Shown here one piece after another: positions 1 to 64,000 of a stretch of 64,000 bases of DNA. Positions within the stretch are counted from its first letter, which is position 1, and the number at the start of each line of letters is the position of its first letter. The position numbers and the translations under genes are program-made. A model generated the notes under the pieces. It had not been told where the DNA came from, ran no database searches, and worked only from the letters and a program-made list of their open reading frames with translations. Source of the DNA: Arthrobacter sp. D5-1 (GTDB lineage: Bacteria; Actinomycetota; Actinomycetes; Actinomycetales; Micrococcaceae); contig NZ_CP014571.1 of NCBI RefSeq assembly GCF_017357425.1, positions 186,001 to 250,000 on the forward strand. Direction: 5' to 3'.

Positions 1-183
1 GCCACCCCCAACTACATCCTGGACCACTACAGGCCGCACATCTCGCACCACGACGGCAAGCGACCCAAGTCCGGAGACGTCGTCGTGCTTGACCACGTAG
101 CGCTGGTGGACATGGCGCCCGAAGGTGACCACACCATCCGCCGAGTCCTTAGGCTCTGGACGCAGGACGCGGAAGGCGATTGA
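1..183 (+). CDS. C-terminal part of a 2H-phosphodiesterase-like protein (5' truncated by window edge)
   Basis: Frame 1 is open from base 1 and stops at TGA 181-183, giving the last 60 residues of a protein that begins outside the window. The visible part contains PHISHH followed by a beta-rich segment (VVLDHVALVDMAPEGDHTI) and ends RVLRLWTQDAEGD. An H-x-S/T motif followed by such a strand is typical of the second half of 2'-5' RNA ligase / cyclic phosphodiesterase (2H) proteins, so this is the best guess, made from a short piece. A strong hairpin at 191-236 follows directly, so it is the last gene of its transcript. Confidence 0.5.
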   Translation, partial: ATPNYILDHYRPHISHHDGKRPKSGDVVVLDHVALVDMAPEGDHTIRRVLRLWTQDAEGD

Positions 184-190
184 AGACGCG

Positions 191-236
191 GAAACGGGCT
201 GAGGACACTCGAATTCAGGTGTCCTCAGCCCGTTTC
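191..236. terminator. Bidirectional hairpin terminator
   Basis: An 18-bp perfect stem (191-208 pairs with 219-236, arms beginning GAAACGGGCTGAGG) with a 10-nt loop lies between the convergent ends of the truncated gene and pgm. It reads as a terminator in both directions. Confidence 0.8.
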
Positions 237-285
237 GGTGGCGCCAGCAGATATGCGCGTCGCCGGCGTCGCAAGCTGGGCGGTA

Positions 286-1959
286 CTAGGCGATAACCCC
301 GTCCACCAGCGCCTTGGCCTCTTCCTGCACCTGCTTCAAGTGGTCCGCGCCCTTGAAGGACTCGGCGTAGATCTTGTAAACGTCCTCGGTACCGGAGGGG
401 CGGGCCGCGAACCAGGCGTTCTCGGTGACCACTTTCAGGCCGCCGATCGAAGCGCCGTTGCCGGGTGCCTCGGTGAGCTTGGCCGTAATGTCCTCGCCTG
501 CAAGGGACGTGGCGGTGACATCAGCGGCGGAGAGCTTGCCCAGCTTGGACTTCTGCTCGCGCGTGGCGGCGGCGTCGATGCGAGCGTAAACGGGTGCTCC
601 GAACTGGTCCGTCAGTCCCTTGTACAGCTGTGAAGGAGAGGACCCCGTGACGGCGGTGATCTCCGAGGCCAGGAGGGCCAGCAGGATGCCGTCCTTGTCC
701 GTGGTCCAGACGCTGCCGTCGAGCTTGTTGAAGGAAGCGCCGGCGGATTCCTCGCCACCGAAGGCGCCTTCGCCGGACAGCAGGCCCGGAACAAACCACT
801 TGAAGCCCACGGGAACCTCAACCAGCTTGCGGCCTAGTCCACCGGCAACGCGGTCGATGATCGAGGAGGAAACCAGCGTCTTGCCCACCACGGATTCCGG
901 GTTCCAGCCGCTGCGGTTCCGGTACAGGTAGTCGATGGCGACAGCCAGATAGTGGTTCGGGTTCATCAAGCCACCGTCCGGTGTCACGATTCCGTGGCGG
1001 TCGGCGTCGGCGTCGTTACCTGTGGCGACGTCATAAGCGGCGGTGCCATCAGCACCAACGGCCATCCGCTTGATCAGGGACGCCATGGCCGACGGCGACG
1101 AGCAATCCATGCGGATCTTCTCGTCCCAGTCGAGGGTCATGAACGCCCACTGTGGATCGACTGTGGGGTTCACAACGGTGAGGTTGAGCTGATGGCGCTC
1201 GCCGATCTCGCCCCAATAATCCACGGAGGCGCCGCCCATGGGGTCGGCTCCGATGCGGACACCGGCGTTGCGGATGGCGTCGAGGTTCAGCACCGAGGGG
1301 AGATCGTCCACGTAGCTGCTGAGGAAGTCGAACTTGCCGGTGGTGTCAGCACTCAGGGCATCGTTCAACGGGATGCGCTTGACCCCACGGAGGCCATTTT
1401 CCAGAAGCTGGTTGGCGCGGTCGGCGATCCATCCGGTGGCATCCGTGTCAGCAGGGCCGCCGTGGGGAGGGTTGTATTTGAAGCCGCCGTCGCCGGGAGG
1501 GTTGTGGCTGGGAGTGACCACGATGCCGTCGGCCTGGGGGGTGCCTGGCGCCGCTTCGCGGTTGTACTTGAGGATCGCGTGGCTCAAAGCCGGGGTGGGA
1601 GTGTAGCCGTGGCGGGCGTCCACCAGGACGGTCACGCCGTTGGCGGCGAGCACCTCCAAGGCGGAGTTCTGCGCCGGCTCGCTGAGGGCGTGGGTGTCAC
1701 GACCAATGAACAGCGGGCCGGTGATGCCCTGGCGTCCACGGTATTCAACGATTGCCTGCGTGATCGCGAGGATGTGCGGCTCGTTGAAGGATGCCTTCAA
1801 GCTGGATCCGCGGTGTCCCGACGTTCCAAACGCCACACGCTGCGCGGGATCACCCAAGTCCGGAGCTACGTCGAAATACGCGTCCAGCAGGGCTGTGATG
1901 TCAACAAGGTCCTGGGGAAGGGCAACTGTGCCCGCTCGGCTAGCCATGGGGTCCAGCAT
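286..1959 (-). CDS. pgm: Phosphoglucomutase (alpha-D-glucose phosphate-specific)
   Basis: Interconverts glucose 1-phosphate and glucose 6-phosphate, linking glycolysis with glycogen and surface-sugar synthesis in the cytosol. All four signature loops are visible in order: the phosphoserine loop [17 protein letters not shown], the metal loop [10 protein letters not shown], the sugar-binding loop [11 protein letters not shown], and the phosphate-binding [16 protein letters not shown] near the C-terminus. The N-terminus [10 protein letters not shown] also matches. Two in-frame ATGs are close together (1959 and 1947); the one at 1959 has GAGGG six bases upstream, so it was chosen, giving 557 aa, normal for the family. 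An open frame continues further upstream but lacks a ribosome site and has no family resemblance. The gene follows the SDR gene on the same strand but is separated from it by a terminator at 2095-2132. Confidence 0.93.
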
Positions 1960-2094
1960 GCCAGACCCTCGCGGCTGCTGACAGGAAATGACCGTGTTGA
2001 GCGCCCTGTGACGCCGAAAGGCACCAAACTTGCCGCGACCGAAGCCCAGCGACGCGAAGATTAAGCGTTCGTTCAGCGGCGGGTGGTATGGCAG

Positions 2095-2132
2095 AAAAAT
2101 GCTCCGGCCCGGTTGGTGAACCGGGCCGGAGC
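2095..2132 (-). terminator. Rho-independent terminator of the SDR gene
   Basis: A 14-bp perfect stem (2101-2114 with 2119-2132; GCTCCGGCCCGGTT arm, 4-nt loop) is followed on the minus strand by ATTTTT (2095-2100 on the plus strand AAAAAT). It sits 16 bases beyond the stop of the SDR gene. Confidence 0.85.
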
Positions 2133-2147
2133 GGTCCAAAACCAGTG

Positions 2148-2903
2148 CTAGACGGCCGTGTAACCGCCATCGACCAGCACGTAGGAGCCGGTCATGAAGC
2201 TGGCCTTGTCGGAGAGGAGGAACGTGGTGACGTTCGCGATCTCATCGGCCTTACCCAAACGACCCAGCGGGTGTTTGGCCTCGAGCCCGTTGATGACTTC
2301 CTTCGGGGCGGCGGCCAGCAAGGGAGTGTCGATGTAGCCAGGGCCGATTGCGTTGACGCGGAGACCCTGCGCGCCGTATTCGGCAGCAGCGTTCTTGGTC
2401 AAGCCCACCACGGCGTGCTTGGCAGCGGTGTAGGCGGCGTTGCCGGGGGCAGCGACGGCGCCATGGATCGAGGCCATGTTCACAATGGCGCCTTCGGAAG
2501 CGCCAGCGGCCAGGATGGCCGGGATCTGGTAACGCATGCCGTACAGGACGCCGCTCAGGTTGATGGCGATGACCCGGTCCCAATCCTCGATATCGACGTC
2601 GCCCACCGGAGCGCTTGCCCCGCCGATGCCCGCGTTGTTCACGGCGTAGTTGAGGGCGCCGTACGTCTCCACGGCAAAGTCGACCGCCTTCTTGCTGTCC
2701 TCGGCCACGGCAGTGTTGGCCTGGAACGGAACTGCAGTGCCGCCGTCGGCCGTGATCTGGTTGGCCACGCGGGTGGCGGCGTCGAGGTTGACGTCAGTAA
2801 CTACTACCTTGACGCCGTTCTTGGCGAGGTCCTTGCTGATCGCTTCCCCAAGCCCTGAGCCGCCGCCGGTGACGAGCGCGGTCTTGCCTTCGAAGTTACC
2901 CAT
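2148..2903 (-). CDS. SDR-family NAD(P)-dependent oxidoreductase
   Basis: A classical short-chain dehydrogenase of 251 aa. The cofactor fold begins TGGGSGLG at residues 12-19, followed by the acidic residue of VVTDVN, and NNAG is present near residue 90. The catalytic serine lies in NMASIHG, and the tyrosine and lysine in YTAAK. The end [14 protein letters not shown] is typical of glucose 1-dehydrogenase or 3-oxoacyl-ACP-reductase-like members. The start is fixed by AAGGAGGA six bases upstream of the ATG at 2903. The substrate cannot be read from the sequence, and the gene stands alone. Confidence 0.85.
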
Positions 2904-3120
2904 GATTCCTCCTTCGCGGGACGGATCCCGCCGATTTACTTGGTGAGCGCTGCTTAAGTCGCTACTCCTATAAACCGAGTCCGACTCGAGAATATTCCAT
3001 GCTTATGCATGAATCTTTGCGGATGGGTTGTTATGCCCATGCCATCAATGCGCGCTACCTTATGCGGCGCCCCGGACGGCGGTAGTGTTGGGAGCAAAGA
3101 CCACTTTCAGGGGGATTCCT

Positions 3121-3828
3121 ATGTCAGATCAACCATCCAAGGCCAACGAGGACAAGCCGGCGGGCTACGAACCGCCGCAGTACGTCCCGCCTGCACAGTT
3201 CAGCGCACCCGAGTCGAGCGCGCCGGGCCAAGGCGCACCGCACCAGGGCGCACCGGACCAGGGCGCATCAAGCGAGAGCGCCAACGCCACGCAGCCCCTC
3301 CCGCCCTATGAGCAGAGCGCGCACGGGGACTCCTACGCGCAGGACGCGTACACGCATAACGCCCAGGGCCAGAATGACTTCTATGCCCAGCCGCAGCCGC
3401 CCGCCAGCACGGGTTCCTACACGCCGGGCGACTACAGCCAGCAGCCGCCGTCGCCGTACGGCCAGCCGCCCAGCCCGTACCAGCAGCAGCAGACGTTCGG
3501 TCAGCAGCCCTATGGCCAGCAGCCTTACGGCCAGCCGCAGTCGCCGTACGGCCAGCCTGCGTACTACGCCATGCAGGCCGAGCCCAAGGGTTTGAGCATT
3601 GCCAGCATGTGCTGCGGTATCGCCATCTTTGTTGGGTTCGGATTCTTCATCCTGCCGCAGATCGCCGCCGTGATCCTGGGCCACCTCGGCCTCAAGCGCG
3701 AGCCTGCGGGCAAGGGCATGGCCATCGCCGGCCTGGTGATGGGATACATCGGCATTGCGCTGACGGTGATCTTCGGCATCATCTTCTTCGCTGCGATCGG
3801 TGCTTCCACCAGCAGCTACAACTACTAA
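3121..3828 (+). CDS. DUF4190-like membrane protein with Pro/Gln/Tyr-rich cytoplasmic tail
   Basis: A 235-aa protein in two halves. The first ~150 residues are low complexity, with many PYGQ and YGQQP units and a run of acidic/glutamine residues and no cysteine. The last ~80 residues carry two hydrophobic helices (around SIASMCCGIAIFVGFGFFIL and GLVMGYIGIALTVIFGIIFF) separated by GHLGLKREPAGKGMAIAG, the hallmark of DUF4190. ATG 3121 was chosen because CAGGGGGA precedes it; an upstream in-frame start lacks a site. The function of the family is not known. It ends in a large hairpin terminator shared with the convergent peptide transporter. Confidence 0.8.
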   Translation: MSDQPSKANEDKPAGYEPPQYVPPAQFSAPESSAPGQGAPHQGAPDQGASSESANATQPLPPYEQSAHGDSYAQDAYTHNAQGQNDFYAQPQPPASTGSYTPGDYSQQPPSPYGQPPSPYQQQQTFGQQPYGQQPYGQPQSPYGQPAYYAMQAEPKGLSIASMCCGIAIFVGFGFFILPQIAAVILGHLGLKREPAGKGMAIAGLVMGYIGIALTVIFGIIFFAAIGASTSSYNY

Positions 3829-3838
3829 ATAAACGCGT

Positions 3839-3895
3839 ACGACGGCGGCCCTTGCGTCAGGTGGGAAACCCACCGAACGCAAGGGCCGCCGTCGT
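3839..3895. terminator. Very long bidirectional hairpin terminator
   Basis: A 19-bp perfect stem (3839-3857 with 3877-3895) encloses a second 6-bp stem (3860-3865 with 3869-3874), followed by GTTT on the plus strand. It separates two convergent genes. Confidence 0.85.
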
Positions 3896-3921
3896 CGTTT
3901 AACGTCAGTCCGTTACGGCTG

Positions 3922-5391
<1,470 letters not shown>

Positions 5392-5495
5392 TTTCTTAAT
5401 GCTGGCACTGACTGCGGGCATTGTCACATCGATGAATGCCCGGGGCAACCACTTTCCATATGTTAGACGCGCGACCCAGGCACGCCCAGCGGGCC

Positions 5496-6932
5496 TCAGC
5501 GGCTCTCGAGGACCGCCGCGAGCTGGAGGAGCACCAGTTCAGATCCCGGCTGGCCAACCAGCTGAATCCCCATTGGCAGTCCGCCCTGCGTCGTATGCAC
5601 CGGAATGCTGATCGCCGGAAGTCCGCACACGTTCACCATGGACGACCACGGGGCGTACTCGCACTGCCGTTTGTAGTCCTCGTCGGCGTCACCTGCCCAC
5701 TCGCTCGGCCAGAGTTCACCACTGTGCCCGCCTCCGGTAAACCAACCGATCGGCCGCGGTGTCTGGGCCAGCGTCGGCATGAGCATCAGGTCCCAGCCCG
5801 AGTACTGCGTGATGGTGTCGTGCTCGAACTGCCGCAGGAAACCCAGGGCCTCGTTGACCTTCAACGCGCTCCGCTGTTGTGCCCGACGCCGGAACGTCCT
5901 GGTCAACGGGGTCAGCAACGCCTCGCGCTGGGGTGCTATCCGGGCACTCCCGACTCCGGCGGTCCAGGCTGTGGTGAATGCCTCGGGATAGCGGTTGTCG
6001 TAGCGGATTTCGGCTTCCGTGACGCTGTGGCCCGCCTTTTCCAGCAGCCGGATCCCCAGCGAGAGGGCGTCCATCGCTTCCTGCCCGATCTGGAACGGGT
6101 AGATGCCGGCCCACGGGCTATCCAGGGTCACACCGATTCTCATGGGTTCCGGTGCCCGCCCCACGTTGGCGAGGTATCCGCCGTCGGGCGCTTGGTCGCG
6201 AGGGACCAGCGCGTCCATCAGGAGCGCTGCATCTGCTGCTGTTCTTGCCAGCGGCCCGGCAACCACCAACTTGGCTGCGTCGCCCGCGCTCGCACCCGAT
6301 GGCACCACGCCCCGCCCCGGTTTCAACCCGACCAGGCCGCACGCGCCGGCCGGGATCCGGATGGACCCGCCGCCGTCGGTCCCCGGAGCGAACGGCACCA
6401 GGCCGGCGGCCACAGCGGCAGCGCTGCCACCCGACGACCCACCAGAGCTTCGACCCAGTGAATGCGGATTGCGCGACGGCGGTGCAACGCGGTTTTCGCT
6501 GTAGGCCGTCAGTCCGAACTCCGGAACCTGGGTCTTGCCCAGTGAGATGGCGCCGAGGCCCTTCAGCGTCGCGGCGAGGGCGCCATCCTCGGGCGCGGGC
6601 TTGTGCTCAAGGGCCGCGCTGCCGTGTGTGGTGGGAACGCCGGCAACATCGGTGAGGTCCTTGAAGGCCGTGGGCATGCCGTGGAGGACGGGAAGTTCAT
6701 TCAGGCGTCCCTCCCGGTTCAGCCTGGCGTGCAGCCCATCCGCGGCGGCCGCGTCCTGCAGGGCCTGTTCCGCGGTGACCGTGACGAAGGCGCCCAGCTG
6801 CTTGTTTCCGGCTTCGATCATGGACAAGAAGTGGGTGGTGGCTTCACTGGCTGAGACTTCGCCCGAAGCCAGGGCATCACGGAGCTCAACAGCCGTCATT
6901 CGCGATATGTCATGCACGTAAGGATCAGCCAA
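5496..6932 (-). CDS. Amidase-signature family amidase
   Basis: About 478 aa. The Ser-cisSer-Lys triad of the amidase-signature family is visible: Lys in MPTAFKD, the glycine/serine-rich block GRSSGGSSGGSAAAVAAG, and the nucleophilic Ser in GTDGGGSIRIPAG. The enzyme hydrolyses a carboxamide; the sequence looks like a general amidase rather than GatA, because no gatB or gatC neighbours it. The start is uncertain. TTG 6932 overlaps the end of the upstream peptidase-E-like gene by 8 bases and has GGAG ten bases before it. In-frame alternatives lie upstream (to 6971) and downstream (ATG of MTAVELRD). The overlap implies co-transcription and translational coupling with the upstream gene. Confidence 0.82.
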   Translation of the reverse strand: MADPYVHDISRMTAVELRDALASGEVSASEATTHFLSMIEAGNKQLGAFVTVTAEQALQDAAAADGLHARLNREGRLNELPVLHGMPTAFKDLTDVAGVPTTHGSAALEHKPAPEDGALAATLKGLGAISLGKTQVPEFGLTAYSENRVAPPSRNPHSLGRSSGGSSGGSAAAVAAGLVPFAPGTDGGGSIRIPAGACGLVGLKPGRGVVPSGASAGDAAKLVVAGPLARTAADAALLMDALVPRDQAPDGGYLANVGRAPEPMRIGVTLDSPWAGIYPFQIGQEAMDALSLGIRLLEKAGHSVTEAEIRYDNRYPEAFTTAWTAGVGSARIAPQREALLTPLTRTFRRRAQQRSALKVNEALGFLRQFEHDTITQYSGWDLMLMPTLAQTPRPIGWFTGGGHSGELWPSEWAGDADEDYKRQCEYAPWSSMVNVCGLPAISIPVHTTQGGLPMGIQLVGQPGSELVLLQLAAVLESR

Positions 6933-7668
6933 GGAAACGCGACTCCAACCGTTCCTCCACAGCAACAGCATCTACGCTCTCGCCCGCTCCGGCGGTCACC
7001 CGGAAGGCGGCCTTGTTCTTCACTTCGGACACCACCTCTACAAGTTCCGTCCCCCGGTAAACCAGCCCGACGCCGTCGTCCGTGCAGTGCGTCTCACCCA
7101 GAGTGCCGTTGGCCACCAACTGGTGAATGGCAGGCGCGCGGCGAAGTTCTGAGTCATAGTGGACCCCGTTGCCGTAAGGGAGGAAGCCCAGGGCGTTGGT
7201 AACGGGCTTGAGCTCAGGCCCAAAGGAATCAGTCACGCCGCCTTGGTACCAACAGATGGAGCCAGCGGAAACCCCGGCCAGGACCACGCCGCCTTCCCAA
7301 GCCCGCCGCAGGATCCCGTCCAGGCCATGCGCGCGCCAGACGGCCAGCAGATTCACCACCGAACCGCCATTAACCCACACCACATCCTGCTCCAGGAGAT
7401 GGGCCTCCGGGTCCTCGATGTTGGGCATGGTGAAAAGGTTGAGGTGGCTGAAATCGAAGCCTGCGATGCGGGCGGCTTGGTCCATTTCCGCGGCCCACCA
7501 ACGCTGGTCACCGGAGGCTGTGCCGATGTGTGTGACGCGGGGAGCCCGGCCGGTGACGCCGGACAGTTCCACGGCGTAATGCATCAGGTGGTTGAACTCG
7601 ATCCTGGTCCGATCGCCGGGCTTGTAGCCGCCGGATGTCGCCAGAATCGTGGGGTGCCCAGCAGCCAT
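6925..7668 (-). CDS. Peptidase E-like (S51 family) type 1 glutamine-amidotransferase-fold protein
   Basis: A 247-aa protein. GVSAGSICW carries the nucleophilic serine in the sharp elbow characteristic of family S51 (peptidase E / cyanophycinase-like). VVWVNGGSVVNLLAVW and GFLPYGNGVHYD match other conserved blocks of this family. It probably cleaves Asp-X dipeptides or a related substrate in the cytosol; the following amidase gene may act on the same nitrogen compounds. ATG 7668 has AAGGAG nine bases upstream. It is the first gene of a two-gene minus-strand operon. Confidence 0.8.
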   Translation of the reverse strand: MAAGHPTILATSGGYKPGDRTRIEFNHLMHYAVELSGVTGRAPRVTHIGTASGDQRWWAAEMDQAARIAGFDFSHLNLFTMPNIEDPEAHLLEQDVVWVNGGSVVNLLAVWRAHGLDGILRRAWEGGVVLAGVSAGSICWYQGGVTDSFGPELKPVTNALGFLPYGNGVHYDSELRRAPAIHQLVANGTLGETHCTDDGVGLVYRGTELVEVVSEVKNKAAFRVTAGAGESVDAVAVEERLESRFLG

Positions 7669-7824
7669 GGGGGTACTCCTTACGCGCGAGTGTTGGGGGA
7701 GTGCTTGGGTCCCAGTCTTAGCGTCCTGGCCTTGGGGCGCAAGCGTGGTCCGCCTGCGAAGTTACGGTGCCACGCAGTGGGGACTAGGCTGGATCCTGGA
7801 CTTAATCGATGGGAAGGGACCGCC

Positions 7825-8151
7825 ATGAGCGACTTCGATACCGTGCCTGTGGGCGACATTCCGGCCGACGCCAGCATTCTGGACGTCCGCGAAGACTACG
7901 AGTGGGTGGCAGGCCATGCCGAAGGAGCGCGCCACATTCCCATGGACCAGCTTCCGGCACGCCTGGATGAGCTGGATCCAGACGACGACCTCTTTGTCAT
8001 CTGCCGCACCGGCGGTCGCTCTTTCCGCGCCGTGCAGTGGCTCGTAGGACAGGGCTACTCGGCCGTGAACGTAGCAGGGGGCATGGATATGTGGTTCGAG
8101 ACCGGCAAGCCAATGGTCTCGGACAATGGACTGAAGCCGGTTGTTCTCTAA
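7825..8151 (+). CDS. Single-domain rhodanese-like sulfurtransferase
   Basis: A 108-aa single rhodanese domain. It starts with the CH2A-like ILDVRE motif, contains GARHIPMDQLPARLDEL, and has the active-site loop VICRTGGRS, where Cys is the persulfide-carrying residue, followed by the C-terminal GGMDMW motif. It should transfer sulfane sulfur to a thiol or cyanide acceptor; the physiological partner is unknown. GGGAAGGGA precedes ATG 7825. It lies 30 bases upstream of pheA on the same strand and may share its transcript. Confidence 0.88.
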   Translation: MSDFDTVPVGDIPADASILDVREDYEWVAGHAEGARHIPMDQLPARLDELDPDDDLFVICRTGGRSFRAVQWLVGQGYSAVNVAGGMDMWFETGKPMVSDNGLKPVVL

Positions 8152-8181
8152 CCTGCGTATATAACCAGCAAGGAATATCTC

Positions 8182-9117
8182 TTGACGCCACCAGTGACCT
8201 ACACGTTCCTCGGTCCCGAGGGCACCTTCACCGAGGCCGCCCTCCTGCAAGTACCGGGTGCTGCTGACGCCACGCGGATTCCCTGCACCAACGTCAACAC
8301 GGCCCTGGATCGGGTCCGTGCCGGCGAGGCTGATGCGGCCATGGTTCCCATCGAGAACTCGGTGGAGGGCGGGGTCACTGCCACCTTGGACGCGATCGCC
8401 ACTGGCCAGGAGCTCCGGATCATCCGCGAGGCCCTTGTTCCCATCACCTTCGTGCTCGTGGCGAGGCCCGGCGTCGAACTTTCCGACATCAAGAGGATCT
8501 CGACGCACGGGCACGCCTGGGCGCAGTGCCGCTTGTGGGTGGATGAGCACCTTCCGAACGCCGATTACGTTCCGGGGTCGTCCACGGCGGCCTCGGCGAT
8601 GGGCCTGCTGGAGGACGATGCGCCGTATGAAGCCGCCATTTGTGCGCCGCTGGTCGCTGCGGAACAACCCGGCCTGAATGTTCTGGCGGAGGACATCGGC
8701 GACAACCCCGAGGCCGTCACGCGGTTCATTCTGGTGAGCAAACCCGGCCTTCTTCCGGGCCGCACCGGAGCTGACAAGACCACCGTTGTTGTCCCGCTGC
8801 CTGAGGACCATCCCGGCGCGCTCATGGAGATCCTGGACCAGTTCGCGTCCCGCGGAGTGAACCTCAGCCGCATCGAATCCCGGCCCACCGGACAGTACCT
8901 GGGCCACTACTTCTTCAGCATCGACGCCGACGGTCACGCTACGGATTCACGGGTAGCGGACGCCCTGGCCGGCCTCCACCGCATCAGCCCGGCCACGCGG
9001 TTCCTGGGCTCCTATGCCCGCGCCGACAAACAGCCGGCCGTGGTGGCCCCGCATACGTCCGACGCCGCCTTTGCCTCGGCGCACGCGTGGGTTGACTCGA
9101 TCCTCAAGGGCTCCTAG
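8182..9117 (+). CDS. pheA: Prephenate dehydratase
   Basis: Converts prephenate to phenylpyruvate in phenylalanine synthesis. It is a monofunctional enzyme of 311 aa with no chorismate mutase domain. The N-terminal substrate domain shows FLGPEGTFTEAA, VPIENSVEGGV and the catalytic TRF motif in AVTRFILVSKP. A C-terminal ACT domain (from TTVVVPLPEDHPGALMEIL) carries ESRPT, the phenylalanine-binding motif responsible for feedback inhibition. The start is TTG 8182 with AGGAA six bases before it; a GTG at 8194 is a possible alternative. A hairpin at 9119-9141 directly follows the stop. Confidence 0.93.
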   Translation: MTPPVTYTFLGPEGTFTEAALLQVPGAADATRIPCTNVNTALDRVRAGEADAAMVPIENSVEGGVTATLDAIATGQELRIIREALVPITFVLVARPGVELSDIKRISTHGHAWAQCRLWVDEHLPNADYVPGSSTAASAMGLLEDDAPYEAAICAPLVAAEQPGLNVLAEDIGDNPEAVTRFILVSKPGLLPGRTGADKTTVVVPLPEDHPGALMEILDQFASRGVNLSRIESRPTGQYLGHYFFSIDADGHATDSRVADALAGLHRISPATRFLGSYARADKQPAVVAPHTSDAAFASAHAWVDSILKGS

Positions 9118-9118
9118 G

Positions 9119-9141
9119 CGCTTTCCACAGCGTGGAAAGCG
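9119..9141 (+). terminator. Hairpin terminator of pheA
   Basis: A 10-bp perfect stem CGCTTTCCAC / GTGGAAAGCG (9119-9128 with 9132-9141) with a 3-nt loop begins two bases after the pheA stop codon and is followed by a pyrimidine-rich run. Confidence 0.75.
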
Positions 9142-9222
9142 TGCTCTTTCGCAGTCATGCTTCTATGCGTATGCTTGCCTGATCCATCAACGATGGCTGA
9201 ATGCCAAACGAAGGGAGCGGTC

Positions 9223-9453
9223 ATGACTGTCCACAGCGATGACAAAGACGGCCAGGGCATGATCGTCAATCCCAAGCCCTCAAGTGAAAACAAAGATGAC
9301 TGGGACGGCGACGACGCTGACCGTGCGGATCGCCTGCGCTTCGAAGAGGAGCAGGCCATGATCAAGGAGCAGTCCGAGGCCCGGGCCGCAGCCAAGGCAG
9401 CGGCTGAAGAAGCCGGGAAGAACGCGGCGCAATCCGAAAAGGGCGCTGTTTAG
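9223..9453 (+). CDS. Small highly charged cytosolic protein, function unknown
   Basis: A 76-aa protein with AAGGGAG correctly placed before ATG 9223, which makes it a credible gene. The first half is strongly acidic ([12 protein letters not shown]). The second half is a predicted long Ala/Glu/Lys-rich helix ([18 protein letters not shown], then [15 protein letters not shown]). There are no cysteines, no membrane segments and no recognised domain. Its stop codon overlaps the stop codon of the convergent lipid-kinase gene by four bases. I do not recognise a family. Confidence 0.65.
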
Positions 9454-10511
9454 CCGGTTTTGGCTTTAGGCACGCGCACCAGCAGGGACCCTGGTGCCAC
9501 CTGGACGGTCACCGTTGTAGCCTCGCCCGAGGGGTCGCCGTCCAGCTGTGTTGCCATGGGTTCCTGGCTGCGGATGACCACCTTGCCGGAGCGGTAGAAG
9601 CTCATCATTGGCAGGTTCGCGTTGTGCTTGAAGAGGACCTTGGTGTACATGGCGAGCCAGCCGAAAGCGCTGCGGGGACTCATGACCACAATGTCCAGCA
9701 TGCCGTCGTCGACCATTGCCTGGGGGATGAAGTCGATGCCGCCGGGGATCAAACCACAGTTGGCAAACAGTACGCTGCGGATCTTCCGGGCCTGCTCGGG
9801 CTGGTCATCCATGGTGATGGTGACGCGTTTGCGGCGGCCGGGAAGGTGGCGGACGCCGGCTTCGGTATAGGCCAGCCAGCCGACGCTCTTCTTGAGCTTG
9901 TCCCTGGTATCGCCAACAACCTCGGCGTCAAGGCCCATGCCGGCGATGACCAGGAACGTGTGCTCGGCGGACTCGCCGGTGATGTCGTTGTCCACGCCCA
10001 TGGTGGCGGTATCGATGTAGCGCTGGTGGCCGAACAGCGCCACCTGGATGCAGTCCTCGAGGTCGGTGACGTCCAAATCCACGTTGCGCGCCAGCAGGTT
10101 TCCGGTGCCCAGTGGGATGAGGCCCATGGCAACGTTCTTGTGCGCCAGGGACTCAGCCACCACGCGCACTGTACCGTCGCCGCCGCACGCCAGGACGACG
10201 TCGGCCCCGTACGCAAGAGCCTCCCGGGACTGGCTGTAACCGGGATCCTCCAGGGTGGTTTCGTAGAATTTGGGAGCGTCCCATCCCGCGAGGTCGCAGG
10301 CGTCCAAGATGGCCTGCCGGGCAACATCCGCGTTGTTCTTCACGGGGTTCAAGATGACTGCCACCCGCTGGTCCCCGGCTCCGGGCTTGTGCGTATCCTC
10401 CCGAACAGCGCTTCTGATGTGCCGGGCTTTCAATCGGCGCACACCCCACCAACTGGAGACGGCAAAGGCCACGCCCCCAGCGAGAATCACGTACAGGATC
10501 CAGTCGCTCAT
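9450..10511 (-). CDS. Diacylglycerol kinase-family lipid kinase
   Basis: A 353-aa protein that starts with one membrane helix ([19 protein letters not shown]). The DAGK catalytic domain follows, with [13 protein letters not shown], the nucleotide loop [14 protein letters not shown], and [14 protein letters not shown]. The C-terminal half has the YegS/DgkB-like fold ending in the [19 protein letters not shown] strand pattern. It probably phosphorylates diacylglycerol or a related lipid at the inner membrane face, for lipid recycling. ATG 10511 starts ATGAGCGAC. It is convergent with the small charged-protein gene, the two stop codons sharing bases. Confidence 0.87.
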
Positions 10512-10622
10512 GGTGATCCAACACTATCCCCTGGGCAGGTCACTCCATGCCGAGTCTCCGCGACGGGTGGTCTTTGCCCGCTGCGGGCCGGAAATCCGCG
10601 GCGCATTCGATACTCTTGTCTG

Positions 10623-11903
10623 GTGATCGACGTAAAAGACCTCAGCGAAAATCCGGACAAGTTCCGTGCCAGCCAGCGCGCCCGTGGCGCCGACGAGTCC
10701 GTTGTGGACGCGATCATCTCCGCTGACTCCGACCGCCGTGCCGCGCTGATCCGCCACGAGACGCTCCGCGCAGAGCAAAACGCTTTCGGCAAGAAGGTTG
10801 CGCAGGCCAAGGGCGAGGAAAAGCAGGCGCTGCTTGCCGAGGTCAAGGAACTGGCCAACTCGGTCAAAGCAGCTGCCGCTGAAGCCTCAGCCGCCCAGGC
10901 AAAGCAGGAAGAACTGCTCCGGGTCATTCCCAACCTCGTGGTGGATGGTGTCCCCGAGGGTGGCGAGGACGACTACGTCGTGGTCAAGACCGTCGGTACT
11001 CCGCGCGAATTCACGGACTTCGAGCCGAAGGATCACCTGGAAATCGGTGAACTGATTGGCGCGATCGACATGGAACGCGGCGCCAAGGTTTCCGGCTCGC
11101 GTTTCTACTTCCTTCGCGGCGTTGGCGCCAGGCTGGAAATGGCCCTCCTGCAGATGGCCATGGAGCAGGCCATCGACGCCGGCTTCGTCCCCATGATCAC
11201 CCCAACTTTGGTGCGCCCGGAGACCATGCAGGGCACCGGTTTTGATGTCAAGCACGACGCCGAGATCTACCGTCTCGCTGAAGACGACCTTTACCTTGTG
11301 GGAACCTCGGAGGTGGCCCTCGCCGGCTACCACGCAGACGAGATCCTGGACCTCTCCGCAGGCCCCATCCGCTACGCGGGCCAGAGTTCCTGCTACCGCC
11401 GTGAGGCCGGTTCCCACGGCAAGGACACCCGCGGCATTATTCGCGTGCACCAGTTCAATAAGGTGGAGATGTTCATCTACACCACGGTTGAGGAAGCAGC
11501 TGCCGAGCACGAGCGCCTGCTCGCGTGGGAAGAGGAAATGCTGGCAAAGTGCGAGCTTCCCTACCGCGTGATCGACACTGCCGCCGGCGACCTCGGCATG
11601 TCCGCGGCCCGCAAGTTCGACTGTGAAGCGTGGGTTCCCACCCAGAACGCCTACCGCGAGCTCACCTCGACGTCCAACTGCACCACGTTCCAGGCGCGCC
11701 GCCTCAACATCCGTGAACGCGTGATCAACGACGAAGGCGTTGCCAAGGGAACCCGCGCCGTTGCCACGCTGAACGGCACACTGGCCACCACGCGCTGGAT
11801 CGTTGCCATCCTTGAGCACCACCAGAACCCGGACGGCTCCGTCAACGTTCCCAAGGCACTGCAGAAGTACCTTGGCGGGCTTGAGGTTCTGCCGGTTATC
11901 TAG
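10623..11903 (+). CDS. serS: Seryl-tRNA synthetase
   Basis: Charges tRNA-Ser with serine. The 426-aa class II synthetase begins with the long coiled-coil arm that grips the tRNA variable loop (residues ~1-110, rich in Lys/Glu/Ala). The catalytic core follows, with [10 protein letters not shown], the motif 2 region [42 protein letters not shown], and the motif 3 region [16 protein letters not shown]. The start is GTG 10623, which has no Shine-Dalgarno site; TACTCTTG lies just upstream, so a leaderless transcript is plausible. The stop overlaps that of the convergent methyltransferase gene by four bases. Confidence 0.95.
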
Positions 11904-12640
11904 CGGGGCTTGCGGGCAAGCACGATCAGTTCGCCTTGCCCGCTGCCCACGTCCTCGCCGGCCCAGCCGCCGCACACGTGGTCCACCGTGAAGCCTGCTG
12001 AGGCTAGATCGTGGCGGAGCTGATCTTCCGTGCGGAAGGCCAGCACGGATGTCTCGGGTTTGTCGATGCTCCCGTCCACAACCCGGTGTTCAGTCAGTGC
12101 AACGAGCCCGCCCGGCCGAGGATCACACTCCATCCACGTTTCCAAGGCAGTGCCGTCGGGGAGGGCGCAGCGCCGCCGCGTCTTCGCCGGAGTCCAGTGT
12201 TCCCACGCTCTGGCTGCAGGGTCTCGGGAATCGAGGGCCAATCGACCTCCCGGGACGAGCGCACGGTTGATGTCGGCAAGCGTTCGGGACCAGTCGCCGT
12301 CGTCGTAGATCGATTGAGCCACGTGCGCCGTCATGATCGCTACGTCAAAGGCAGCGTCGCGGGGGATCGCCGCCGATGTCCCGTCCAACCAGGTGACGCC
12401 TTCAGCCCCGGGTTTCTGTCGCGCAGCCGCAAGGGAACCCGAGTTGGGGTCGATGCCAACAACGGCATGGCCAGCCGCGGCAACCGCCAAGGTGATCCGA
12501 CCGGTACCGCAGCCCAGATCCAGCACCCGGCTGTCCGGCCGCTCATTCACCAAAGCCAGGAAAAAGTCGTCATCCGCGGCCCACTGATTCTCCGCGTCGT
12601 AGAGGGCTGACAGTTGGGCTGAGGTCATTCGGGAAGACAT
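11900..12640 (-). CDS. Class I SAM-dependent methyltransferase
   Basis: A 246-aa Rossmann-fold methyltransferase. Motif I is [16 protein letters not shown] near residue 42, followed by the acidic motif GIDPNSGSL and the [11 protein letters not shown] segment. The substrate is not evident; the overall look is of a methyltransferase-11/25 family member acting on a small molecule. Start ATG 12640 has only a weak site; a second ATG lies four codons inside. The region upstream holds a minus-strand hairpin with a T-tract (12689-12715) 48 bases before the start. Confidence 0.8.
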
Positions 12641-12688
12641 CCGCCCACCCTAACGGTCTCGTCGCCGGATCCCCGGGAAATCGGGCAC

Positions 12689-12715
12689 AAAAAAGGAAGG
12701 GAAATGATCCCTTCC
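12689..12715 (-). terminator. Minus-strand rho-independent terminator/attenuator upstream of the methyltransferase gene
   Basis: An 8-bp perfect stem (12695-12702 with 12708-12715; GGAAGGGA arm, 5-nt loop) is followed on the minus strand by six T residues (A-tract 12689-12694 on the plus strand). It has the full form of an intrinsic terminator, but lies before, not after, a minus-strand gene. It may stop antisense transcription from the helR promoter region or attenuate the methyltransferase leader. Confidence 0.65.
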
Positions 12716-12737
12716 ATACCCAATTTATAACCCACCC

Positions 12738-12759
12738 GGGGGCTTGCGGCAAGGCCCCC
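12738..12759. promoter_or_regulatory. Putative rifamycin-associated element (RAE)
   Basis: The sequence GGGGCTTGCGGCAAGGCCCC occupies 12739-12758 and is flanked by one more G/C pair. It is an inverted repeat that, as far as I recall, matches the rifamycin-associated element found upstream of rifamycin-inactivating and helR genes in actinobacteria. It lies 58 bases before the chosen helR start. Its TTGCGG could serve as a -35 element, with AACAAT (12769-12774) as a weak -10, which would place the transcript start near 12781. Confidence 0.8.
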
Positions 12760-12816
12760 TGCATGCCGAACAATGGATCCACGAACCCCATCGCCCAGAG
12801 AAAAGGGACTCGTGCC

Positions 12817-15015
12817 ATGCCCGAAACCAGCCCCCTGAAAACCAGGGCATTCGCCCTGCCGGAGCACCTTGCCCGCAAGGCCGTGCCCATGTTGATCGGC
12901 AGCGATGAGCAGCAGTTTGAAGCCATCGCAACCAGCCTTTCAGAATCCCTCACGGGGTTGTCCAACCGTCTGGATGCCGTGCGAAAGCAGCCCGGCGGCC
13001 GGGGCCAGGCAGCCCTGGACCGGGACCAGGAAATTCATCGGATCACCGCGCGGCTGCGGGCTCTCAACCGCTTCGGACTGGACCTTTGCTTGGGCCGTAT
13101 GGTCACCGCTGACAATCCGGAGCCCACCTACATAGGGCGGCTGGGACTCAATGACACAGAAGGCCGCAGGCTCCTGATCGATTGGCGCTCGCCGGCGGCG
13201 GAGCCCTTCTTCGGAGCGACCCACGCCAACCCGATGGGTTTGGTAAGTCGCCGCCGCTACCGCTGGACCAGAGGGCGGATCAGTGACTACTGGGACGAAG
13301 TGTTCACGGCGGATGGCTTGGAAAGTAACGCTGCACTGGATGACCAATCCGCCTTCATCGCCAGTTTGGGCAGCAGCCGCACGGCTCGAATGCGGGACGT
13401 TCTGGGGACCATCCAGGCGGACCAGGACCAGATCATCCGGGCAGGCTCGCGGGGTGCCCTGGTGGTCGACGGCGGTCCTGGTACCGGTAAGACCGTGGTC
13501 GCCCTGCACCGCACGGCATATCTGCTCTATTCGGACCCTCGGCTGAGCCAGCGAGGTAACCATCGAAGGAGCGATGTCCTGTTCGTCGGCCCCCACCAGC
13601 CCTACCTCGCTTACGTTGCGGATGTTCTTCCCAGCCTGGGCGAAGAGGGAGTCCAGACCTGCACGCTGCGGGACCTGGTCCCGGAAGGTGCCACGGCCGT
13701 CGTCGAAAGTGATCCCGACGCCGCCAGGCTCAAGTCGTCCGTTGAGATGGTGAAGGCGATTGAGGCTGCCGTGAGGTTTTACGAAGCGCCGCCGTCCAGG
13801 GGCATGGAGGTTGAGACGCCGTACGCCGACATCTGGCTCAGCACCGAAGACTGGGCCGAGGCCTTCGATGCCGCAGAGCCCGGCACCCCGCACAACGAGG
13901 CACGCGACGACGTGTGGGAGGCGCTGCTGGAAATCCTCATGGACAAGGTGGCCGAGCGCGATGTTCCCACGGGCTTGCTCCGGAGGATGTTGGCCCACAA
14001 CGCGGGGCTGCAGGAGGAATTCAACAAGGCCTGGCCGTTGCTCTCCTACGGGGCGCTGGTGGCCGACCTCTGGCGTGTGCCTGCCTATCTGCAGCTGTGC
14101 GCACCATGGTTGCAGCCTGATGAAAGGGCGGTACTGCGGCGTCAAGACCCGGAGGAATGGACGACGGCGGATCTGCCGCTTTTGGATGCAGCCCGCCAAC
14201 GCTTGGGCGACCCTGAAGCTTCCCGACGCAGGCGGAAGCAGGAAGCGGCGCTGGCCGCGGAACGGGAGCTCATGGATCGGGTGGTAGATGACCTGATTGC
14301 AGCTGACGACTCAGAAAACCTGGAGATGTACATGTTGCGGGGCGATGACATGCGGGACAAACTGCTGGGCCGTGATGCGGTGCCCGCAGCTGATCCCGAT
14401 GTCCTGGCAGGACCGTTCGCGCACATTGTGGTGGACGAGGCCCAGGAGTTGACCGACGCTGAGTGGCGGATGCTGCTTCTTCGCTGCCCGTCGCGGAGCT
14501 TTACGGTGGTGGGGGACCGCGCCCAAGCCAGGCACGGGTTCACTGAGACCTGGGAGGAACGCCTGGAGCGGGTGGGCCTGGGTATCATTTCCGTGGCCAG
14601 CCTCAGCATCAACTACCGCACGCCGGAAGAAGTCATGGCGGAAGCTGCGCCGGTCATCAGGGCGGCCCTCCCGGACGCCAACGTCCCCACATCGGTCCGC
14701 AAAAGTGGCATCCCCGTGGTCCATGGGAAAGCTCAGGAGCTCAACTCCATCCTGGAAGTCTGGCTCGCCAAGAACCCGGAGGGCACGGCCTGCGTCGTCA
14801 GCCAGCCGGACGCCGTGGCAACGAAGCCCACACTGGACCGCGTCAGCTGGCTCACGCCTGAATCATGCAAGGGTCTCGAGTTCGACCTGGTGGTTGTCAT
14901 CGACCCGGGCGGGTTCGGCGCAGGCATGGAAGGTGCAGTGGACCGCTATGTCGCCATGACCCGGGCCACCCAGCAACTCGTGATCCTGGGGAGGAACGTG
15001 GAACCATCCGAATGA
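12817..15015 (+). CDS. helR: HelR/HelD-type RNA polymerase recycling ATPase
   Basis: A 732-aa UvrD/Rep-like superfamily 1 protein. The N-terminal ~110 residues form a helical arm (EEQ-rich, ending LCLGRMV). The ATPase follows with Walker A GGPGTGKTVVALHRTAYLL, Walker B IVVDEAQELTDAEW, motif III VVGDRAQARHG, and a C-terminal motif region SCKGLEFDLVVVIDPG plus DRYVAMTRATQQL. HelD proteins remove stalled RNA polymerase from DNA; the HelR subgroup also displaces bound rifamycin and gives tolerance. Subgroup assignment rests mainly on the RAE just upstream. ATG 12817 (GGGA eight bases upstream) is preferred over ATG 12763, which has no site and would lie before the inferred transcript start. Confidence 0.88.
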   Translation: MPETSPLKTRAFALPEHLARKAVPMLIGSDEQQFEAIATSLSESLTGLSNRLDAVRKQPGGRGQAALDRDQEIHRITARLRALNRFGLDLCLGRMVTADNPEPTYIGRLGLNDTEGRRLLIDWRSPAAEPFFGATHANPMGLVSRRRYRWTRGRISDYWDEVFTADGLESNAALDDQSAFIASLGSSRTARMRDVLGTIQADQDQIIRAGSRGALVVDGGPGTGKTVVALHRTAYLLYSDPRLSQRGNHRRSDVLFVGPHQPYLAYVADVLPSLGEEGVQTCTLRDLVPEGATAVVESDPDAARLKSSVEMVKAIEAAVRFYEAPPSRGMEVETPYADIWLSTEDWAEAFDAAEPGTPHNEARDDVWEALLEILMDKVAERDVPTGLLRRMLAHNAGLQEEFNKAWPLLSYGALVADLWRVPAYLQLCAPWLQPDERAVLRRQDPEEWTTADLPLLDAARQRLGDPEASRRRRKQEAALAAERELMDRVVDDLIAADDSENLEMYMLRGDDMRDKLLGRDAVPAADPDVLAGPFAHIVVDEAQELTDAEWRMLLLRCPSRSFTVVGDRAQARHGFTETWEERLERVGLGIISVASLSINYRTPEEVMAEAAPVIRAALPDANVPTSVRKSGIPVVHGKAQELNSILEVWLAKNPEGTACVVSQPDAVATKPTLDRVSWLTPESCKGLEFDLVVVIDPGGFGAGMEGAVDRYVAMTRATQQLVILGRNVEPSE

Positions 15016-15055
15016 TTCACCGTCCGTTAATCCACAGCTGTGGCGCCGGTCCTAG

Positions 15056-15084
15056 TTCAGTGTCGGAAGTGTCTGCTCTACTGT
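15056..15084 (+). promoter_or_regulatory. Candidate promoter giving a leaderless mRNA
   Basis: TTCAGT (15056-15061), a 17-base spacer and TACTGT (15079-15084) end four bases before ATG 15089, and no ribosome site is present. The arrangement suggests transcription starts at or next to the start codon. Confidence 0.4.
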
Positions 15085-15088
15085 AAGC

Positions 15089-15934
15089 ATGACTATTTTG
15101 ACTGATACTCCAGTTGCTGGCATCGATGACCAGCCAAATAACAACAACAACCTCATGGTCGCCTTGGACGTTGACGGCACCTTGGTTGACCACGACGGCC
15201 ACATGTCACCAGCCGTTCGCTCTGCTGCGCAGGCAGTGGTTGCCAGCGGCCACGACGTCATGATCGCCACGGGCCGCTCACTCAACGCGACGCTGCCCAT
15301 TATTGAACAGATCGGCCTCGAGCGAGGTTACGCAGTGTGCTGCAATGGCGGCGTGACACTTCGACTGGATCCCTCGCTGGACAAGGGCTACGAGATCATC
15401 CACAAGGCAACCTTCGATCCCGCTCCGGCTCTGAAGGCCCTGCGCGAACGGCTGCCCAACGCCAAGTACGCGCTGGAAGACGAGGACGGCAACTTCCTCT
15501 CCACCGAGCGCTTCCAGGATGCCAGCTTCGGTGTGGAGTCCATCGGCGTGGACTTTCAGACCATGTTGGATGCCACCGCGGTCCGCGTGGTGGTCTTCAG
15601 CAGCGAGAACACCTCGGATGAGTTCAACGAGGCCATCAAGCACATCGGACTTTCCGGCGTGACCTACTCGGTGGGTTGGACCGCCTGGCTGGACATCGCC
15701 GCGGAGGGTGTCACCAAGGCAAGCGCCCTTGAAGCCCTGCGCCGGAAGCTCGGCACGGACCGGAACAACACGGTGGCCGTCGGTGATGGCCGCAACGACA
15801 TCGAGATGCTCACCTGGGCAGGCCGGGGCATTGCCATGGGCCAGGCCCCCGACGAGGTACTCGCCGTTGCGGACGAGGTCACCGCGTCAGTGCTCGACGA
15901 CGGCGCAGCCTTGGTTCTGCGCGGCCTGCTGTAA
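15089..15934 (+). CDS. Cof-type HAD-IIB family phosphatase
   Basis: A 281-aa HAD hydrolase. Motif I is ALDVDGTLVD (nucleophile Asp and acid/base Asp), motif II lies in MIATGRSLNATLP, and motif IV is VAVGDGRNDIEML. The large C2 cap between ~100 and 200 defines the IIB/Cof class, whose members dephosphorylate sugar phosphates and related metabolites. A non-conserved N-terminal extension of ~22 residues carries a run of five asparagines. There is no ribosome site; a promoter-like element abuts the ATG. Confidence 0.85.
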   Translation: MTILTDTPVAGIDDQPNNNNNLMVALDVDGTLVDHDGHMSPAVRSAAQAVVASGHDVMIATGRSLNATLPIIEQIGLERGYAVCCNGGVTLRLDPSLDKGYEIIHKATFDPAPALKALRERLPNAKYALEDEDGNFLSTERFQDASFGVESIGVDFQTMLDATAVRVVVFSSENTSDEFNEAIKHIGLSGVTYSVGWTAWLDIAAEGVTKASALEALRRKLGTDRNNTVAVGDGRNDIEMLTWAGRGIAMGQAPDEVLAVADEVTASVLDDGAALVLRGLL

Positions 15935-15973
15935 CTGCGCATTAGCGGGCGGCGGGGTACCTAGACTGGGGCT

Positions 15974-16828
15974 GTGTTCTATGAAGAGTGCCCCGCGCCG
16001 CCCGGACTGCAGCCGTTCGTTACCCAGCTGTGGTTTGTCCGTGCTCAGCCTCAGGCCCGTTACGAGAAGATTCTCCCCGGCCCTTCGGCACACCTGATTC
16101 TGAATCTGTCTGACCCGTACAGGCTGATCACCCCTCCTGAGGGTGGAACAGCCCCCACCCTGTCGGAAGCCGGCGCAACGGAAGTTTCCACGGGCTTTTA
16201 CGCAGGCCTGCAACGCAGTTATGTCATCAGTGAAAACCCGGATCAGCTGTTCAACATTGGTGCCCGTCTGGCTCCCTATGGACTGGCAGCGTTTACCAAC
16301 CGGCCGCCGTCGGAATTTCAGAACCGGGTGGTGGATGCTGAAAGCATCTTTCCTGGTTTTTCCTTGCTCCGCTCTCAACTGACCACCGCAGGGCCTGAAG
16401 AGGCCTTCGCGGCACTGGCAAGTTTTCTGGAAGCGCAGCTCAGGCCGGGGTACGCGGCCGATCCCCGGACACTGCACGCCGTGGAAACCCTTGCTAAAGA
16501 GGACGTCGAAATCAGCGTGGTGGCTGCGGGATTGGGGATCAGCGCGTCCACGCTGGAGCGCATCATGATGCGGGATTGTGGGACCACGGCCAAGGCTTAT
16601 TCGGACGTGTGCCGGTTCAACAGGCTCGTGAACCAGGCGGCAGCCCTGCCTATGGGCTCCATCCCGGGCCGGGAACTCCTTCACTTGGCCGATTACTACG
16701 ACCAGCCTCATCTGATCCGGTCTTTCAGGCGCTTCAGTGGTTTTACCCCCACCGAATACCTTCAGGTGGTGCAGAACTACGGGGCGGAATATGCCACGTT
16801 TATCCCGCTCGAGGAAGTAGCCGGATAG
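15974..16828 (+). CDS. AraC-family transcriptional regulator
   Basis: A 284-aa protein. The last ~100 residues form a double helix-turn-helix of AraC type: first helix pair around VAAGLGISASTLERIMMRDCG, second ending in the signature LIRSFRRFSGFTPTEYLQ. The N-terminal ~160 residues resemble the DUF6597 effector domain (GLQPFVTQLWFVRAQP). The start is GTG 15974 without a ribosome site. TAGACT (15962-15967) lies six bases before it, suggesting a leaderless mRNA. Its target may be the DUF1761 gene 80 bases downstream; the inducer is not evident. Confidence 0.83.
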   Translation: MFYEECPAPPGLQPFVTQLWFVRAQPQARYEKILPGPSAHLILNLSDPYRLITPPEGGTAPTLSEAGATEVSTGFYAGLQRSYVISENPDQLFNIGARLAPYGLAAFTNRPPSEFQNRVVDAESIFPGFSLLRSQLTTAGPEEAFAALASFLEAQLRPGYAADPRTLHAVETLAKEDVEISVVAAGLGISASTLERIMMRDCGTTAKAYSDVCRFNRLVNQAAALPMGSIPGRELLHLADYYDQPHLIRSFRRFSGFTPTEYLQVVQNYGAEYATFIPLEEVAG

Positions 16829-16908
16829 CCTGCGGGTTTTTTACAAGACCGCGAGCTTGACCGGGCGTACTGTCCATTCAGGAACTGCTCACCCTGGAGA
16901 GGACACTG

Positions 16909-17304
16909 ATGGACGTTCAGATCAATTGGCTCGCTGTGTTGTTGGCTGCGTTGGCCACGTTCGTAGTGGGTGGGCTCTGGTATTCGTTGTTGTTCGCCAA
17001 AGCGTGGCAGAAGGCGGCCGGGGTGGGCGATGAACAGTTGAAGTCCGGGACGGCTCGCGTCTTTGTGGGCTCGTTCCTCCTGGCGGCTGTGATGGCCGTT
17101 GTCCTGGCTGCGTTCATCGGCCGGGCCGGGTTCATGTTCGGGACCTTTGCCGGGCTGGCCGCGGGCCTGGGATGGGTGGCAACAGCCTTGGGTGTTAATT
17201 ACCTGTTCGAGCGCCGCAGCCTCACACTTTTTGCCATCAACGGCAGCTACAACGTGGTTACTTTCACGGTGATGGGCGCAATCATCGGAGCCATGCAGGG
17301 GTAG
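16909..17304 (+). CDS. DUF1761-family membrane protein
   Basis: A 131-aa protein with four hydrophobic helices. The first contains NWLAVLLAALATFVVGGLWYSLLF, where the WYS..F pattern is the DUF1761 signature. The last contains SYNVVTFTVMGAIIGAM. It has no charged active-site motif and its role is unknown. GGAGAGGA precedes ATG 16909. It directly follows the AraC-type regulator and may be under its control. Confidence 0.8.
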   Translation: MDVQINWLAVLLAALATFVVGGLWYSLLFAKAWQKAAGVGDEQLKSGTARVFVGSFLLAAVMAVVLAAFIGRAGFMFGTFAGLAAGLGWVATALGVNYLFERRSLTLFAINGSYNVVTFTVMGAIIGAMQG

Positions 17305-17332
17305 CGCCCCGTAGGTACAAGAACTAGTTGAA

Positions 17333-18073
17333 CTACTTGAACACCGTCTGGACCGGCCCTCCGCCGGCGGACTCAACAATGGCTTGCGCAACCACCCGGA
17401 GCTTGACGTTGCGGTTGCTGGAGGCCTTCTTGATGAGTTCCATCGCCTCCTCCTGGGTGCAGCGGTTCTGCGCGATGATGATCCCGGTGGCGATGTCGAT
17501 CACGGTCCTGGACTCCATGGCCGCCCGCAGGTTGGCGGCGGTTTGGCTGTGCTGGGCAATCAGGATGGCCAGCTGAAGGCCCTTGGCGGCCTGCCCCACG
17601 TAGTCGTTGGCGCGCTGCACGGCTGCCTGGTCAAAAGCGTTGGGGCGGTCGGAGTACAGGTTGAGACCCGCCATGGCTGTGTCGTCCGGCAGTGGGAAGG
17701 GAACCGCAAGCACGGAACGAAGGCCATGGTCGGTGATGGCCTCGTTATATTCCGGCCAGGTATCGTCTTTTTCAAAGTCGGGAATATGGACCTGGGTGCC
17801 CTCGCGGCAGGCATGCAGGCAGGGCCCGTCGGCAAACGCGTATTGGACCTCATCCAGTTGCCGTGCACGTTCGCTGCTGCTGGCCACTGTGCCGGCTGTG
17901 CGGTGACGCATCAGCGTAATTCCGCAGTAAACCTCGTGGTCAGGGCTGCTGAAGATACTTGCTGAATGCCGGGCCAACTCCTCAAGGAACGCCTCGACGT
18001 CAGGCGTGCCCAGCAGCAAATCCTGAATATCGGACAGGACCGTACTCGGCTCTGCGAGTTGTGGTTCTTCCAT
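17333..18073 (-). CDS. GAF-ANTAR domain transcription antitermination regulator
   Basis: A 246-aa two-domain regulator. Residues ~20-165 form a GAF sensor domain (DEVQYAFADGPCLHACREG, GLRSVLAVPFPL). Residues ~180-240 form an ANTAR domain (SRTVIDIATGIIIAQNRCTQ, EEAMELIKKASSNRN), which binds paired RNA hairpins to prevent termination. The GAF ligand is unknown. GGAGAT precedes ATG 18073. It is divergent from the sigma factor gene across 133 bases, so both may respond to the same stress. No paired ANTAR hairpin target was recognised nearby. Confidence 0.88.
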   Translation of the reverse strand: MEEPQLAEPSTVLSDIQDLLLGTPDVEAFLEELARHSASIFSSPDHEVYCGITLMRHRTAGTVASSSERARQLDEVQYAFADGPCLHACREGTQVHIPDFEKDDTWPEYNEAITDHGLRSVLAVPFPLPDDTAMAGLNLYSDRPNAFDQAAVQRANDYVGQAAKGLQLAILIAQHSQTAANLRAAMESRTVIDIATGIIIAQNRCTQEEAMELIKKASSNRNVKLRVVAQAIVESAGGGPVQTVFK

Positions 18074-18206
18074 GTAAATCTCCGATTCGTTGGACGCGGC
18101 TACCTTTTGAGCCTAACCCCGTTGAAAGCTAATAGTAAGTGTGCTTCTCTTTTTAAAGAGTCTTGCCGTGGGCTCACCTAACCAGCAGGTAGAGGATTGA
18201 AGCCCC

Positions 18207-18983
18207 ATGCGACAGATCCCACGCTTTGACGTCCCCTCACGTCCCCCCGCCAACGCACCGCAAGGGAGCATCCAGCAAAGCTTTCAGGACAGCCTGATCC
18301 TGGACCACCTCAATCTGGCCAAGTCCATTGCCTCCAGGTACTCGGCCCACACCCACGACCTCGACGACGTCAGGCAGGTCGCATACATGGGCCTCATCAA
18401 GGCTTCGCGGGGTTATGACGAATCAAAAGGCGTCAGTTTCCCTGCCTACGCCGCGCCCACGATCGCCGGCGAGGTCAAACGCTACCTACGCGATCATTGC
18501 TGGGTGGTGCGCCCTCCGCGGACCATTCAGGATGTCCGCCGCCAAGTGCTGGCGCGGACGGAGGAAATGACCCAAACTCTGCAACGAACGCCAACGCCCG
18601 AGGAAGTGGCCCAGGACCTGGCCCTGGAGCCGTGCCAGGTGCGCGAAGCACTGATGGCCGGCACCAGCAAACGCCCGGATTCCCTGGATGCTCCAGTATC
18701 CGAGGGCCGCGAAGGCCTCCAAGGCTCGCTTTCGGCTTTCGGGTGCCCCACGGACCGCCTCGAGGACGTGCTGGCTCTCCGCAACGCCATCCGCGGACTG
18801 AGCGCCGAGGACCGGCACTTGCTCTACCGCCGTTACTACCGCGAGGAAACGCAGTCCACCATCGCCGAGGCCCTGGGGATGTCGCAAATGCAGGTATCGC
18901 GCAAGCTGTCCAAGATCCTGGTTTCCCTTCAAACCCAACTGCTGGACGAACAAGCCCATTTGCAGGACGGGACTGCACCCTAG
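18207..18983 (+). CDS. SigB/SigF-type alternative sigma factor
   Basis: A 258-aa group 3 sigma factor. Region 2 shows DDVRQVAYMGLIKASRGYDESKG, with core-binding and -10 recognition in SFPAYAAPTIAGEVKRYLRD. Region 3 is around TIQDVRRQVL and RTPTPEEVAQDL. Region 4 ends AEALGMSQMQVSRKLSKIL, a helix-turn-helix that contacts -35. Members of this family control general stress and stationary-phase genes. No anti-sigma factor or anti-anti-sigma factor gene is adjacent, which is unusual for the family. AGGA lies eleven bases before ATG 18207. Confidence 0.9.
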   Translation: MRQIPRFDVPSRPPANAPQGSIQQSFQDSLILDHLNLAKSIASRYSAHTHDLDDVRQVAYMGLIKASRGYDESKGVSFPAYAAPTIAGEVKRYLRDHCWVVRPPRTIQDVRRQVLARTEEMTQTLQRTPTPEEVAQDLALEPCQVREALMAGTSKRPDSLDAPVSEGREGLQGSLSAFGCPTDRLEDVLALRNAIRGLSAEDRHLLYRRYYREETQSTIAEALGMSQMQVSRKLSKILVSLQTQLLDEQAHLQDGTAP

Positions 18984-19025
18984 AATCCGATGATCACAAC
19001 CCGCGTTACCGCCGGAAGAGGGTCC

Positions 19026-19976
19026 CTATGTGCCCAGCCTCTCCACGGCGTCCACAACGTCGCGGACACTGACGGCCAAAAGCGCCGGATCAGGATCGGC
19101 TGAGAACACATCACCGCGGCGGAGTTCGACGGCGGTCAGCACCTTGTGCGGTCCGGGCGGCGGTCCCCATTCTTCCGCGGGGGCGGGGCCGAACAGCACC
19201 ACGGACGGGCGCCCATAAGCGGACGCCAAGTGCGCTGCACCGGTATCGGCGGATACCACCAACCGCGCTTCGGCGATGGTGGCCGCGAACTCGGCAAGGC
19301 CTTGCCGCCCGGCCAGCAGGCCGTCGTCGAGGTTTGCTCCTTTGAGTTTCGCCAACGCGGCTGTCTGCTCAGCGCGCCCGCGCTCCGACGCGCCACCAGT
19401 GAGCACTACGTCGTGCCCGGCTGCCGCGAGTTCCGCCGCCACGTCCGCGAACCGATCCACGGGCCACAGCCGGCTGCCGTAGGCCGCGCCCACGTGGATC
19501 ACGGTGGCTCCCGGGCGCGACGAAGGGACAGCGGGGAGGTTCAACCGGTAGTCCAGGGGGTCGGCTTCGATGCCGTGCCAGTTGAGCAGTCGGGTCCAGC
19601 GCTCGCGTTCAGGCAAGCCCGAGGTCCAGGCCGGCCCATCGATCCCGGGTGCCTCGTGCGCGACCACCCGGTTGGCCCCCAGTTCCTCGATCCGGAGGCG
19701 GCTCTCGGCGCCGTTTCCGTGCAGGTTCACGGCAATGTCCACGGCCCCGTGCGGGACGGTCAGGGGGTCGTCGAGGCCCGGGGTAGGCAAGTGATGGATG
19801 CCGCCCACCAGTTCCAGGGCCTCGGCGATCCAGGCCGGTGCAGCGTACAGAATGCGGTGTTCGGGAAAGGCCCGCCGCAGGCCTCGAAGCGCCGGAACTG
19901 CGACCAAAAGGTCACCGAGCTTCAAGGCGCGCAGGGCAAGCAAAAGAGGTTGATCGTTGCGTTCAGCTGTATTCAT
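19026..19976 (-). CDS. Family 9 glycosyltransferase (heptosyltransferase-like)
   Basis: A 316-aa GT-B-fold protein. The N-terminal half begins LLALRALKLGDLLVAVPALR, which matches the nucleotide-heptose:LPS heptosyltransferase start (the acceptor-side Gly-Asp). The C-terminal half carries VIHVGAAYGSRLWP and the donor-binding motif VVSADTGAAHLASAYGRPSVVLFG. GGGAGG precedes ATG 19976. It is divergent from the gmhB-headed operon, starting 86 bases away, and so belongs to the same heptose locus. The acceptor is unknown, since these organisms lack LPS. Confidence 0.85.
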   Translation of the reverse strand: MNTAERNDQPLLLALRALKLGDLLVAVPALRGLRRAFPEHRILYAAPAWIAEALELVGGIHHLPTPGLDDPLTVPHGAVDIAVNLHGNGAESRLRIEELGANRVVAHEAPGIDGPAWTSGLPERERWTRLLNWHGIEADPLDYRLNLPAVPSSRPGATVIHVGAAYGSRLWPVDRFADVAAELAAAGHDVVLTGGASERGRAEQTAALAKLKGANLDDGLLAGRQGLAEFAATIAEARLVVSADTGAAHLASAYGRPSVVLFGPAPAEEWGPPPGPHKVLTAVELRRGDVFSADPDPALLAVSVRDVVDAVERLGT

Positions 19977-20062
19977 GGTGGCCTCCCGCTAGGAGTCTAG
20001 CGGCACGAAACTTCTCACCGCCGCACTGTTTAGCGTCCGGAGAACCGGGGAACGTTGCGGGT

Positions 20063-20617
20063 ATGGGAGGAACCGGAACGTTGAAGGCGGTCCTGTTTGA
20101 CCGCGATGGAACGCTGGTGGTTGACGTGCCTTACAACGGCGACCCGCAGCTGGTGCGGCCCATGGAAGGCGCCCTTGCGGCGCTGGAAGAAGTGCGCAGG
20201 GCAGGGCTTGCCACAGGGGTCCTCAGCAACCAGTCGGGTGTTGCCCGTGGGCTGCTGTCGATGGACCAGGTGGATGCCGTCAACCAGCGGGTGGAACAGT
20301 TGTTGGGCCCGTTCGACGTGTGGCAAGTATGTCCGCACGGGCCCGAGGACAGCTGCGAATGCCGTAAACCTGCGCCAGGCATGATCTTGGCTGCCTGCCA
20401 TGCCCTGGGCATCGAACCGTCCGAGGCTGCCTATGTTGGCGACATCGGTACTGACATGGACGCAGCCGCGGCAGCTGGTGCCCGCAGTGTGTTGGTGCCC
20501 ACGGAGATCACCCTGCACGAGGAGATTGAGGCTGCGGCCAATGTGGCCGTGGATCTTGGCCACGCGGTGAAGATCCTTCTTTCCGGGGTACCGGAAGAAC
20601 AGGACACCCCTGTATGA
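20063..20617 (+). CDS. gmhB: D-glycero-D-manno-heptose 1,7-bisphosphate 7-phosphatase-like HAD
   Basis: A 184-aa HAD-IIIA phosphatase that in the heptose pathway removes the 7-phosphate. Motif I is LFDRDGTLV; VLSNQSGVARG follows. The zinc loop CPHGPEDSCECRKP has the Cys-x-His...Cys-x-Cys pattern of GmhB/HisB-N proteins, and motif IV is VGDIGTDMDAAAAAG. The histidinol-phosphatase relatives share this fold, but the gmhA/hldE neighbourhood favours heptose. ATG 20063 lacks a ribosome site; TTG 20081 has GGGAGG ten bases before it and is a serious alternative. The 3' end overlaps the next gene by ATGA. Confidence 0.85.
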   Translation: MGGTGTLKAVLFDRDGTLVVDVPYNGDPQLVRPMEGALAALEEVRRAGLATGVLSNQSGVARGLLSMDQVDAVNQRVEQLLGPFDVWQVCPHGPEDSCECRKPAPGMILAACHALGIEPSEAAYVGDIGTDMDAAAAAGARSVLVPTEITLHEEIEAAANVAVDLGHAVKILLSGVPEEQDTPV

Positions 20618-21702
20618 GCCGGATCCTGGTAGCCCGCCTGGACAGCATGGGCGACGTCCTCCTTTCAGGACCCGCCCTGCGTGCTGTGGCCAACGGAAAC
20701 AGGCCGGATGGCAGCCGCCCAAACGACGTGGTCCTGCTTTGCGGTCCCGAAGGGTCAAGCGCGGCGGAGATGCTGCCCGGAGTCACCGAGGTTTACACCT
20801 GGGCCTGCCCCTGGATCGTGAACCCCGCACCCCCTGCAACCGAAGCGACGGCCCGCCGGCTGATCGACTTTGTCCGCAATTCCCGCATCGAGGAAGCCCT
20901 GATCCTCACGTCCTTCCACCAATCCCCCCTCCCGCTCGCACTGCTCCTGCGCTTGGCAGGCGTCAAGAAGATCACGGGTGCGTCCACGGACTATGCAGGC
21001 TCCCTGCTGGACGTCCGGCTCAAACCCGGCGAGGACTTCCCCGAGGACCAGCCGGAGGCGGTCCGCGCCCTCACCATCGCTGAGGCCGGTGGCTACGTTC
21101 TTCCCGACGGCGACGACGGGAAACTGCGCATCACTCCGGGGTCGGACCCGGGCGGCGTGGCGGACGAACTGGCTGAAGGTGGCCCGTACATCGTGGTCCA
21201 CCCGGGAGCCGCAGCACCCGCCAGGGCGTGGCCGGCCCTCCACCACGCCGCCACCGTGGAACTGCTCGAAGCATACGGGCATCGTGTGGTGGTCACGGGA
21301 GGTCCCGGGGAAACGTCCCTCACCGCAACGGTGGCAGGACCTTCGGCCAGGAACCTCGGCGGCGGAACCAACCTGCGGACGCTGGCAGCGGTACTTGCCG
21401 GTGCCGCCGTCGTGGTGACCGGAAATACAGGTCCCGCCCATCTGGCTGCAGCGGTGGGTACGCCGGTGGTCTGCCTGTTCGCACCCGTTGTCCCTGCGAT
21501 CCGCTGGGCACCTTACGGCGTTCCGCTGGAGCTGCTCGGCGACCAGGAAGCGGGTTGCAGGAACAGCCGCGCACGCATTTGTCCTGTTCCCGGGCATCCC
21601 TGCCTGAGCTCGGTATCCCCGGAACAGGTTGTCGAAGCTGTTGAAAGGCTCCTGGGAGGCGTGTCGTCACTGTCCACTCGTCGGAAGGTGTGGAAACCAT
21701 GA
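20614..21702 (+). CDS. Family 9 glycosyltransferase (heptosyltransferase-like)
   Basis: A 362-aa protein with the GT9 start RILVARLDSMGDVLLSGPALR and the C-terminal donor site VVTGNTGPAHLAAAVGTPVVCLF, which are the paired hallmarks of heptosyltransferases. VVHPGAAAPARAWP precedes the second Rossmann domain. Near the end, CRNSRARICPVPGHPC contains three cysteines and may bind a metal or form a structural knuckle. The ATG overlaps the gmhB stop (ATGA), implying translational coupling. It is the second gene of an operon of seven overlapping or closely spaced genes. Confidence 0.88.
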   Translation: MSRILVARLDSMGDVLLSGPALRAVANGNRPDGSRPNDVVLLCGPEGSSAAEMLPGVTEVYTWACPWIVNPAPPATEATARRLIDFVRNSRIEEALILTSFHQSPLPLALLLRLAGVKKITGASTDYAGSLLDVRLKPGEDFPEDQPEAVRALTIAEAGGYVLPDGDDGKLRITPGSDPGGVADELAEGGPYIVVHPGAAAPARAWPALHHAATVELLEAYGHRVVVTGGPGETSLTATVAGPSARNLGGGTNLRTLAAVLAGAAVVVTGNTGPAHLAAAVGTPVVCLFAPVVPAIRWAPYGVPLELLGDQEAGCRNSRARICPVPGHPCLSSVSPEQVVEAVERLLGGVSSLSTRRKVWKP

Positions 21703-22766
21703 GGATCCTGGTGTGGCATGTCCACGGCGGATGGATGGAGGCATTCGTCCGTGGCCGGCATGAGTACCTGCTGCCAACATCGTCCGACGGCGGCGCGTGG
21801 GGTTTGGGGCGTGGGGGCCGTGAATGGCCTGCTGCCGCCCGGGAAGTTGACCTGGAGACGCTCGATCCGGACAGCGTAGATGCCGTCGTCCTCCAACGGC
21901 CCGAGGAGATCACTGCGGTGGCCCGCACGCTGGGCCGGCGCCCGGGCCACGACCTCCCAGCCGTCTACCTCGAACACAACACACCCAAGGGCGACGTCCC
22001 GTTCACGCTTCATCCCTTGGCGGACCAGGGCAGCATCCCGGTGGTCCATGTGACCCATTTCAACCAGCTCTTCTGGGACACGGGCTCGGCGGCCACCACG
22101 GTGATCGAGCACGGCATCCCCGACCCCGGGCACCTGTACACCGGCGAACAGGTAGAGATGGGCGTGGTGGTCAACGAACCCGTCAGGCGTGGCCGTGTCA
22201 CGGGAACCGACCTCCTGCCCGGATTCGCCGGCGTGGGTCCGCTGCGGGTGTTCGGCATGGGGACGGAGGCGTTGCCGGAAGCACTGAATCTCAAGGGATT
22301 CGGTCTTAGCGAAAAACGGCTCCACATTGCCGGTGACGTGCAGGCGCCCAAACTCCATCAGGAACTGGCACGCTGCCGCCTGTACCTGCATCCGTTGCGG
22401 TGGACGTCGTTGGGGTTGGCCCTGCTGGAAGCCATGCATCTTGGCATGCCGGTGCTGGCACTGGACACCACCGAGGCGGGCCGCGCCGTACCGCATGGCG
22501 CAGGCCTCGTCTCCAACGACGTCGACGACCTCCAAAAGTTCGCCCGGCGGCTGCTGGACGACCCCGACGACGCGTACGCCATGGGGATCATCGCCCGTGA
22601 GGCCGCCTTGCAGCGCTACGGACTCGGTAGGTTTCTTCGGGCTTGGGACGAACTCCTGGCCGACCTGCCCCAGCACACCCACGGAGGAAGCCGTCCGCAA
22701 CCCGGCACGGCTTTCGCCAGCCATGACACAGAAGCCAGCCATGACACCGAGAGGACGCACCCATGA
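21699..22766 (+). CDS. GT-B glycosyltransferase
   Basis: A 355-aa protein starting MRILVWHVHGGWMEAFVRG. The C-terminal half has the glycosyltransferase-4 donor region (LHPLRWTSLGLALLEAMHLG, MPVLALDTTEA), where the S-L-G-L-A-L-L-E-A-M stretch replaces the usual E(x)7E. ATG 21699 overlaps the upstream stop (ATGA); an upstream GTG at 21690 is too close to the GGAAGG site. The C-terminus carries a tandem repeat ASHDTE-ASHDTE encoded by a duplicated 18-bp unit. The donor sugar could be heptose, given the neighbours, but the sequence does not prove it. Confidence 0.83.
   Translation: MRILVWHVHGGWMEAFVRGRHEYLLPTSSDGGAWGLGRGGREWPAAAREVDLETLDPDSVDAVVLQRPEEITAVARTLGRRPGHDLPAVYLEHNTPKGDVPFTLHPLADQGSIPVVHVTHFNQLFWDTGSAATTVIEHGIPDPGHLYTGEQVEMGVVVNEPVRRGRVTGTDLLPGFAGVGPLRVFGMGTEALPEALNLKGFGLSEKRLHIAGDVQAPKLHQELARCRLYLHPLRWTSLGLALLEAMHLGMPVLALDTTEAGRAVPHGAGLVSNDVDDLQKFARRLLDDPDDAYAMGIIAREAALQRYGLGRFLRAWDELLADLPQHTHGGSRPQPGTAFASHDTEASHDTERTHP
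22716..22751 (+). repeat. 18-bp tandem duplication inside a glycosyltransferase gene
   Basis: Two adjacent 18-bp units (22716-22733 and 22734-22751, beginning GCCAGCCATGACAC) differ at two positions and encode ASHDTE twice. This is likely replication slippage in a tolerant C-terminal tail. Confidence 0.8.
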
Positions 22767-24031
22767 AAATCTCCATGGTCTCCGAACACGCCAGCCCACT
22801 GGCTGCATTGGGAGGCGTTGATGCCGGCGGGCAGAACGTCCATGTGGCCGCGCTTTCGTCAAGCCTTGCTGATCGCGGCCACCAGGTCACGGTGTACACG
22901 CGGCGCGACGATCCGGACCTGCCCGCAAAGGTGCAGGTTGGTCCGGGACTCACCGTGGTCCACGTCGACGCCGGCCCTGCCCGCCGCATTCCCAAGGACG
23001 GGTTGCTGCCGTATATGGGTGCGCTGGCGGACGGGATCTGCGCGGACTGGGCCGGCCAGTTGCCGGACGTGGTCCATGCGCACTTCTGGATGTCCGGCCT
23101 TGCAGCCATCCAGGCCTCCCGGCGCGCCGGAGCACCAGACCCCGTGCCTGTAGTGCAGACCTTCCATGCCCTGGGTTCGGTGAAGCGCCGCCATCAAGGG
23201 TCCGCAGACACCAGCCCGCCGGCCAGGGAGTGGCTGGAACCCTGGGTTGGCCGCACGGCTGACTGGATCATCGCCACGTGCCCCGACGAGGTCTTCGAGC
23301 TCAAAGCCCTGGGCATCAGCCGGTCCAAGGTCTCCATTGCCCCCTGCGGCGTGGACCTCACGCTGTTCCCGGGAACCTCCGACGCCGAACCCAAGTCACG
23401 GACGCATCGCATCCTGAGCGTAGGGCGCCTCGTGCAACGGAAGGGCGTGGACACGGTGATCCAGGCCCTCCCGATCCTCGCTGAGGCAGGCTTCAAGGAC
23501 GTGGAGCTGTTGATCGTTGGTGGCTCCGGCGACGCCCTGACACTTGAGGAAGACCCGGAAGCCCAACGGCTCCATGCGTTGGCGAAGGAACTCGGGGTGG
23601 AGGACAAAGTGACCATGCGCGGGCAGGTTCCACGCGATGCGATGCCCGGCATTTTCCGCAGCGCCGACGCCGTGGTCTGTGCGCCTTGGTACGAGCCGTT
23701 CGGCATTGTGCCGTTGGAGGCCATGGCCTGCGGAGTGCCAGTGGTTGCGGCTGCAGTGGGCGGACTCCGGGAGACCGTCGTCGACCAAAAGACCGGGCTG
23801 CATGTCCCGCCGCGTGATCCGGAAGCCCTCGCCGAGGCACTCGGCAAGCTGCTGGCCGACCCGGAGCTGCGCGCCGACATGGGCCGGGCGGGCGCTCGCC
23901 GGGCACGCTCCCGCTACTCCTGGGAACGCGTTGCCGCCGACACCGAGAAAGCCTACCGATCCGTCCTGGCGGCCGGGCTGTCCCGGCAATCCGAGCAAGT
24001 CCTGGAACCATTGGAAGGAACGGCGCTGTGA
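22763..24031 (+). CDS. Family 4 glycosyltransferase
   Basis: A 422-aa retaining GT-B glycosyltransferase. It begins with an acceptor loop GGVDAGGQNVHVAALS of the sucrose-phosphate-synthase/MshA type. VHAHFWMSGLAA follows, then the phosphate-binding segment LSVGRLVQRKGVDTVI, and the donor-site E(x)7E motif EPFGIVPLEAMACGVPVVAA. MshA (mycothiol synthesis) is the nearest recognised relative, but the heptose operon context argues for a surface-glycan role. The ATG overlaps the preceding stop by ATGA; GTG of the next gene overlaps its stop. Confidence 0.87.
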   Translation: MKISMVSEHASPLAALGGVDAGGQNVHVAALSSSLADRGHQVTVYTRRDDPDLPAKVQVGPGLTVVHVDAGPARRIPKDGLLPYMGALADGICADWAGQLPDVVHAHFWMSGLAAIQASRRAGAPDPVPVVQTFHALGSVKRRHQGSADTSPPAREWLEPWVGRTADWIIATCPDEVFELKALGISRSKVSIAPCGVDLTLFPGTSDAEPKSRTHRILSVGRLVQRKGVDTVIQALPILAEAGFKDVELLIVGGSGDALTLEEDPEAQRLHALAKELGVEDKVTMRGQVPRDAMPGIFRSADAVVCAPWYEPFGIVPLEAMACGVPVVAAAVGGLRETVVDQKTGLHVPPRDPEALAEALGKLLADPELRADMGRAGARRARSRYSWERVAADTEKAYRSVLAAGLSRQSEQVLEPLEGTAL

Positions 24032-24714
24032 TGATCAAAGGCCTTGCGACCACCGGGTCCAGCACCTCGACCACTGTCCAGGCGCGCTGGGTACCCAACG
24101 TCACCGACCCTACCCACACCGCTGAGGTCACCACACACCTGGACAACGTCCTGCCAGCGCTGGAGTCGCTGCGCTCGCAGTCCGGGCGCCTGTCCGCATG
24201 GGGAACCGAACTCGCCACCAGGCTGCTCTCCGGACAACGACTGCTGGCGGCAGGCAACGGCGGCTCAGCTGCTGAGGCGCAACACCTGACAGCTGAACTG
24301 GTGGGCAGGTTCGACGAAGAACGCGCGCCCTTCTCCGCCATCTCCCTGCACGCAGAGTCCTCCGCCGTCACCGCACTGTCCAACGACTACGGCTACGAGG
24401 AAGTCTTCGCCCGGCAAGTCAGGGCACATGGGCGGGCGGGCGATGTGCTTCTCCTTCTCTCCACCAGCGGACGCAGCCCCAATCTGCTCAAAGCCGCCCG
24501 TGCGGCAAGGGAACGCGGCATCGCAACGTGGGCTCTCACCGGTCCGGGCCCCAACCCCCTTTCCGATGCCTGCGATCAAGCCATCACCGTGGACGCCATC
24601 GCCGCCAACGCCCAGGAAGGCCACCTCATCGCAATCCATGCAGTGTGCCGGGCCTTCGACGCCGAGGTCGCCCAGCGCGCAGGTTCAAGCTCCTTCGGGG
24701 CGGGGCAACCATGA
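24028..24714 (+). CDS. gmhA: Sedoheptulose-7-phosphate isomerase (SIS domain)
   Basis: A 228-aa protein. It carries the GmhA signatures LLAAGNGGSAAEAQHLTAEL with VGRF, SNDYGYEEVFARQV, and the SIS phosphate loop LLSTSGRSPNLLKAA. The enzyme isomerises sedoheptulose 7-phosphate to D-glycero-D-manno-heptose 7-phosphate, the entry step to nucleotide heptoses. An N-terminal extension of ~40 residues is longer than in E. coli. GTG 24028 overlaps the previous stop; ATG 24031 is an alternative three bases on. It ends ATGA with the HldE-like gene, which performs the next step. Confidence 0.9.
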   Translation: MMIKGLATTGSSTSTTVQARWVPNVTDPTHTAEVTTHLDNVLPALESLRSQSGRLSAWGTELATRLLSGQRLLAAGNGGSAAEAQHLTAELVGRFDEERAPFSAISLHAESSAVTALSNDYGYEEVFARQVRAHGRAGDVLLLLSTSGRSPNLLKAARAARERGIATWALTGPGPNPLSDACDQAITVDAIAANAQEGHLIAIHAVCRAFDAEVAQRAGSSSFGAGQP

Positions 24715-26114
24715 GGATCACAGTCGTAGGCGACGTCCTTCTGGACGTTGACATCAACGGGGCAGCCACCCGGCTCAGCCCCGACGCGCCGGTACCGGTG
24801 GTGGACGTCGGCGACATCCGGCGTCGTGCAGGAGGCGCCGGGCTCGTGGCCACCGTGTTGGCCCAGGACGGCCACAGCGTTTCGCTGGTCACCGCACTAT
24901 CGGACGACGACGGCGCCAGCCACCTCAAGCGCGCCCTGTCCGGGGTGTCTGTGCTCACCGGAGTCCCGCTCGCCCCCACGCCCACCAAGACACGGGTGCG
25001 GATCGGGACACACCCGATGGTCCGGTTCGACGAAGGGTGCGCCCCCGCCCCTGTTCCCGCCAGCACGGGGGAGATGCTCGCAGCCATCGCCTCGGCGGAA
25101 GCCATTGTGGTGGCCGACTACGGCCGGGGAATGACCGCCAACACCGAGATCCGTGCCGCGCTCGCCGATGCTGTACGCCGCGTCCCCGTGGTGTGGGATC
25201 CGCATCCTGCTGGTTCCGAGCCCGTGCAAGGCGTCGCCGTCGTGACGCCGAACCTTGCCGAGGCCATCGCGGCGGCGAAAGCGGCCGGGCTGGAACCGTC
25301 CACGGGTGCCGAGGAAGCAGGCCGGTACCTGCTCGAAAGATGGGGAAGCAGCGCCGTTTTGGTGACCAGGGGTGCGGACGGGGCGCTCTTGATGTCAGCC
25401 GGAGCCGCGCAGGGTATCCCCGCCCCCAGAACCAACGTCAGCGACCCCTGTGGAGCCGGCGACCGACTGGCCGGCAGCCTTGCCGTGCACTTGGGATCAG
25501 GGATGGACCTCGCACAGGCCGCCGCCCGGGCAGTGGAGGATGCGTCCGCCTTCCTGGCAGGGGGTGGAGCGGCGGCGTTGGCGGTGGTGACCGAAGCGCC
25601 CGACGCCGGCCCCGTCGTCGAGCTTAAAGGTCTGGAACTCGTGGGAGCCGACGACCTTGACCCGGATGGTGTCCAGCTGGCTCGGGCGGTGCGGGCCGGA
25701 GGAGGCACTGTGGTGGCCACGGGCGGATGCTTCGATCTCCTCCACGCCGGTCACGCCCGGACGCTGGCCGCCGCGCGTGGTATGGGCGACTGCCTTATCG
25801 TTTGCCTGAATTCCGATGAATCGGTCAGGCGGCTCAAGGGTCCACATCGGCCAATCGTCAGCGTGGAGGACCGCGCGGAGTTGCTGCTGGCACTCGAATG
25901 CGTCGACGCCGTGGTGGTCTTCGGCGAGGACACTCCCGAAGCCTGCCTCACCGAACTGCGGCCCGATATTTGGGTCAAGGGTGGCGACTACACTCCCGAA
26001 GAATTGCCGGAAGCCCGCTTGGTGGCGGGTTGGGGAGGGCGCTGCGTCACTGTGCCCTTCCATCCGGCACGCTCCACCAGCGGCCTGGCTGCAGCCCTGG
26101 CCAAGGTCAGCTGA
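24711..26114 (+). CDS. hldE: HldE-like bifunctional heptose-7-phosphate kinase / heptose-1-phosphate nucleotidyltransferase
   Basis: A 467-aa fusion. Residues ~1-300 form a PfkB/ribokinase fold (TVVGDVLLDVD, VVADYGRGM, VVTPNLAEA). Its catalytic loop reads DPCGAGDRLAG, keeping the essential GAGD but with an unusual Arg-Leu after it. Residues ~325-467 form a cytidylyltransferase-like domain with VVATGGCFDLLHAGHARTL (HxGH) and the KGGDYTPEEL motif, which match HldE's C-terminal domain. It would make heptose 1,7-bisphosphate and later ADP-heptose, on either side of GmhB. ATG 24711 overlaps the gmhA stop. It is one of two such proteins in the locus. Confidence 0.87.
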   Translation: MRITVVGDVLLDVDINGAATRLSPDAPVPVVDVGDIRRRAGGAGLVATVLAQDGHSVSLVTALSDDDGASHLKRALSGVSVLTGVPLAPTPTKTRVRIGTHPMVRFDEGCAPAPVPASTGEMLAAIASAEAIVVADYGRGMTANTEIRAALADAVRRVPVVWDPHPAGSEPVQGVAVVTPNLAEAIAAAKAAGLEPSTGAEEAGRYLLERWGSSAVLVTRGADGALLMSAGAAQGIPAPRTNVSDPCGAGDRLAGSLAVHLGSGMDLAQAAARAVEDASAFLAGGGAAALAVVTEAPDAGPVVELKGLELVGADDLDPDGVQLARAVRAGGGTVVATGGCFDLLHAGHARTLAAARGMGDCLIVCLNSDESVRRLKGPHRPIVSVEDRAELLLALECVDAVVVFGEDTPEACLTELRPDIWVKGGDYTPEELPEARLVAGWGGRCVTVPFHPARSTSGLAAALAKVS

Positions 26115-26173
26115 CAACAACACCGTCAGCTGAGAACAAGCACCCAAGCAACCGATCAACCGAGAGGAACCGC

Positions 26174-26869
26174 ATGAACACGCAAACACCTGGTCGCGTC
26201 ATCGTCACTGGAGGCGGCTCCGGCCTTGGCGCTGCGATCGTGGAAGCCATCCGCGACGCCGGTGGCACGCCCTTCGTCTTCGACCGCGATGTAAGCAACG
26301 TCTCCGGGGCCAAAGCCCTGGAAGTGGACGTCTCCAACCGGGAAGCAGTGGAAGCCGCCGTCAAGGAGGCCGCCGACACCCTGGGCGGGCTCGATGGCGT
26401 GGTGACCGCGGCAGGCATCGACCGCTGCGGCAAGCTGGGCGATGTCCCTGCCGCCGAATGGGAAAAGGTCATTGGGGTGAACCTCCTGGGCACGGTGTCC
26501 GTAGTCCGGGCGGCCTTGCCGTACCTCAAGGAATCCCGCGGACGGGCCATCACCATTGCGTCCACGCTGGGTTTGAGGGCACTGCCGGATGCCACTGCCT
26601 ACTGCGCCTCGAAGTTCGGTGTGATCGGCTTCAGCCGCGCATTGGCTGCCGAAACCGGGGGAGTCATAGGCGTCACCACCATCATCCCGGGCGGTATGAA
26701 GACCCACTTCTTCGATGATCGGGATGAGCAGTACAAGCCGCAGGACGATTCCAAACTGAACGATCCCGCCAATGTGGCGCAGGCAGTGGTGTTCGCGCTC
26801 TCGCAGCCGTTCGGCAGCGAAGTCCGTGAGCTGCTTATCTGCCCCGCAGAAGAAGGCTCGTGGCCGTAA
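26174..26869 (+). CDS. SDR-family oxidoreductase
   Basis: A 231-aa classical short-chain dehydrogenase with [13 protein letters not shown] at the cofactor site, the aspartate of DRDVSN, the catalytic serine in ITIASTLGLRA and the YCASK tyrosine/lysine pair. GAGAGGAA precedes ATG 26174, 59 bases after hldE. In this operon it could reduce or epimerise a sugar intermediate, but a classical SDR is not the usual HldD. Its last 35 bases overlap the convergent GT9 gene. Confidence 0.84.
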   Translation: MNTQTPGRVIVTGGGSGLGAAIVEAIRDAGGTPFVFDRDVSNVSGAKALEVDVSNREAVEAAVKEAADTLGGLDGVVTAAGIDRCGKLGDVPAAEWEKVIGVNLLGTVSVVRAALPYLKESRGRAITIASTLGLRALPDATAYCASKFGVIGFSRALAAETGGVIGVTTIIPGGMKTHFFDDRDEQYKPQDDSKLNDPANVAQAVVFALSQPFGSEVRELLICPAEEGSWP

Positions 26870-28001
26870 GGTCCAGCACGTCCTGAACAACGTCGGCCAC
26901 GGCGATGCCCTCGATGAGGGTGTCGTCGTGGCCGCAGTGCGGTGCCGTCCATCCCACCTGGGTCACGTCCGCTCCGCAGCGCGGGCACTGCGTAGCCCAC
27001 GACATATGGACGCGGTGCAAGGCCCGCCCTCGAGGGCCCGCATTGAACGCGTTCCCCACCCAATAGATCCCTACCGTCGGGGTCCCCACTGCCTGGGCAA
27101 GGTGCCGGGGACCGCTGTCACTGGCGAGCATCACCGTGGCTTCACCCAGGAGTGCCGCCAAGTCTCCGATCTCCAGTTCGCCGGCCACGGAGCGCACGGC
27201 CTGCCGCTGGTTCTCCGCCAGTTGCCTGCCCGCGAGCTCGGACACTTCCTGCGTCAGCGCCTTCTCCGAACGGTCGCCCACAATCAACACTTGCGCACCT
27301 TCCCGCACTAAGGTTGCCGCCGCTTCAGCAAAATACGATGCCGGCCACCGCCTCCGCGGATCGGTGGCACCCGGATGGAGCACCACCAACGATGTCCGCT
27401 GATGGTCCTTGAAACCCGCAATGTTCCGTTGATGTTCCAGCGTCGGGAGCAGGGGAGGGGCGACGATCGACGGAGCGCCGGCCAGGCCTGCGACCTCCAA
27501 CCAGCGGTCCGGTTCATTCTGGTAGTAGACGTAATCAAGGTTCCGCTCCAGCCGTTCCGCGTCCCGGGTGCGCGTGCCCACGGTATGCCGGGCGCCCAGG
27601 CGGAGCAGGAAAGGGTTGGAGAAGCGCCCTCCGCCGTGCATCTGCAACGCGATGTCGAATTTCCTGGCACGCATGGCCTCGAAAAAGGCCTCTTGCGCCG
27701 CGACGTCCCCAGCATCATCCTCGAAGCGCTCGCCGTTGCGCGGACCGTCGTGGACGCCCCGCGTCACTGGCAGCATTTGGACGTCGTCTACCGGACCTTC
27801 CGTCGCGGCAACCACTGCCGCGTGGATCGGTGTGCCCAGCACGGTGATGGTGGCAGCAGGGTAGGCCTCCTTGAGGGCGTGGAGGGCAGGGAAGGTGTAG
27901 ATCAGGTCGCCCAAGCCGCCACCCCGGAGGACCGCAATCCGCTTCACGTCGCTGAACATTTCCAGCACGGGACCGACGCCGGGCTTGGGAGGAAGATTCA
28001 T
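26835..28001 (-). CDS. Family 9 glycosyltransferase (heptosyltransferase-like)
   Basis: A 388-aa protein with the GT9 N-terminal motif IAVLRGGGLGDLIYTFPALH and the C-terminal donor site LASDSGPRHLAQAVGTPTVG. VVLHPGATDPRRRWP marks the interdomain region. A cysteine-rich segment QCPRCGADVTQVGWTAPHCG near the C-terminus could bind zinc; it has no counterpart in the other two GT9 proteins of the locus. ATG 28001 is chosen for AAGGA seven bases upstream; a longer frame reaching 28118 would overlap the divergent hldE-like gene. The two divergent starts lie 110 bases apart. Confidence 0.86.
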   Translation of the reverse strand: MNLPPKPGVGPVLEMFSDVKRIAVLRGGGLGDLIYTFPALHALKEAYPAATITVLGTPIHAAVVAATEGPVDDVQMLPVTRGVHDGPRNGERFEDDAGDVAAQEAFFEAMRARKFDIALQMHGGGRFSNPFLLRLGARHTVGTRTRDAERLERNLDYVYYQNEPDRWLEVAGLAGAPSIVAPPLLPTLEHQRNIAGFKDHQRTSLVVLHPGATDPRRRWPASYFAEAAATLVREGAQVLIVGDRSEKALTQEVSELAGRQLAENQRQAVRSVAGELEIGDLAALLGEATVMLASDSGPRHLAQAVGTPTVGIYWVGNAFNAGPRGRALHRVHMSWATQCPRCGADVTQVGWTAPHCGHDDTLIEGIAVADVVQDVLDLTATSLLLRGR

Positions 28002-28111
28002 GAGCAATTCCTTCTTCAGGGTGGCGGAAACTCCCGGGCCGGGCGTGTGAAGCGCCTGCCGCGGGGTACCTGAGGGGAACAGGAAACTGTCGCCCAACCG
28101 GAAGGTACCCC

Positions 28112-29662
28112 ATGGCACGCCTATCCAATCAAGAAGGCCTGGCTGACTGGTTGCCAGGCCGCTTGGCCGAGGAACGTCCTGTTGTGACGGTCATCGGCGA
28201 TTCCATACTGGACGGCTGGTGGGATGGGACCATTGAGCGGTTCTGCCGCGAAGCCCCGGCTCCCGTCGTCCAGGTCCAGCGCCGCGACTTCGCCCCGGGA
28301 GGAGCCGCCAACACGGCGATGAACCTCGCTGCGATGGGGGCGGAGGTTCGTTTCATTTCGCTGATCGGAGAGGACCCGGCGGGCCGCACGCTCCTTGACC
28401 AGCTCCGCTCGGCAGGGGTGGACGTTTCGCATGTGGTCTCGCACCCCGCGATGACCACCACCACCAAATTCCGGGTGAGCAGTGGCGGGCAGGTCATGCT
28501 GCGGCTGGACGACTCGGCAACCGACCTTCCGGCCGAAGGCCTCCGCCACATGGCCGATGCCATTCCCGAAGCACTTCCCGGCTCGTCGGCCGTGGTCCTC
28601 TGCGACTACGGGGCGGGTGCTTTGGAAGGAGCTGTGCGCGAGGCCATTCTTGAAAATTTGGGGCCGGGGAGTGAGGGCGGGCAATCCACCCCAGCAGTGG
28701 TTCGGCAGGACATCCTGGTGGTAGTGGACGCCCACTATCCCGGACAGTGGGCCGACCTCAAACCTGACCTCGCAACCCCAAACGCCCAGGAAGCGGCCAG
28801 ATTGCTTGGGACCGAGTTGCCCGGAGGCGCTGCCAGGTGCCCCTTCGTGGAAGCCCACGCAGACCAGCTCCTTCGCGCCTCAGGTGCGGGCGCCGTCGTC
28901 GTGACGTTGGACCGGGAGGGCACGCTGACGGTTCGCCCCGGCGGCACCTCCCAGGAGCCGGCCACCCACCGAACGTGGGCGCGGCCCCAGGCGGAAAAAC
29001 AGGCCTCGGGCGCCGGGGATACCTTCGTGGCCGCGTTGACCATTGCCCGTGCTGCCGGATTGCCGCTGACCACCAGCGTGGATCTGGCCCAGGCTGCAGC
29101 AGATGTTGTCGTCCACCGGCCAGGCACCTCCGTCTGCACCACCGACGAACTCGCCAAGCACCTCCGGGGCTTTGCGGATACAGCACTGACGGACGCCGAG
29201 TTGGCGCGGCAGGTGGAGGAGCACCGCAGGGAGGGTAAGCGGATTGTGCTCACCAACGGGTGCTTCGATGTCCTTCACCGCGGCCACACCCGATACCTCA
29301 ACCAGGCCAAGCAGTTGGGTGATGTACTGGTGGTCGCACTGAACAGCGATTCTTCGGTGCGGAAGCTCAAGGGCCCGGACCGGCCGGTCAACCATGAAGC
29401 TGACCGTGCGGCAGTCATCGCTGCCCTGAGTTGCGTGGACCATGTCATCGTTTTTGATACCCCCACTCCCATACCGCTTATAGACCTCCTGCAGCCCGAC
29501 ATTTACGCCAAAGGCGGCGACTACACGCCGGAGATGCTCCAGGAAACCGTGGCCGTGGAGCGCTATGGCGGCACCGTGACCATCCTGGACTACGTGGCCG
29601 AGCACTCCACAACAGCCGTGCTGGAGCGCATCCGCGCTACGGGCGACGGTCCGCAAACCTAA
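28112..29662 (+). CDS. hldE: Second HldE-like heptose kinase / nucleotidyltransferase fusion
   Basis: A 516-aa fusion with the same architecture as the other HldE-like protein but longer. The kinase half has TVIGDSILDGWWDG, the substrate loop FAPGGAANTAMNLAAMGAE, VVLCDYGAGAL, and a canonical SGAGDTFVAAL catalytic loop. The nucleotidyltransferase half has VLTNGCFDVLHRGHTRYL (HxGH), LNSDSSVRKLKGPDRPVN and YAKGGDYTPEM. The GGAA pattern resembles E. coli HldE more closely than the first copy does. GGAAGG precedes ATG 28112. Two copies may mean two different heptose products, or division of labour between kinase and nucleotidyltransferase. Confidence 0.88.
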   Translation: MARLSNQEGLADWLPGRLAEERPVVTVIGDSILDGWWDGTIERFCREAPAPVVQVQRRDFAPGGAANTAMNLAAMGAEVRFISLIGEDPAGRTLLDQLRSAGVDVSHVVSHPAMTTTTKFRVSSGGQVMLRLDDSATDLPAEGLRHMADAIPEALPGSSAVVLCDYGAGALEGAVREAILENLGPGSEGGQSTPAVVRQDILVVVDAHYPGQWADLKPDLATPNAQEAARLLGTELPGGAARCPFVEAHADQLLRASGAGAVVVTLDREGTLTVRPGGTSQEPATHRTWARPQAEKQASGAGDTFVAALTIARAAGLPLTTSVDLAQAAADVVVHRPGTSVCTTDELAKHLRGFADTALTDAELARQVEEHRREGKRIVLTNGCFDVLHRGHTRYLNQAKQLGDVLVVALNSDSSVRKLKGPDRPVNHEADRAAVIAALSCVDHVIVFDTPTPIPLIDLLQPDIYAKGGDYTPEMLQETVAVERYGGTVTILDYVAEHSTTAVLERIRATGDGPQT

Positions 29663-29673
29663 GGAAGGATGCC

Positions 29674-30708
29674 ATGCGTATTGTGATCACCGGTGCCACC
29701 GGGCACGTTGGCACCGAAGTCCTGAAGCGGCTCCAGGCTGCGCGCTCGGAAGAAGGAGCAGACCTTGACCTTGTGGGCATTGTCCGTCGGCAGCCCGACC
29801 AGGACGCGCCTCCCTACCAAGGGGTCGAGTGGCACACTGTGGATATCGGCGATCGCAAGGACCAGCCTGCGCTGGAAGCTGCCCTGGCCGGAGCCGACGC
29901 CGTGGTGCACCTTGCCTGGTTAATCCAGCCGAACCACAACCGCGAACTGCTTCGCCGGACCAACGTGGCGGGAACGGCCCACGTGTTGGCCGCAGCCCGG
30001 AAAGCCGGGGTCGGGCACGTTGTGTGTGCTTCGTCCGTGGGTGCCTATTCACCAGCACCCAAGGGCCAGCGGACCAAGGAGGGTTGGCCGGCGGCGGGTA
30101 TCCGCACGTCCCACTACAGTGCGGACAAAGCCGCGCAGGAGAGGATCCTGGACAGCTTCGCGAAGGAGAACCCGGAGATCGTGGTGGCCCGTCTTCGTCC
30201 TGCGTTGACGTTCAGCGACGGGGCAGGCAGCGAAGTAGGCCGGTACTTCCTGGGCCGGGTGCTGCCGCGGCTGGTTCCCCGCAAGCCCCGGTTGCCGCTG
30301 CTGGCTCTTCCCAAGGAACTGGTGTTTCAGGCTGTACACGCCGCCGACGTCGCCGACGCCTATTGGCGCGCGCTGGAGCGCAAGGCCGAAGGTGCCTTCA
30401 ACATCGCCGCAGAACCCGTGATCGACCCCAACGCCTTGGCGTGGATTTTCAACGCCCGGCGGTTGCTGCCGTTCCCGCTTCCGGTGCTTCGCGCCGCCGT
30501 CGAGGTCAGTTGGCGTCTCCGTTTGCAGGCGACGGACGGCGGGTGGGTGGATATGGCAGCCAATGCGCCCATCATGGACACTTCCCGGGCACATGGTCTC
30601 CTGGGCTGGTCGCCCAAGCATTCCTCGCTGGAATCACTGGCGGAAATGCTCGACGGGATCGGTGCAGGAAAGGGCCGTAAAGCCTCGCCGCCACTGCATC
30701 CGCGCTAG
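29674..30708 (+). CDS. NAD-dependent epimerase/dehydratase family protein
   Basis: A 344-aa extended SDR. It begins MRIVITGATGHVGTEVLK (TGxxGxxG site), has DAVVHLAW, the catalytic-region CASSVGAYSP and the active tyrosine/lysine in YSADK. AAGGAAGGA precedes ATG 29674, 11 bases after the hldE-like gene, so it is probably in the same transcript. By position it could act as the missing HldD-type heptose epimerase, but it does not look like a close HldD relative, so this is only inference. It ends three bases before the convergent FUSC gene. Confidence 0.83.
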   Translation: MRIVITGATGHVGTEVLKRLQAARSEEGADLDLVGIVRRQPDQDAPPYQGVEWHTVDIGDRKDQPALEAALAGADAVVHLAWLIQPNHNRELLRRTNVAGTAHVLAAARKAGVGHVVCASSVGAYSPAPKGQRTKEGWPAAGIRTSHYSADKAAQERILDSFAKENPEIVVARLRPALTFSDGAGSEVGRYFLGRVLPRLVPRKPRLPLLALPKELVFQAVHAADVADAYWRALERKAEGAFNIAAEPVIDPNALAWIFNARRLLPFPLPVLRAAVEVSWRLRLQATDGGWVDMAANAPIMDTSRAHGLLGWSPKHSSLESLAEMLDGIGAGKGRKASPPLHPR

Positions 30709-30711
30709 CCC

Positions 30712-31794
30712 TTACTCGGCCGTCAGCACTACCGTGAGGATCCGGCGGAGACTCATGGCGACGGACGCCGGTGCGTTCACCGGTGCATGATCGGCGGCAG
30801 CGCCGGCTACAGCATCGCTGAGGGCAGAGATGCTGTCCTTCGCTGCGGCCAGGCGGTTGGCGAGTTCCCCGGACTCTGCATCCCGCCAGCGATCGATCAC
30901 TGCGGCTACCGCTTCCAAGGATTCAGCCAGGTTTCCCACTACTGAGTCGGGGATGACCGTCCCTGCACCTTCTTCCCAGATGGCGCTTGCCAGGACATCG
31001 GTGATGTCCTGGACGTGGAACGTGAGCCGCTCAAGGGTCCTCAATCCGGCGAGGTCGCCGGGGATCCGGGTTGCCCGACGGCGGGACCTGGGGTTTGCTT
31101 TGGCGCTCAGCTCTGCCTGGTGAACGGCAGTCCGCACAGCTGCGGCGGTGAGCGAGAGATCATCGCTTCGGCTGGCCCAAGCCTCGTGGTTGGGCGGCCA
31201 GGACTCTTGCATGGCTTCGGCCATGTCCTTAAGTTGACGGGACAATGCTCCCTGGTGTCCGGCGATCGCGGGATCAATGTCGTCAAGGTGCAGGGGTGGA
31301 AACACGAGCCAGTTCACGGTGAAGCCGACAGCAACCCCCAACCCCATTTGAAGAACGTAGGCAAACGAGAATCCTTCAGCGTTGGAATCACCCAGCACCA
31401 GCACGAACAACGCCGCCATGGGGATCCATTCGGACGCTGTCCCCAGCCGTGGGAGACCGCCAATGAGAACGCCAAGTCCAACCACCAGGGCAACGGCCAA
31501 GGCGGTCGGTGCGGCCACGGTGGTGATGGCGAAGGCCATGCCGATGCCCAACACCAGCCCGGCCAGGCTTTGGAGCCCATGTTTGGCGGAGTCGGCAACA
31601 GTGGGGTGCATGCTGACCAGGGCGCCCAGGGGCGCGTAGTACGGGTACGCAGCGGCGGAGCCGGGCATGAAGGGCGCGAGGTACCAGGCGAGGCCTGCTG
31701 CAGCGGCCGTTTTGGCAGCGAACAGGAGTCGGTGGCGGGTGACAGTTTTTCGAAGCGCGGGAATCAGCCGTCGCCTCGCGGGCAGTTGGCTCAT
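30712..31794 (-). CDS. FUSC-family membrane protein
   Basis: About 360 aa. The N-terminal ~180 residues hold six hydrophobic helices including the FUSC/aromatic-acid-exporter repeat ALGALVSMHPTVADSAKHGL and WIPMAALFVLVLGDSN. The C-terminal ~170 residues are a helical cytoplasmic domain (TLERLTFHVQDITDVLASA). Such proteins are thought to export organic acids or similar compounds. ATG 31794 has GGGGTG before it. An upstream frame is open to 31911 but without a site. The gene is divergent from the envelope operon, with an 8-bp inverted repeat between them. Confidence 0.8.
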   Translation of the reverse strand: MSQLPARRRLIPALRKTVTRHRLLFAAKTAAAAGLAWYLAPFMPGSAAAYPYYAPLGALVSMHPTVADSAKHGLQSLAGLVLGIGMAFAITTVAAPTALAVALVVGLGVLIGGLPRLGTASEWIPMAALFVLVLGDSNAEGFSFAYVLQMGLGVAVGFTVNWLVFPPLHLDDIDPAIAGHQGALSRQLKDMAEAMQESWPPNHEAWASRSDDLSLTAAAVRTAVHQAELSAKANPRSRRRATRIPGDLAGLRTLERLTFHVQDITDVLASAIWEEGAGTVIPDSVVGNLAESLEAVAAVIDRWRDAESGELANRLAAAKDSISALSDAVAGAAADHAPVNAPASVAMSLRRILTVVLTAE

Positions 31795-31912
31795 CACCCC
31801 AACATTCGCAGGTATGGTCCCGGCTGTCGAGCCGAAAGCGCAGAACGTGAGCAGGGACATCAATTCGTTCGATTGGGTGATTAGAACCCCCGCAAACGGG
31901 TACACACCCATT

Positions 31913-31934
31913 GATAGTAACGATACTTACTATC
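31913..31934. promoter_or_regulatory. Candidate operator (perfect inverted repeat) in a divergent promoter region
   Basis: GATAGTAA (31913-31920) and TTACTATC (31927-31934) form a perfect 8-bp inverted repeat with a 6-base centre in an otherwise GC-rich stretch. It lies 45 bases before ATG 31979 and 119 bases before the divergent FUSC start. The size and symmetry suit a dimeric repressor such as a TetR, GntR or MarR protein; no cognate regulator gene is adjacent. Confidence 0.5.
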
Positions 31935-31978
31935 CCGGCTGCTGTCCGCAGCCTGCCAACTGTGGAAAGAGAGCGATA

Positions 31979-32911
31979 ATGACTGAGAGCAAATCGCCGC
32001 AGGACGGAAGCTTCGCGGCGCCAACCACCGGTGCCCATGCAGGCACCGAACCGTTCACGGGAAATTACCTGGATTCAGCCGACGTTGAGACCCAAACGGC
32101 TGGTACCACCGGCATCAGTGGTACCCCCACTGGCTCCGGAACAGGCTCCGCCAGTTCCGGCAAGGTGGATACTGCCAAGGAAGAAGCCGCAGGCGTGGCC
32201 GGTGCCGTAGGCGACGCCGCCGGCGGAGTTGTAGACACCGCCAAGACCGAAGCCGGGCATGTTGCCCACGAGGTTAAGGTGAATGCCCGCCAACTGCTCA
32301 CGCAGACCAAGGGCGAGCTGGCCGATCAGGCCCAAGCACAGCAGCAGCGCGTGGCCGAAGGGTTGCGGTCTATCTCGGACGAACTCTCCACCATGGCCAA
32401 CTCGACTGAAAACGGTGGTGTGGCGACGGACCTGGTCCAGCAGGCAGCCCAGCGTTCCTCCTCTGTTGCCCAGTGGTTGGAAGGCCGGGATCCCGGTTCC
32501 CTGTTGGATGAAGTCAAGGGCTTCGCCCGCCGTAAGCCAGGAACGTTCCTGCTGCTGGCTGCAGGAGCCGGCGTCCTCGCCGGCCGTCTGGGCCGGGGCA
32601 TGGCAGGCAACGCCTCCGACGCAGCCTCAGCAAACGCCACCCCAGCCACTACTGAGACGCCTCGAGCTGTCTACTACCCGACGCAGGGCGGTGCCGTGAC
32701 TCCTCCCGCCGTGGACCTTCCCGGACCGACGGCCACCACCGCTGGATACGGTTCAGCCACCACCACCGGATACGACGCCGGTACCACCGGTGGCTACGAC
32801 GGATCCACCCTCCCTTACCCGGAGACTGAAGCCGGCGGAGTTAAGGCCCAGGGCGACCCGCTTGCCGGACCGCTTGATCCCGATGACCCGCAGTACGGAG
32901 GACCCCGATGA
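31979..32911 (+). CDS. Alanine-rich protein with one membrane helix, unknown function
   Basis: A 310-aa protein with low-complexity Ser/Thr/Gly-rich ends. Residues ~60-105 contain late-embryogenesis/apolipoprotein-like Ala/Lys/Asp repeats (VDTAKEEAAGVAGAVGDAAG, VVDTAKTEAGHVAHEVK). A probable amphipathic helix (LADQAQAQQQRVAEGLRSI) follows, then one membrane helix (FLLLAAGAGVLAGRLGRGM). The tail is TTTGY-rich. I do not recognise a named family. GGAAAGAGAG precedes ATG 31979. It heads a three-gene operon with ATGA overlaps, whose other members are DUF/holin-like envelope proteins. Confidence 0.75.
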   Translation: MTESKSPQDGSFAAPTTGAHAGTEPFTGNYLDSADVETQTAGTTGISGTPTGSGTGSASSGKVDTAKEEAAGVAGAVGDAAGGVVDTAKTEAGHVAHEVKVNARQLLTQTKGELADQAQAQQQRVAEGLRSISDELSTMANSTENGGVATDLVQQAAQRSSSVAQWLEGRDPGSLLDEVKGFARRKPGTFLLLAAGAGVLAGRLGRGMAGNASDAASANATPATTETPRAVYYPTQGGAVTPPAVDLPGPTATTAGYGSATTTGYDAGTTGGYDGSTLPYPETEAGGVKAQGDPLAGPLDPDDPQYGGPR

Positions 32912-33339
32912 GCAGTCCCGCCGATCTGCCCCCCACAGAAGCCCACGTGAAGGCGGAAACCCTTCCCCTCGGCGAGATCCTGAGCGACCTGACGCGTGAT
33001 GTTTCCACGTTGATGCGCCAGGAAGTGGAGCTGGCCAAGGCGGAGCTGAAAGAGTCCGCCACCAAGGCAGGCAAGGGCGCAGGGATGCTGGGCGGAGCTG
33101 CATACGCCGGCCACATCACCGTGCTGTTCTTGTCCATTGCTCTTTGGTGGGCCTTGGGCCAGCTTGTTGGACTCGGATGGTCCGCTGTAATTGTCGCGGT
33201 CATCTGGGGAATCGTCGCAGCCGTTTTGGCTGCCAAGGGCCGCAAGGAACTGAACACCATCAAGGGCATGCCCCAGACCGCTGAGACGGTCAAAGAAATA
33301 CCCCCCGCTTTGAAACCGAACACTGAGGAGACACGATGA
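32908..33339 (+). CDS. Actinobacterial phage-holin superfamily III-like membrane protein
   Basis: A 143-aa protein. The conserved LSDLTRDVSTLMRQEVELAK, then AELKESATKAGKGAGM is the signature of the actinobacterial holin superfamily III (PF07332-type). Two membrane helices follow (ITVLFLSIALWWALGQLV and AVIVAVIWGIVAAVLAA). Despite the family name it lies in a chromosomal operon with no phage genes, so it is more likely an envelope stress protein. It starts ATGA on the previous gene's stop and ends ATGA with the next. Confidence 0.82.
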   Translation: MSSPADLPPTEAHVKAETLPLGEILSDLTRDVSTLMRQEVELAKAELKESATKAGKGAGMLGGAAYAGHITVLFLSIALWWALGQLVGLGWSAVIVAVIWGIVAAVLAAKGRKELNTIKGMPQTAETVKEIPPALKPNTEETR

Positions 33340-33932
33340 CGCAGAACCCCGACGCCCTGCGCGCCGATATCGAAGAAACTCGCCGGCGGCTCAGTACCAA
33401 CGTTGACGCCGTGGCTGACAAGGTCACGCCTTCGCACATCGTCAACCGCAGGGTGGACAAGATCAAGACCGCTGTGTTCGGCGCCCGCGACGACGTCAGT
33501 GACGCTGCAGGCAACGCTGCCCACCGGGCCGGGGACGCTGTCTCCGGCATGGCCGGCACCGTTTCCGGGGCCGTATCGGACATCGGTGACGCGCCGCAGG
33601 CAATCACCCGCAAGGCCCAGGGCAGCCCTATCGCCGCTGGCCTGATCGCGTTCGGAGCAGGCTTGTTGGTGTCCTCGCTGTTCCCGGCCTCTGAAAAGGA
33701 GCGCGAAGCAGCCCAGGCCGTCAAGGAAGCAGCCCAGCCACTGACCGATGAGCTGAGCCACGCTGCCCAAGAAGTCGCCGAGCACCTGCGCGAGCCAGCG
33801 CAGGACGCAATGCAGAACGTCAAGGACAGCGCCACGGAAGCCGCCGCCAACGTCAAGGACGAAGGCCAGGCAGCAGCCGCCGATGTCCAGGACCGCGCGC
33901 AGACGGCCAAGGACAACGTCAGCAACCAGTAA
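33336..33932 (+). CDS. DUF3618-family protein
   Basis: A 198-aa protein. The start RADIEETRRRLSTNVDAVAD is the DUF3618 signature. A long Ala/Asp-rich region (DAAGNAAHRAGDAVSGMAG) follows, then a membrane-like segment PIAAGLIAFGAGLLVSSLF, then helical Ala/Lys/Glu repeats reminiscent of the first gene of this operon. It is the third gene, overlapping its neighbour by ATGA. The conserved DUF3618/holin-III pairing in actinobacteria suggests a structural role at the membrane; no catalytic residues are visible. Confidence 0.85.
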   Translation: MTQNPDALRADIEETRRRLSTNVDAVADKVTPSHIVNRRVDKIKTAVFGARDDVSDAAGNAAHRAGDAVSGMAGTVSGAVSDIGDAPQAITRKAQGSPIAAGLIAFGAGLLVSSLFPASEKEREAAQAVKEAAQPLTDELSHAAQEVAEHLREPAQDAMQNVKDSATEAAANVKDEGQAAAADVQDRAQTAKDNVSNQ

Positions 33933-33946
33933 GATCCACCGCTGAC

Positions 33947-34010
33947 CCAACTGAGTCGCAGCAGATGCCCTTTTGAGCTTTCAAAACGGCATCATCTGCG
34001 ACTCAGTTGG
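33947..34010. terminator. Long cruciform-like bidirectional terminator
   Basis: An inverted repeat with 23-base arms (33947-33969 with 33988-34010, one base mismatched) ends in CCAACTGAGTCGCA / TGCGACTCAGTTGG. The inner TTTTGAGCTTTCAAAA forms a second small hairpin with T-run. It lies between the convergent DUF3618 and SatD-like genes. Confidence 0.8.
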
Positions 34011-34052
34011 TTTAACGCTGCGTTCCTGGGATGTGTCGGGCTGGGTCTTGGA

Positions 34053-34652
34053 TCAGCGCACTTCCAGGATCATCTGCAGTAAGCGGGCTGCGGCAGGCCG
34101 GGCTGCGTGTTCCTCGGACCACTGCGCACGGGCCAGGGCCTTGCTGACGGCCTGCGTGGTGATGCCCAGCTCCTGGGCCACGGCTTTTTGCTGGCCTCGG
34201 ACGCCCGGTGTGAGCAGGTCAAGGACCCGCCATTCCGCTGCGCTGCGGTGTTGGACGATGTGTCCCAAGAGTCGCAGCACAGCTTCGGCTTCTGAAGCCA
34301 ACGCGGTCAAAGGTCCGTCCACTGCCACCGGGATCCGCTCTTTGCCGTTGCGCAGCCTGTCGACGGCCCGGCGCGCGTAGACCAGGCCGTGGCCCGACGC
34401 GTCCTTCACCAGGTTGGGCAGCGGCTCATTGATGGGTCCGACTCCGATTCCTACATACCATTGGCTGGACCGGAGCGCGATCAAGGCAGTCTCCACGGCC
34501 TGGTGGCCCGATTCGACGATGCCCTGCACCTCATCCTCAACCGAGCGGTCAAAGTCGAGCCGCGCAGGAATGTGCCGCAGGTCCTTGAGCAGCTGCGGCA
34601 CGAGGTCGCCGTCGCGCCGGCTGTCGCGTTGGTTGATAGTGAGAGTGAACAT
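34053..34652 (-). CDS. SatD-like protein with C-terminal helix-turn-helix
   Basis: A 199-aa protein. The first ~110 residues resemble the SatD family (TINQRDSRRDGDLV, VGIGVGPINEPLP). The last ~60 residues form a winged/helix-turn-helix region (EWRVLDLLTPGVRGQQKAVA, QELGITTQAVSKALARAQW) of MarR/sigma-70-like character. It is probably a DNA-binding regulator. ATG 34652 has no clear ribosome site. A near-consensus promoter with an overlapping inverted repeat lies directly upstream, suggesting self-regulation. Confidence 0.7.
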   Translation of the reverse strand: MFTLTINQRDSRRDGDLVPQLLKDLRHIPARLDFDRSVEDEVQGIVESGHQAVETALIALRSSQWYVGIGVGPINEPLPNLVKDASGHGLVYARRAVDRLRNGKERIPVAVDGPLTALASEAEAVLRLLGHIVQHRSAAEWRVLDLLTPGVRGQQKAVAQELGITTQAVSKALARAQWSEEHAARPAAARLLQMILEVR

Positions 34653-34662
34653 AGTGGATCAC

Positions 34663-34690
34663 ATGCTACCGGCTGGTAGACGGTCTGCAA
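34663..34690 (-). promoter_or_regulatory. Promoter with overlapping inverted-repeat operator upstream of the SatD-like gene
   Basis: On the minus strand TTGCAG (34685-34690), a 16-base spacer and TAGCAT (34663-34668) form a good promoter. The spacer holds CTACC-AGCC-GGTAG (34666-34679), an inverted repeat overlapping the -10 element. This is the expected position for a repressor site. Confidence 0.55.
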
Positions 34691-34723
34691 GGGCCAAATT
34701 CGCCCATTGTTCAGTCCAGCCGT

Positions 34724-35359
34724 TCAGTCGAGCGCCGTCCGCCCGGTAAGGACGACGGCGGGCAGCGCACCTGCCGCGGCCCGTGCCGCGCCGGGCGTTC
34801 CTGCATCATTCATCGCCCCGTGGATAGCGAGGACCAATGGGGCGGGATCCTGGTTCGAAGCGAAGACCCAGAACGTGTCGCGGGCTTGGAAAACCACGGC
34901 ACTCCGGCCTCCAGCACCCAGGGAAACCTTCCGGCGTGCCACCAATCGGCGGTCGGGATCGGTGCCGTCGGAGGTGGTCACGGCTTTGATGGTTCCGGGC
35001 GTAATGTCGGCCCAGGGAATCACAACGCGGGTGTGTTTCTGCGAGTACTTGGCGACCATCCCGCCGTCGAAGACCAGCAACTTCCGGAAGCTGCCCAGAA
35101 GCGTCATGGACCACAGCACTACACCCGTGAGAATGCTGGTCAGCACAAAGAAGGCGGGGTCGTTGAAGTGCCCGGCTTCCCGGGTGGACCGGATGGGGCT
35201 GACGAACTCTGCGATGGTCCCAAAAATGAACCCCAGCACGAGGCAAGGGATGAGGACCTTCCAGTAGATGTGCCGGGATGACGCTACGCAGCGGAGCTGT
35301 CCCAGGTCGGGGGTGAGCTCGCGCTCAACACGGCGGACCAGCCAGTTACGGCCGTGCAT
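34724..35359 (-). CDS. Two-helix membrane protein with PH-like C-terminal domain, unknown function
   Basis: About 211 aa. Two hydrophobic helices (VLIPCLVLGFIFGTIAEFV and FFVLTSILTGVVLWSMTLLG) are followed by a beta-rich segment (LLVFDGGMVAKYSQKHTRVV, IPWADITPGTIKAV) like a bacterial PH-type domain. ATG 35359 was chosen; it overlaps the 3' end of the RDD gene by 14 bases. A longer frame to 35524 lies entirely within the RDD gene and is low-complexity. It is the last gene of the minus-strand WXG100 cassette. Confidence 0.65.
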   Translation of the reverse strand: MHGRNWLVRRVERELTPDLGQLRCVASSRHIYWKVLIPCLVLGFIFGTIAEFVSPIRSTREAGHFNDPAFFVLTSILTGVVLWSMTLLGSFRKLLVFDGGMVAKYSQKHTRVVIPWADITPGTIKAVTTSDGTDPDRRLVARRKVSLGAGGRSAVVFQARDTFWVFASNQDPAPLVLAIHGAMNDAGTPGAARAAAGALPAVVLTGRTALD

Positions 35360-35981
35360 CCGGGCGCTGGCCGTAGAGGTTGGGCAGGTGCTGCCGATCG
35401 GCCGCAGCGGCTTGTTCGGCGGCGGGGACCTTGGGGTCCGGAACCGGTGCCTGGCCCTGCGCAATGCCGGAGCGGCGGTCGATGGCGGCGAACTTCGGAT
35501 CCCAGGTGTCGTCTCCGCCACCACTGATGGCGGAAGCGATGAGCATCACCACGAAGAACGGAAAGAAGGACCAGGAGATGGCGCGCCATCCGCCCAGCCA
35601 GGCGCCCGCCGTCGTGCCGTTCTTGATCCGCACCGAGCGCATGCCCGCAGCGGCGTCGCCTACGCTGCCCACGGTTCCCCAGATCATTCCGTAGACCAAC
35701 AGGCCCACGAACCACAGGACAACGTAGAGGGTCAGCCACAAACCGTCGTTGTAACCGAGGGCCGAGCCGCTGTTCATCATGGACTCACGGACCACCGCGG
35801 CAATCGCGGCCAGGATCACGTAGCCCACCAGGAAGACGACGGCATCCAGGACGCGACCCCAGAAGTGGGCACTACCCGAAGCCTTGACGAAGTATGCGCC
35901 GGTGTCAGGATGGCGGCGAACGGGGCGGCCGTTGACAGGATCAAGCAGCCCAGTGAGGGTGGTGGACTTGGAAGTGCTCAT
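35346..35981 (-). CDS. RDD-family membrane protein
   Basis: A 211-aa protein. The RDD domain starts with ASGSAHFWGRVLDAVVFLVG (the Arg-x-x-Asp that names the family) and has three or four membrane helices (VFLVGYVILAAIAAVV, WLTLYVVLWFVGLLVYGMIW, SFFPFFVVMLIASAIS), with GMRSVRIKNGTTAGA between them. The C-terminus is Pro/Ala/Gln-rich. RDD proteins are often found beside WXG100/type VII-associated genes. It lies third in the cassette, 46 bases after the preceding gene. Confidence 0.82.
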   Translation of the reverse strand: MSTSKSTTLTGLLDPVNGRPVRRHPDTGAYFVKASGSAHFWGRVLDAVVFLVGYVILAAIAAVVRESMMNSGSALGYNDGLWLTLYVVLWFVGLLVYGMIWGTVGSVGDAAAGMRSVRIKNGTTAGAWLGGWRAISWSFFPFFVVMLIASAISGGGDDTWDPKFAAIDRRSGIAQGQAPVPDPKVPAAEQAAAADRQHLPNLYGQRPDARP

Positions 35982-36027
35982 GAGGGACTTTCAGCTCGAC
36001 GGCGGTGTGCGGCTTGGGTGCGGAACG

Positions 36028-36831
36028 TCAGGCCAGTCCGGCCAGTCCGCCCAGGACGCGGGCCAACGATGCCGCAGAGGTTTCCTGCAGCTCGAACGTT
36101 ACTGATTCCGCCCGCTCCGGGCCGGATTCTGGCGAGCCCTCCACGCGCGGGGTGAGAACGTGGACGCCGGACGGACCGGTGTACACGGTGACAGTGGGGA
36201 ATTCGTTGGTATTGGAATTGAAGGCCACTACGTTGCTTGCGGCCTGGGTGTCGGCCAAGGCGGTAGCGGCGTGTGCCTCGAACTGGGCTTCAGTGTAAAG
36301 GGCAGGCTCAGTATCGCGGGCGGCAGCCTGCTGGGGGTCGACGAATTCGGCCAAACGCGGAACCAGTTGGTCACGGGTGACCACGGTGAAGCCGTGCAAG
36401 CCGCTTTCGTCTACTTCCTCGAGCAGAACACCTTCGTCGTGAAGGTAGCCGTAGAGCCAACGTTTGCCGGTGGACACAGTGCGTTCCACAGAGACAACGC
36501 TGCTGCCGCTGCGGCGCAGGGTGAGGGCGCCGGTGATTTCTTCCGTGGCGTGCAGGCGGGAGGGCTCGGTCTCGCCCTCGAAGACCACCGGATACACGAG
36601 TTCCTTGGCGAGCAGGCCGCGCAAGGCGATGGCGCACATCAGTTCCTTGCTGGCGTCCTGGGCCGAAAGCCACGGCAGCGCCACCAGCTGTTCGTGCTGA
36701 ACGCCGTCCAGGGCTACAACTTCTTCATCGGTCAGCGTAGGCAAGGGCGCACCGACGGCGCTGGCCGTGGCCAGGACCTTGGCTGCGGCCTCGATGTCCC
36801 TCTGGGTCCATTTCATGGTGCTGGTGGTCAT
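36028..36831 (-). CDS. EspG-like (type VII secretion-associated) protein, tentative
   Basis: A 267-aa soluble protein without membrane helices or recognised active site. Alternating beta-strands and helices (SSVVSVERTVSTGKRWLYGY, GLHGFTVVTRDQLVPRL) and its position directly after a WXG100-like gene suggest an EspG-type chaperone, but I could not see a diagnostic motif, so this is tentative. GGAGGG precedes ATG 36831. The start overlaps the WXG100 gene stop by ATGA, indicating coupled translation and probably a physical partnership. Confidence 0.45.
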   Translation of the reverse strand: MTTSTMKWTQRDIEAAAKVLATASAVGAPLPTLTDEEVVALDGVQHEQLVALPWLSAQDASKELMCAIALRGLLAKELVYPVVFEGETEPSRLHATEEITGALTLRRSGSSVVSVERTVSTGKRWLYGYLHDEGVLLEEVDESGLHGFTVVTRDQLVPRLAEFVDPQQAAARDTEPALYTEAQFEAHAATALADTQAASNVVAFNSNTNEFPTVTVYTGPSGVHVLTPRVEGSPESGPERAESVTFELQETSAASLARVLGGLAGLA

Positions 36832-37808
36832 CCGAATATCCCTCCGACAAAGTTTCCGACTGACTTGGCGGCGTCACTGACCCCGTCTGCCACCTTACTG
36901 CCTGCGTCCTTGACGAAGCCCGCCACCTCCTTGGCACCGTCGGCGATGTAACTGCCAGGGTTGCGTGCGAAGTTGCTGATGGAGTCCCAGTTGTCGGCTA
37001 CGAGGTTGCCCAGCGCCCACGCGCCGGCGACGATGCCCGCACCGATCACGATCGGAGCACCGATCGGCCCCAGCAAGGCGGCCCCGCCCGCCGTCATGAG
37101 CATGATGCTGCCAACGCCACCCACCACGGACAGGCCGCCGGCAACGCGGTCGCCGGTGCCGCGCCAGCCATCGTGCTCGGGGTTGATCATGTCGCTGATG
37201 CCGCCCACGATGTTCAGCGGTGCCGCCAGTGCCCCGGCCACACGGAGGCCCTTGGAGAACTTGCTGGCATCCTGGAACGCCTGGCTGTAAGGGATGTTGG
37301 CTTTGAGGTCGGTGAGGACGTCAGTGACTTTCTCGCCGTTCCTCAGCGCGGTCATGGCGTCGCGGACAACCGTTCCGCCGGCCCGCCAGTTGGTCAGGAC
37401 CTCGCGGGTCTTCACCCATTCCGTGTTGCCCAGCTTGAGGTATTTGTAGGCCGTCCACAGCGGGGCTGCCAAACCCTTGACGCCCATCGCGGTGTCATAG
37501 ACGTCCTTGAGGACACCCACCGACGAGCCCGAGCCATCATTGTGGCTGGCGAACTCCTGCTGGTTGGCGTGCTTCTTCAGCTGGCTGGCATTCTCGCGCA
37601 GCATGGTGGCGGCCTTGACCAGGCTCTGCCGGTGCTGGGAGTTCCAATCGCCCTTGAACACCGTAGCGTCCCGGCCCTGCCACGCTGTTGTGGAATTGAT
37701 GGCGTTGGACAACTGCGTGCTTTGCAGGCTGATGGCGTCGGCAGCTTTGCCCATCACGCCGGCCAGACTGCGAAGCTGCGTGATGTCCGCGCCGTAGAAC
37801 CCAGCCAT
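36828..37808 (-). CDS. WXG100-like secreted/effector-type protein with hydrophobic centre
   Basis: A 326-aa protein. The first ~95 residues form a WXG100-like helical hairpin with TAWQGRDATVFKGDW at the turn. A linker (~100-205) is followed by a hydrophobic hairpin (IMLMTAGGAALLGPIGAPIV, IGAGIVAGAWALGNLVA) and a helical tail of Lys/Asp/Gly repeats. The long fused C-terminal part is typical of secreted type VII substrates or effectors rather than small EsxA-type proteins; no toxin domain is visible. ATG 37808 has AGGGGG five bases before it. It heads the four-gene cassette. Confidence 0.72.
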   Translation of the reverse strand: MAGFYGADITQLRSLAGVMGKAADAISLQSTQLSNAINSTTAWQGRDATVFKGDWNSQHRQSLVKAATMLRENASQLKKHANQQEFASHNDGSGSSVGVLKDVYDTAMGVKGLAAPLWTAYKYLKLGNTEWVKTREVLTNWRAGGTVVRDAMTALRNGEKVTDVLTDLKANIPYSQAFQDASKFSKGLRVAGALAAPLNIVGGISDMINPEHDGWRGTGDRVAGGLSVVGGVGSIMLMTAGGAALLGPIGAPIVIGAGIVAGAWALGNLVADNWDSISNFARNPGSYIADGAKEVAGFVKDAGSKVADGVSDAAKSVGNFVGGIFG

Positions 37809-37923
37809 ATGAACCCCCTGTGTAAGGCATCGAAAAGTCTCGTCCCAGCCTAAGCGGACCCGGGAGCTACCGCGATGGGGAGACATGCCCATGTGTACAG
37901 TCCGGGCAAAAGACGTTAAAGAA

Positions 37924-37970
37924 CGACGGCGGCTGGTGCGGTTCGCAGGGAACCGCACCAGCCGCCGTCG
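37924..37970 (-). terminator. Long hairpin terminator of ppa
   Basis: A 21-bp perfect stem (37924-37944 with 37950-37970, GC-rich) with a 5-base loop lies 52 bases past the ppa stop. No plus-strand gene uses it. Confidence 0.8.
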
Positions 37971-38021
37971 AGCATCACGTGCAAGTACGCGACGCGGAAG
38001 CGTAACGCGAAGGACTAAGCC

Positions 38022-38510
38022 CTAGTGTGCTGCCGGAACGTAGCGCTTGATGGAAGCTTCCAGCTCGGCTTCGGCAGCGGCGCGGTCGCCCCAGCCCTCG
38101 GCCTTGACCCACTTGCCGGGCTCCAGGTCCTTGTAGCGCGTGAAGAAGTGCTCGATTTCCTTGATCAGGAATTCGCTGACGTCGCTGACTTCCTGGATGT
38201 GGTCGAAGCGTGCGTCAACGGGGACGCAGAGGACCTTGGCGTCTCCGCCGCCGTCGTCGGTCATGTTGAAGACGCCGATGGGGCGGGATTCAACGATGAC
38301 GCCCGGGTGGAGGTCGAAGTCCTGCAGGAGCACCAGTGCGTCCAGCGGATCGCCGTCTTCGCCCAGGGTGTTCTCGAAGAAACCGTAGTGCGTGGGGTAC
38401 TGCATGGAGGTGAAAAGGACGCGGTCCAGGCGGACACGGCCGGTTTCGTGGTCAACTTCGTACTTGACGCGCGATCCCTTGGGGATCTCGATGGTCACGT
38501 CGTGCTTCAT
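38022..38510 (-). CDS. ppa: Inorganic pyrophosphatase
   Basis: Hydrolyses pyrophosphate, driving biosynthetic reactions. A 162-aa family I enzyme: the motif [10 protein letters not shown] near residue 55 carries the three metal-binding aspartates. [17 protein letters not shown] at the N-terminus and [13 protein letters not shown] GKWVKAEGW near the end match the family. AAGGAG precedes ATG 38510. The gene is monocistronic and divergent from dacB. Confidence 0.95.
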
Positions 38511-38719
38511 GGAATGCTCCTTGACGGGTGTGGGTGGGGCGTTGCTCCGCCGAAGCGGCCGTCACGGGTGACGGTGCCTCAGGCAGGCTGCTCAGCCCGG
38601 GGCTGGCGGCAGGCAAAAGGACAGCCGGTGCCGCCGACTACTATTGAGGATATAGCGAGAGGCCCGGGTTTCTTGAACCGGCGGGGACATTTCAGGACTG
38701 ACAGGACCAAGCAACTTCC

Positions 38720-40165
38720 ATGATGGGCGTTAAAAACGGGGATACCCGCTGGGTATCTGCGGCGTGGGGGCGCTTGAAATGGCCGTTGCTGTTGGCCGGA
38801 GTCCTGCTGTGCCTCGGTGCCGTGGTGGTGGCCGGTATGGTGCCGGGCCTGCTGACCATGCCCAAGCCGTCGCCGTCGGTTCCCGCTTGGCACCAGGAGC
38901 CGGACCGCTTGGCTGACGTCAGCGGAGTGCTTCCCCTGGACGCCAATGCCCCCGTTCCCATGCCCGCTGAGGTTGCCCGGCAGCTTGACGCCACCCTGAA
39001 ACCGGCCGGCGGGGGCAGTATCAGTGGCATGGTGATGGACGCGTCCACCGGCAAGGTCCTCTTTGACCGTGACGCCAACGCCAACCGGATCCCGGCCTCC
39101 AATATGAAGTTGCTGACCGCCGTGGCTGCGTTGAAAGCCCTCGGTCCGGAGGCGCGTTTTACCACCCGGGTGCTCGCAGCCGAGGATCCCTCCACCGTGG
39201 TGCTGACCGGCGGAGGGGACGTACTGCTGGGTGCTTCAGCATCGGATCCGTCGGCGGTTCTTGGACGCGCCGGTCTGGCTTCGCTGGCCTCGGATACTGC
39301 GGCGGCTTTGGCTGCGGCAGGCGTCAAGGGACCTGTCACCGTGCGAGTGGACGATTCACTCTTCGCCGGCGCACCCCTTAACCCTGCGTGGAGCCTGGAC
39401 GACGTCGCCGCCGGCGAGACAGCACCGTTGTTTTCCCTCGCGTTGAACTCAGGCCGCTATGCTCCGGATGTCGTGACCGGTCCGCGCCCCCAGGATTCCG
39501 CCGTCACCAGCGCCGAGGCGTTCGCCGAGAAGTTGGCGGCTGCCGGCGTTGAGGTGGGTCCCGGCGTCGAACGCGGCAAAGGCCTCCCCGCCAAGGTGCT
39601 GGCGGCCGCCGAATCGGCCACAGTCAGCGATCAGGTGGACCTCATGCTTGAGTCCTCGGACAACTTCCTCGCCGAGGCGCTGGGGCGGATGACCGCCTTG
39701 GCTTCCGGTCAAAAGGCCACGTACGACGGCGCCACCGCGGCCGTGCGCCAACGGTTGGGGGAGCTGGGGATCGCCGCCGGTTCGATGCAATTGGCCGACG
39801 TCTCCGGACTGGCCTTGGAAAACCAGGTCAGTGCCCGCCAGTTTGCCGAGGTGGTCCGTGCCATCACCAGCGGACCGGACCTCTCCCTGCGCACCGCGCT
39901 GGACGGGTTCCCGGTGGCCGGCCTGACCGGAACCCTGGATGACAGATATGTGGACGCCTCTACCGCGGAGGGCGCCGGGCTGGTCCGGGCCAAGACGGGG
40001 ACGCTCAATACGGTGATCGCCCTGAGTGGTTACGTGGTCGACGCCGACGGGCGGTTGTTGGTGTTCTCCTTCATCGGCAACGACCTTGAACCGGGGGCTG
40101 CTGCCAACAAGGTGGCCATGGACCGGTCGGCGTCGGTGTTGGCCTCGTGCGGTTGCCGGGGCTGA
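38720..40165 (+). CDS. dacB: D-alanyl-D-alanine carboxypeptidase/endopeptidase (PBP4 family, S13)
   Basis: A 481-aa secreted or membrane-anchored peptidoglycan hydrolase that trims or cleaves cross-linked stems. An N-terminal membrane helix (LLLAGVLLCLGAVVVAGMV) serves as signal anchor. The catalytic S-x-x-K is in IPASNMKLLTAV (~residue 128), S-x-N in ESSDNFLAEAL and K-T-G in VRAKTGTLNTVIA, in the correct order for S13. No Shine-Dalgarno site lies close to ATG 38720 (a second ATG follows at once). It is the first gene of the conserved ppa-dacB-DUF2342-tilS-hpt arrangement. Confidence 0.92.
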   Translation: MMGVKNGDTRWVSAAWGRLKWPLLLAGVLLCLGAVVVAGMVPGLLTMPKPSPSVPAWHQEPDRLADVSGVLPLDANAPVPMPAEVARQLDATLKPAGGGSISGMVMDASTGKVLFDRDANANRIPASNMKLLTAVAALKALGPEARFTTRVLAAEDPSTVVLTGGGDVLLGASASDPSAVLGRAGLASLASDTAAALAAAGVKGPVTVRVDDSLFAGAPLNPAWSLDDVAAGETAPLFSLALNSGRYAPDVVTGPRPQDSAVTSAEAFAEKLAAAGVEVGPGVERGKGLPAKVLAAAESATVSDQVDLMLESSDNFLAEALGRMTALASGQKATYDGATAAVRQRLGELGIAAGSMQLADVSGLALENQVSARQFAEVVRAITSGPDLSLRTALDGFPVAGLTGTLDDRYVDASTAEGAGLVRAKTGTLNTVIALSGYVVDADGRLLVFSFIGNDLEPGAAANKVAMDRSASVLASCGCRG

Positions 40166-40217
40166 ATGCTCCGCGTGGAGCGAACTTAAGAGCCCGCTGT
40201 CAGTCTCGTGTGGTGTG

Positions 40218-41348
40218 ATGGTCCGTATGGTGTCATCTGCCCGCGATTCGTCAGCAGGGGCCCCGTCCCTGATCAATTGGGACCTGGCCGCCTCTACGGC
40301 TGCCCGGCTTGCCCCTCCCGGTCCGGAGCTTAGCGCCGGGGAGATTGGCAAGGCGGTGGAGAACCTGCGCTTCAACGCGGACATCTCCGTCCCGCACGTC
40401 CACGACATCACCGGGTTGGACGCTGCCCGGGATCTGCGTGACTCGCACGTCCTGGTGGTGGACCGCGCTTCCTGGTCCAAGGCCAACACGCAGAGCTTCG
40501 CGGTGATGCTCCAACCCGCGTTGAAAACGATGCTGGACAGCCGCAGCGGAGTGTCCATGACCCCAGCCGCAGCCGCAGCCAGCGGTGCCATCACCGGCAC
40601 CCAGCTTGGCGCTGTGCTGGCCTTCCTTTCCAGCAAGGTCCTTGGCCAGTACGATCCCTTTGCTGCCCTGGCCCCTGAATCCAACGTTCCGCCCGGCGGC
40701 CGGCTCCTGCTCGTAGCGCCGAACATCATCTCCGTGGAGCGCGAACTCAACGTCCACCCGGACGACTTCCGCCTCTGGGTCTGCCTGCATGAACAAACAC
40801 ACCGCGTGCAATTCGCTGCCGCGCCGTGGCTCCGGCACCACATGCTCGACGAAATCGAGAAGCTCAGCGGCAACCTCCTGGGCAACATGGACTCCCTGGT
40901 GGAGCGCGCTGGTGCGGTGGCCAAGTCCCTGCGTGACCGCACTCCCTCAGACAAGACTCCGGGCCGCGGCGCCATCCTGGACCTCCTCCAGAACCCTGAG
41001 GAGAAGGCGTCCCTGTCCCACATCACGGCCGTCATGAGCCTCCTCGAGGGTCACGCCAACGTGGTGATGGACGCTGTGGATTCGAGCATCGTTCCTTCGG
41101 TGAAGACCATCCGCCAGCGCTTCAACGAGCGCGGCAAGGACCGCGGGGTAGTGGAGAAGTTCATCCGCAACCTCCTCGGCCTGGACGCCAAGATGCGCCA
41201 GTACACCGATGGCGCCAAGTTCGTCCGCGAAGTCGTAGCCGTGGCAGGCATGGACGGCTTCAACAGGGTGTGGGAATCTGCCGACTTCCTCCCCACCGAA
41301 GAAGAGATCCACAACTCCAAGCTGTGGCTTGAGCGGATGGGCCTTTGA
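40218..41348 (+). CDS. DUF2342-family zinc-dependent metalloprotease
   Basis: A 376-aa protein of the family annotated in actinobacteria as zinc-dependent metalloprotease or F420-biosynthesis-associated, always near tilS. The zinc motif HExxH appears as CLHEQTHRVQF (~residue 205). LLLVAPNIISVERELNVHPD precedes it and SHITAVMSLLEGHANVVMD follows, its Glu being a likely third ligand. The start is uncertain: ATG 40218, ATG 40227 and GTG 40230 are in frame with no ribosome site. The end overlaps the tilS start (TTGA). Confidence 0.85.
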   Translation: MVRMVSSARDSSAGAPSLINWDLAASTAARLAPPGPELSAGEIGKAVENLRFNADISVPHVHDITGLDAARDLRDSHVLVVDRASWSKANTQSFAVMLQPALKTMLDSRSGVSMTPAAAAASGAITGTQLGAVLAFLSSKVLGQYDPFAALAPESNVPPGGRLLLVAPNIISVERELNVHPDDFRLWVCLHEQTHRVQFAAAPWLRHHMLDEIEKLSGNLLGNMDSLVERAGAVAKSLRDRTPSDKTPGRGAILDLLQNPEEKASLSHITAVMSLLEGHANVVMDAVDSSIVPSVKTIRQRFNERGKDRGVVEKFIRNLLGLDAKMRQYTDGAKFVREVVAVAGMDGFNRVWESADFLPTEEEIHNSKLWLERMGL

Positions 41349-42538
41349 GCATTCCTTCCGGTTCCGCCGCCGCTGGCTCCGGCGTCGATTCCGCTGCCGG
41401 TCGCGGCGGTAAGGGTCGACGGCGGCCCGGGCGCCTTGCGCCGGTGGTCGGCAAGGCGCGGAAACAGTTGCAGAACGCCTTGGCCTCCGCGGGTCATCCC
41501 CAGCGGGTGCTCGTAGCCTGCAGCGGTGGGCCGGATTCGTTGGCTTTGGCAGCCATAGCCGCGTACTTCGGCCGGCGTGGCCACGTCGATGGACATCCGG
41601 TAACGGTTGCCGGTGTGGTGGTGGATCATCAGCTGCAGCCGGGCTCTGCAGAGGTCGCCTCCCGGACTGCCGCGGTGTTGCGCGAGCTGGGTCTGTCTCC
41701 GGTGGAGGTGCGCACTGTGGAAGTCGCGGCCACTGGGTTCGGCCCTGAGGCCGCGGCCAGGGATGCCCGCCATGCTGCGTTGGAATCTGCTGCCGCGGAC
41801 CTGGCGTGTGATGTGATCCTTCTTGGCCACACCCTGGACGACCAAGCCGAGCAGGTGTTGCTGGGCTTGGCCCGTGGTTCAGGGACTCGGTCTTTGGCGG
41901 GGATGAGGCCTGCCCGCGGTCGCCTTCTCCGCCCTTTCCTGGGCCTTCGCCGAGCCGAGACCCTGGAAATTTGCGAGGTCGAGGAACTTTCGCCTTGGCA
42001 CGATCCCAGCAACGCCGACCCTTCCTTTGCCCGGTCCCGGACCCGCGTGGAAGTCATGCCTGTCCTGGAAGAGAAGCTGGGGCCGGGGGTCGCCGAGTCG
42101 CTTGCCCGGACCGCCGCAATACTGCAGCAGGATGCCGATTTCCTCGAAGATCTGGCCAACGAGACCTATCTCTCACTTGTCCAGCGTGAAGACGGCGGGG
42201 CATGGCTTCCGGAAGACGCCGTACGTGAGCTGCCCGCAGCGCTGAGGTTCCGGGTCATCGCGAAGGCTGCCGCCGACGTCGGGGGTCAACAACCTGGCTA
42301 CGGACGGCTCCAAGCCGCGGAAGCGCTGCTGCGGCGACAAGGGTCGGCCGGACCCGTGGAGCTTCCCGGCCACGTCAGTGTTTACCGGTTGTCCCTGAGC
42401 GATTTGGAGCAGGAGCGTTCGGTTTCCGCCGGTGCTCCGGCTGCCAGTAGTCCGCGCGATTCGGCCGGCGCCGGTCCCCGCGAAGCCGCGCGCTGTGGGA
42501 AGCTAGTATTCCGGCATCAGAAACCGTCCCAACAGTAG
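41345..42538 (+). CDS. tilS: tRNA(Ile)-lysidine synthase
   Basis: Converts C34 of the CAU-anticodon tRNA-Ile to lysidine so that it reads AUA. A 397-aa PP-loop ATPase: the pyrophosphate loop is [13 protein letters not shown], and the substrate motif is [49 protein letters not shown] and [17 protein letters not shown] are the tRNA-binding and active-site blocks. An N-terminal extension of ~45 residues is rich in Gly/Arg. The start is TTG 41345, overlapping the preceding stop. Confidence 0.93.
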
Positions 42539-42569
42539 CCGCACCCGAGCATCAAAACAGGAGCCATTG

Positions 42570-43121
42570 GTGGATTCAAACGACGTCCAGGCAGATCTCA
42601 AGCACGTTCTTTACACCAAAGAGCAGATCCAAACGCGCATCGCGGAACTCGCAGCGCAGATCGACAAGGACTACGAGGGCCGCGACATCTTGATCGTCGG
42701 TGTCCTCAAGGGTGCGGTCATGGTCATGGCTGACCTGGCGCGCGCTCTGCACAGCCACGTCAGCATGGACTGGATGGCTGTCTCGTCTTACGGTTCCGGT
42801 ACCCAGTCTTCCGGCGTGGTCCGGATCCTCAAGGACCTTGACACCGACCTCATGGGCAAGGATGTCCTGATTGTTGAGGACATCATCGATTCCGGACTGA
42901 CCCTTTCCTGGCTCAAGTCCAACCTCGAATCCCGTGGCACGGCCAGCGTCGAGATCTGCACGGCCTTCCGCAAGCCGACCGCCGCCAAGGTGGAGATCGA
43001 CGTCAAGTACGTTGGCTACGACATCCCCAACGAGTTCGTGGTGGGCTACGGCCTCGACTACGCCGAAAAGTACCGCAACCTGGACTTCGTGGGCACCTTG
43101 GCCCCACACGTTTACGAGTAA
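42570..43121 (+). CDS. hpt: Hypoxanthine phosphoribosyltransferase
   Basis: Salvages hypoxanthine and guanine to IMP and GMP using PRPP. A 183-aa type I phosphoribosyltransferase with the PRPP loop [17 protein letters not shown], the early loop [14 protein letters not shown] and [33 protein letters not shown] completes the base-binding site. GTG 42570 is chosen because AGGAG is six bases before it; TTG 42567 would leave only three. It lies 31 bases after tilS and is part of the same string. Confidence 0.95.
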
Positions 43122-43281
43122 ATCCCTCGTCGCCTTCCGCCGCATCACGTTCCGCCAACGTATCTGTCATCTCAGGATGCGTTTGGGCCGGGCGGGTGCG
43201 GCGTTCGCGTTAACGGCTTCATTCGTTGGGCGGCCGCATTCAAGGGGTGCCCTGGGGGAGCCCCCGGAGCTACACTGAACC

Positions 43282-44112
43282 ATGACCGGTGCCCCTGCCC
43301 GTCTCCTGGCATGGCTCGTCGTCTTGTCGACGTTTCTCACGGCCTGCACTCCTGCGGTAGATGTCAACGGGACAGCTGCCGCCCAGTCCAGTGCGGCCGC
43401 GTCGGCCCCGCCAATCGCCGGTGACGTCGCAACTCATGCGCCCGCCACCGTCGCCACACTGCCCCCTGCGCCTGCTCCGCCTCCCGCGCCTGCACCTCCA
43501 CCGCCGGTACCCCAGGCTTTCGCGCTGAACCTCTACCAAGAGGGTGACTTCGTGCCGCAGTACACGTTTGATTGGTGCGTAGCCGCCAGCATCCAGATGG
43601 CACACAACCTCATTGACGATACGGGCGGCGCGTCTTGGGCAGCCCCCGCACAGCAAAGCGAGCTGTGGGAGATGGCCCGCGCCCGGTCATCGAATTCATT
43701 CAACGGTGCCAACCCCCGGGGTTGGGCGCAGGTGTTGACTGAGGTTGGTATGGGCCCGTACTCGGTGGTCAGCGTCGCGACCTACGAGGACACGCTGCAG
43801 ACGGCGGCGCGTGCCATAGCGGAAACTGGCCGGCCAGTGGGGTTGGTCATGTGGAGCGGCCGGCATGCTTGGGTGATGAGCGGCTTTGAGTCCATGGGTG
43901 ATCCCGCGCAGTTCCCGGAGTTTCAAATAACGGGGATTCGCGTCCTGGATCCGCTTTATCCCCACGGCAGCGGGCAGTGGGGTCCCTCTCCGGAGCCCAA
44001 CAGCCTGCTTACTCCGGAGCAGTTGGCCACACAGTTTGTGGTCCGTGAACCCCGGCGCTGGAGTACGGACCTGCCCGCTGGTTATTTGCTGGTGCTTCCG
44101 GTCGCAGCCTGA
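43282..44112 (+). CDS. Secreted lipoprotein with papain-like/C39-type cysteine-peptidase fold
   Basis: A 276-aa exported protein. The signal peptide (LLAWLVVLSTFLTAC) ends in a lipobox, with Cys ~22 as lipid anchor. A Pro/Ala-rich stalk (residues ~50-80) follows. The globular domain has a probable catalytic Cys in FDWCVAASIQMAHN and a His in SGRHAWVMSGFE, the pair expected of papain-like C39 domains. No Asn/Asp partner is certain. TACACT five bases before ATG 43282 suggests a leaderless mRNA. Its position between hpt and ftsH interrupts a normally tight conserved pair, so it may have been inserted. Confidence 0.75.
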   Translation: MTGAPARLLAWLVVLSTFLTACTPAVDVNGTAAAQSSAAASAPPIAGDVATHAPATVATLPPAPAPPPAPAPPPPVPQAFALNLYQEGDFVPQYTFDWCVAASIQMAHNLIDDTGGASWAAPAQQSELWEMARARSSNSFNGANPRGWAQVLTEVGMGPYSVVSVATYEDTLQTAARAIAETGRPVGLVMWSGRHAWVMSGFESMGDPAQFPEFQITGIRVLDPLYPHGSGQWGPSPEPNSLLTPEQLATQFVVREPRRWSTDLPAGYLLVLPVAA

Positions 44113-44351
44113 CCAAGCAGCATCGAGACCACTCGGAAGCAACCAAGGTGGTGCACTGCCCACCAAGCGTAAATCCCTGTCCCATCGCCCTCGAGGCGAG
44201 TATCCTGTGTACGCCCAGAGGGAACTTTTGGACTTTCCGGTGCGTGAATTACTGGGAACGGTGTATAGCTTGAAACTGAAGCAGCACCACTCGCGCGCAG
44301 AAGTTGCGCCTTGCAGCACTACCAGGAGGGACGGGGCAAAACCCCGATCAG

Positions 44352-46421
<2,070 letters not shown>

Positions 46422-46431
46422 GCTATCTGCC

Positions 46432-47067
46432 GTGACTCATTTCGACGACGACGACGACCTCGCCGCCGCCCACGGCTCCGCCGCGGGCTCCAAGCACGCC
46501 CATAAAGTAGACCGTCCGCGCATTGAAGCGGCGGTCCGCGAGATCCTCTTGGCTATTGGTGAAGACCCTGACCGTGGCGGCCTCCAGGACACGCCCAAGC
46601 GCGTGGCCAAGGCGTACGCCGAGGTTTTTGCCGGGCTCCACCAGCATCCGGCGGATGTCCTTTCCACCACGTTCGACCTCGATCATGAAGAGCTCGTCCT
46701 GGTGAAGGACATTCCGTTCTATTCGACCTGCGAGCACCACCTGGTGCCGTTCCACGGAGTGGCGCATGTCGGTTACATCCCGTCACATGACGGGAAGGTG
46801 ACAGGCCTCAGCAAGCTGGCGCGGTTGGTCGACATCTACGCGCGCCGGCCGCAGGTGCAGGAGCGCCTCACGACGCAGATCGTTGAGGCGTTGGTGAAGC
46901 ACCTCAACCCGCGTGGTGCCATTGTGGTCGTCGAATGTGAACACATGTGTATGTCCATGCGCGGCATCCGCAAGCCCGGCGCGAAGACCGTCACCAGTGC
47001 GGTGCGCGGTCAGCTCCATGACCCGGCCACCCGCGCCGAGGCCATGAGCCTCATACTCGGAAGGTAA
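46432..47067 (+). CDS. folE: GTP cyclohydrolase I
   Basis: Makes 7,8-dihydroneopterin triphosphate from GTP, the first folate step. A 211-aa enzyme with the zinc cysteines in [20 protein letters not shown] and [14 protein letters not shown], and [20 protein letters not shown] matching the conserved dimer core. The first 15 residues are very acidic (five aspartates). The start is GTG 46432, ten bases after the ftsH stop. folP follows five bases after the stop; folB and folK come next, so the pathway genes lie in order. Confidence 0.95.
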
Positions 47068-47072
47068 TCTCT

Positions 47073-47978
47073 ATGGACTCCCTCGCTGCAGCACCCGGAA
47101 CCGGCCCGGCCACAAGCCCGTTGCCGGTTCTCCGTAAGCCGCGGCCCGCGGCCAGGTTCGAGGACCTGCCGACGGACCGCACGCTCGTCATGGGAATCCT
47201 CAATGTCACCCCGGATTCCTTCAGTGACGGCGGCACCCACCGGACGCCGGACACGGCTATCGCGCTTGGTTTGCGCATGTTTTACGCCGGCGCGGACATT
47301 ATCGACGTCGGTGGCGAGTCCACGCGCTCTGGCGCCGAGCCGGTTTCCCCGGAAGAAGAACAGCGCCGTGTCATTCCGGTGATTCAGGCGTTGGTCAAGG
47401 CTGGCGCGCTGGTCAGCATCGACACGATGCACACGTCCACGGCCGCCGCGGCAGTGGAGGCTGGTGCGGCCATCATCAACGATGTTTCCGGCCTCACCAT
47501 CGAGCCCGGTATGCCGGAGCTCGTAGCCCGGACCAAGGTCCCGTACATCCTTACGCACCGCCGCGGCGATGCCATGACCATGGACAGCCTGACGGACTAC
47601 CACAACGTGACCCAGGACGTGGTGGCTGAACTCAGCGGCGTCCGCGACAAGTTGTACGCAGCGGGCGTTGCCCCGGAGCAGATCATCATTGATCCCGGAG
47701 TCGGTTTCTCCAAGAACGAGGACCAGAACTGGGAAATCCTCAAGAACCTTGATCAGCTCTTCGGGTTGGGCCACAAGGTGATGGTGGCTGCTTCCCGCAA
47801 GCGGTTCCTCGGTTCGCTGCTCACTGTTGCGGGCAAGTCGGCTGCTCCGCTGGAACGCGACGCCGCCACCGCTGCAATCACCGCTTTGAGCGCCGCCAAG
47901 GGCGCCTGGGCTGTCCGCGTCCACGACGTCGGACCCAGCCTTGACGCCGTCAAGGTCGCCGCCCGCATCGCACGCTGA
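47073..47978 (+). CDS. folP: Dihydropteroate synthase
   Basis: Condenses 6-hydroxymethyl-dihydropterin pyrophosphate with p-aminobenzoate; target of sulfonamides. A 301-aa TIM-barrel protein with MGILNVTPDSFSDGGTHRT, the phosphate/pterin site DVGGESTRSGA, IINDVSGL, IIDPGVGFSKNEDQNW and AASRKRFLG. An N-terminal extension of ~30 Pro-rich residues is normal in actinobacteria. GGAAGGT precedes ATG 47073. It is coupled to folE and folB within a few bases on each side. Confidence 0.95.
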   Translation: MDSLAAAPGTGPATSPLPVLRKPRPAARFEDLPTDRTLVMGILNVTPDSFSDGGTHRTPDTAIALGLRMFYAGADIIDVGGESTRSGAEPVSPEEEQRRVIPVIQALVKAGALVSIDTMHTSTAAAAVEAGAAIINDVSGLTIEPGMPELVARTKVPYILTHRRGDAMTMDSLTDYHNVTQDVVAELSGVRDKLYAAGVAPEQIIIDPGVGFSKNEDQNWEILKNLDQLFGLGHKVMVAASRKRFLGSLLTVAGKSAAPLERDAATAAITALSAAKGAWAVRVHDVGPSLDAVKVAARIAR

Positions 47979-47989
47979 TAGGAAACGCT

Positions 47990-48349
47990 GTGGACAGGAT
48001 CACGCTGACGGGCGTCACCGCCGTGGGTTATCACGGGGTGTTCGATTTTGAGCGCCGTGACGGCCAGCCTTTCGTGGTGGATGCAGTGCTCCACACGGAT
48101 TTCACCAAGGCCGCGGAGACAGATGACCTGCAGTACACAGCGCACTATGGTGAAGTTGCCGAGCTGATCACCCGGCACATCGAGGGCGAGCCCTTGAACC
48201 TGATCGAGGGTCTGGCCGTCAGGATCGCGGAGGGCATCCTCGCGAACTACAGCGTGGCCGCCGTCGACGTCACCGTCCACAAGCCCAAGGCTCCCATTGA
48301 GGTGCCGTTCGGCGACGTTACGGTCAGTGTGCACCGGGAGCGATCATGA
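47990..48349 (+). CDS. folB: Dihydroneopterin aldolase
   Basis: Splits 7,8-dihydroneopterin into 6-hydroxymethyl-dihydropterin and glycolaldehyde. A 119-aa protein with the family's GVTAVGYHGVFDFERRDGQP, VDAVLHTDFTKAAETDDLQY (where the Tyr is conserved) and the final PIEVPFGDVTVSVHR strand. AGGAAA precedes GTG 47990. It ends ATGA with folK. Confidence 0.93.
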   Translation: MDRITLTGVTAVGYHGVFDFERRDGQPFVVDAVLHTDFTKAAETDDLQYTAHYGEVAELITRHIEGEPLNLIEGLAVRIAEGILANYSVAAVDVTVHKPKAPIEVPFGDVTVSVHRERS

Positions 48350-48891
48350 CATCCGGCTACACCAAGGCCATCCTGGCCCTCGGCAGTAACCTGGGGGAGC
48401 GCAACGACACCCTTTCCACTGCGGTTGCGGCCTTGGTGGATCCGCCGGAGGTGCGGCTCCTTGGAGTTTCCCCGGTGGTGCAGACCAAGGCAGTCGGTGG
48501 TCCGGAAGGGCAGCCGGACTTCCTGAACATGGTCATGGCCGTGGAAACCACGTTGACCCCGCTGGAACTCTTGAGGCATTGCCACGACGTCGAACAGCAG
48601 CACCACCGTACGCGCGAGGTTCGCTGGGGTCCCAGGACGCTGGATGTGGACATCGTCGTGTTCGGCGACGTCGTCAGTGACGATCCCATTCTTACTCTTC
48701 CCCATCCGCGGGCAGCTGAGCGTGCATTCGTGCTCTATCCGTGGTCGTTGTTGGAACCGCACGCACAGTTGAACGGGCGCAGTGTTGCTGAGTTGGCTGC
48801 CGTCGCCGCTGACATGCCGGATATCCGGCGCTTCGATGGTTATGGCGACGTAGCCGGCGTGCCTGCGACGGGAGCAGTGGAACAGCCATGA
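48346..48891 (+). CDS. folK: 6-hydroxymethyl-dihydropterin pyrophosphokinase
   Basis: Transfers pyrophosphate from ATP to 6-hydroxymethyl-dihydropterin, just before folP's step. A 181-aa protein with AILALGSNLGERNDTLSTAV, the motif REVRWGPRTLDVDIVVFG carrying the conserved D-x-D-I metal pair, and LPHPRAAERAFVLYPW. It overlaps folB by ATGA and the following DUF3180 gene by ATGA. Confidence 0.94.
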   Translation: MTSGYTKAILALGSNLGERNDTLSTAVAALVDPPEVRLLGVSPVVQTKAVGGPEGQPDFLNMVMAVETTLTPLELLRHCHDVEQQHHRTREVRWGPRTLDVDIVVFGDVVSDDPILTLPHPRAAERAFVLYPWSLLEPHAQLNGRSVAELAAVAADMPDIRRFDGYGDVAGVPATGAVEQP

Positions 48892-49409
48892 AAGCAATGC
48901 GCCCGGTGGTTCTGGTGCTCATCGCCGTCATCGCTGCGGTCATTGGATGGTTGGCAACCGCCACCACCAACCGCTTCAGCATGCCCACCCCGGTCCTGCC
49001 GGTATCCGCGCTGGTGACCATGGCCGTTATTGCCGGCCTCACACTCATCATGGGCATTCGTGTGCTGCGCTGGCGCAACGGCAAGAAGAAGAACCTGCTC
49101 AATCCGATTCTGGCGGCCAGGACATTGATCCTTGCCCAGGCCTGCGCCTATGCGGGAACCTTGCTGCTTGGCTGGCATGCCGGAATCTCGATGGACCTTC
49201 TCCGGATCGGCAGCTTGCGCGGCGGCGAGGGAATACTGTGGAACGCCTTGCTGATGGGCGGCGGTGGCGTGGTCATGGTGGTGGTTGGGCTCGTGGTGGA
49301 GCGTTTCTGCCGGATCCCACCCGAGGATCTTGAAGGTGGCACTGCCGGACCGGGGCCCCGTCGCGGCGAAACCAAAGGCGAAGGCGAGTATGCATACCGA
49401 GGCGATTGA
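48888..49409 (+). CDS. DUF3180-family membrane protein
   Basis: A 173-aa protein with four hydrophobic helices: VVLVLIAVIAAVIGWLA, VSALVTMAVIAGLTLIMGI, ILAQACAYAGTLLLGW and GGGVVMVVVGLVVERF, typical of the DUF3180 family that follows folK in actinobacteria. The LARTLILAQACAYAG-like region is the most conserved block. The C-terminus is basic/Gly-rich and overlaps the next gene by 20 bases. Its role is unknown; the tight linkage to folate genes may simply reflect operon history. Confidence 0.85.
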   Translation: MKAMRPVVLVLIAVIAAVIGWLATATTNRFSMPTPVLPVSALVTMAVIAGLTLIMGIRVLRWRNGKKKNLLNPILAARTLILAQACAYAGTLLLGWHAGISMDLLRIGSLRGGEGILWNALLMGGGGVVMVVVGLVVERFCRIPPEDLEGGTAGPGPRRGETKGEGEYAYRGD

Positions 49410-49902
49410 TCCTCCCGGCGTCCAGTGGCTTCGGGTTTCCCCGAAGTACGTCACCGTGCGGTTGGTGGAGTGGGCCATCGGCAATGTCCTGATGCTGACA
49501 GTCCTCAGTTTGCCGCTCATATTCGTGCTGCTGGGTTGGTGGCGTTGGCCTCCTTTGTGGCTCGCCATCACGGTTCCCGCAGTGATGCTGGTCCTGGCGC
49601 TGTGGCGGCTGGTGTTGATTCCCCGCCAGGTACGCGCCATCGGCTACGCAGAACGCGACGACGACCTCCTCATCCGCCGCGGCATCTTCTTCCAACGCAC
49701 CATGGTGGTTCCCTACGGCCGGATGCAGTACGTGGACGTTGCGGTTGGTCCGGTTGAACGCAGCTTGGGACTGTGCACGCTCAAACTCCACACGGCATCG
49801 ACCGGAACCAACGCGCACCTGCCTGGTCTTCCGGCAGAGGAAGGCGCACGGCTGCGCGAACAGCTTTCGGCCCGTGGAGAAGCCAGGCTGGCCGGGCTGT
49901 GA
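49390..49902 (+). CDS. PH-domain (bPH2/YdbS-like) membrane protein
   Basis: A 170-aa protein. Two membrane helices (MLTVLSLPLIFVLLGWW and LAITVPAVMLVLALWRLV) are followed by a bacterial PH2 domain (GYAERDDDLLIRRGIFFQRT, VVPYGRMQYVDVAVGPVERS), the YdbS layout. ATG 49390 (GAAGGCGAG before it) overlaps DUF3180 by 20 bases. The following gene is the larger YdbT-like partner, and the two probably form one membrane complex, as in Bacillus, where it is tied to antimicrobial-peptide resistance; this last link is inference. Confidence 0.82.
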   Translation: MHTEAIDPPGVQWLRVSPKYVTVRLVEWAIGNVLMLTVLSLPLIFVLLGWWRWPPLWLAITVPAVMLVLALWRLVLIPRQVRAIGYAERDDDLLIRRGIFFQRTMVVPYGRMQYVDVAVGPVERSLGLCTLKLHTASTGTNAHLPGLPAEEGARLREQLSARGEARLAGL

Positions 49903-51521
49903 GCCCGGAAGGCAACGCGGCGGTGAGCCTGCCGGATCAACCGGAAGCAAAGGTCGACGGCGACTGGAACCGCGTCCACCCGGCATCACCTTTCGTTCGT
50001 GGCTGGGTGGCACTTGCCGCCGTCGGGTTCTTCTTTGGCCGTGACGCATTCGAACGCATGTTGCAGGGCAGGGATTTTCTGGATCCAAACCTGAACGGCC
50101 GTGTGCCGTGGCTTTTGGCCGGCGGCGCCGTGGTGCTGCTGTTGACGGTGGGCAGTTTCATCCTGAGCTGGTACTTCACGCGTTACCAGGTGGCCGAAGG
50201 GTACGTGCGCGTCAACACTGGTTTCCTGTTCAAGCAGCAGCGGCAGGCCAGATTGGACCGTGTCCAGGCCATCGACATTGTTCAGCCGCTCTTGGCGAGG
50301 ATATTTGGCCTCGCTGAACTCAAATTTGAAGTGGCCGACGCCGGCGAGTCGGCGGTGCGGCTCGCTTACCTTCCGCTCGCCCAGGCGAAGCAATTGCGCG
50401 CCACCATCCTTGCGCGGGCGGCCGGCGTTGTCAGCGAGCCCGGTAAGGAAGAGGAAATTCCTGAGGCACCCGAGCATGTGGTGCTGTCTGTGCCTCCGGC
50501 ACGGCTCATTGGATCCCTCGTGTTGAGCGAGCAAACCGTCGGAATCCTGGTCGGTGCCGCCGTGGTGGTAGCTGTCTCTGTTTTCACAGAGAACCAGACG
50601 CTGTTCCTGGCGCTGATCCCCGGCATCCTGGGCATCGGCGCAGCCTACTGGAATTCCTTCAACAAGGGCTACAACTTCACGGCAGCCATTTCGCCGGACG
50701 GTATCCGCCTTCGATACGGTCTCCTGGACACCCAGGCGCAGACCCTGCCTCCCGGACGCATCCAGGCAGTCATGGTGACGCAGCCGCCTCTCTGGAGGAT
50801 CTTTGGCTGGTACCGGATGCACGTCAACGTGGCGGGTTATGGGATATCGGGCAGTACCGAGGGTGCCGCCCGGACCATGCTGCTGCCCGTCGGAATGAAG
50901 CCCGATGTCCTGCGAATGATGTCCTTGGTGCTGCCGGACCCGGGGGTTGAGGACCCGGAGCGCGTCTTCACGGCCGGACTGGATGGGTTGGCTCCGGCCG
51001 CGCCCGACGCCGCCCCGACAGATGAATTTGTCACCACACCCCGCCGCGCACGGTTGCTTGCTCCACTTGGCCGGCGTCGCAACGGATTCCTTGCCACGCG
51101 CACGGCGTTGTTGATCCGATCCGGCCGTTGGTGGCACACGCTGGTCCTTGTGCCGCATCAGCGGACGCAGTCCATGGCGCTCCACCAGGGGCCGCTGGCT
51201 CGCCGCTTCGGAGTGGCCGACCTTGTCCTCCACACCACCGCCGGACCTGTTTCTCCCAGGGTCTTCCAAGCTGATGCGGCCCAGGCCGTGGAACTCTTCG
51301 ACCAACAGGCTGCCCGCGCCCGGGAAGCCCGGAAACGGCAGACGAGCGAGCAGTGGCTGGCGCAAGTGGCACCGCAGGCCCCGGAGGTTGCAGCCGCAGC
51401 GGAGGTTGCGACCACAGCGGAACAGCCGCCCCCGCCGGCACAGTCCGCGCAGCCGGCCCGGCCAATCCAGCCGGAACACCCCCACACTTCACCGCAACAG
51501 GAGGACCGCCACGATGGCTAG
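49899..51521 (+). CDS. Large PH-domain (YdbT-like) membrane protein
   Basis: A 540-aa protein with repeated bPH2 domains and about four membrane helices (WLLAGGAVVLLLTVGSFILS; GILVGAAVVVAVSVFTE; ALIPGILGIGAAYWN). PH2 repeats: EGYVRVNTGFLFKQQRQARL, ISPDGIRLRYGLLDTQAQTL, and TRTALLIRSGRWWHTLVLVP, each followed by the R-x-Q-hydrophobic strand. The last ~70 residues are Pro/Ala/Gln-rich and unstructured. GTG 49899 overlaps the stop of its YdbS-like partner; the 3' end overlaps the DUF2520 gene by 8 bases. Confidence 0.82.
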   Translation: MSPEGNAAVSLPDQPEAKVDGDWNRVHPASPFVRGWVALAAVGFFFGRDAFERMLQGRDFLDPNLNGRVPWLLAGGAVVLLLTVGSFILSWYFTRYQVAEGYVRVNTGFLFKQQRQARLDRVQAIDIVQPLLARIFGLAELKFEVADAGESAVRLAYLPLAQAKQLRATILARAAGVVSEPGKEEEIPEAPEHVVLSVPPARLIGSLVLSEQTVGILVGAAVVVAVSVFTENQTLFLALIPGILGIGAAYWNSFNKGYNFTAAISPDGIRLRYGLLDTQAQTLPPGRIQAVMVTQPPLWRIFGWYRMHVNVAGYGISGSTEGAARTMLLPVGMKPDVLRMMSLVLPDPGVEDPERVFTAGLDGLAPAAPDAAPTDEFVTTPRRARLLAPLGRRRNGFLATRTALLIRSGRWWHTLVLVPHQRTQSMALHQGPLARRFGVADLVLHTTAGPVSPRVFQADAAQAVELFDQQAARAREARKRQTSEQWLAQVAPQAPEVAAAAEVATTAEQPPPPAQSAQPARPIQPEHPHTSPQQEDRHDG

Positions 51522-52422
51522 GCCAGGACGACTCGGAGTCGGAATCATCGGCGCCGGCAAGGTGGGTGCCGTGTTGGGTGCCGCTTTGCGCGCGGCCGAG
51601 CACGCCGTCGTCGGGGTTTCTGCTGTGTCGGAGGCGAGCCGTGAGCGTGCCGAAAACCTGCTGCCCGGTGTTCCGGTCCTGGAGATCCAGGACATCGTGG
51701 AGCGTTCGGAACTGGTGCTGTTGGCCGTTCCGGACGACGCCCTCGGGGAGTTGGTGGCGGGGCTCGCCAAGCTGGGCGCCTGGCAGCCGGGCCAACTGGT
51801 GGCACACACGTCCGGCCGGTTCGGCGTGGGAATCCTCAACCCTGTCCGTGCGGTGGGCGCGATCCCGCTGGCGCTGCACCCGGCCATGACTTTCACGGGC
51901 ATGAGCTTGGACCTGACCCGGCTCATGGATTGCACTTTCGGTGTTACCGCGGATGCGGCCATGCTGCCGATCGCTCAAGCCCTCGTGGTGGAGATGGGTG
52001 CCGAACCGGTGGCCATTGCCGAAGCCGACCGCACCCTCTACCACGCGTCCCTTGCGCATAGCTCGAACCACATGGTCACGCTGGTGGCCCAGGCATCCCA
52101 GATGCTGCGGGAGATCGGCGTCGAAAACCCGGAGTCCATGCTGGGTCCGCTGTTGCGCGCCACACTGGAGAACGCCCTTGCATCCGGCGAATCGGCGCTG
52201 ACCGGTCCGGTGGCGCGTGGAGATGTGGGTACCGTTTCCGCGCATGCCCAGGCACTGAAAGAGTACGACGGCGGTGCGGGCGGCGATGTTCTCGCGGCCT
52301 ACCAGGCCATGGCGCGGGCCACCGCACGCAGGGCGGAAAACCGCGGGCTCCTGCGGCCCGAACAACTGAATGAGATCGACGAAGCCTTGGGTGCCGACCC
52401 CAAGTCGCCGGAAGGATACTGA
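51514..52422 (+). CDS. DUF2520/Rossmann-like dehydrogenase-type protein
   Basis: A 302-aa protein. The N-terminus [20 protein letters not shown] is a Rossmann dinucleotide site. [19 protein letters not shown] and the C-terminal helical DUF2520 domain ([20 protein letters not shown]) match a family linked to panC in many bacteria, possibly a ketopantoate-like reductase; activity is unproven. AGGAGG precedes ATG 51514. It ends five bases before panC, and the pairing supports a pantothenate-related role. Confidence 0.83.
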
Positions 52423-52427
52423 ACAGC

Positions 52428-53330
52428 ATGGCCATCAAACTCGTGACTACCGCGGCGGAACTGCGTGCTGAAAGTGCACGCTTGCTGGCATCGAAGGGCG
52501 GGAATTCGCAGGGATTGGTCCCCACCATGGGTGCCCTGCACTCAGGCCACGCGGCACTGGCACGGACCGCCGCGGCCGAGAACGACGTGGTGGTGGCCAC
52601 CATCTTCGTCAACCCGCTGCAGTTCGGCGACGCCGTTGACCTGGACCGCTACCCGCGCACGCTCGACGCCGACATGGCCCTGCTGGACGCCGAAGGCGTT
52701 GACCTCGTGTTCGCGCCGTCCGTTGACGAGGTGTATCCCGGCGGACAGCCCCTGGTGCGGGTAACCTCCGGACCGTTGGGCGAAAAATGGGAAGGTGCTT
52801 CGCGCCCCGGTCACTTTGACGGCGCCCTGACCGTAGTGGCCAAGCTGCTGCACTACGGACTTCCCGGAGGTGCTGCCGTTGACGGCACGACGGCGGCCTA
52901 CCGGGCTTACTTTGGCCAGAAGGACGCGCAGCAGTTGGCTTTGGTAAAGCGGATGGTCTCGGACCTGAACTTCCCGGTGGAGATCGTTCCTGTGCCCATC
53001 GTTCGCAGTGAGGACGGCCTGGCGCTTTCAAGCCGAAACAGGTTCCTTTCCGATGAGGAACGAGAGGCCGCCCTTGTGTTGTCGCGGGCTTTGCGCCTTA
53101 TCGAGTCCCGGGCAACCGCGCACGAACCACTGGACCTGGACTCCGCCGTCGCGCTTGTTGAATCCCAACCGTTGGTGCAACTGGACTATTTCGACGTCGT
53201 CGACCCCAACACTTTGGAACCGCTCGCCGAAAACTGCAAGGAGACACCGTTCCGCGGGGAAGGGCTGGCGATCATTGCGGCGAAGGTGGGGCCTGTGCGG
53301 CTCATCGACAACGCTCCTTTGTTCTCCTAG
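52428..53330 (+). CDS. panC: Pantothenate synthetase
   Basis: Joins pantoate and beta-alanine with ATP to make vitamin B5. A 300-aa enzyme with the nucleotidyltransferase-like motif [26 protein letters not shown], the [20 protein letters not shown] block, [10 protein letters not shown] and [13 protein letters not shown] 52428 is preceded at 12 bases by GGAAGGA. It is the last gene of the fol-PH-DUF2520-pan string. panD, often next in actinobacteria, is not adjacent here. Confidence 0.95.
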
Positions 53331-53435
53331 CGTTAGGAATTTTTCTACTGACGGGAATTGGATAGGCCTTTAGACTGTTCTAGTCTTCACCGGCATCGAT
53401 CGCCGGACACCAAATCCAACCCTTGGGGAACCCTC

Positions 53436-54947
53436 ATGTCTACCGACGTCACGTCCGACGCCAACGGCAAGCCTGAATCCGGAGCATCCGGTTCGGTCGC
53501 CTCTGTAGAGGCAACGCCTTACCAGGCCCCGCCGGCTCCGGCGTCGCAGGCGCCGGTTTCCGGGAAGATGTCCCGTGAATCCGTGACGGTCATCGTCACC
53601 CTTTTGGTGGCAACCTTCGTGGTGATCCTCAATGAGACCATCATGAACGTCGCCCTCCAGCGCCTCATGACGGACCTCCAGGTGAGTGCGTCCACTGTGC
53701 AGTGGCTGGCTACCGGCTTCATGCTGACCATGGCCGTCGTCATTCCCACGACAGGTTTCATCCTTCAGCGGATGAGCACCCGCGGGGCGTTCATGCTGGC
53801 CATGGGTCTCTTCAGCGGTGGTACTTTGCTGGCCGCCTTGGCGCCGGGTTTCCTGGTGCTTTTGCTGGCGCGCATCGTTCAAGCCGGCGGCACTGCCATC
53901 ATGCTGCCGCTGTTGATGACCACCATCCTGACGCTGGTACCCATGTCCAAACGCGGAGCCGTCATGGGCAACGTCAGCATTGCCATCTCGGTTGCTCCGG
54001 CTATGGGCCCCACCGTTTCCGGCATCATCCTGGACCACTTCTCCTGGCGCTTCATGTTCGTATTCGTGCTGCCTGTTGCCTTGGCGGCTTTCGCGATAGG
54101 TGCCAAGTACCTCACCAACGTGGGGGAGCGCGAGAAGACCACGCTTGACGTGCCTTCCGTTATCCTCACTGTTCCCGCTTTCGGTGGCCTGGTCTACGGT
54201 CTGAGCCAGATTGGTGGCGCCGAGGCCGGCGTTGTTCCCGTGATCGCGCTGGTGGTTGGTGTCCTCTGCCTGGCACTTTTTGTCTTCCGGCAGCTCAAGC
54301 TCCAGAAGTCCGACGCCCCGCTGCTGGATCTTCGTGCCTTCAAGTTCCGCATGTTCACGGTGTCCACGCTGCTGATGGTGGTAGCCATGATGGCCCTGTT
54401 CGGTGGTGTGATTCTGTTGCCGCTGTACCTCCAGAACACCCTGCACCTGCAGCCGTTGGAGACTGGACTCGCACTGCTGCCGGGCGGTTTGGCCATGGGC
54501 CTGCTGGGTCCGGTCATCGGACGGATTTTCGACAAGGTTGGCCCCCTGCCGCTCACCGTCACCGGTTCTGTGCTCATGGTCCTGACGCTGTGGCAGTTCT
54601 CCCGCTTGGATGAGGGAAGCTCGCTTGGCTGGGTCATTGCCCTGCACGTCACCCTGAGCCTTGGCCTTGCCCTGCTCTTCACGCCGGCGTTCACCACTGG
54701 CCTGAACCCGCTGCCGCCGCACCTCTACTCGCACGGATCGGCGATCATCAGCACCGCGCAGCAGGTAGCCGGTGCAGCCGGTACGGCGCTGCTGGTGTCC
54801 ATCTATGCGGTGGTTTCTGCATCTTCGAACCAGGTCGCCGGCATGCAGGCGGCGTTCATGGCCGCCACTGTTATCGCGGTTGCTGCTGTGGTGCTCGGTG
54901 CCATGATGCGCAAGACCGACGGCGCCGCAGGACACGGCGGCCACTGA
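53436..54947 (+). CDS. DHA2-family (EmrB/QacA-type) multidrug MFS transporter
   Basis: A 503-aa protein with about 14 membrane helices. Family marks: FVVILNETIMNVALQRL, the motif C-like ISVAPAMGPTVSGIILDHFS, STVQWLATGFMLTMAVVIPT and RIFDKVGPLPLT. It should exchange protons for hydrophobic drugs or toxic metabolites. The N-terminal ~45 residues are a disordered Ser/Pro/Ala stretch. GGGGAA precedes ATG 53436. A strong terminator follows at 54978. No regulator gene lies next to it. Confidence 0.9.
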   Translation: MSTDVTSDANGKPESGASGSVASVEATPYQAPPAPASQAPVSGKMSRESVTVIVTLLVATFVVILNETIMNVALQRLMTDLQVSASTVQWLATGFMLTMAVVIPTTGFILQRMSTRGAFMLAMGLFSGGTLLAALAPGFLVLLLARIVQAGGTAIMLPLLMTTILTLVPMSKRGAVMGNVSIAISVAPAMGPTVSGIILDHFSWRFMFVFVLPVALAAFAIGAKYLTNVGEREKTTLDVPSVILTVPAFGGLVYGLSQIGGAEAGVVPVIALVVGVLCLALFVFRQLKLQKSDAPLLDLRAFKFRMFTVSTLLMVVAMMALFGGVILLPLYLQNTLHLQPLETGLALLPGGLAMGLLGPVIGRIFDKVGPLPLTVTGSVLMVLTLWQFSRLDEGSSLGWVIALHVTLSLGLALLFTPAFTTGLNPLPPHLYSHGSAIISTAQQVAGAAGTALLVSIYAVVSASSNQVAGMQAAFMAATVIAVAAVVLGAMMRKTDGAAGHGGH

Positions 54948-54977
54948 ACCCGCGGTTGCTGACGACCGGTTTCCCGC

Positions 54978-55007
54978 AAAGCTCTCCCACCGTGGTGGGG
55001 GAGCTTT
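54978..55007 (+). terminator. Rho-independent terminator of the MFS gene
   Basis: AAAGCTCTCCCACC / GGTGGGGGAGCTTT form a 14-bp stem (one G-T pair) with a 2-base loop, followed by GTTGGTT. Confidence 0.85.
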
Positions 55008-55330
55008 GTTGGTTAACGGGGTGGCGCCGTTGGTAGGGGTGGCGCCCTTGGTTAGGGGGTGGCGGTCGGTCGTGCAGCGTCCACCTTCCGACGCTCGCTC
55101 ACATCCCTCGGGTTTGATGGCGTCGCTCGCTCACATCCCGCGGGTTTGGGGCGGATGCTCTCTCATGTTCCTTGGGTTTGGTTGGGGTTCGACGGCGGTG
55201 GTGGGGTTGTGTGATGGGCTTCACTTGGGTTGGTTTGGGGTGTGGTGGGGTGGTTTTGGGGGTGTTTTCCTTGTGTTGGCGGGGTTTTTGGGTGGTGTTG
55301 GGGTGGATTTGGTGTGGGGGTGGGGCGCGT
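55008..55330 (+). other. Upstream region of the rrn operon: repeats and G/T-rich tract, no gene seen
   Basis: The 300 bases hold no convincing gene. 55092-55187 contains three 32-bp degenerate repeats. From about 55190 to 55330 the plus strand is nearly free of C and A and consists of G and T runs, including a canonical G-quadruplex motif at 55227-55262. The tract ends at a candidate rrn promoter. Confidence 0.6.
55092..55187 (+). repeat. Three degenerate 32-bp direct repeats
   Basis: Units at 55092-55123, 55124-55155 and 55156-55187. The first two share CGCTCGCTCACATCCC-CGGGTTTG with few changes; the third is more degenerate (TGCTCTCTCATGTTCC). They are adjacent with no spacers, so they are not a CRISPR array. 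Confidence 0.65.
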
Positions 55331-55337
55331 GTAAAGT
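55308..55337 (+). promoter_or_regulatory. Candidate rrn promoter P1
   Basis: TTTGGT (55308-55313), an 18-base spacer and TAAAGT (55332-55337), followed by TATTCGAG, resemble actinobacterial rrn promoters whose -10 is TAAAGT-like. It lies about 400 bases before the 16S gene. Confidence 0.5.
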
Positions 55338-55450
55338 TATTCGAGTCGCCGCCGCTGATGCGGAAAGATGGCGACCGACTCCCTTCAAATTGCCGGTTTC
55401 GGTGGTGCTTTTGTGTGCTGCTGGTTGGTGTGGGAGGCCCGGGTTCTGGT

Positions 55451-55479
55451 TTGCTTTGTGCGGCTGGTTCGGGTAAGTT
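55451..55479 (+). promoter_or_regulatory. Candidate rrn promoter P2
   Basis: TTGCTT (55451-55456), a 17-base spacer and TAAGTT (55474-55479) form a good promoter about 250 bases before the 16S gene. The spacing is ideal for the primary sigma factor. Confidence 0.55.
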
Positions 55480-55540
55480 TGAAAAGTTGCTCCGGAGCGA
55501 TCCTGGACCCTTGTGGGTGTGGGTGGTGCCGGTAGTGTCT

Positions 55541-55562
55541 GTTGTTTGAGAACTCAATAGTG
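55541..55562 (+). promoter_or_regulatory. BoxA-like antitermination/leader element of rrn
   Basis: GTTGTTTGAGAACTCAATAG lies in the 16S leader and has a near-copy in the 16S-23S spacer (GTTGTTTGAGAACTACATAG at 57640-57659). The TTTGAGAACT core is common to actinobacterial rrn leaders and is taken to be the antitermination boxA. Confidence 0.6.
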
Positions 55563-55730
55563 TGCCAAGTTTGTTGATACCGATTGTTTTATTGATTGGT
55601 TGAAATTATGGCTGGATCATTGCGCACCCCCGTGTGTGGTGGTCTGGTTTTCAGCTGGTTTCGAATTTTGTGCAGCCGTGCCGGCCGTTATTTCCGGTGG
55701 GTGTGGTTGTGTCTGTTTGATTTGTTTTAC

Positions 55731-60948
<5,218 letters not shown>

Positions 60949-60962
60949 CACAACACACTGCA

Positions 60963-60995
60963 CGCGTCCACTATGTGGTTCCCGAACAACAACCC
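60963..60995 (+). other. 23S processing stem, right arm
   Basis: Complementary to 57636-57668 (see that entry). It begins 15 bases after the end of the 23S gene. Confidence 0.75.
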
Positions 60996-61101
60996 GCACC
61001 AAGGGTTGCCGGAACCAACAACTAAATAACAACACCACAGTTGTAACCACAAAGTCTTCCCACCCACCCCCACCAACAAGGGGGCCGGGACGGGTAACAG
61101 A

Positions 61102-61218
61102 GTTACGGCGGTCATAGCGTGGGGGAAACGCCCGGTCCCATTCCGAACCCGGAAGCTAAGACCCACAGCGCCGATGGTACTGCACCCGGGAGGGTGTGGG
61201 AGAGTAGGACACCGCCGG
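61102..61218 (+). rRNA. rrf: 5S ribosomal RNA
   Basis: GTTACGGCGGTCATAGCG at the start can pair with the 3' GGACACCGCCGGAC end, and CCCGGTCCCATTCCGAACCC is the universal loop. About 117 nt. It lies 154 bases after the 23S end and 15 bases before the terminator. Confidence 0.93.
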
Positions 61219-61232
61219 ACAACCATTAAGGC

Positions 61233-61265
61233 AAGAGCCCCGACCACAGGTCGGGGCTCTTCCCC
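61233..61265 (+). terminator. rrn operon terminator
   Basis: AAGAGCCCCGACC / GGTCGGGGCTCTT form a perfect 13-bp stem (61233-61245 with 61249-61261) with a 3-base loop, followed by CCCC and TTT. The IS target site begins at its tail. Confidence 0.9.
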
Positions 61266-61271
61266 TTTAAC
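61264..61271 (+). repeat. Left 8-bp target-site duplication of IS copy 1
   Basis: CCTTTAAC precedes the left inverted repeat and recurs exactly at 62719-62726 after the right inverted repeat. An 8-bp duplication is normal for ISL3-family elements. Confidence 0.9.
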
Positions 61272-61306
61272 GGCTCTTCGCGGTTGATGGTGAAACAGGT
61301 TCCGTG
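61272..61306 (+). repeat. Left terminal inverted repeat of IS copy 1
   Basis: Starts GGCTCTTCGCGGTTGATGG and matches the right-end repeat at most of 35 positions. Confidence 0.88.
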
Positions 61307-61321
61307 TCTTGAAATCTGAAG

Positions 61322-61385
61322 GGCTCGTAGCCCTGCTGTGATGGATGTTCTCTACGCATTCATCAAGAGTCAGGAGCTACGAGCC
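61322..61385 (+). promoter_or_regulatory. Stem-loop that would sequester the transposase ribosome-binding site
   Basis: GGCTCGTAGCCCTG (61322-61335) pairs with CAGGAGCTACGAGCC (61371-61385), leaving one bulged A: a 14-bp stem. The second arm contains the AGGAG of the transposase (61372-61376) and ends at the base before TTG 61386. A transcript entering from outside the element would hide this site. Confidence 0.6.
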
Positions 61386-62675
61386 TTGAACGAGCCTACT
61401 TCGCCGCGCCCCGATGCTGCCACCGCCATTTTCAACCTGCCCGACTACCGGGTCACCGGCACCGAGGTCCTCGCCTTCGGGCAGCGACGGATCCGCGTCG
61501 TGGCCACCGCCGAGGCCGGCTGCCCGTCCTGCGGCGTGATCAGCACCCGCGTGCATTCACGCCGGTCACAACGCCTGCGTGACATCCCTGTCGCCGGCCC
61601 GGTCGAAGTGGTCTGGGCCAAGCGGAGGTTCTTCTGCGATGAGTACCTGTGCCCCCGCCGGACATTCACCGAGGAGACAGCCGAGGTACCGCGCCGGGCA
61701 CGGTCCACCCGCCGGCTCCGTGAGGCCCTGGTGGCCGCCGTGATCGGTTCCGGGAGGGCCGCCGCCGAGGCTGCCTCTTCATTCGGTGTCTCGTGGTGGC
61801 TTGTCCAGCGGGCACTGGATTCCGCGGCGCTGACGCTGCCCGATGTCGATGCCCTGGCACCGCGGATGCTCGGCATCGATGAACACCGCTACCGGTCCGT
61901 GCGGTTCTTCCGCGACCCTGCCACGAAGGCCTGGAAACGCTACGAACCCTGGATGACCACCATCGTCGATCTCGACACCGGACAAGTCCTCGGGATCGTT
62001 GACGGCCGCGACAGCGAGGGGGTAGGAGACTGGCTGTTCGCCCGCCCGCTTCAGTGGCGGCTGGGCGTGCAGGTCGTTGCCATCGACCCCTCGGCGGCGT
62101 TCCGCAAGGCCCTGCGGATGTGGCTTCCACGCACCGCTGTCTCAGTCGACGCGTTCCACCTGGTCAAGCTCGGCAACGACATGCTCACCGAAGTCCGGCA
62201 ACGACTCACCCAGCAGACCCATGGTCGGCGGGGGCGCTCCATCGATCCGGTCTGGGCCAACCGGCGACTGCTCCTGCGCGCCGGGGACACGCTCTCGGAT
62301 CGGGCCCGGGACAGGCTCAGCAACGTGTTCGCGACCGACGATGTCACCGGGAAGCTGCAGGCCGCGTGGCTGGTCAAGGAACAGCTCCGGGCCCTGCTGA
62401 CTACCGGCTCTCTTGCCGACGCTGCCGCCGCGAAGGACCGGCTGCAGGTCCTGGTCGAGCGAGCCGCGCAGCCGGAGACGAACCGGCTGTGGCGCACAAT
62501 CTGCCGGTGGTGGAAAGAGATCGAAGTCCTCATTGTCACCGGTGCGACAACCGCGAAAGTGGAAGCCAACAACACCGCGATAAAACACATAAAGAGGACG
62601 GGTCGGGGATTCACCAACGCACGCAACTACAAAACCCGTATCCTGTTGCGCAGTGCCGCCAGAACAGCGGCATGA
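61386..62675 (+). CDS. ISL3-family transposase (copy 1)
   Basis: A 429-aa DDE transposase. The N-terminal zinc-finger region has CPSCGVISTRVHS and FFCDEYLCPRRTF. An HTH region (GSGRAAAEAASSFGVSWWLV) follows. The DDE catalytic domain begins with LGIDEHRYRSVRF, has VVAIDPSAAFRKAL and SVDAFHLVKLGNDM, and ends with the ISL3 signature EANNTAIKHIKRTGRGFTNA. TTG 61386 was chosen because AGGAG stands nine bases before it. An upstream ATG (61341) and GTG (61338) are in frame but have no site. Confidence 0.9.
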   Translation: MNEPTSPRPDAATAIFNLPDYRVTGTEVLAFGQRRIRVVATAEAGCPSCGVISTRVHSRRSQRLRDIPVAGPVEVVWAKRRFFCDEYLCPRRTFTEETAEVPRRARSTRRLREALVAAVIGSGRAAAEAASSFGVSWWLVQRALDSAALTLPDVDALAPRMLGIDEHRYRSVRFFRDPATKAWKRYEPWMTTIVDLDTGQVLGIVDGRDSEGVGDWLFARPLQWRLGVQVVAIDPSAAFRKALRMWLPRTAVSVDAFHLVKLGNDMLTEVRQRLTQQTHGRRGRSIDPVWANRRLLLRAGDTLSDRARDRLSNVFATDDVTGKLQAAWLVKEQLRALLTTGSLADAAAAKDRLQVLVERAAQPETNRLWRTICRWWKEIEVLIVTGATTAKVEANNTAIKHIKRTGRGFTNARNYKTRILLRSAARTAA

Positions 62676-62683
62676 ACATCCCT

Positions 62684-62718
62684 CACGGCAGAACGTTCAC
62701 CACGAACCGTGAAGAGCC
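62684..62718 (-). repeat. Right terminal inverted repeat of IS copy 1
   Basis: The reverse complement starts GGCTCTTCACGGTTCGTGG and matches the left repeat; it starts nine bases after the transposase stop. Confidence 0.88.
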
Positions 62719-62726
62719 CCTTTAAC
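62719..62726 (+). repeat. Right 8-bp target-site duplication of IS copy 1
   Basis: CCTTTAAC, identical to 61264-61271. Confidence 0.9.
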
Positions 62727-62795
62727 CACCCAACCCCTAAACCAAGACCCCTGCAGCGCCACTCTCGGGCGGAACTGCCTTCCCCGTCTAAAGCA

Positions 62796-62915
62796 ATGCC
62801 CGGCGGGCTTACTCCTTGGTACCTCGAACTGGAAGAGAACTCGGGGCTCAACTTCGGCGGTGGCGGCAACGCTCAATTCGATCCGGAATCCGCTACGTTC
62901 GACTGGGCCTGCTGA
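62796..62915 (+). CDS. Short unrecognised ORF or gene remnant between the two IS copies
   Basis: A 39-residue frame starting MPGGLTPWYLELEENS and ending NAQFDPESATFDWAC. It has no ribosome site, but its composition looks protein-like (mixed acidic, aromatic and Gly residues). It lies in the 209 non-IS bases between the elements, and may be the tail of a gene cut away by rearrangement, or a small gene. I do not recognise it. Confidence 0.3.
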   Translation: MPGGLTPWYLELEENSGLNFGGGGNAQFDPESATFDWAC

Positions 62916-62935
62916 TAGCGCAATCAGGGGTATCT

Positions 62936-64000
62936 GGCTCTTCACGGTTCGTGGTGAACGTTCTGCCGTGAGGGATGTTCATGCCGCTGTTCTGGCGGCA
63001 CTGCGCAACAGGATACGGGTTTTGTAGTTGCGTGCGTTGGTGAATCCCCGACCCGTCCTCTTTATGTGTTTTATCGCGGTGTTGTTGGCTTCCACTTTCG
63101 CGGTTGTCGCACCGGTGACAATGAGGACTTCGATCTCTTTCCACCACCGGCAGATTGTGCGCCACAGCCGGTTCGTCTCCGGCTGCGCGGCTCGCTCGAC
63201 CAGGACCTGCAGCCGGTCCTTCGCGGCGGCAGCGTCGGCAAGAGAGCCGGTAGTCAGCAGGGCCCGGAGCTGTTCCTTGACCAGCCACGCGGCCTGCAGC
63301 TTCCCGGTGACATCGTCGGTCGCGAACACGTTGCTGAGCCTGTCCCGGGCCCGATCCGAGAGCGTGTCCCCGGCGCGCAGGAGCAGTCGCCGGTTGGCCC
63401 AGACCGGATCGATGGAGCGCCCCCGCCGACCATGGGTCTGCTGGGTGAGTCGTTGCCGGACTTCGGTGAGCATGTCGTTGCCGAGCTTGACCAGGTGGAA
63501 CGCGTCGACTGAGACAGCGGTGCGTGGAAGCCACATCCGCAGGGCCTTGCGGAACGCCGCCGAGGGGTCGATGGCAACGACCTGCACGCCCAGCCGCCAC
63601 TGAAGCGGGCGGGCGAACAGCCAGTCTCCTACCCCCTCGCTGTCGCGGCCGTCAACGATCCCGAGGACTTGTCCGGTGTCGAGATCGACGATGGTGGTCA
63701 TCCAGGGTTCGTAGCGTTTCCAGGCCTTCGTGGCAGGGTCGCGGAAGAACCGCACGGACCGGTAGCGGTGTTCATCGATGCCGAGCATCCGCGGTGCCAG
63801 GGCATCGACATCGGGCAGCGTCAGCGCCGCGGAATCCAGTGCCCGCTGGACAAGCCACCACGAGACACCGAATGAAGAGGCAGCCTCGGCGGCGGCCCTC
63901 CCGGAACCGATCACGGCGGCCACCAGGGCCTCACGGAGCCGGCGGGTGGACCGTGCCCGGCGCGGTACCTCGGCTGTCTCCTCGGTGAATGTCCGGCGGG
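62936..64000 (-). mobile_element. ISL3-family insertion sequence, copy 2 (inverted, cut by window edge)
   Basis: The outer end at 62936 begins GGCTCTTCACGGTTCGTGG, exactly the right end of copy 1, in reverse orientation. The visible 1,065 bp appear identical to copy 1 in every stretch I compared, including long antisense translations. The 8 bases outside are GGGTATCT, different from copy 1's target site, so this is an independent insertion. The left end and its target duplication lie beyond 64,000. Confidence 0.9.
62979..64000 (-). CDS. ISL3-family transposase (copy 2, 5' end outside window)
   Basis: Stops at 62979 and reads without interruption to the window edge; the visible 340 or so residues match copy 1, including LGIDEHRYRSV, SVDAFHLVKLGNDM and EANNTAIKHIKRTG. 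It corresponds to copy 1 from about base 61654 onward. Its start and regulatory hairpin are outside the window. Confidence 0.9.
   Translation of the reverse strand, partial: RRTFTEETAEVPRRARSTRRLREALVAAVIGSGRAAAEAASSFGVSWWLVQRALDSAALTLPDVDALAPRMLGIDEHRYRSVRFFRDPATKAWKRYEPWMTTIVDLDTGQVLGIVDGRDSEGVGDWLFARPLQWRLGVQVVAIDPSAAFRKALRMWLPRTAVSVDAFHLVKLGNDMLTEVRQRLTQQTHGRRGRSIDPVWANRRLLLRAGDTLSDRARDRLSNVFATDDVTGKLQAAWLVKEQLRALLTTGSLADAAAAKDRLQVLVERAAQPETNRLWRTICRWWKEIEVLIVTGATTAKVEANNTAIKHIKRTGRGFTNARNYKTRILLRSAARTAA

What the first reader, a model, noticed from the sequence alone, without database searches (positions are those of the whole stretch)
19026..30708. Near-complete ADP-heptose pathway with three GT9 proteins in a Gram-positive
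GmhA, GmhB and two HldE-like fusions, plus three heptosyltransferase-like GT9 proteins and two other glycosyltransferases, occupy one 11.7-kb locus. In Gram-negatives these make LPS core heptose, but Arthrobacter has no LPS. The cluster predicts a heptose-bearing surface glycan, glycolipid or glycoprotein of unknown structure. ADP-heptose is also an innate-immune signal in animals, which adds interest.
Basis: partly seen in the sequence, partly recalled or inferred. Interest (0 to 1): 0.72.

Follow-up and report, generated by a model that had tools for sequence, protein, structure and literature searches.

The report
Actinobacterial heptose-glycan cluster with stress promoter
A soil bacterium without the usual lipopolysaccharide pathway carries a set of genes to make and attach heptose, a sugar best known from Gram-negative surfaces; the set recurs in about a quarter of the actinomycete genomes sampled and, in its own order, sits behind a conserved promoter of the general-stress type, which points to a widespread stress-linked heptose glycan of unknown structure.

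Summary
GmhA, GmhB, two HldE-type fusions, three GT9 proteins (all the GT9 matches in the genome) and two GT4-like glycosyltransferases lie at 19026-30708, in a Paenarthrobacter-like genome with no LpxC match. The heptose reading is well supported by motifs and co-occurrence: HldE and GT9 are both present in 42 of 149 family genomes, only one in 4. It is not an Arthrobacter curiosity: GTx, a marker of the core, occurs in 98 of 394 class genomes, including 91 of the 93 with strong HldE matches. New points: (1) the two HldEs are separate old lineages; (2) HldE2, often with an aldehyde dehydrogenase and a GT2 (both missing here), was never seen in one core locus with the alternative carbamoyltransferase (0 of 75); (3) in Micrococcales a SigB-type promoter precedes gmhB in 41 of 41 loci tested, and the genome's best SigB/F/G sigma gene lies next door. 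Best reading: a general-stress-inducible heptose oligosaccharide, probably envelope-bound. Product, acceptor, location and induction are not shown. Nearest named system: the Streptomyces coelicolor cwg operon. Actinobacterial NDP-heptose synthesis itself is already in print.

The parts
18207..18983 (+). SigB/SigF/SigG-type sigma factor gene
   Evidence: TIGR02980 205.6 bits, cut-off 234.35; best of three matches in the genome, the others 130.0 and 86.2 bits; a homologue lies within 2.5 kb upstream of gmhB on the same strand in 22 loci, all Micrococcales
19026..19976 (-). GT9A, heptosyltransferase-like GT9
   Evidence: PF01075 83.9 bits; TIGR02193 77.4 bits, below cut-off
20028..20053 (+). SigB-type promoter candidate GTTTAG-N14-GGGAAC; first base 35 bp, last base 10 bp before the first base of the gmhB start codon
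   Evidence: looser pattern in 41 of 41 Micrococcales loci tested, 3 of 21 others, 50 of 1470 ORF-upstream regions; six controls 0-5 of 41; 24 of 24 after thinning
20063..20617 (+). GmhB, heptose-1,7-bisphosphate 7-phosphatase-like
   Evidence: PRK08942 121.9 bits; best solved relatives D,D-heptose 1,7-bisphosphate phosphatases 4pnh and 3l8e, with DRDG(T) and CPH..CxCRKP aligned
20614..21702 (+). GT9B, heptosyltransferase-like GT9
   Evidence: PF01075 82.2 bits; relatives 3tov, 1psw, 2gt1
21699..22766 (+). GTx, GT4-like glycosyltransferase; marker of the cluster
   Evidence: PF13692 47.5 bits; AlphaFold model mean pLDDT 87.9 matches GT4 enzymes; 98 of 394 class genomes
22763..24031 (+). GT4 glycosyltransferase related to sucrose-phosphate synthase and MshA
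   Evidence: 6kih 232.7 bits, MshA-type chains 3c4q/3c48 173.1/172.7 bits; MshA model 255.9 bits, cut-off 462.5
24028..24714 (+). GmhA, sedoheptulose-7-phosphate isomerase-like
   Evidence: PRK13936 164.0 bits; phosphoheptose isomerase 5i01 133.4 bits
24711..26114 (+). HldE1, heptose-7-P kinase/heptose-1-P nucleotidyltransferase fusion
   Evidence: PRK11316 296.4 bits; 5x9q and 4e84 aligned, GAGD, HAGH and KGGDY present; own lineage in the tree
26174..26869 (+). SDR1, classical short-chain dehydrogenase/reductase; best conserved core gene among the nearest relatives
   Evidence: PF00106 136.8 bits on the longer frame; 97-98% identity in L016-L020, 55-62% in L048, L050, L051, L057, L071, L075
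26835..28001 (-). GT9C, heptosyltransferase-like GT9
   Evidence: PF01075 over cut-off in the genome search; TIGR02195 69.6 bits, below cut-off; 3tov, 1psw
28112..29662 (+). HldE2, second heptose kinase/adenylyltransferase fusion
   Evidence: PRK11316 346.5 and TIGR02199 196.1 bits, the latter over its cut-off; GAGD, HRGH and KGGDY present; own lineage in the tree
29674..30708 (+). SDR2, extended SDR/epimerase-like; accessory gene
   Evidence: PF01370 92.6 bits; HpnA-like 69.9, heptose 6-epimerase model 20.7 bits; SDR2 homologues in 15 of 52 core loci

Best explanation
The locus makes a nucleotide-activated D-glycero-D-manno-heptose from sedoheptulose 7-phosphate (GmhA isomerase, HldE kinase, GmhB phosphatase, HldE nucleotidyltransferase), and the GT9 enzymes together with the GT4-type enzymes build it into a short heptose-containing oligosaccharide on a still unknown acceptor, most likely an envelope lipid or wall precursor at the inner face of the membrane, exported by machinery encoded elsewhere. 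HldE1 belongs to the core found across Actinomycetes; HldE2 is a separately evolved second donor-making enzyme of one cluster type. In Micrococcales the gmhB transcription unit starts at a SigB-type promoter, probably read by the sigma factor encoded next door, so the glycan is made under general stress. Shown by sequence: gene content, motifs, co-occurrence, two HldE lineages, promoter conservation. Inferred: D,D configuration, donor identity, acceptor, location, stress induction.
For: Family and structure matches with motifs present. All three GT9 matches of the genome are here. HldE and GT9 both in 42 of 149 family genomes; HldE and GTx both in 91 of 394 class genomes, GTx only 7, HldE only 2. 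Core order GmhB>GT9B>GTx>GT4>GmhA>HldE1>SDR1 on one strand in 47 of 75 core loci, GT4>GmhA>HldE1 in 65 of 75. Promoter pattern in 41 of 41 Micrococcales loci tested, 24 of 24 after thinning, six controls 0-5 of 41; it resembles the B. subtilis SigB consensus GTTTAA-N12-14-GGGA/TAA/T quoted in PMC8346170 (passages). Sigma gene next door. No LpxC match, no 6-epimerase over cut-off. From print, not compared by sequence: the cwg operon is an envelope-stress target (PMC6767563, passages) and a gene named ADP-heptose:LPS heptosyltransferase rises under salt in a tolerant Frankia (PMC5563000, passages).
Against: Nearly all NCBIfam scores are below equivalog cut-offs. No sugar, nucleotide sugar or transcript was measured. 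No membrane protein belongs to the core, so an envelope location is inference. GT9B has Asn where 3tov has Asp in the DSGPxH motif. The promoter's -10 box ends nine bases short of the predicted gmhB start, so the transcript would be nearly leaderless or the true start lies further on. The pattern was widened after a stricter one failed. The exact form occurs three times in the genome against five for its reversed control, so it does not outline a regulon. Outside Micrococcales the promoter is seen in 3 of 21 loci and the sigma gene in none of the 20 that have 2.5 kb upstream.
Confidence: 0.55

Rival explanations
1. The product is a soluble cytoplasmic heptose oligosaccharide (a protectant or a glycosylated small polyol or ketose phosphate), not an envelope glycan. 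GT4 would start it on a small phosphorylated acceptor, as sucrose-phosphate synthase and MshA do.
For: GT4's best solved relatives are sucrose-phosphate synthase 6kih (232.7 bits) and MshA (173 bits); no convincing membrane segment in a core protein by simple hydropathy, GT9B having two windows just over 1.9; SigB-type promoter.
Against: Gram-negative LPS-core clusters also use soluble glycosyltransferases (recalled), so lack of membrane proteins is weak evidence; five glycosyltransferases suggest more than a small solute; [quoted passage not shown]
Confidence: 0.2
2. The GT9 enzymes heptosylate proteins, in the manner of the E. coli aah system.
For: Protein heptosylation with NDP-heptose in E. 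coli is mentioned in PMC11461863 (part 1 of 2 of its text); no lipid-carrier enzyme in the core.
Against: No evident substrate protein among the ten recurring neighbours given to Pfam (other neighbours were not identified); several glycosyltransferases and, in other lineages, a carbamoyltransferase suggest an oligosaccharide.
Confidence: 0.1
3. The cluster belongs to a specialised metabolite, as in septacidin or hygromycin B producers.
For: S7P-derived heptose in septacidin and hygromycin B is known (Tang 2018, seen only as a reference in PMC10948575).
Against: No NRPS or PKS among the ten recurring neighbours given to Pfam (the rest not identified); occurrence in 45 of 137 sampled genera is broad for a specialised metabolite.
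Confidence: 0.05
4. The HldE/GmhA set acts on another sugar phosphate and the heptose names are inherited labels.
For: Scores under equivalog cut-offs for GmhA, GmhB and the kinase domains.
Against: HldE2's nucleotidyltransferase passes its curated cut-off; four enzyme types of one pathway plus GT9 sit together and co-occur across genomes; best solved relatives are heptose enzymes for GmhA, GmhB and the kinase domain.
Confidence: 0.1

Closest known systems
cwg operon (SCO6179-SCO6190) of Streptomyces coelicolor
   Same: By annotation it has the run transferase (SCO6185), phosphoheptose isomerase (SCO6186), bifunctional synthase/transferase (SCO6187), transferase (SCO6188) (PMC5839063, passages), which resembles GT4-GmhA-HldE1-next gene here; it is stress-controlled and predicted to make a cell-wall glycan (PMC6767563, passages).
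   Different: It is a SigmaE (envelope-stress) target with an AAC/TC-type promoter, not a SigB-type one; it is a 12-gene operon; its sequence was not compared here.
Gram-negative ADP-heptose pathway and LPS heptosyltransferases (GmhA/HldE/GmhB, WaaC/WaaF/WaaQ)
   Same: Same enzyme families and motifs.
   Different: No LpxC match, no 6-epimerase over cut-off, two HldE proteins, GT9s well below the LPS heptosyltransferase equivalog cut-offs.
Actinobacterial NDP-heptose synthetases (Tang et al. 2022, Sci China Life Sci; seen only as a reference)
   Same: NDP-heptose synthesis in actinobacteria, so the chemistry is not new.
   Different: The title speaks of tridomain enzymes; here GmhA is separate and HldE1/HldE2 are didomain.
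   Same: Share GmhB, GT9B and GTx, and most also GT4, GmhA, HldE1 and often SDR1; L098 has no GmhA or HldE1 hit.
   Different: Carry a NodU-like carbamoyltransferase, mostly with an epimerase and a GT2, instead of GT9C-ALDH-HldE2-GT2a; HldE2 and carbamoyltransferase together in 0 of 75 core loci.

Membership tests
ADP-D-glycero-D-manno-heptose pathway | Four activities: S7P isomerase, heptose-7-P kinase, 1,7-bisphosphate 7-phosphatase, heptose-1-P nucleotidyltransferase | tested here: met
   GmhA, HldE1/HldE2, GmhB by family, solved relatives and motifs; most scores below equivalog cut-offs; activity not tested
ADP-L-glycero-D-manno-heptose pathway | ADP-heptose 6-epimerase HldD | tested here: not met
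   No match over the TIGR02197 cut-off of 274.6 in the genome, best 132.2 bits; SDR2 20.7 bits
GT9 heptosyltransferases | PF01075 domain with N-terminal GD motif and D-S/T-G-x-x-H motif | tested here: met
   PF01075 over cut-off for all three; motifs aligned with 3tov for GT9B and GT9C, Asn for Asp in GT9B; GT9A read by eye; meaning of the motifs recalled
GT9 heptosyltransferases | Use of ADP-heptose as donor | not testable with these tools
   needs an enzyme assay
LPS core biosynthesis | Lipid A pathway (LpxC) | tested here: not met
   PF03331: no match in the genome; control rings in 4 of 14 genomes
S. coelicolor cwg operon | Transferase - phosphoheptose isomerase - bifunctional synthase - transferase run | tested here: inconclusive
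   Order matches by annotation only; sequences not compared; the promoter-based look-up failed
S. coelicolor cwg operon | SigmaE-type promoter | not tested
   only SigB-type patterns were scanned
Tridomain NDP-heptose synthetases of actinobacteria | Isomerase, kinase and nucleotidyltransferase on one chain | tested here: not met
   HldE1 and HldE2 are kinase plus nucleotidyltransferase; GmhA is a separate ORF
SigB regulon promoter | GTTTAA-N12-14-GGG(A/T)A(A/T) upstream of the gene | tested here: met
   GTTTAG-N14-GGGAAC: five of six bases in each box, spacing 14; sequence only, and the -10 box lies very close to the predicted start codon
SigB regulon promoter | Transcription depends on a SigB-type sigma factor | not testable with these tools
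   needs transcript data
NTP-promiscuous heptose nucleotidyltransferases | Arg at position 5 of (F/L)xxGxSTT | tested here: inconclusive
   HldE1 has Arg in FHPARSTS but not the Gly; HldE2 has His in YVAEHSTT; Arg in 47 of 51 parsed HldE1 and 29 of 80 parsed HldE2 rows, 5 HldE1 and 2 HldE2 rows not parsed; motif from PMC11461863

The most novel reading that the evidence does not exclude
Micrococcales possess a general-stress-induced heptose glycan assembled from two different nucleotide-heptose donors: HldE1 (Arg-5 type, perhaps CDP/UDP/ADP) and the separately evolved HldE2, which, often with an aldehyde dehydrogenase and a GT2, forms an exchangeable decorating module that stands in for the epimerase/carbamoyltransferase module of other actinomycetes. 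This would be a widespread envelope or cytosolic stress glycan with no described structure.
Probability: 0.3. Interest if true: 0.75.

Novelty: new variant of a known kind. Interest (0 to 1): 0.55.

Why it matters
If right, heptose chemistry, usually tied to LPS, serves a glycan in about a quarter of the sampled genomes of the class (98 of 394 with GTx), and 91 of the 93 genomes with strong HldE matches also have GTx: one dominant, structurally unknown use of heptose in these bacteria. The conserved SigB-type promoter says when to look for it (general stress), which makes the product searchable in laboratory strains and gives a handle on the cwg-type operons. Two HldE lineages in one locus also make donor specificity directly testable.

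Tried and rejected
Rejected: recent duplication of HldE. In a 155-row tree HldE1 (68 rows) and HldE2 (84 rows) each fall on one side of a branch (support 100 and 98), and three Gram-negative HldEs join the HldE2 side. Quick method, midpoint root, long outgroup branches; hits of 250 bits or less or spanning 1200 bases or less were dropped before the count.

Rejected: SDR2, ArAE, ANTAR and the holin and DUF3618 genes as core. The first three recur in 15, 7 and 1 of 52 core loci; holin and DUF3618 families were found in 6 of 85 loci each.

Rejected: that the missing aldehyde dehydrogenase lies elsewhere in the genome. Best of 17 matches 35% identity, against 58-62% for the ALDH hits in loci L137, L140, L141 and L143 from other families. 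The ALDH ends within 150 bp upstream of HldE2 in 37 of 80 named loci. Against a strict ALDH-HldE2 module: one core locus (L137) has ALDH with carbamoyltransferase, and L140 and L143 have ALDH without an HldE2 over 250 bits.

The 20 loci were hand-picked from the GTx hits; 12 have carbamoyltransferase, 5 have neither, and the remaining 3 (L132, L133, L141) have HldE2.

Full report
Observation. The window lies at C1:186001-250000 of a 5.12-Mb genome; the nearest relatives by HldE2 and GTx are Paenarthrobacter and Arthrobacter. Reading frames and family scans confirm GmhB, GmhA, two HldE fusions, three GT9 proteins and two GT4-like glycosyltransferases at 19026-30708, plus two SDR genes. PF01075 finds exactly three matches in the genome, all here. 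Most curated equivalog cut-offs are not reached; the adenylyltransferase domain of HldE2 passes its cut-off.

Enzymes. Best solved relatives: for both HldEs, heptose-7-P kinase 4e84 and chain 5x9q, labelled putative cytidylyltransferase (that this is Burkholderia HldC is recalled); for GmhA, phosphoheptose isomerases; for GmhB, D,D-heptose 1,7-bisphosphate phosphatases; for GT9B and GT9C, the GT9 protein 3tov and LPS heptosyltransferase II 1psw. Motifs seen in these alignments: GAGD, HxGH and KGGDY in both HldEs, DRDG(T) and CPH/CxCRKP in GmhB, QHLTAEL and QEGHLIAIH in GmhA; their catalytic meaning is recalled. GT9B has Asn for Asp in the DSGPxH motif. No HldD over cut-off and no LpxC match in the genome, so the heptose is most likely D,D and the usual LPS pathway is absent.

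Spread. In 149 genomes of the family, HldE (E<1e-30) and GT9 are both present in 42, HldE only in 1, GT9 only in 3. In 394 genomes of the class, GTx (E<=1e-20) is present in 98 (45 of 137 genera), HldE (E<=1e-35) in 93, both in 91. Genomes are not independent, so the p-values only say that the link is far from chance.

Architecture. Over 105 loci compared (80 named ones fetched by HldE2, 5 plasmid loci, 20 unnamed ones hand-picked from GTx hits), 75 hold at least five of the seven core genes. The order GmhB>GT9B>GTx>GT4>GmhA>HldE1>SDR1 on one strand, with no other core gene between, holds in 47 of 75, GT4>GmhA>HldE1 in 65 of 75. Two types appear. One has GT9C (60 of the 80 named loci), often an aldehyde dehydrogenase (PF00171; directly before HldE2 in 37 of 80) and a GT2 (42 of 80; after HldE2 in the loci drawn out). 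The other has a NodU-like carbamoyltransferase, mostly with an epimerase and another GT2. HldE2 with carbamoyltransferase: 0 of 75; HldE2 without it 56, carbamoyltransferase without HldE2 14, neither 5. The named set is enriched for HldE2 by how it was fetched. ALDH is not strictly bound to HldE2: one core locus has ALDH with carbamoyltransferase. The window's lineage has the HldE2 type without ALDH and GT2 in the locus, and its genome has no close ALDH relative. A Burkholderia multivorans plasmid carries a carbamoyl-type cluster with GTx at 34% identity, so the theme crosses the Gram divide.

Two HldE lineages. A tree of 155 rows separates HldE1 (68) from HldE2 (84) without exception; the three Gram-negative HldEs included join the HldE2 side. 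The HldE of the carbamoyl-type loci in the tree is HldE1. At position 5 of the motif that PMC11461863 (commentary, part 1 of 2) links to NTP choice, HldE1 has Arg in 47 of 51 parsed rows and HldE2 in 29 of 80; the window has Arg in HldE1 and His in HldE2. This suggests, but does not show, different donors.

Regulation. Upstream of gmhB the window has GTTTAG-N14-GGGAAC at 20028-20053; its last base is followed by nine bases and then the predicted start codon, so the transcript would be nearly leaderless or the start lies further on. The pattern GTTT-N14-16-GGGnA is found upstream of gmhB in 41 of 41 Micrococcales loci tested and 3 of 21 others, against 50 of 1470 upstream regions of called ORFs. 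The spacer varies while the two boxes stay. Six controls on the same 41 sequences give 0 to 5; after thinning to 24 dissimilar upstream regions 24 of 24 keep it, 22 of 24 in a tighter form. The pattern was widened after a first strict scan failed. The B. subtilis SigB consensus is GTTTAA-N12-14-GGGA/TAA/T (PMC8346170, passages; PMC9847131, passages, gives N15 plus or minus 2). The SigB/F/G-type sigma gene at 18207-18983 is the best such match in the genome, 205.7 bits against 130.0 and 86.2, all below the family cut-off. A homologue lies within 2.5 kb upstream of gmhB on the same strand in 22 loci, all Micrococcales; the 20 loci with at least 2.5 kb upstream and no sigma are all outside that order. 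Many Micrococcales loci had too little upstream sequence to judge. The Streptomyces plasmid copy lies among GAF-ANTAR, PP2C, STAS and CsbD genes. Against this, the exact motif is not enriched genome-wide.

Mechanism. S7P is isomerised (GmhA), phosphorylated at C1 (HldE kinase), dephosphorylated at C7 (GmhB) and activated (HldE nucleotidyltransferase); this order of steps is recalled pathway knowledge. GT9A-C, GTx and GT4 then build an oligosaccharide. GT4 is related to sucrose-phosphate synthase and MshA. GTx has a GT4-type fold (pLDDT 87.9) with Thr at the place of the first Glu of EX7E (invariant T236 and E244 in 32 sequences; the EX7E rule is recalled). No core protein has a convincing membrane segment by simple hydropathy, GT9B having two windows just over 1.9, so assembly is probably cytoplasmic and export, if any, is encoded elsewhere. 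I commit to an envelope-bound stress glycan as most likely, with a cytosolic oligosaccharide as the main rival.

Known work. Actinobacterial NDP-heptose synthesis is in print (Tang 2022, seen as a reference, not held). The S. coelicolor cwg operon has phosphoheptose isomerase and bifunctional synthase genes in a similar order by annotation (PMC5839063, passages), is a SigmaE target induced by vancomycin (PMC6767563, passages), and cwgA is activated by salt (PMC13011467, passages). A gene named ADP-heptose:LPS heptosyltransferase rises under salt in a tolerant Frankia (PMC5563000, passages). In ten searches of the open library I found no paper on this cluster or on its SigB-type promoter in Micrococcales.

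Verdict. New variant of a known kind; interest 0.55.

Noticed in passing
window 55732-61220: A complete rRNA operon (16S 55732-57251, 23S 57792-60949, 5S 61104-61220, + strand) explains the low-GC, gene-poor stretch at 55-61 kb; ARAGORN found no tRNA in the window.
   Followed up: yes
L100 (Arthrobacter sp. StoSoilB13, 1.0-Mb record labelled plasmid): The cluster with sigma, SDR2 and ArAE homologues lies on a megabase record labelled plasmid and listed without gene annotation; either the cluster is on a large replicon there or the record is chromosomal.
   Followed up: no
   Followed up: partly
L050, L083 (Kibdelosporangium), L064 (Microbacterium), L075 (Nocardia), L081 (Agromyces): The HldE1 frame that holds the best hit ends after the kinase domain in these loci, so the nucleotidyltransferase may be split off, missing or out of frame in the assembly.
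   Followed up: no
L154 (G000:C2:301128-301152): One of the two other exact promoter-pattern sites in the genome lies 63 bases before a 91-aa ORF that looks like a small DUF2188-type protein (family recalled, not searched).
   Followed up: partly
window 30712-33932: ArAE-type, Holin-X family and DUF3618 genes directly behind the cluster are kept in the nearest relatives and rarely elsewhere.
   Followed up: partly
L098 (Burkholderia multivorans plasmid): The Gram-negative carbamoyl-type cluster lies beside two sigma-54-dependent regulators and an ABC transporter gene, a possible export partner that the actinobacterial core lacks.
   Followed up: no
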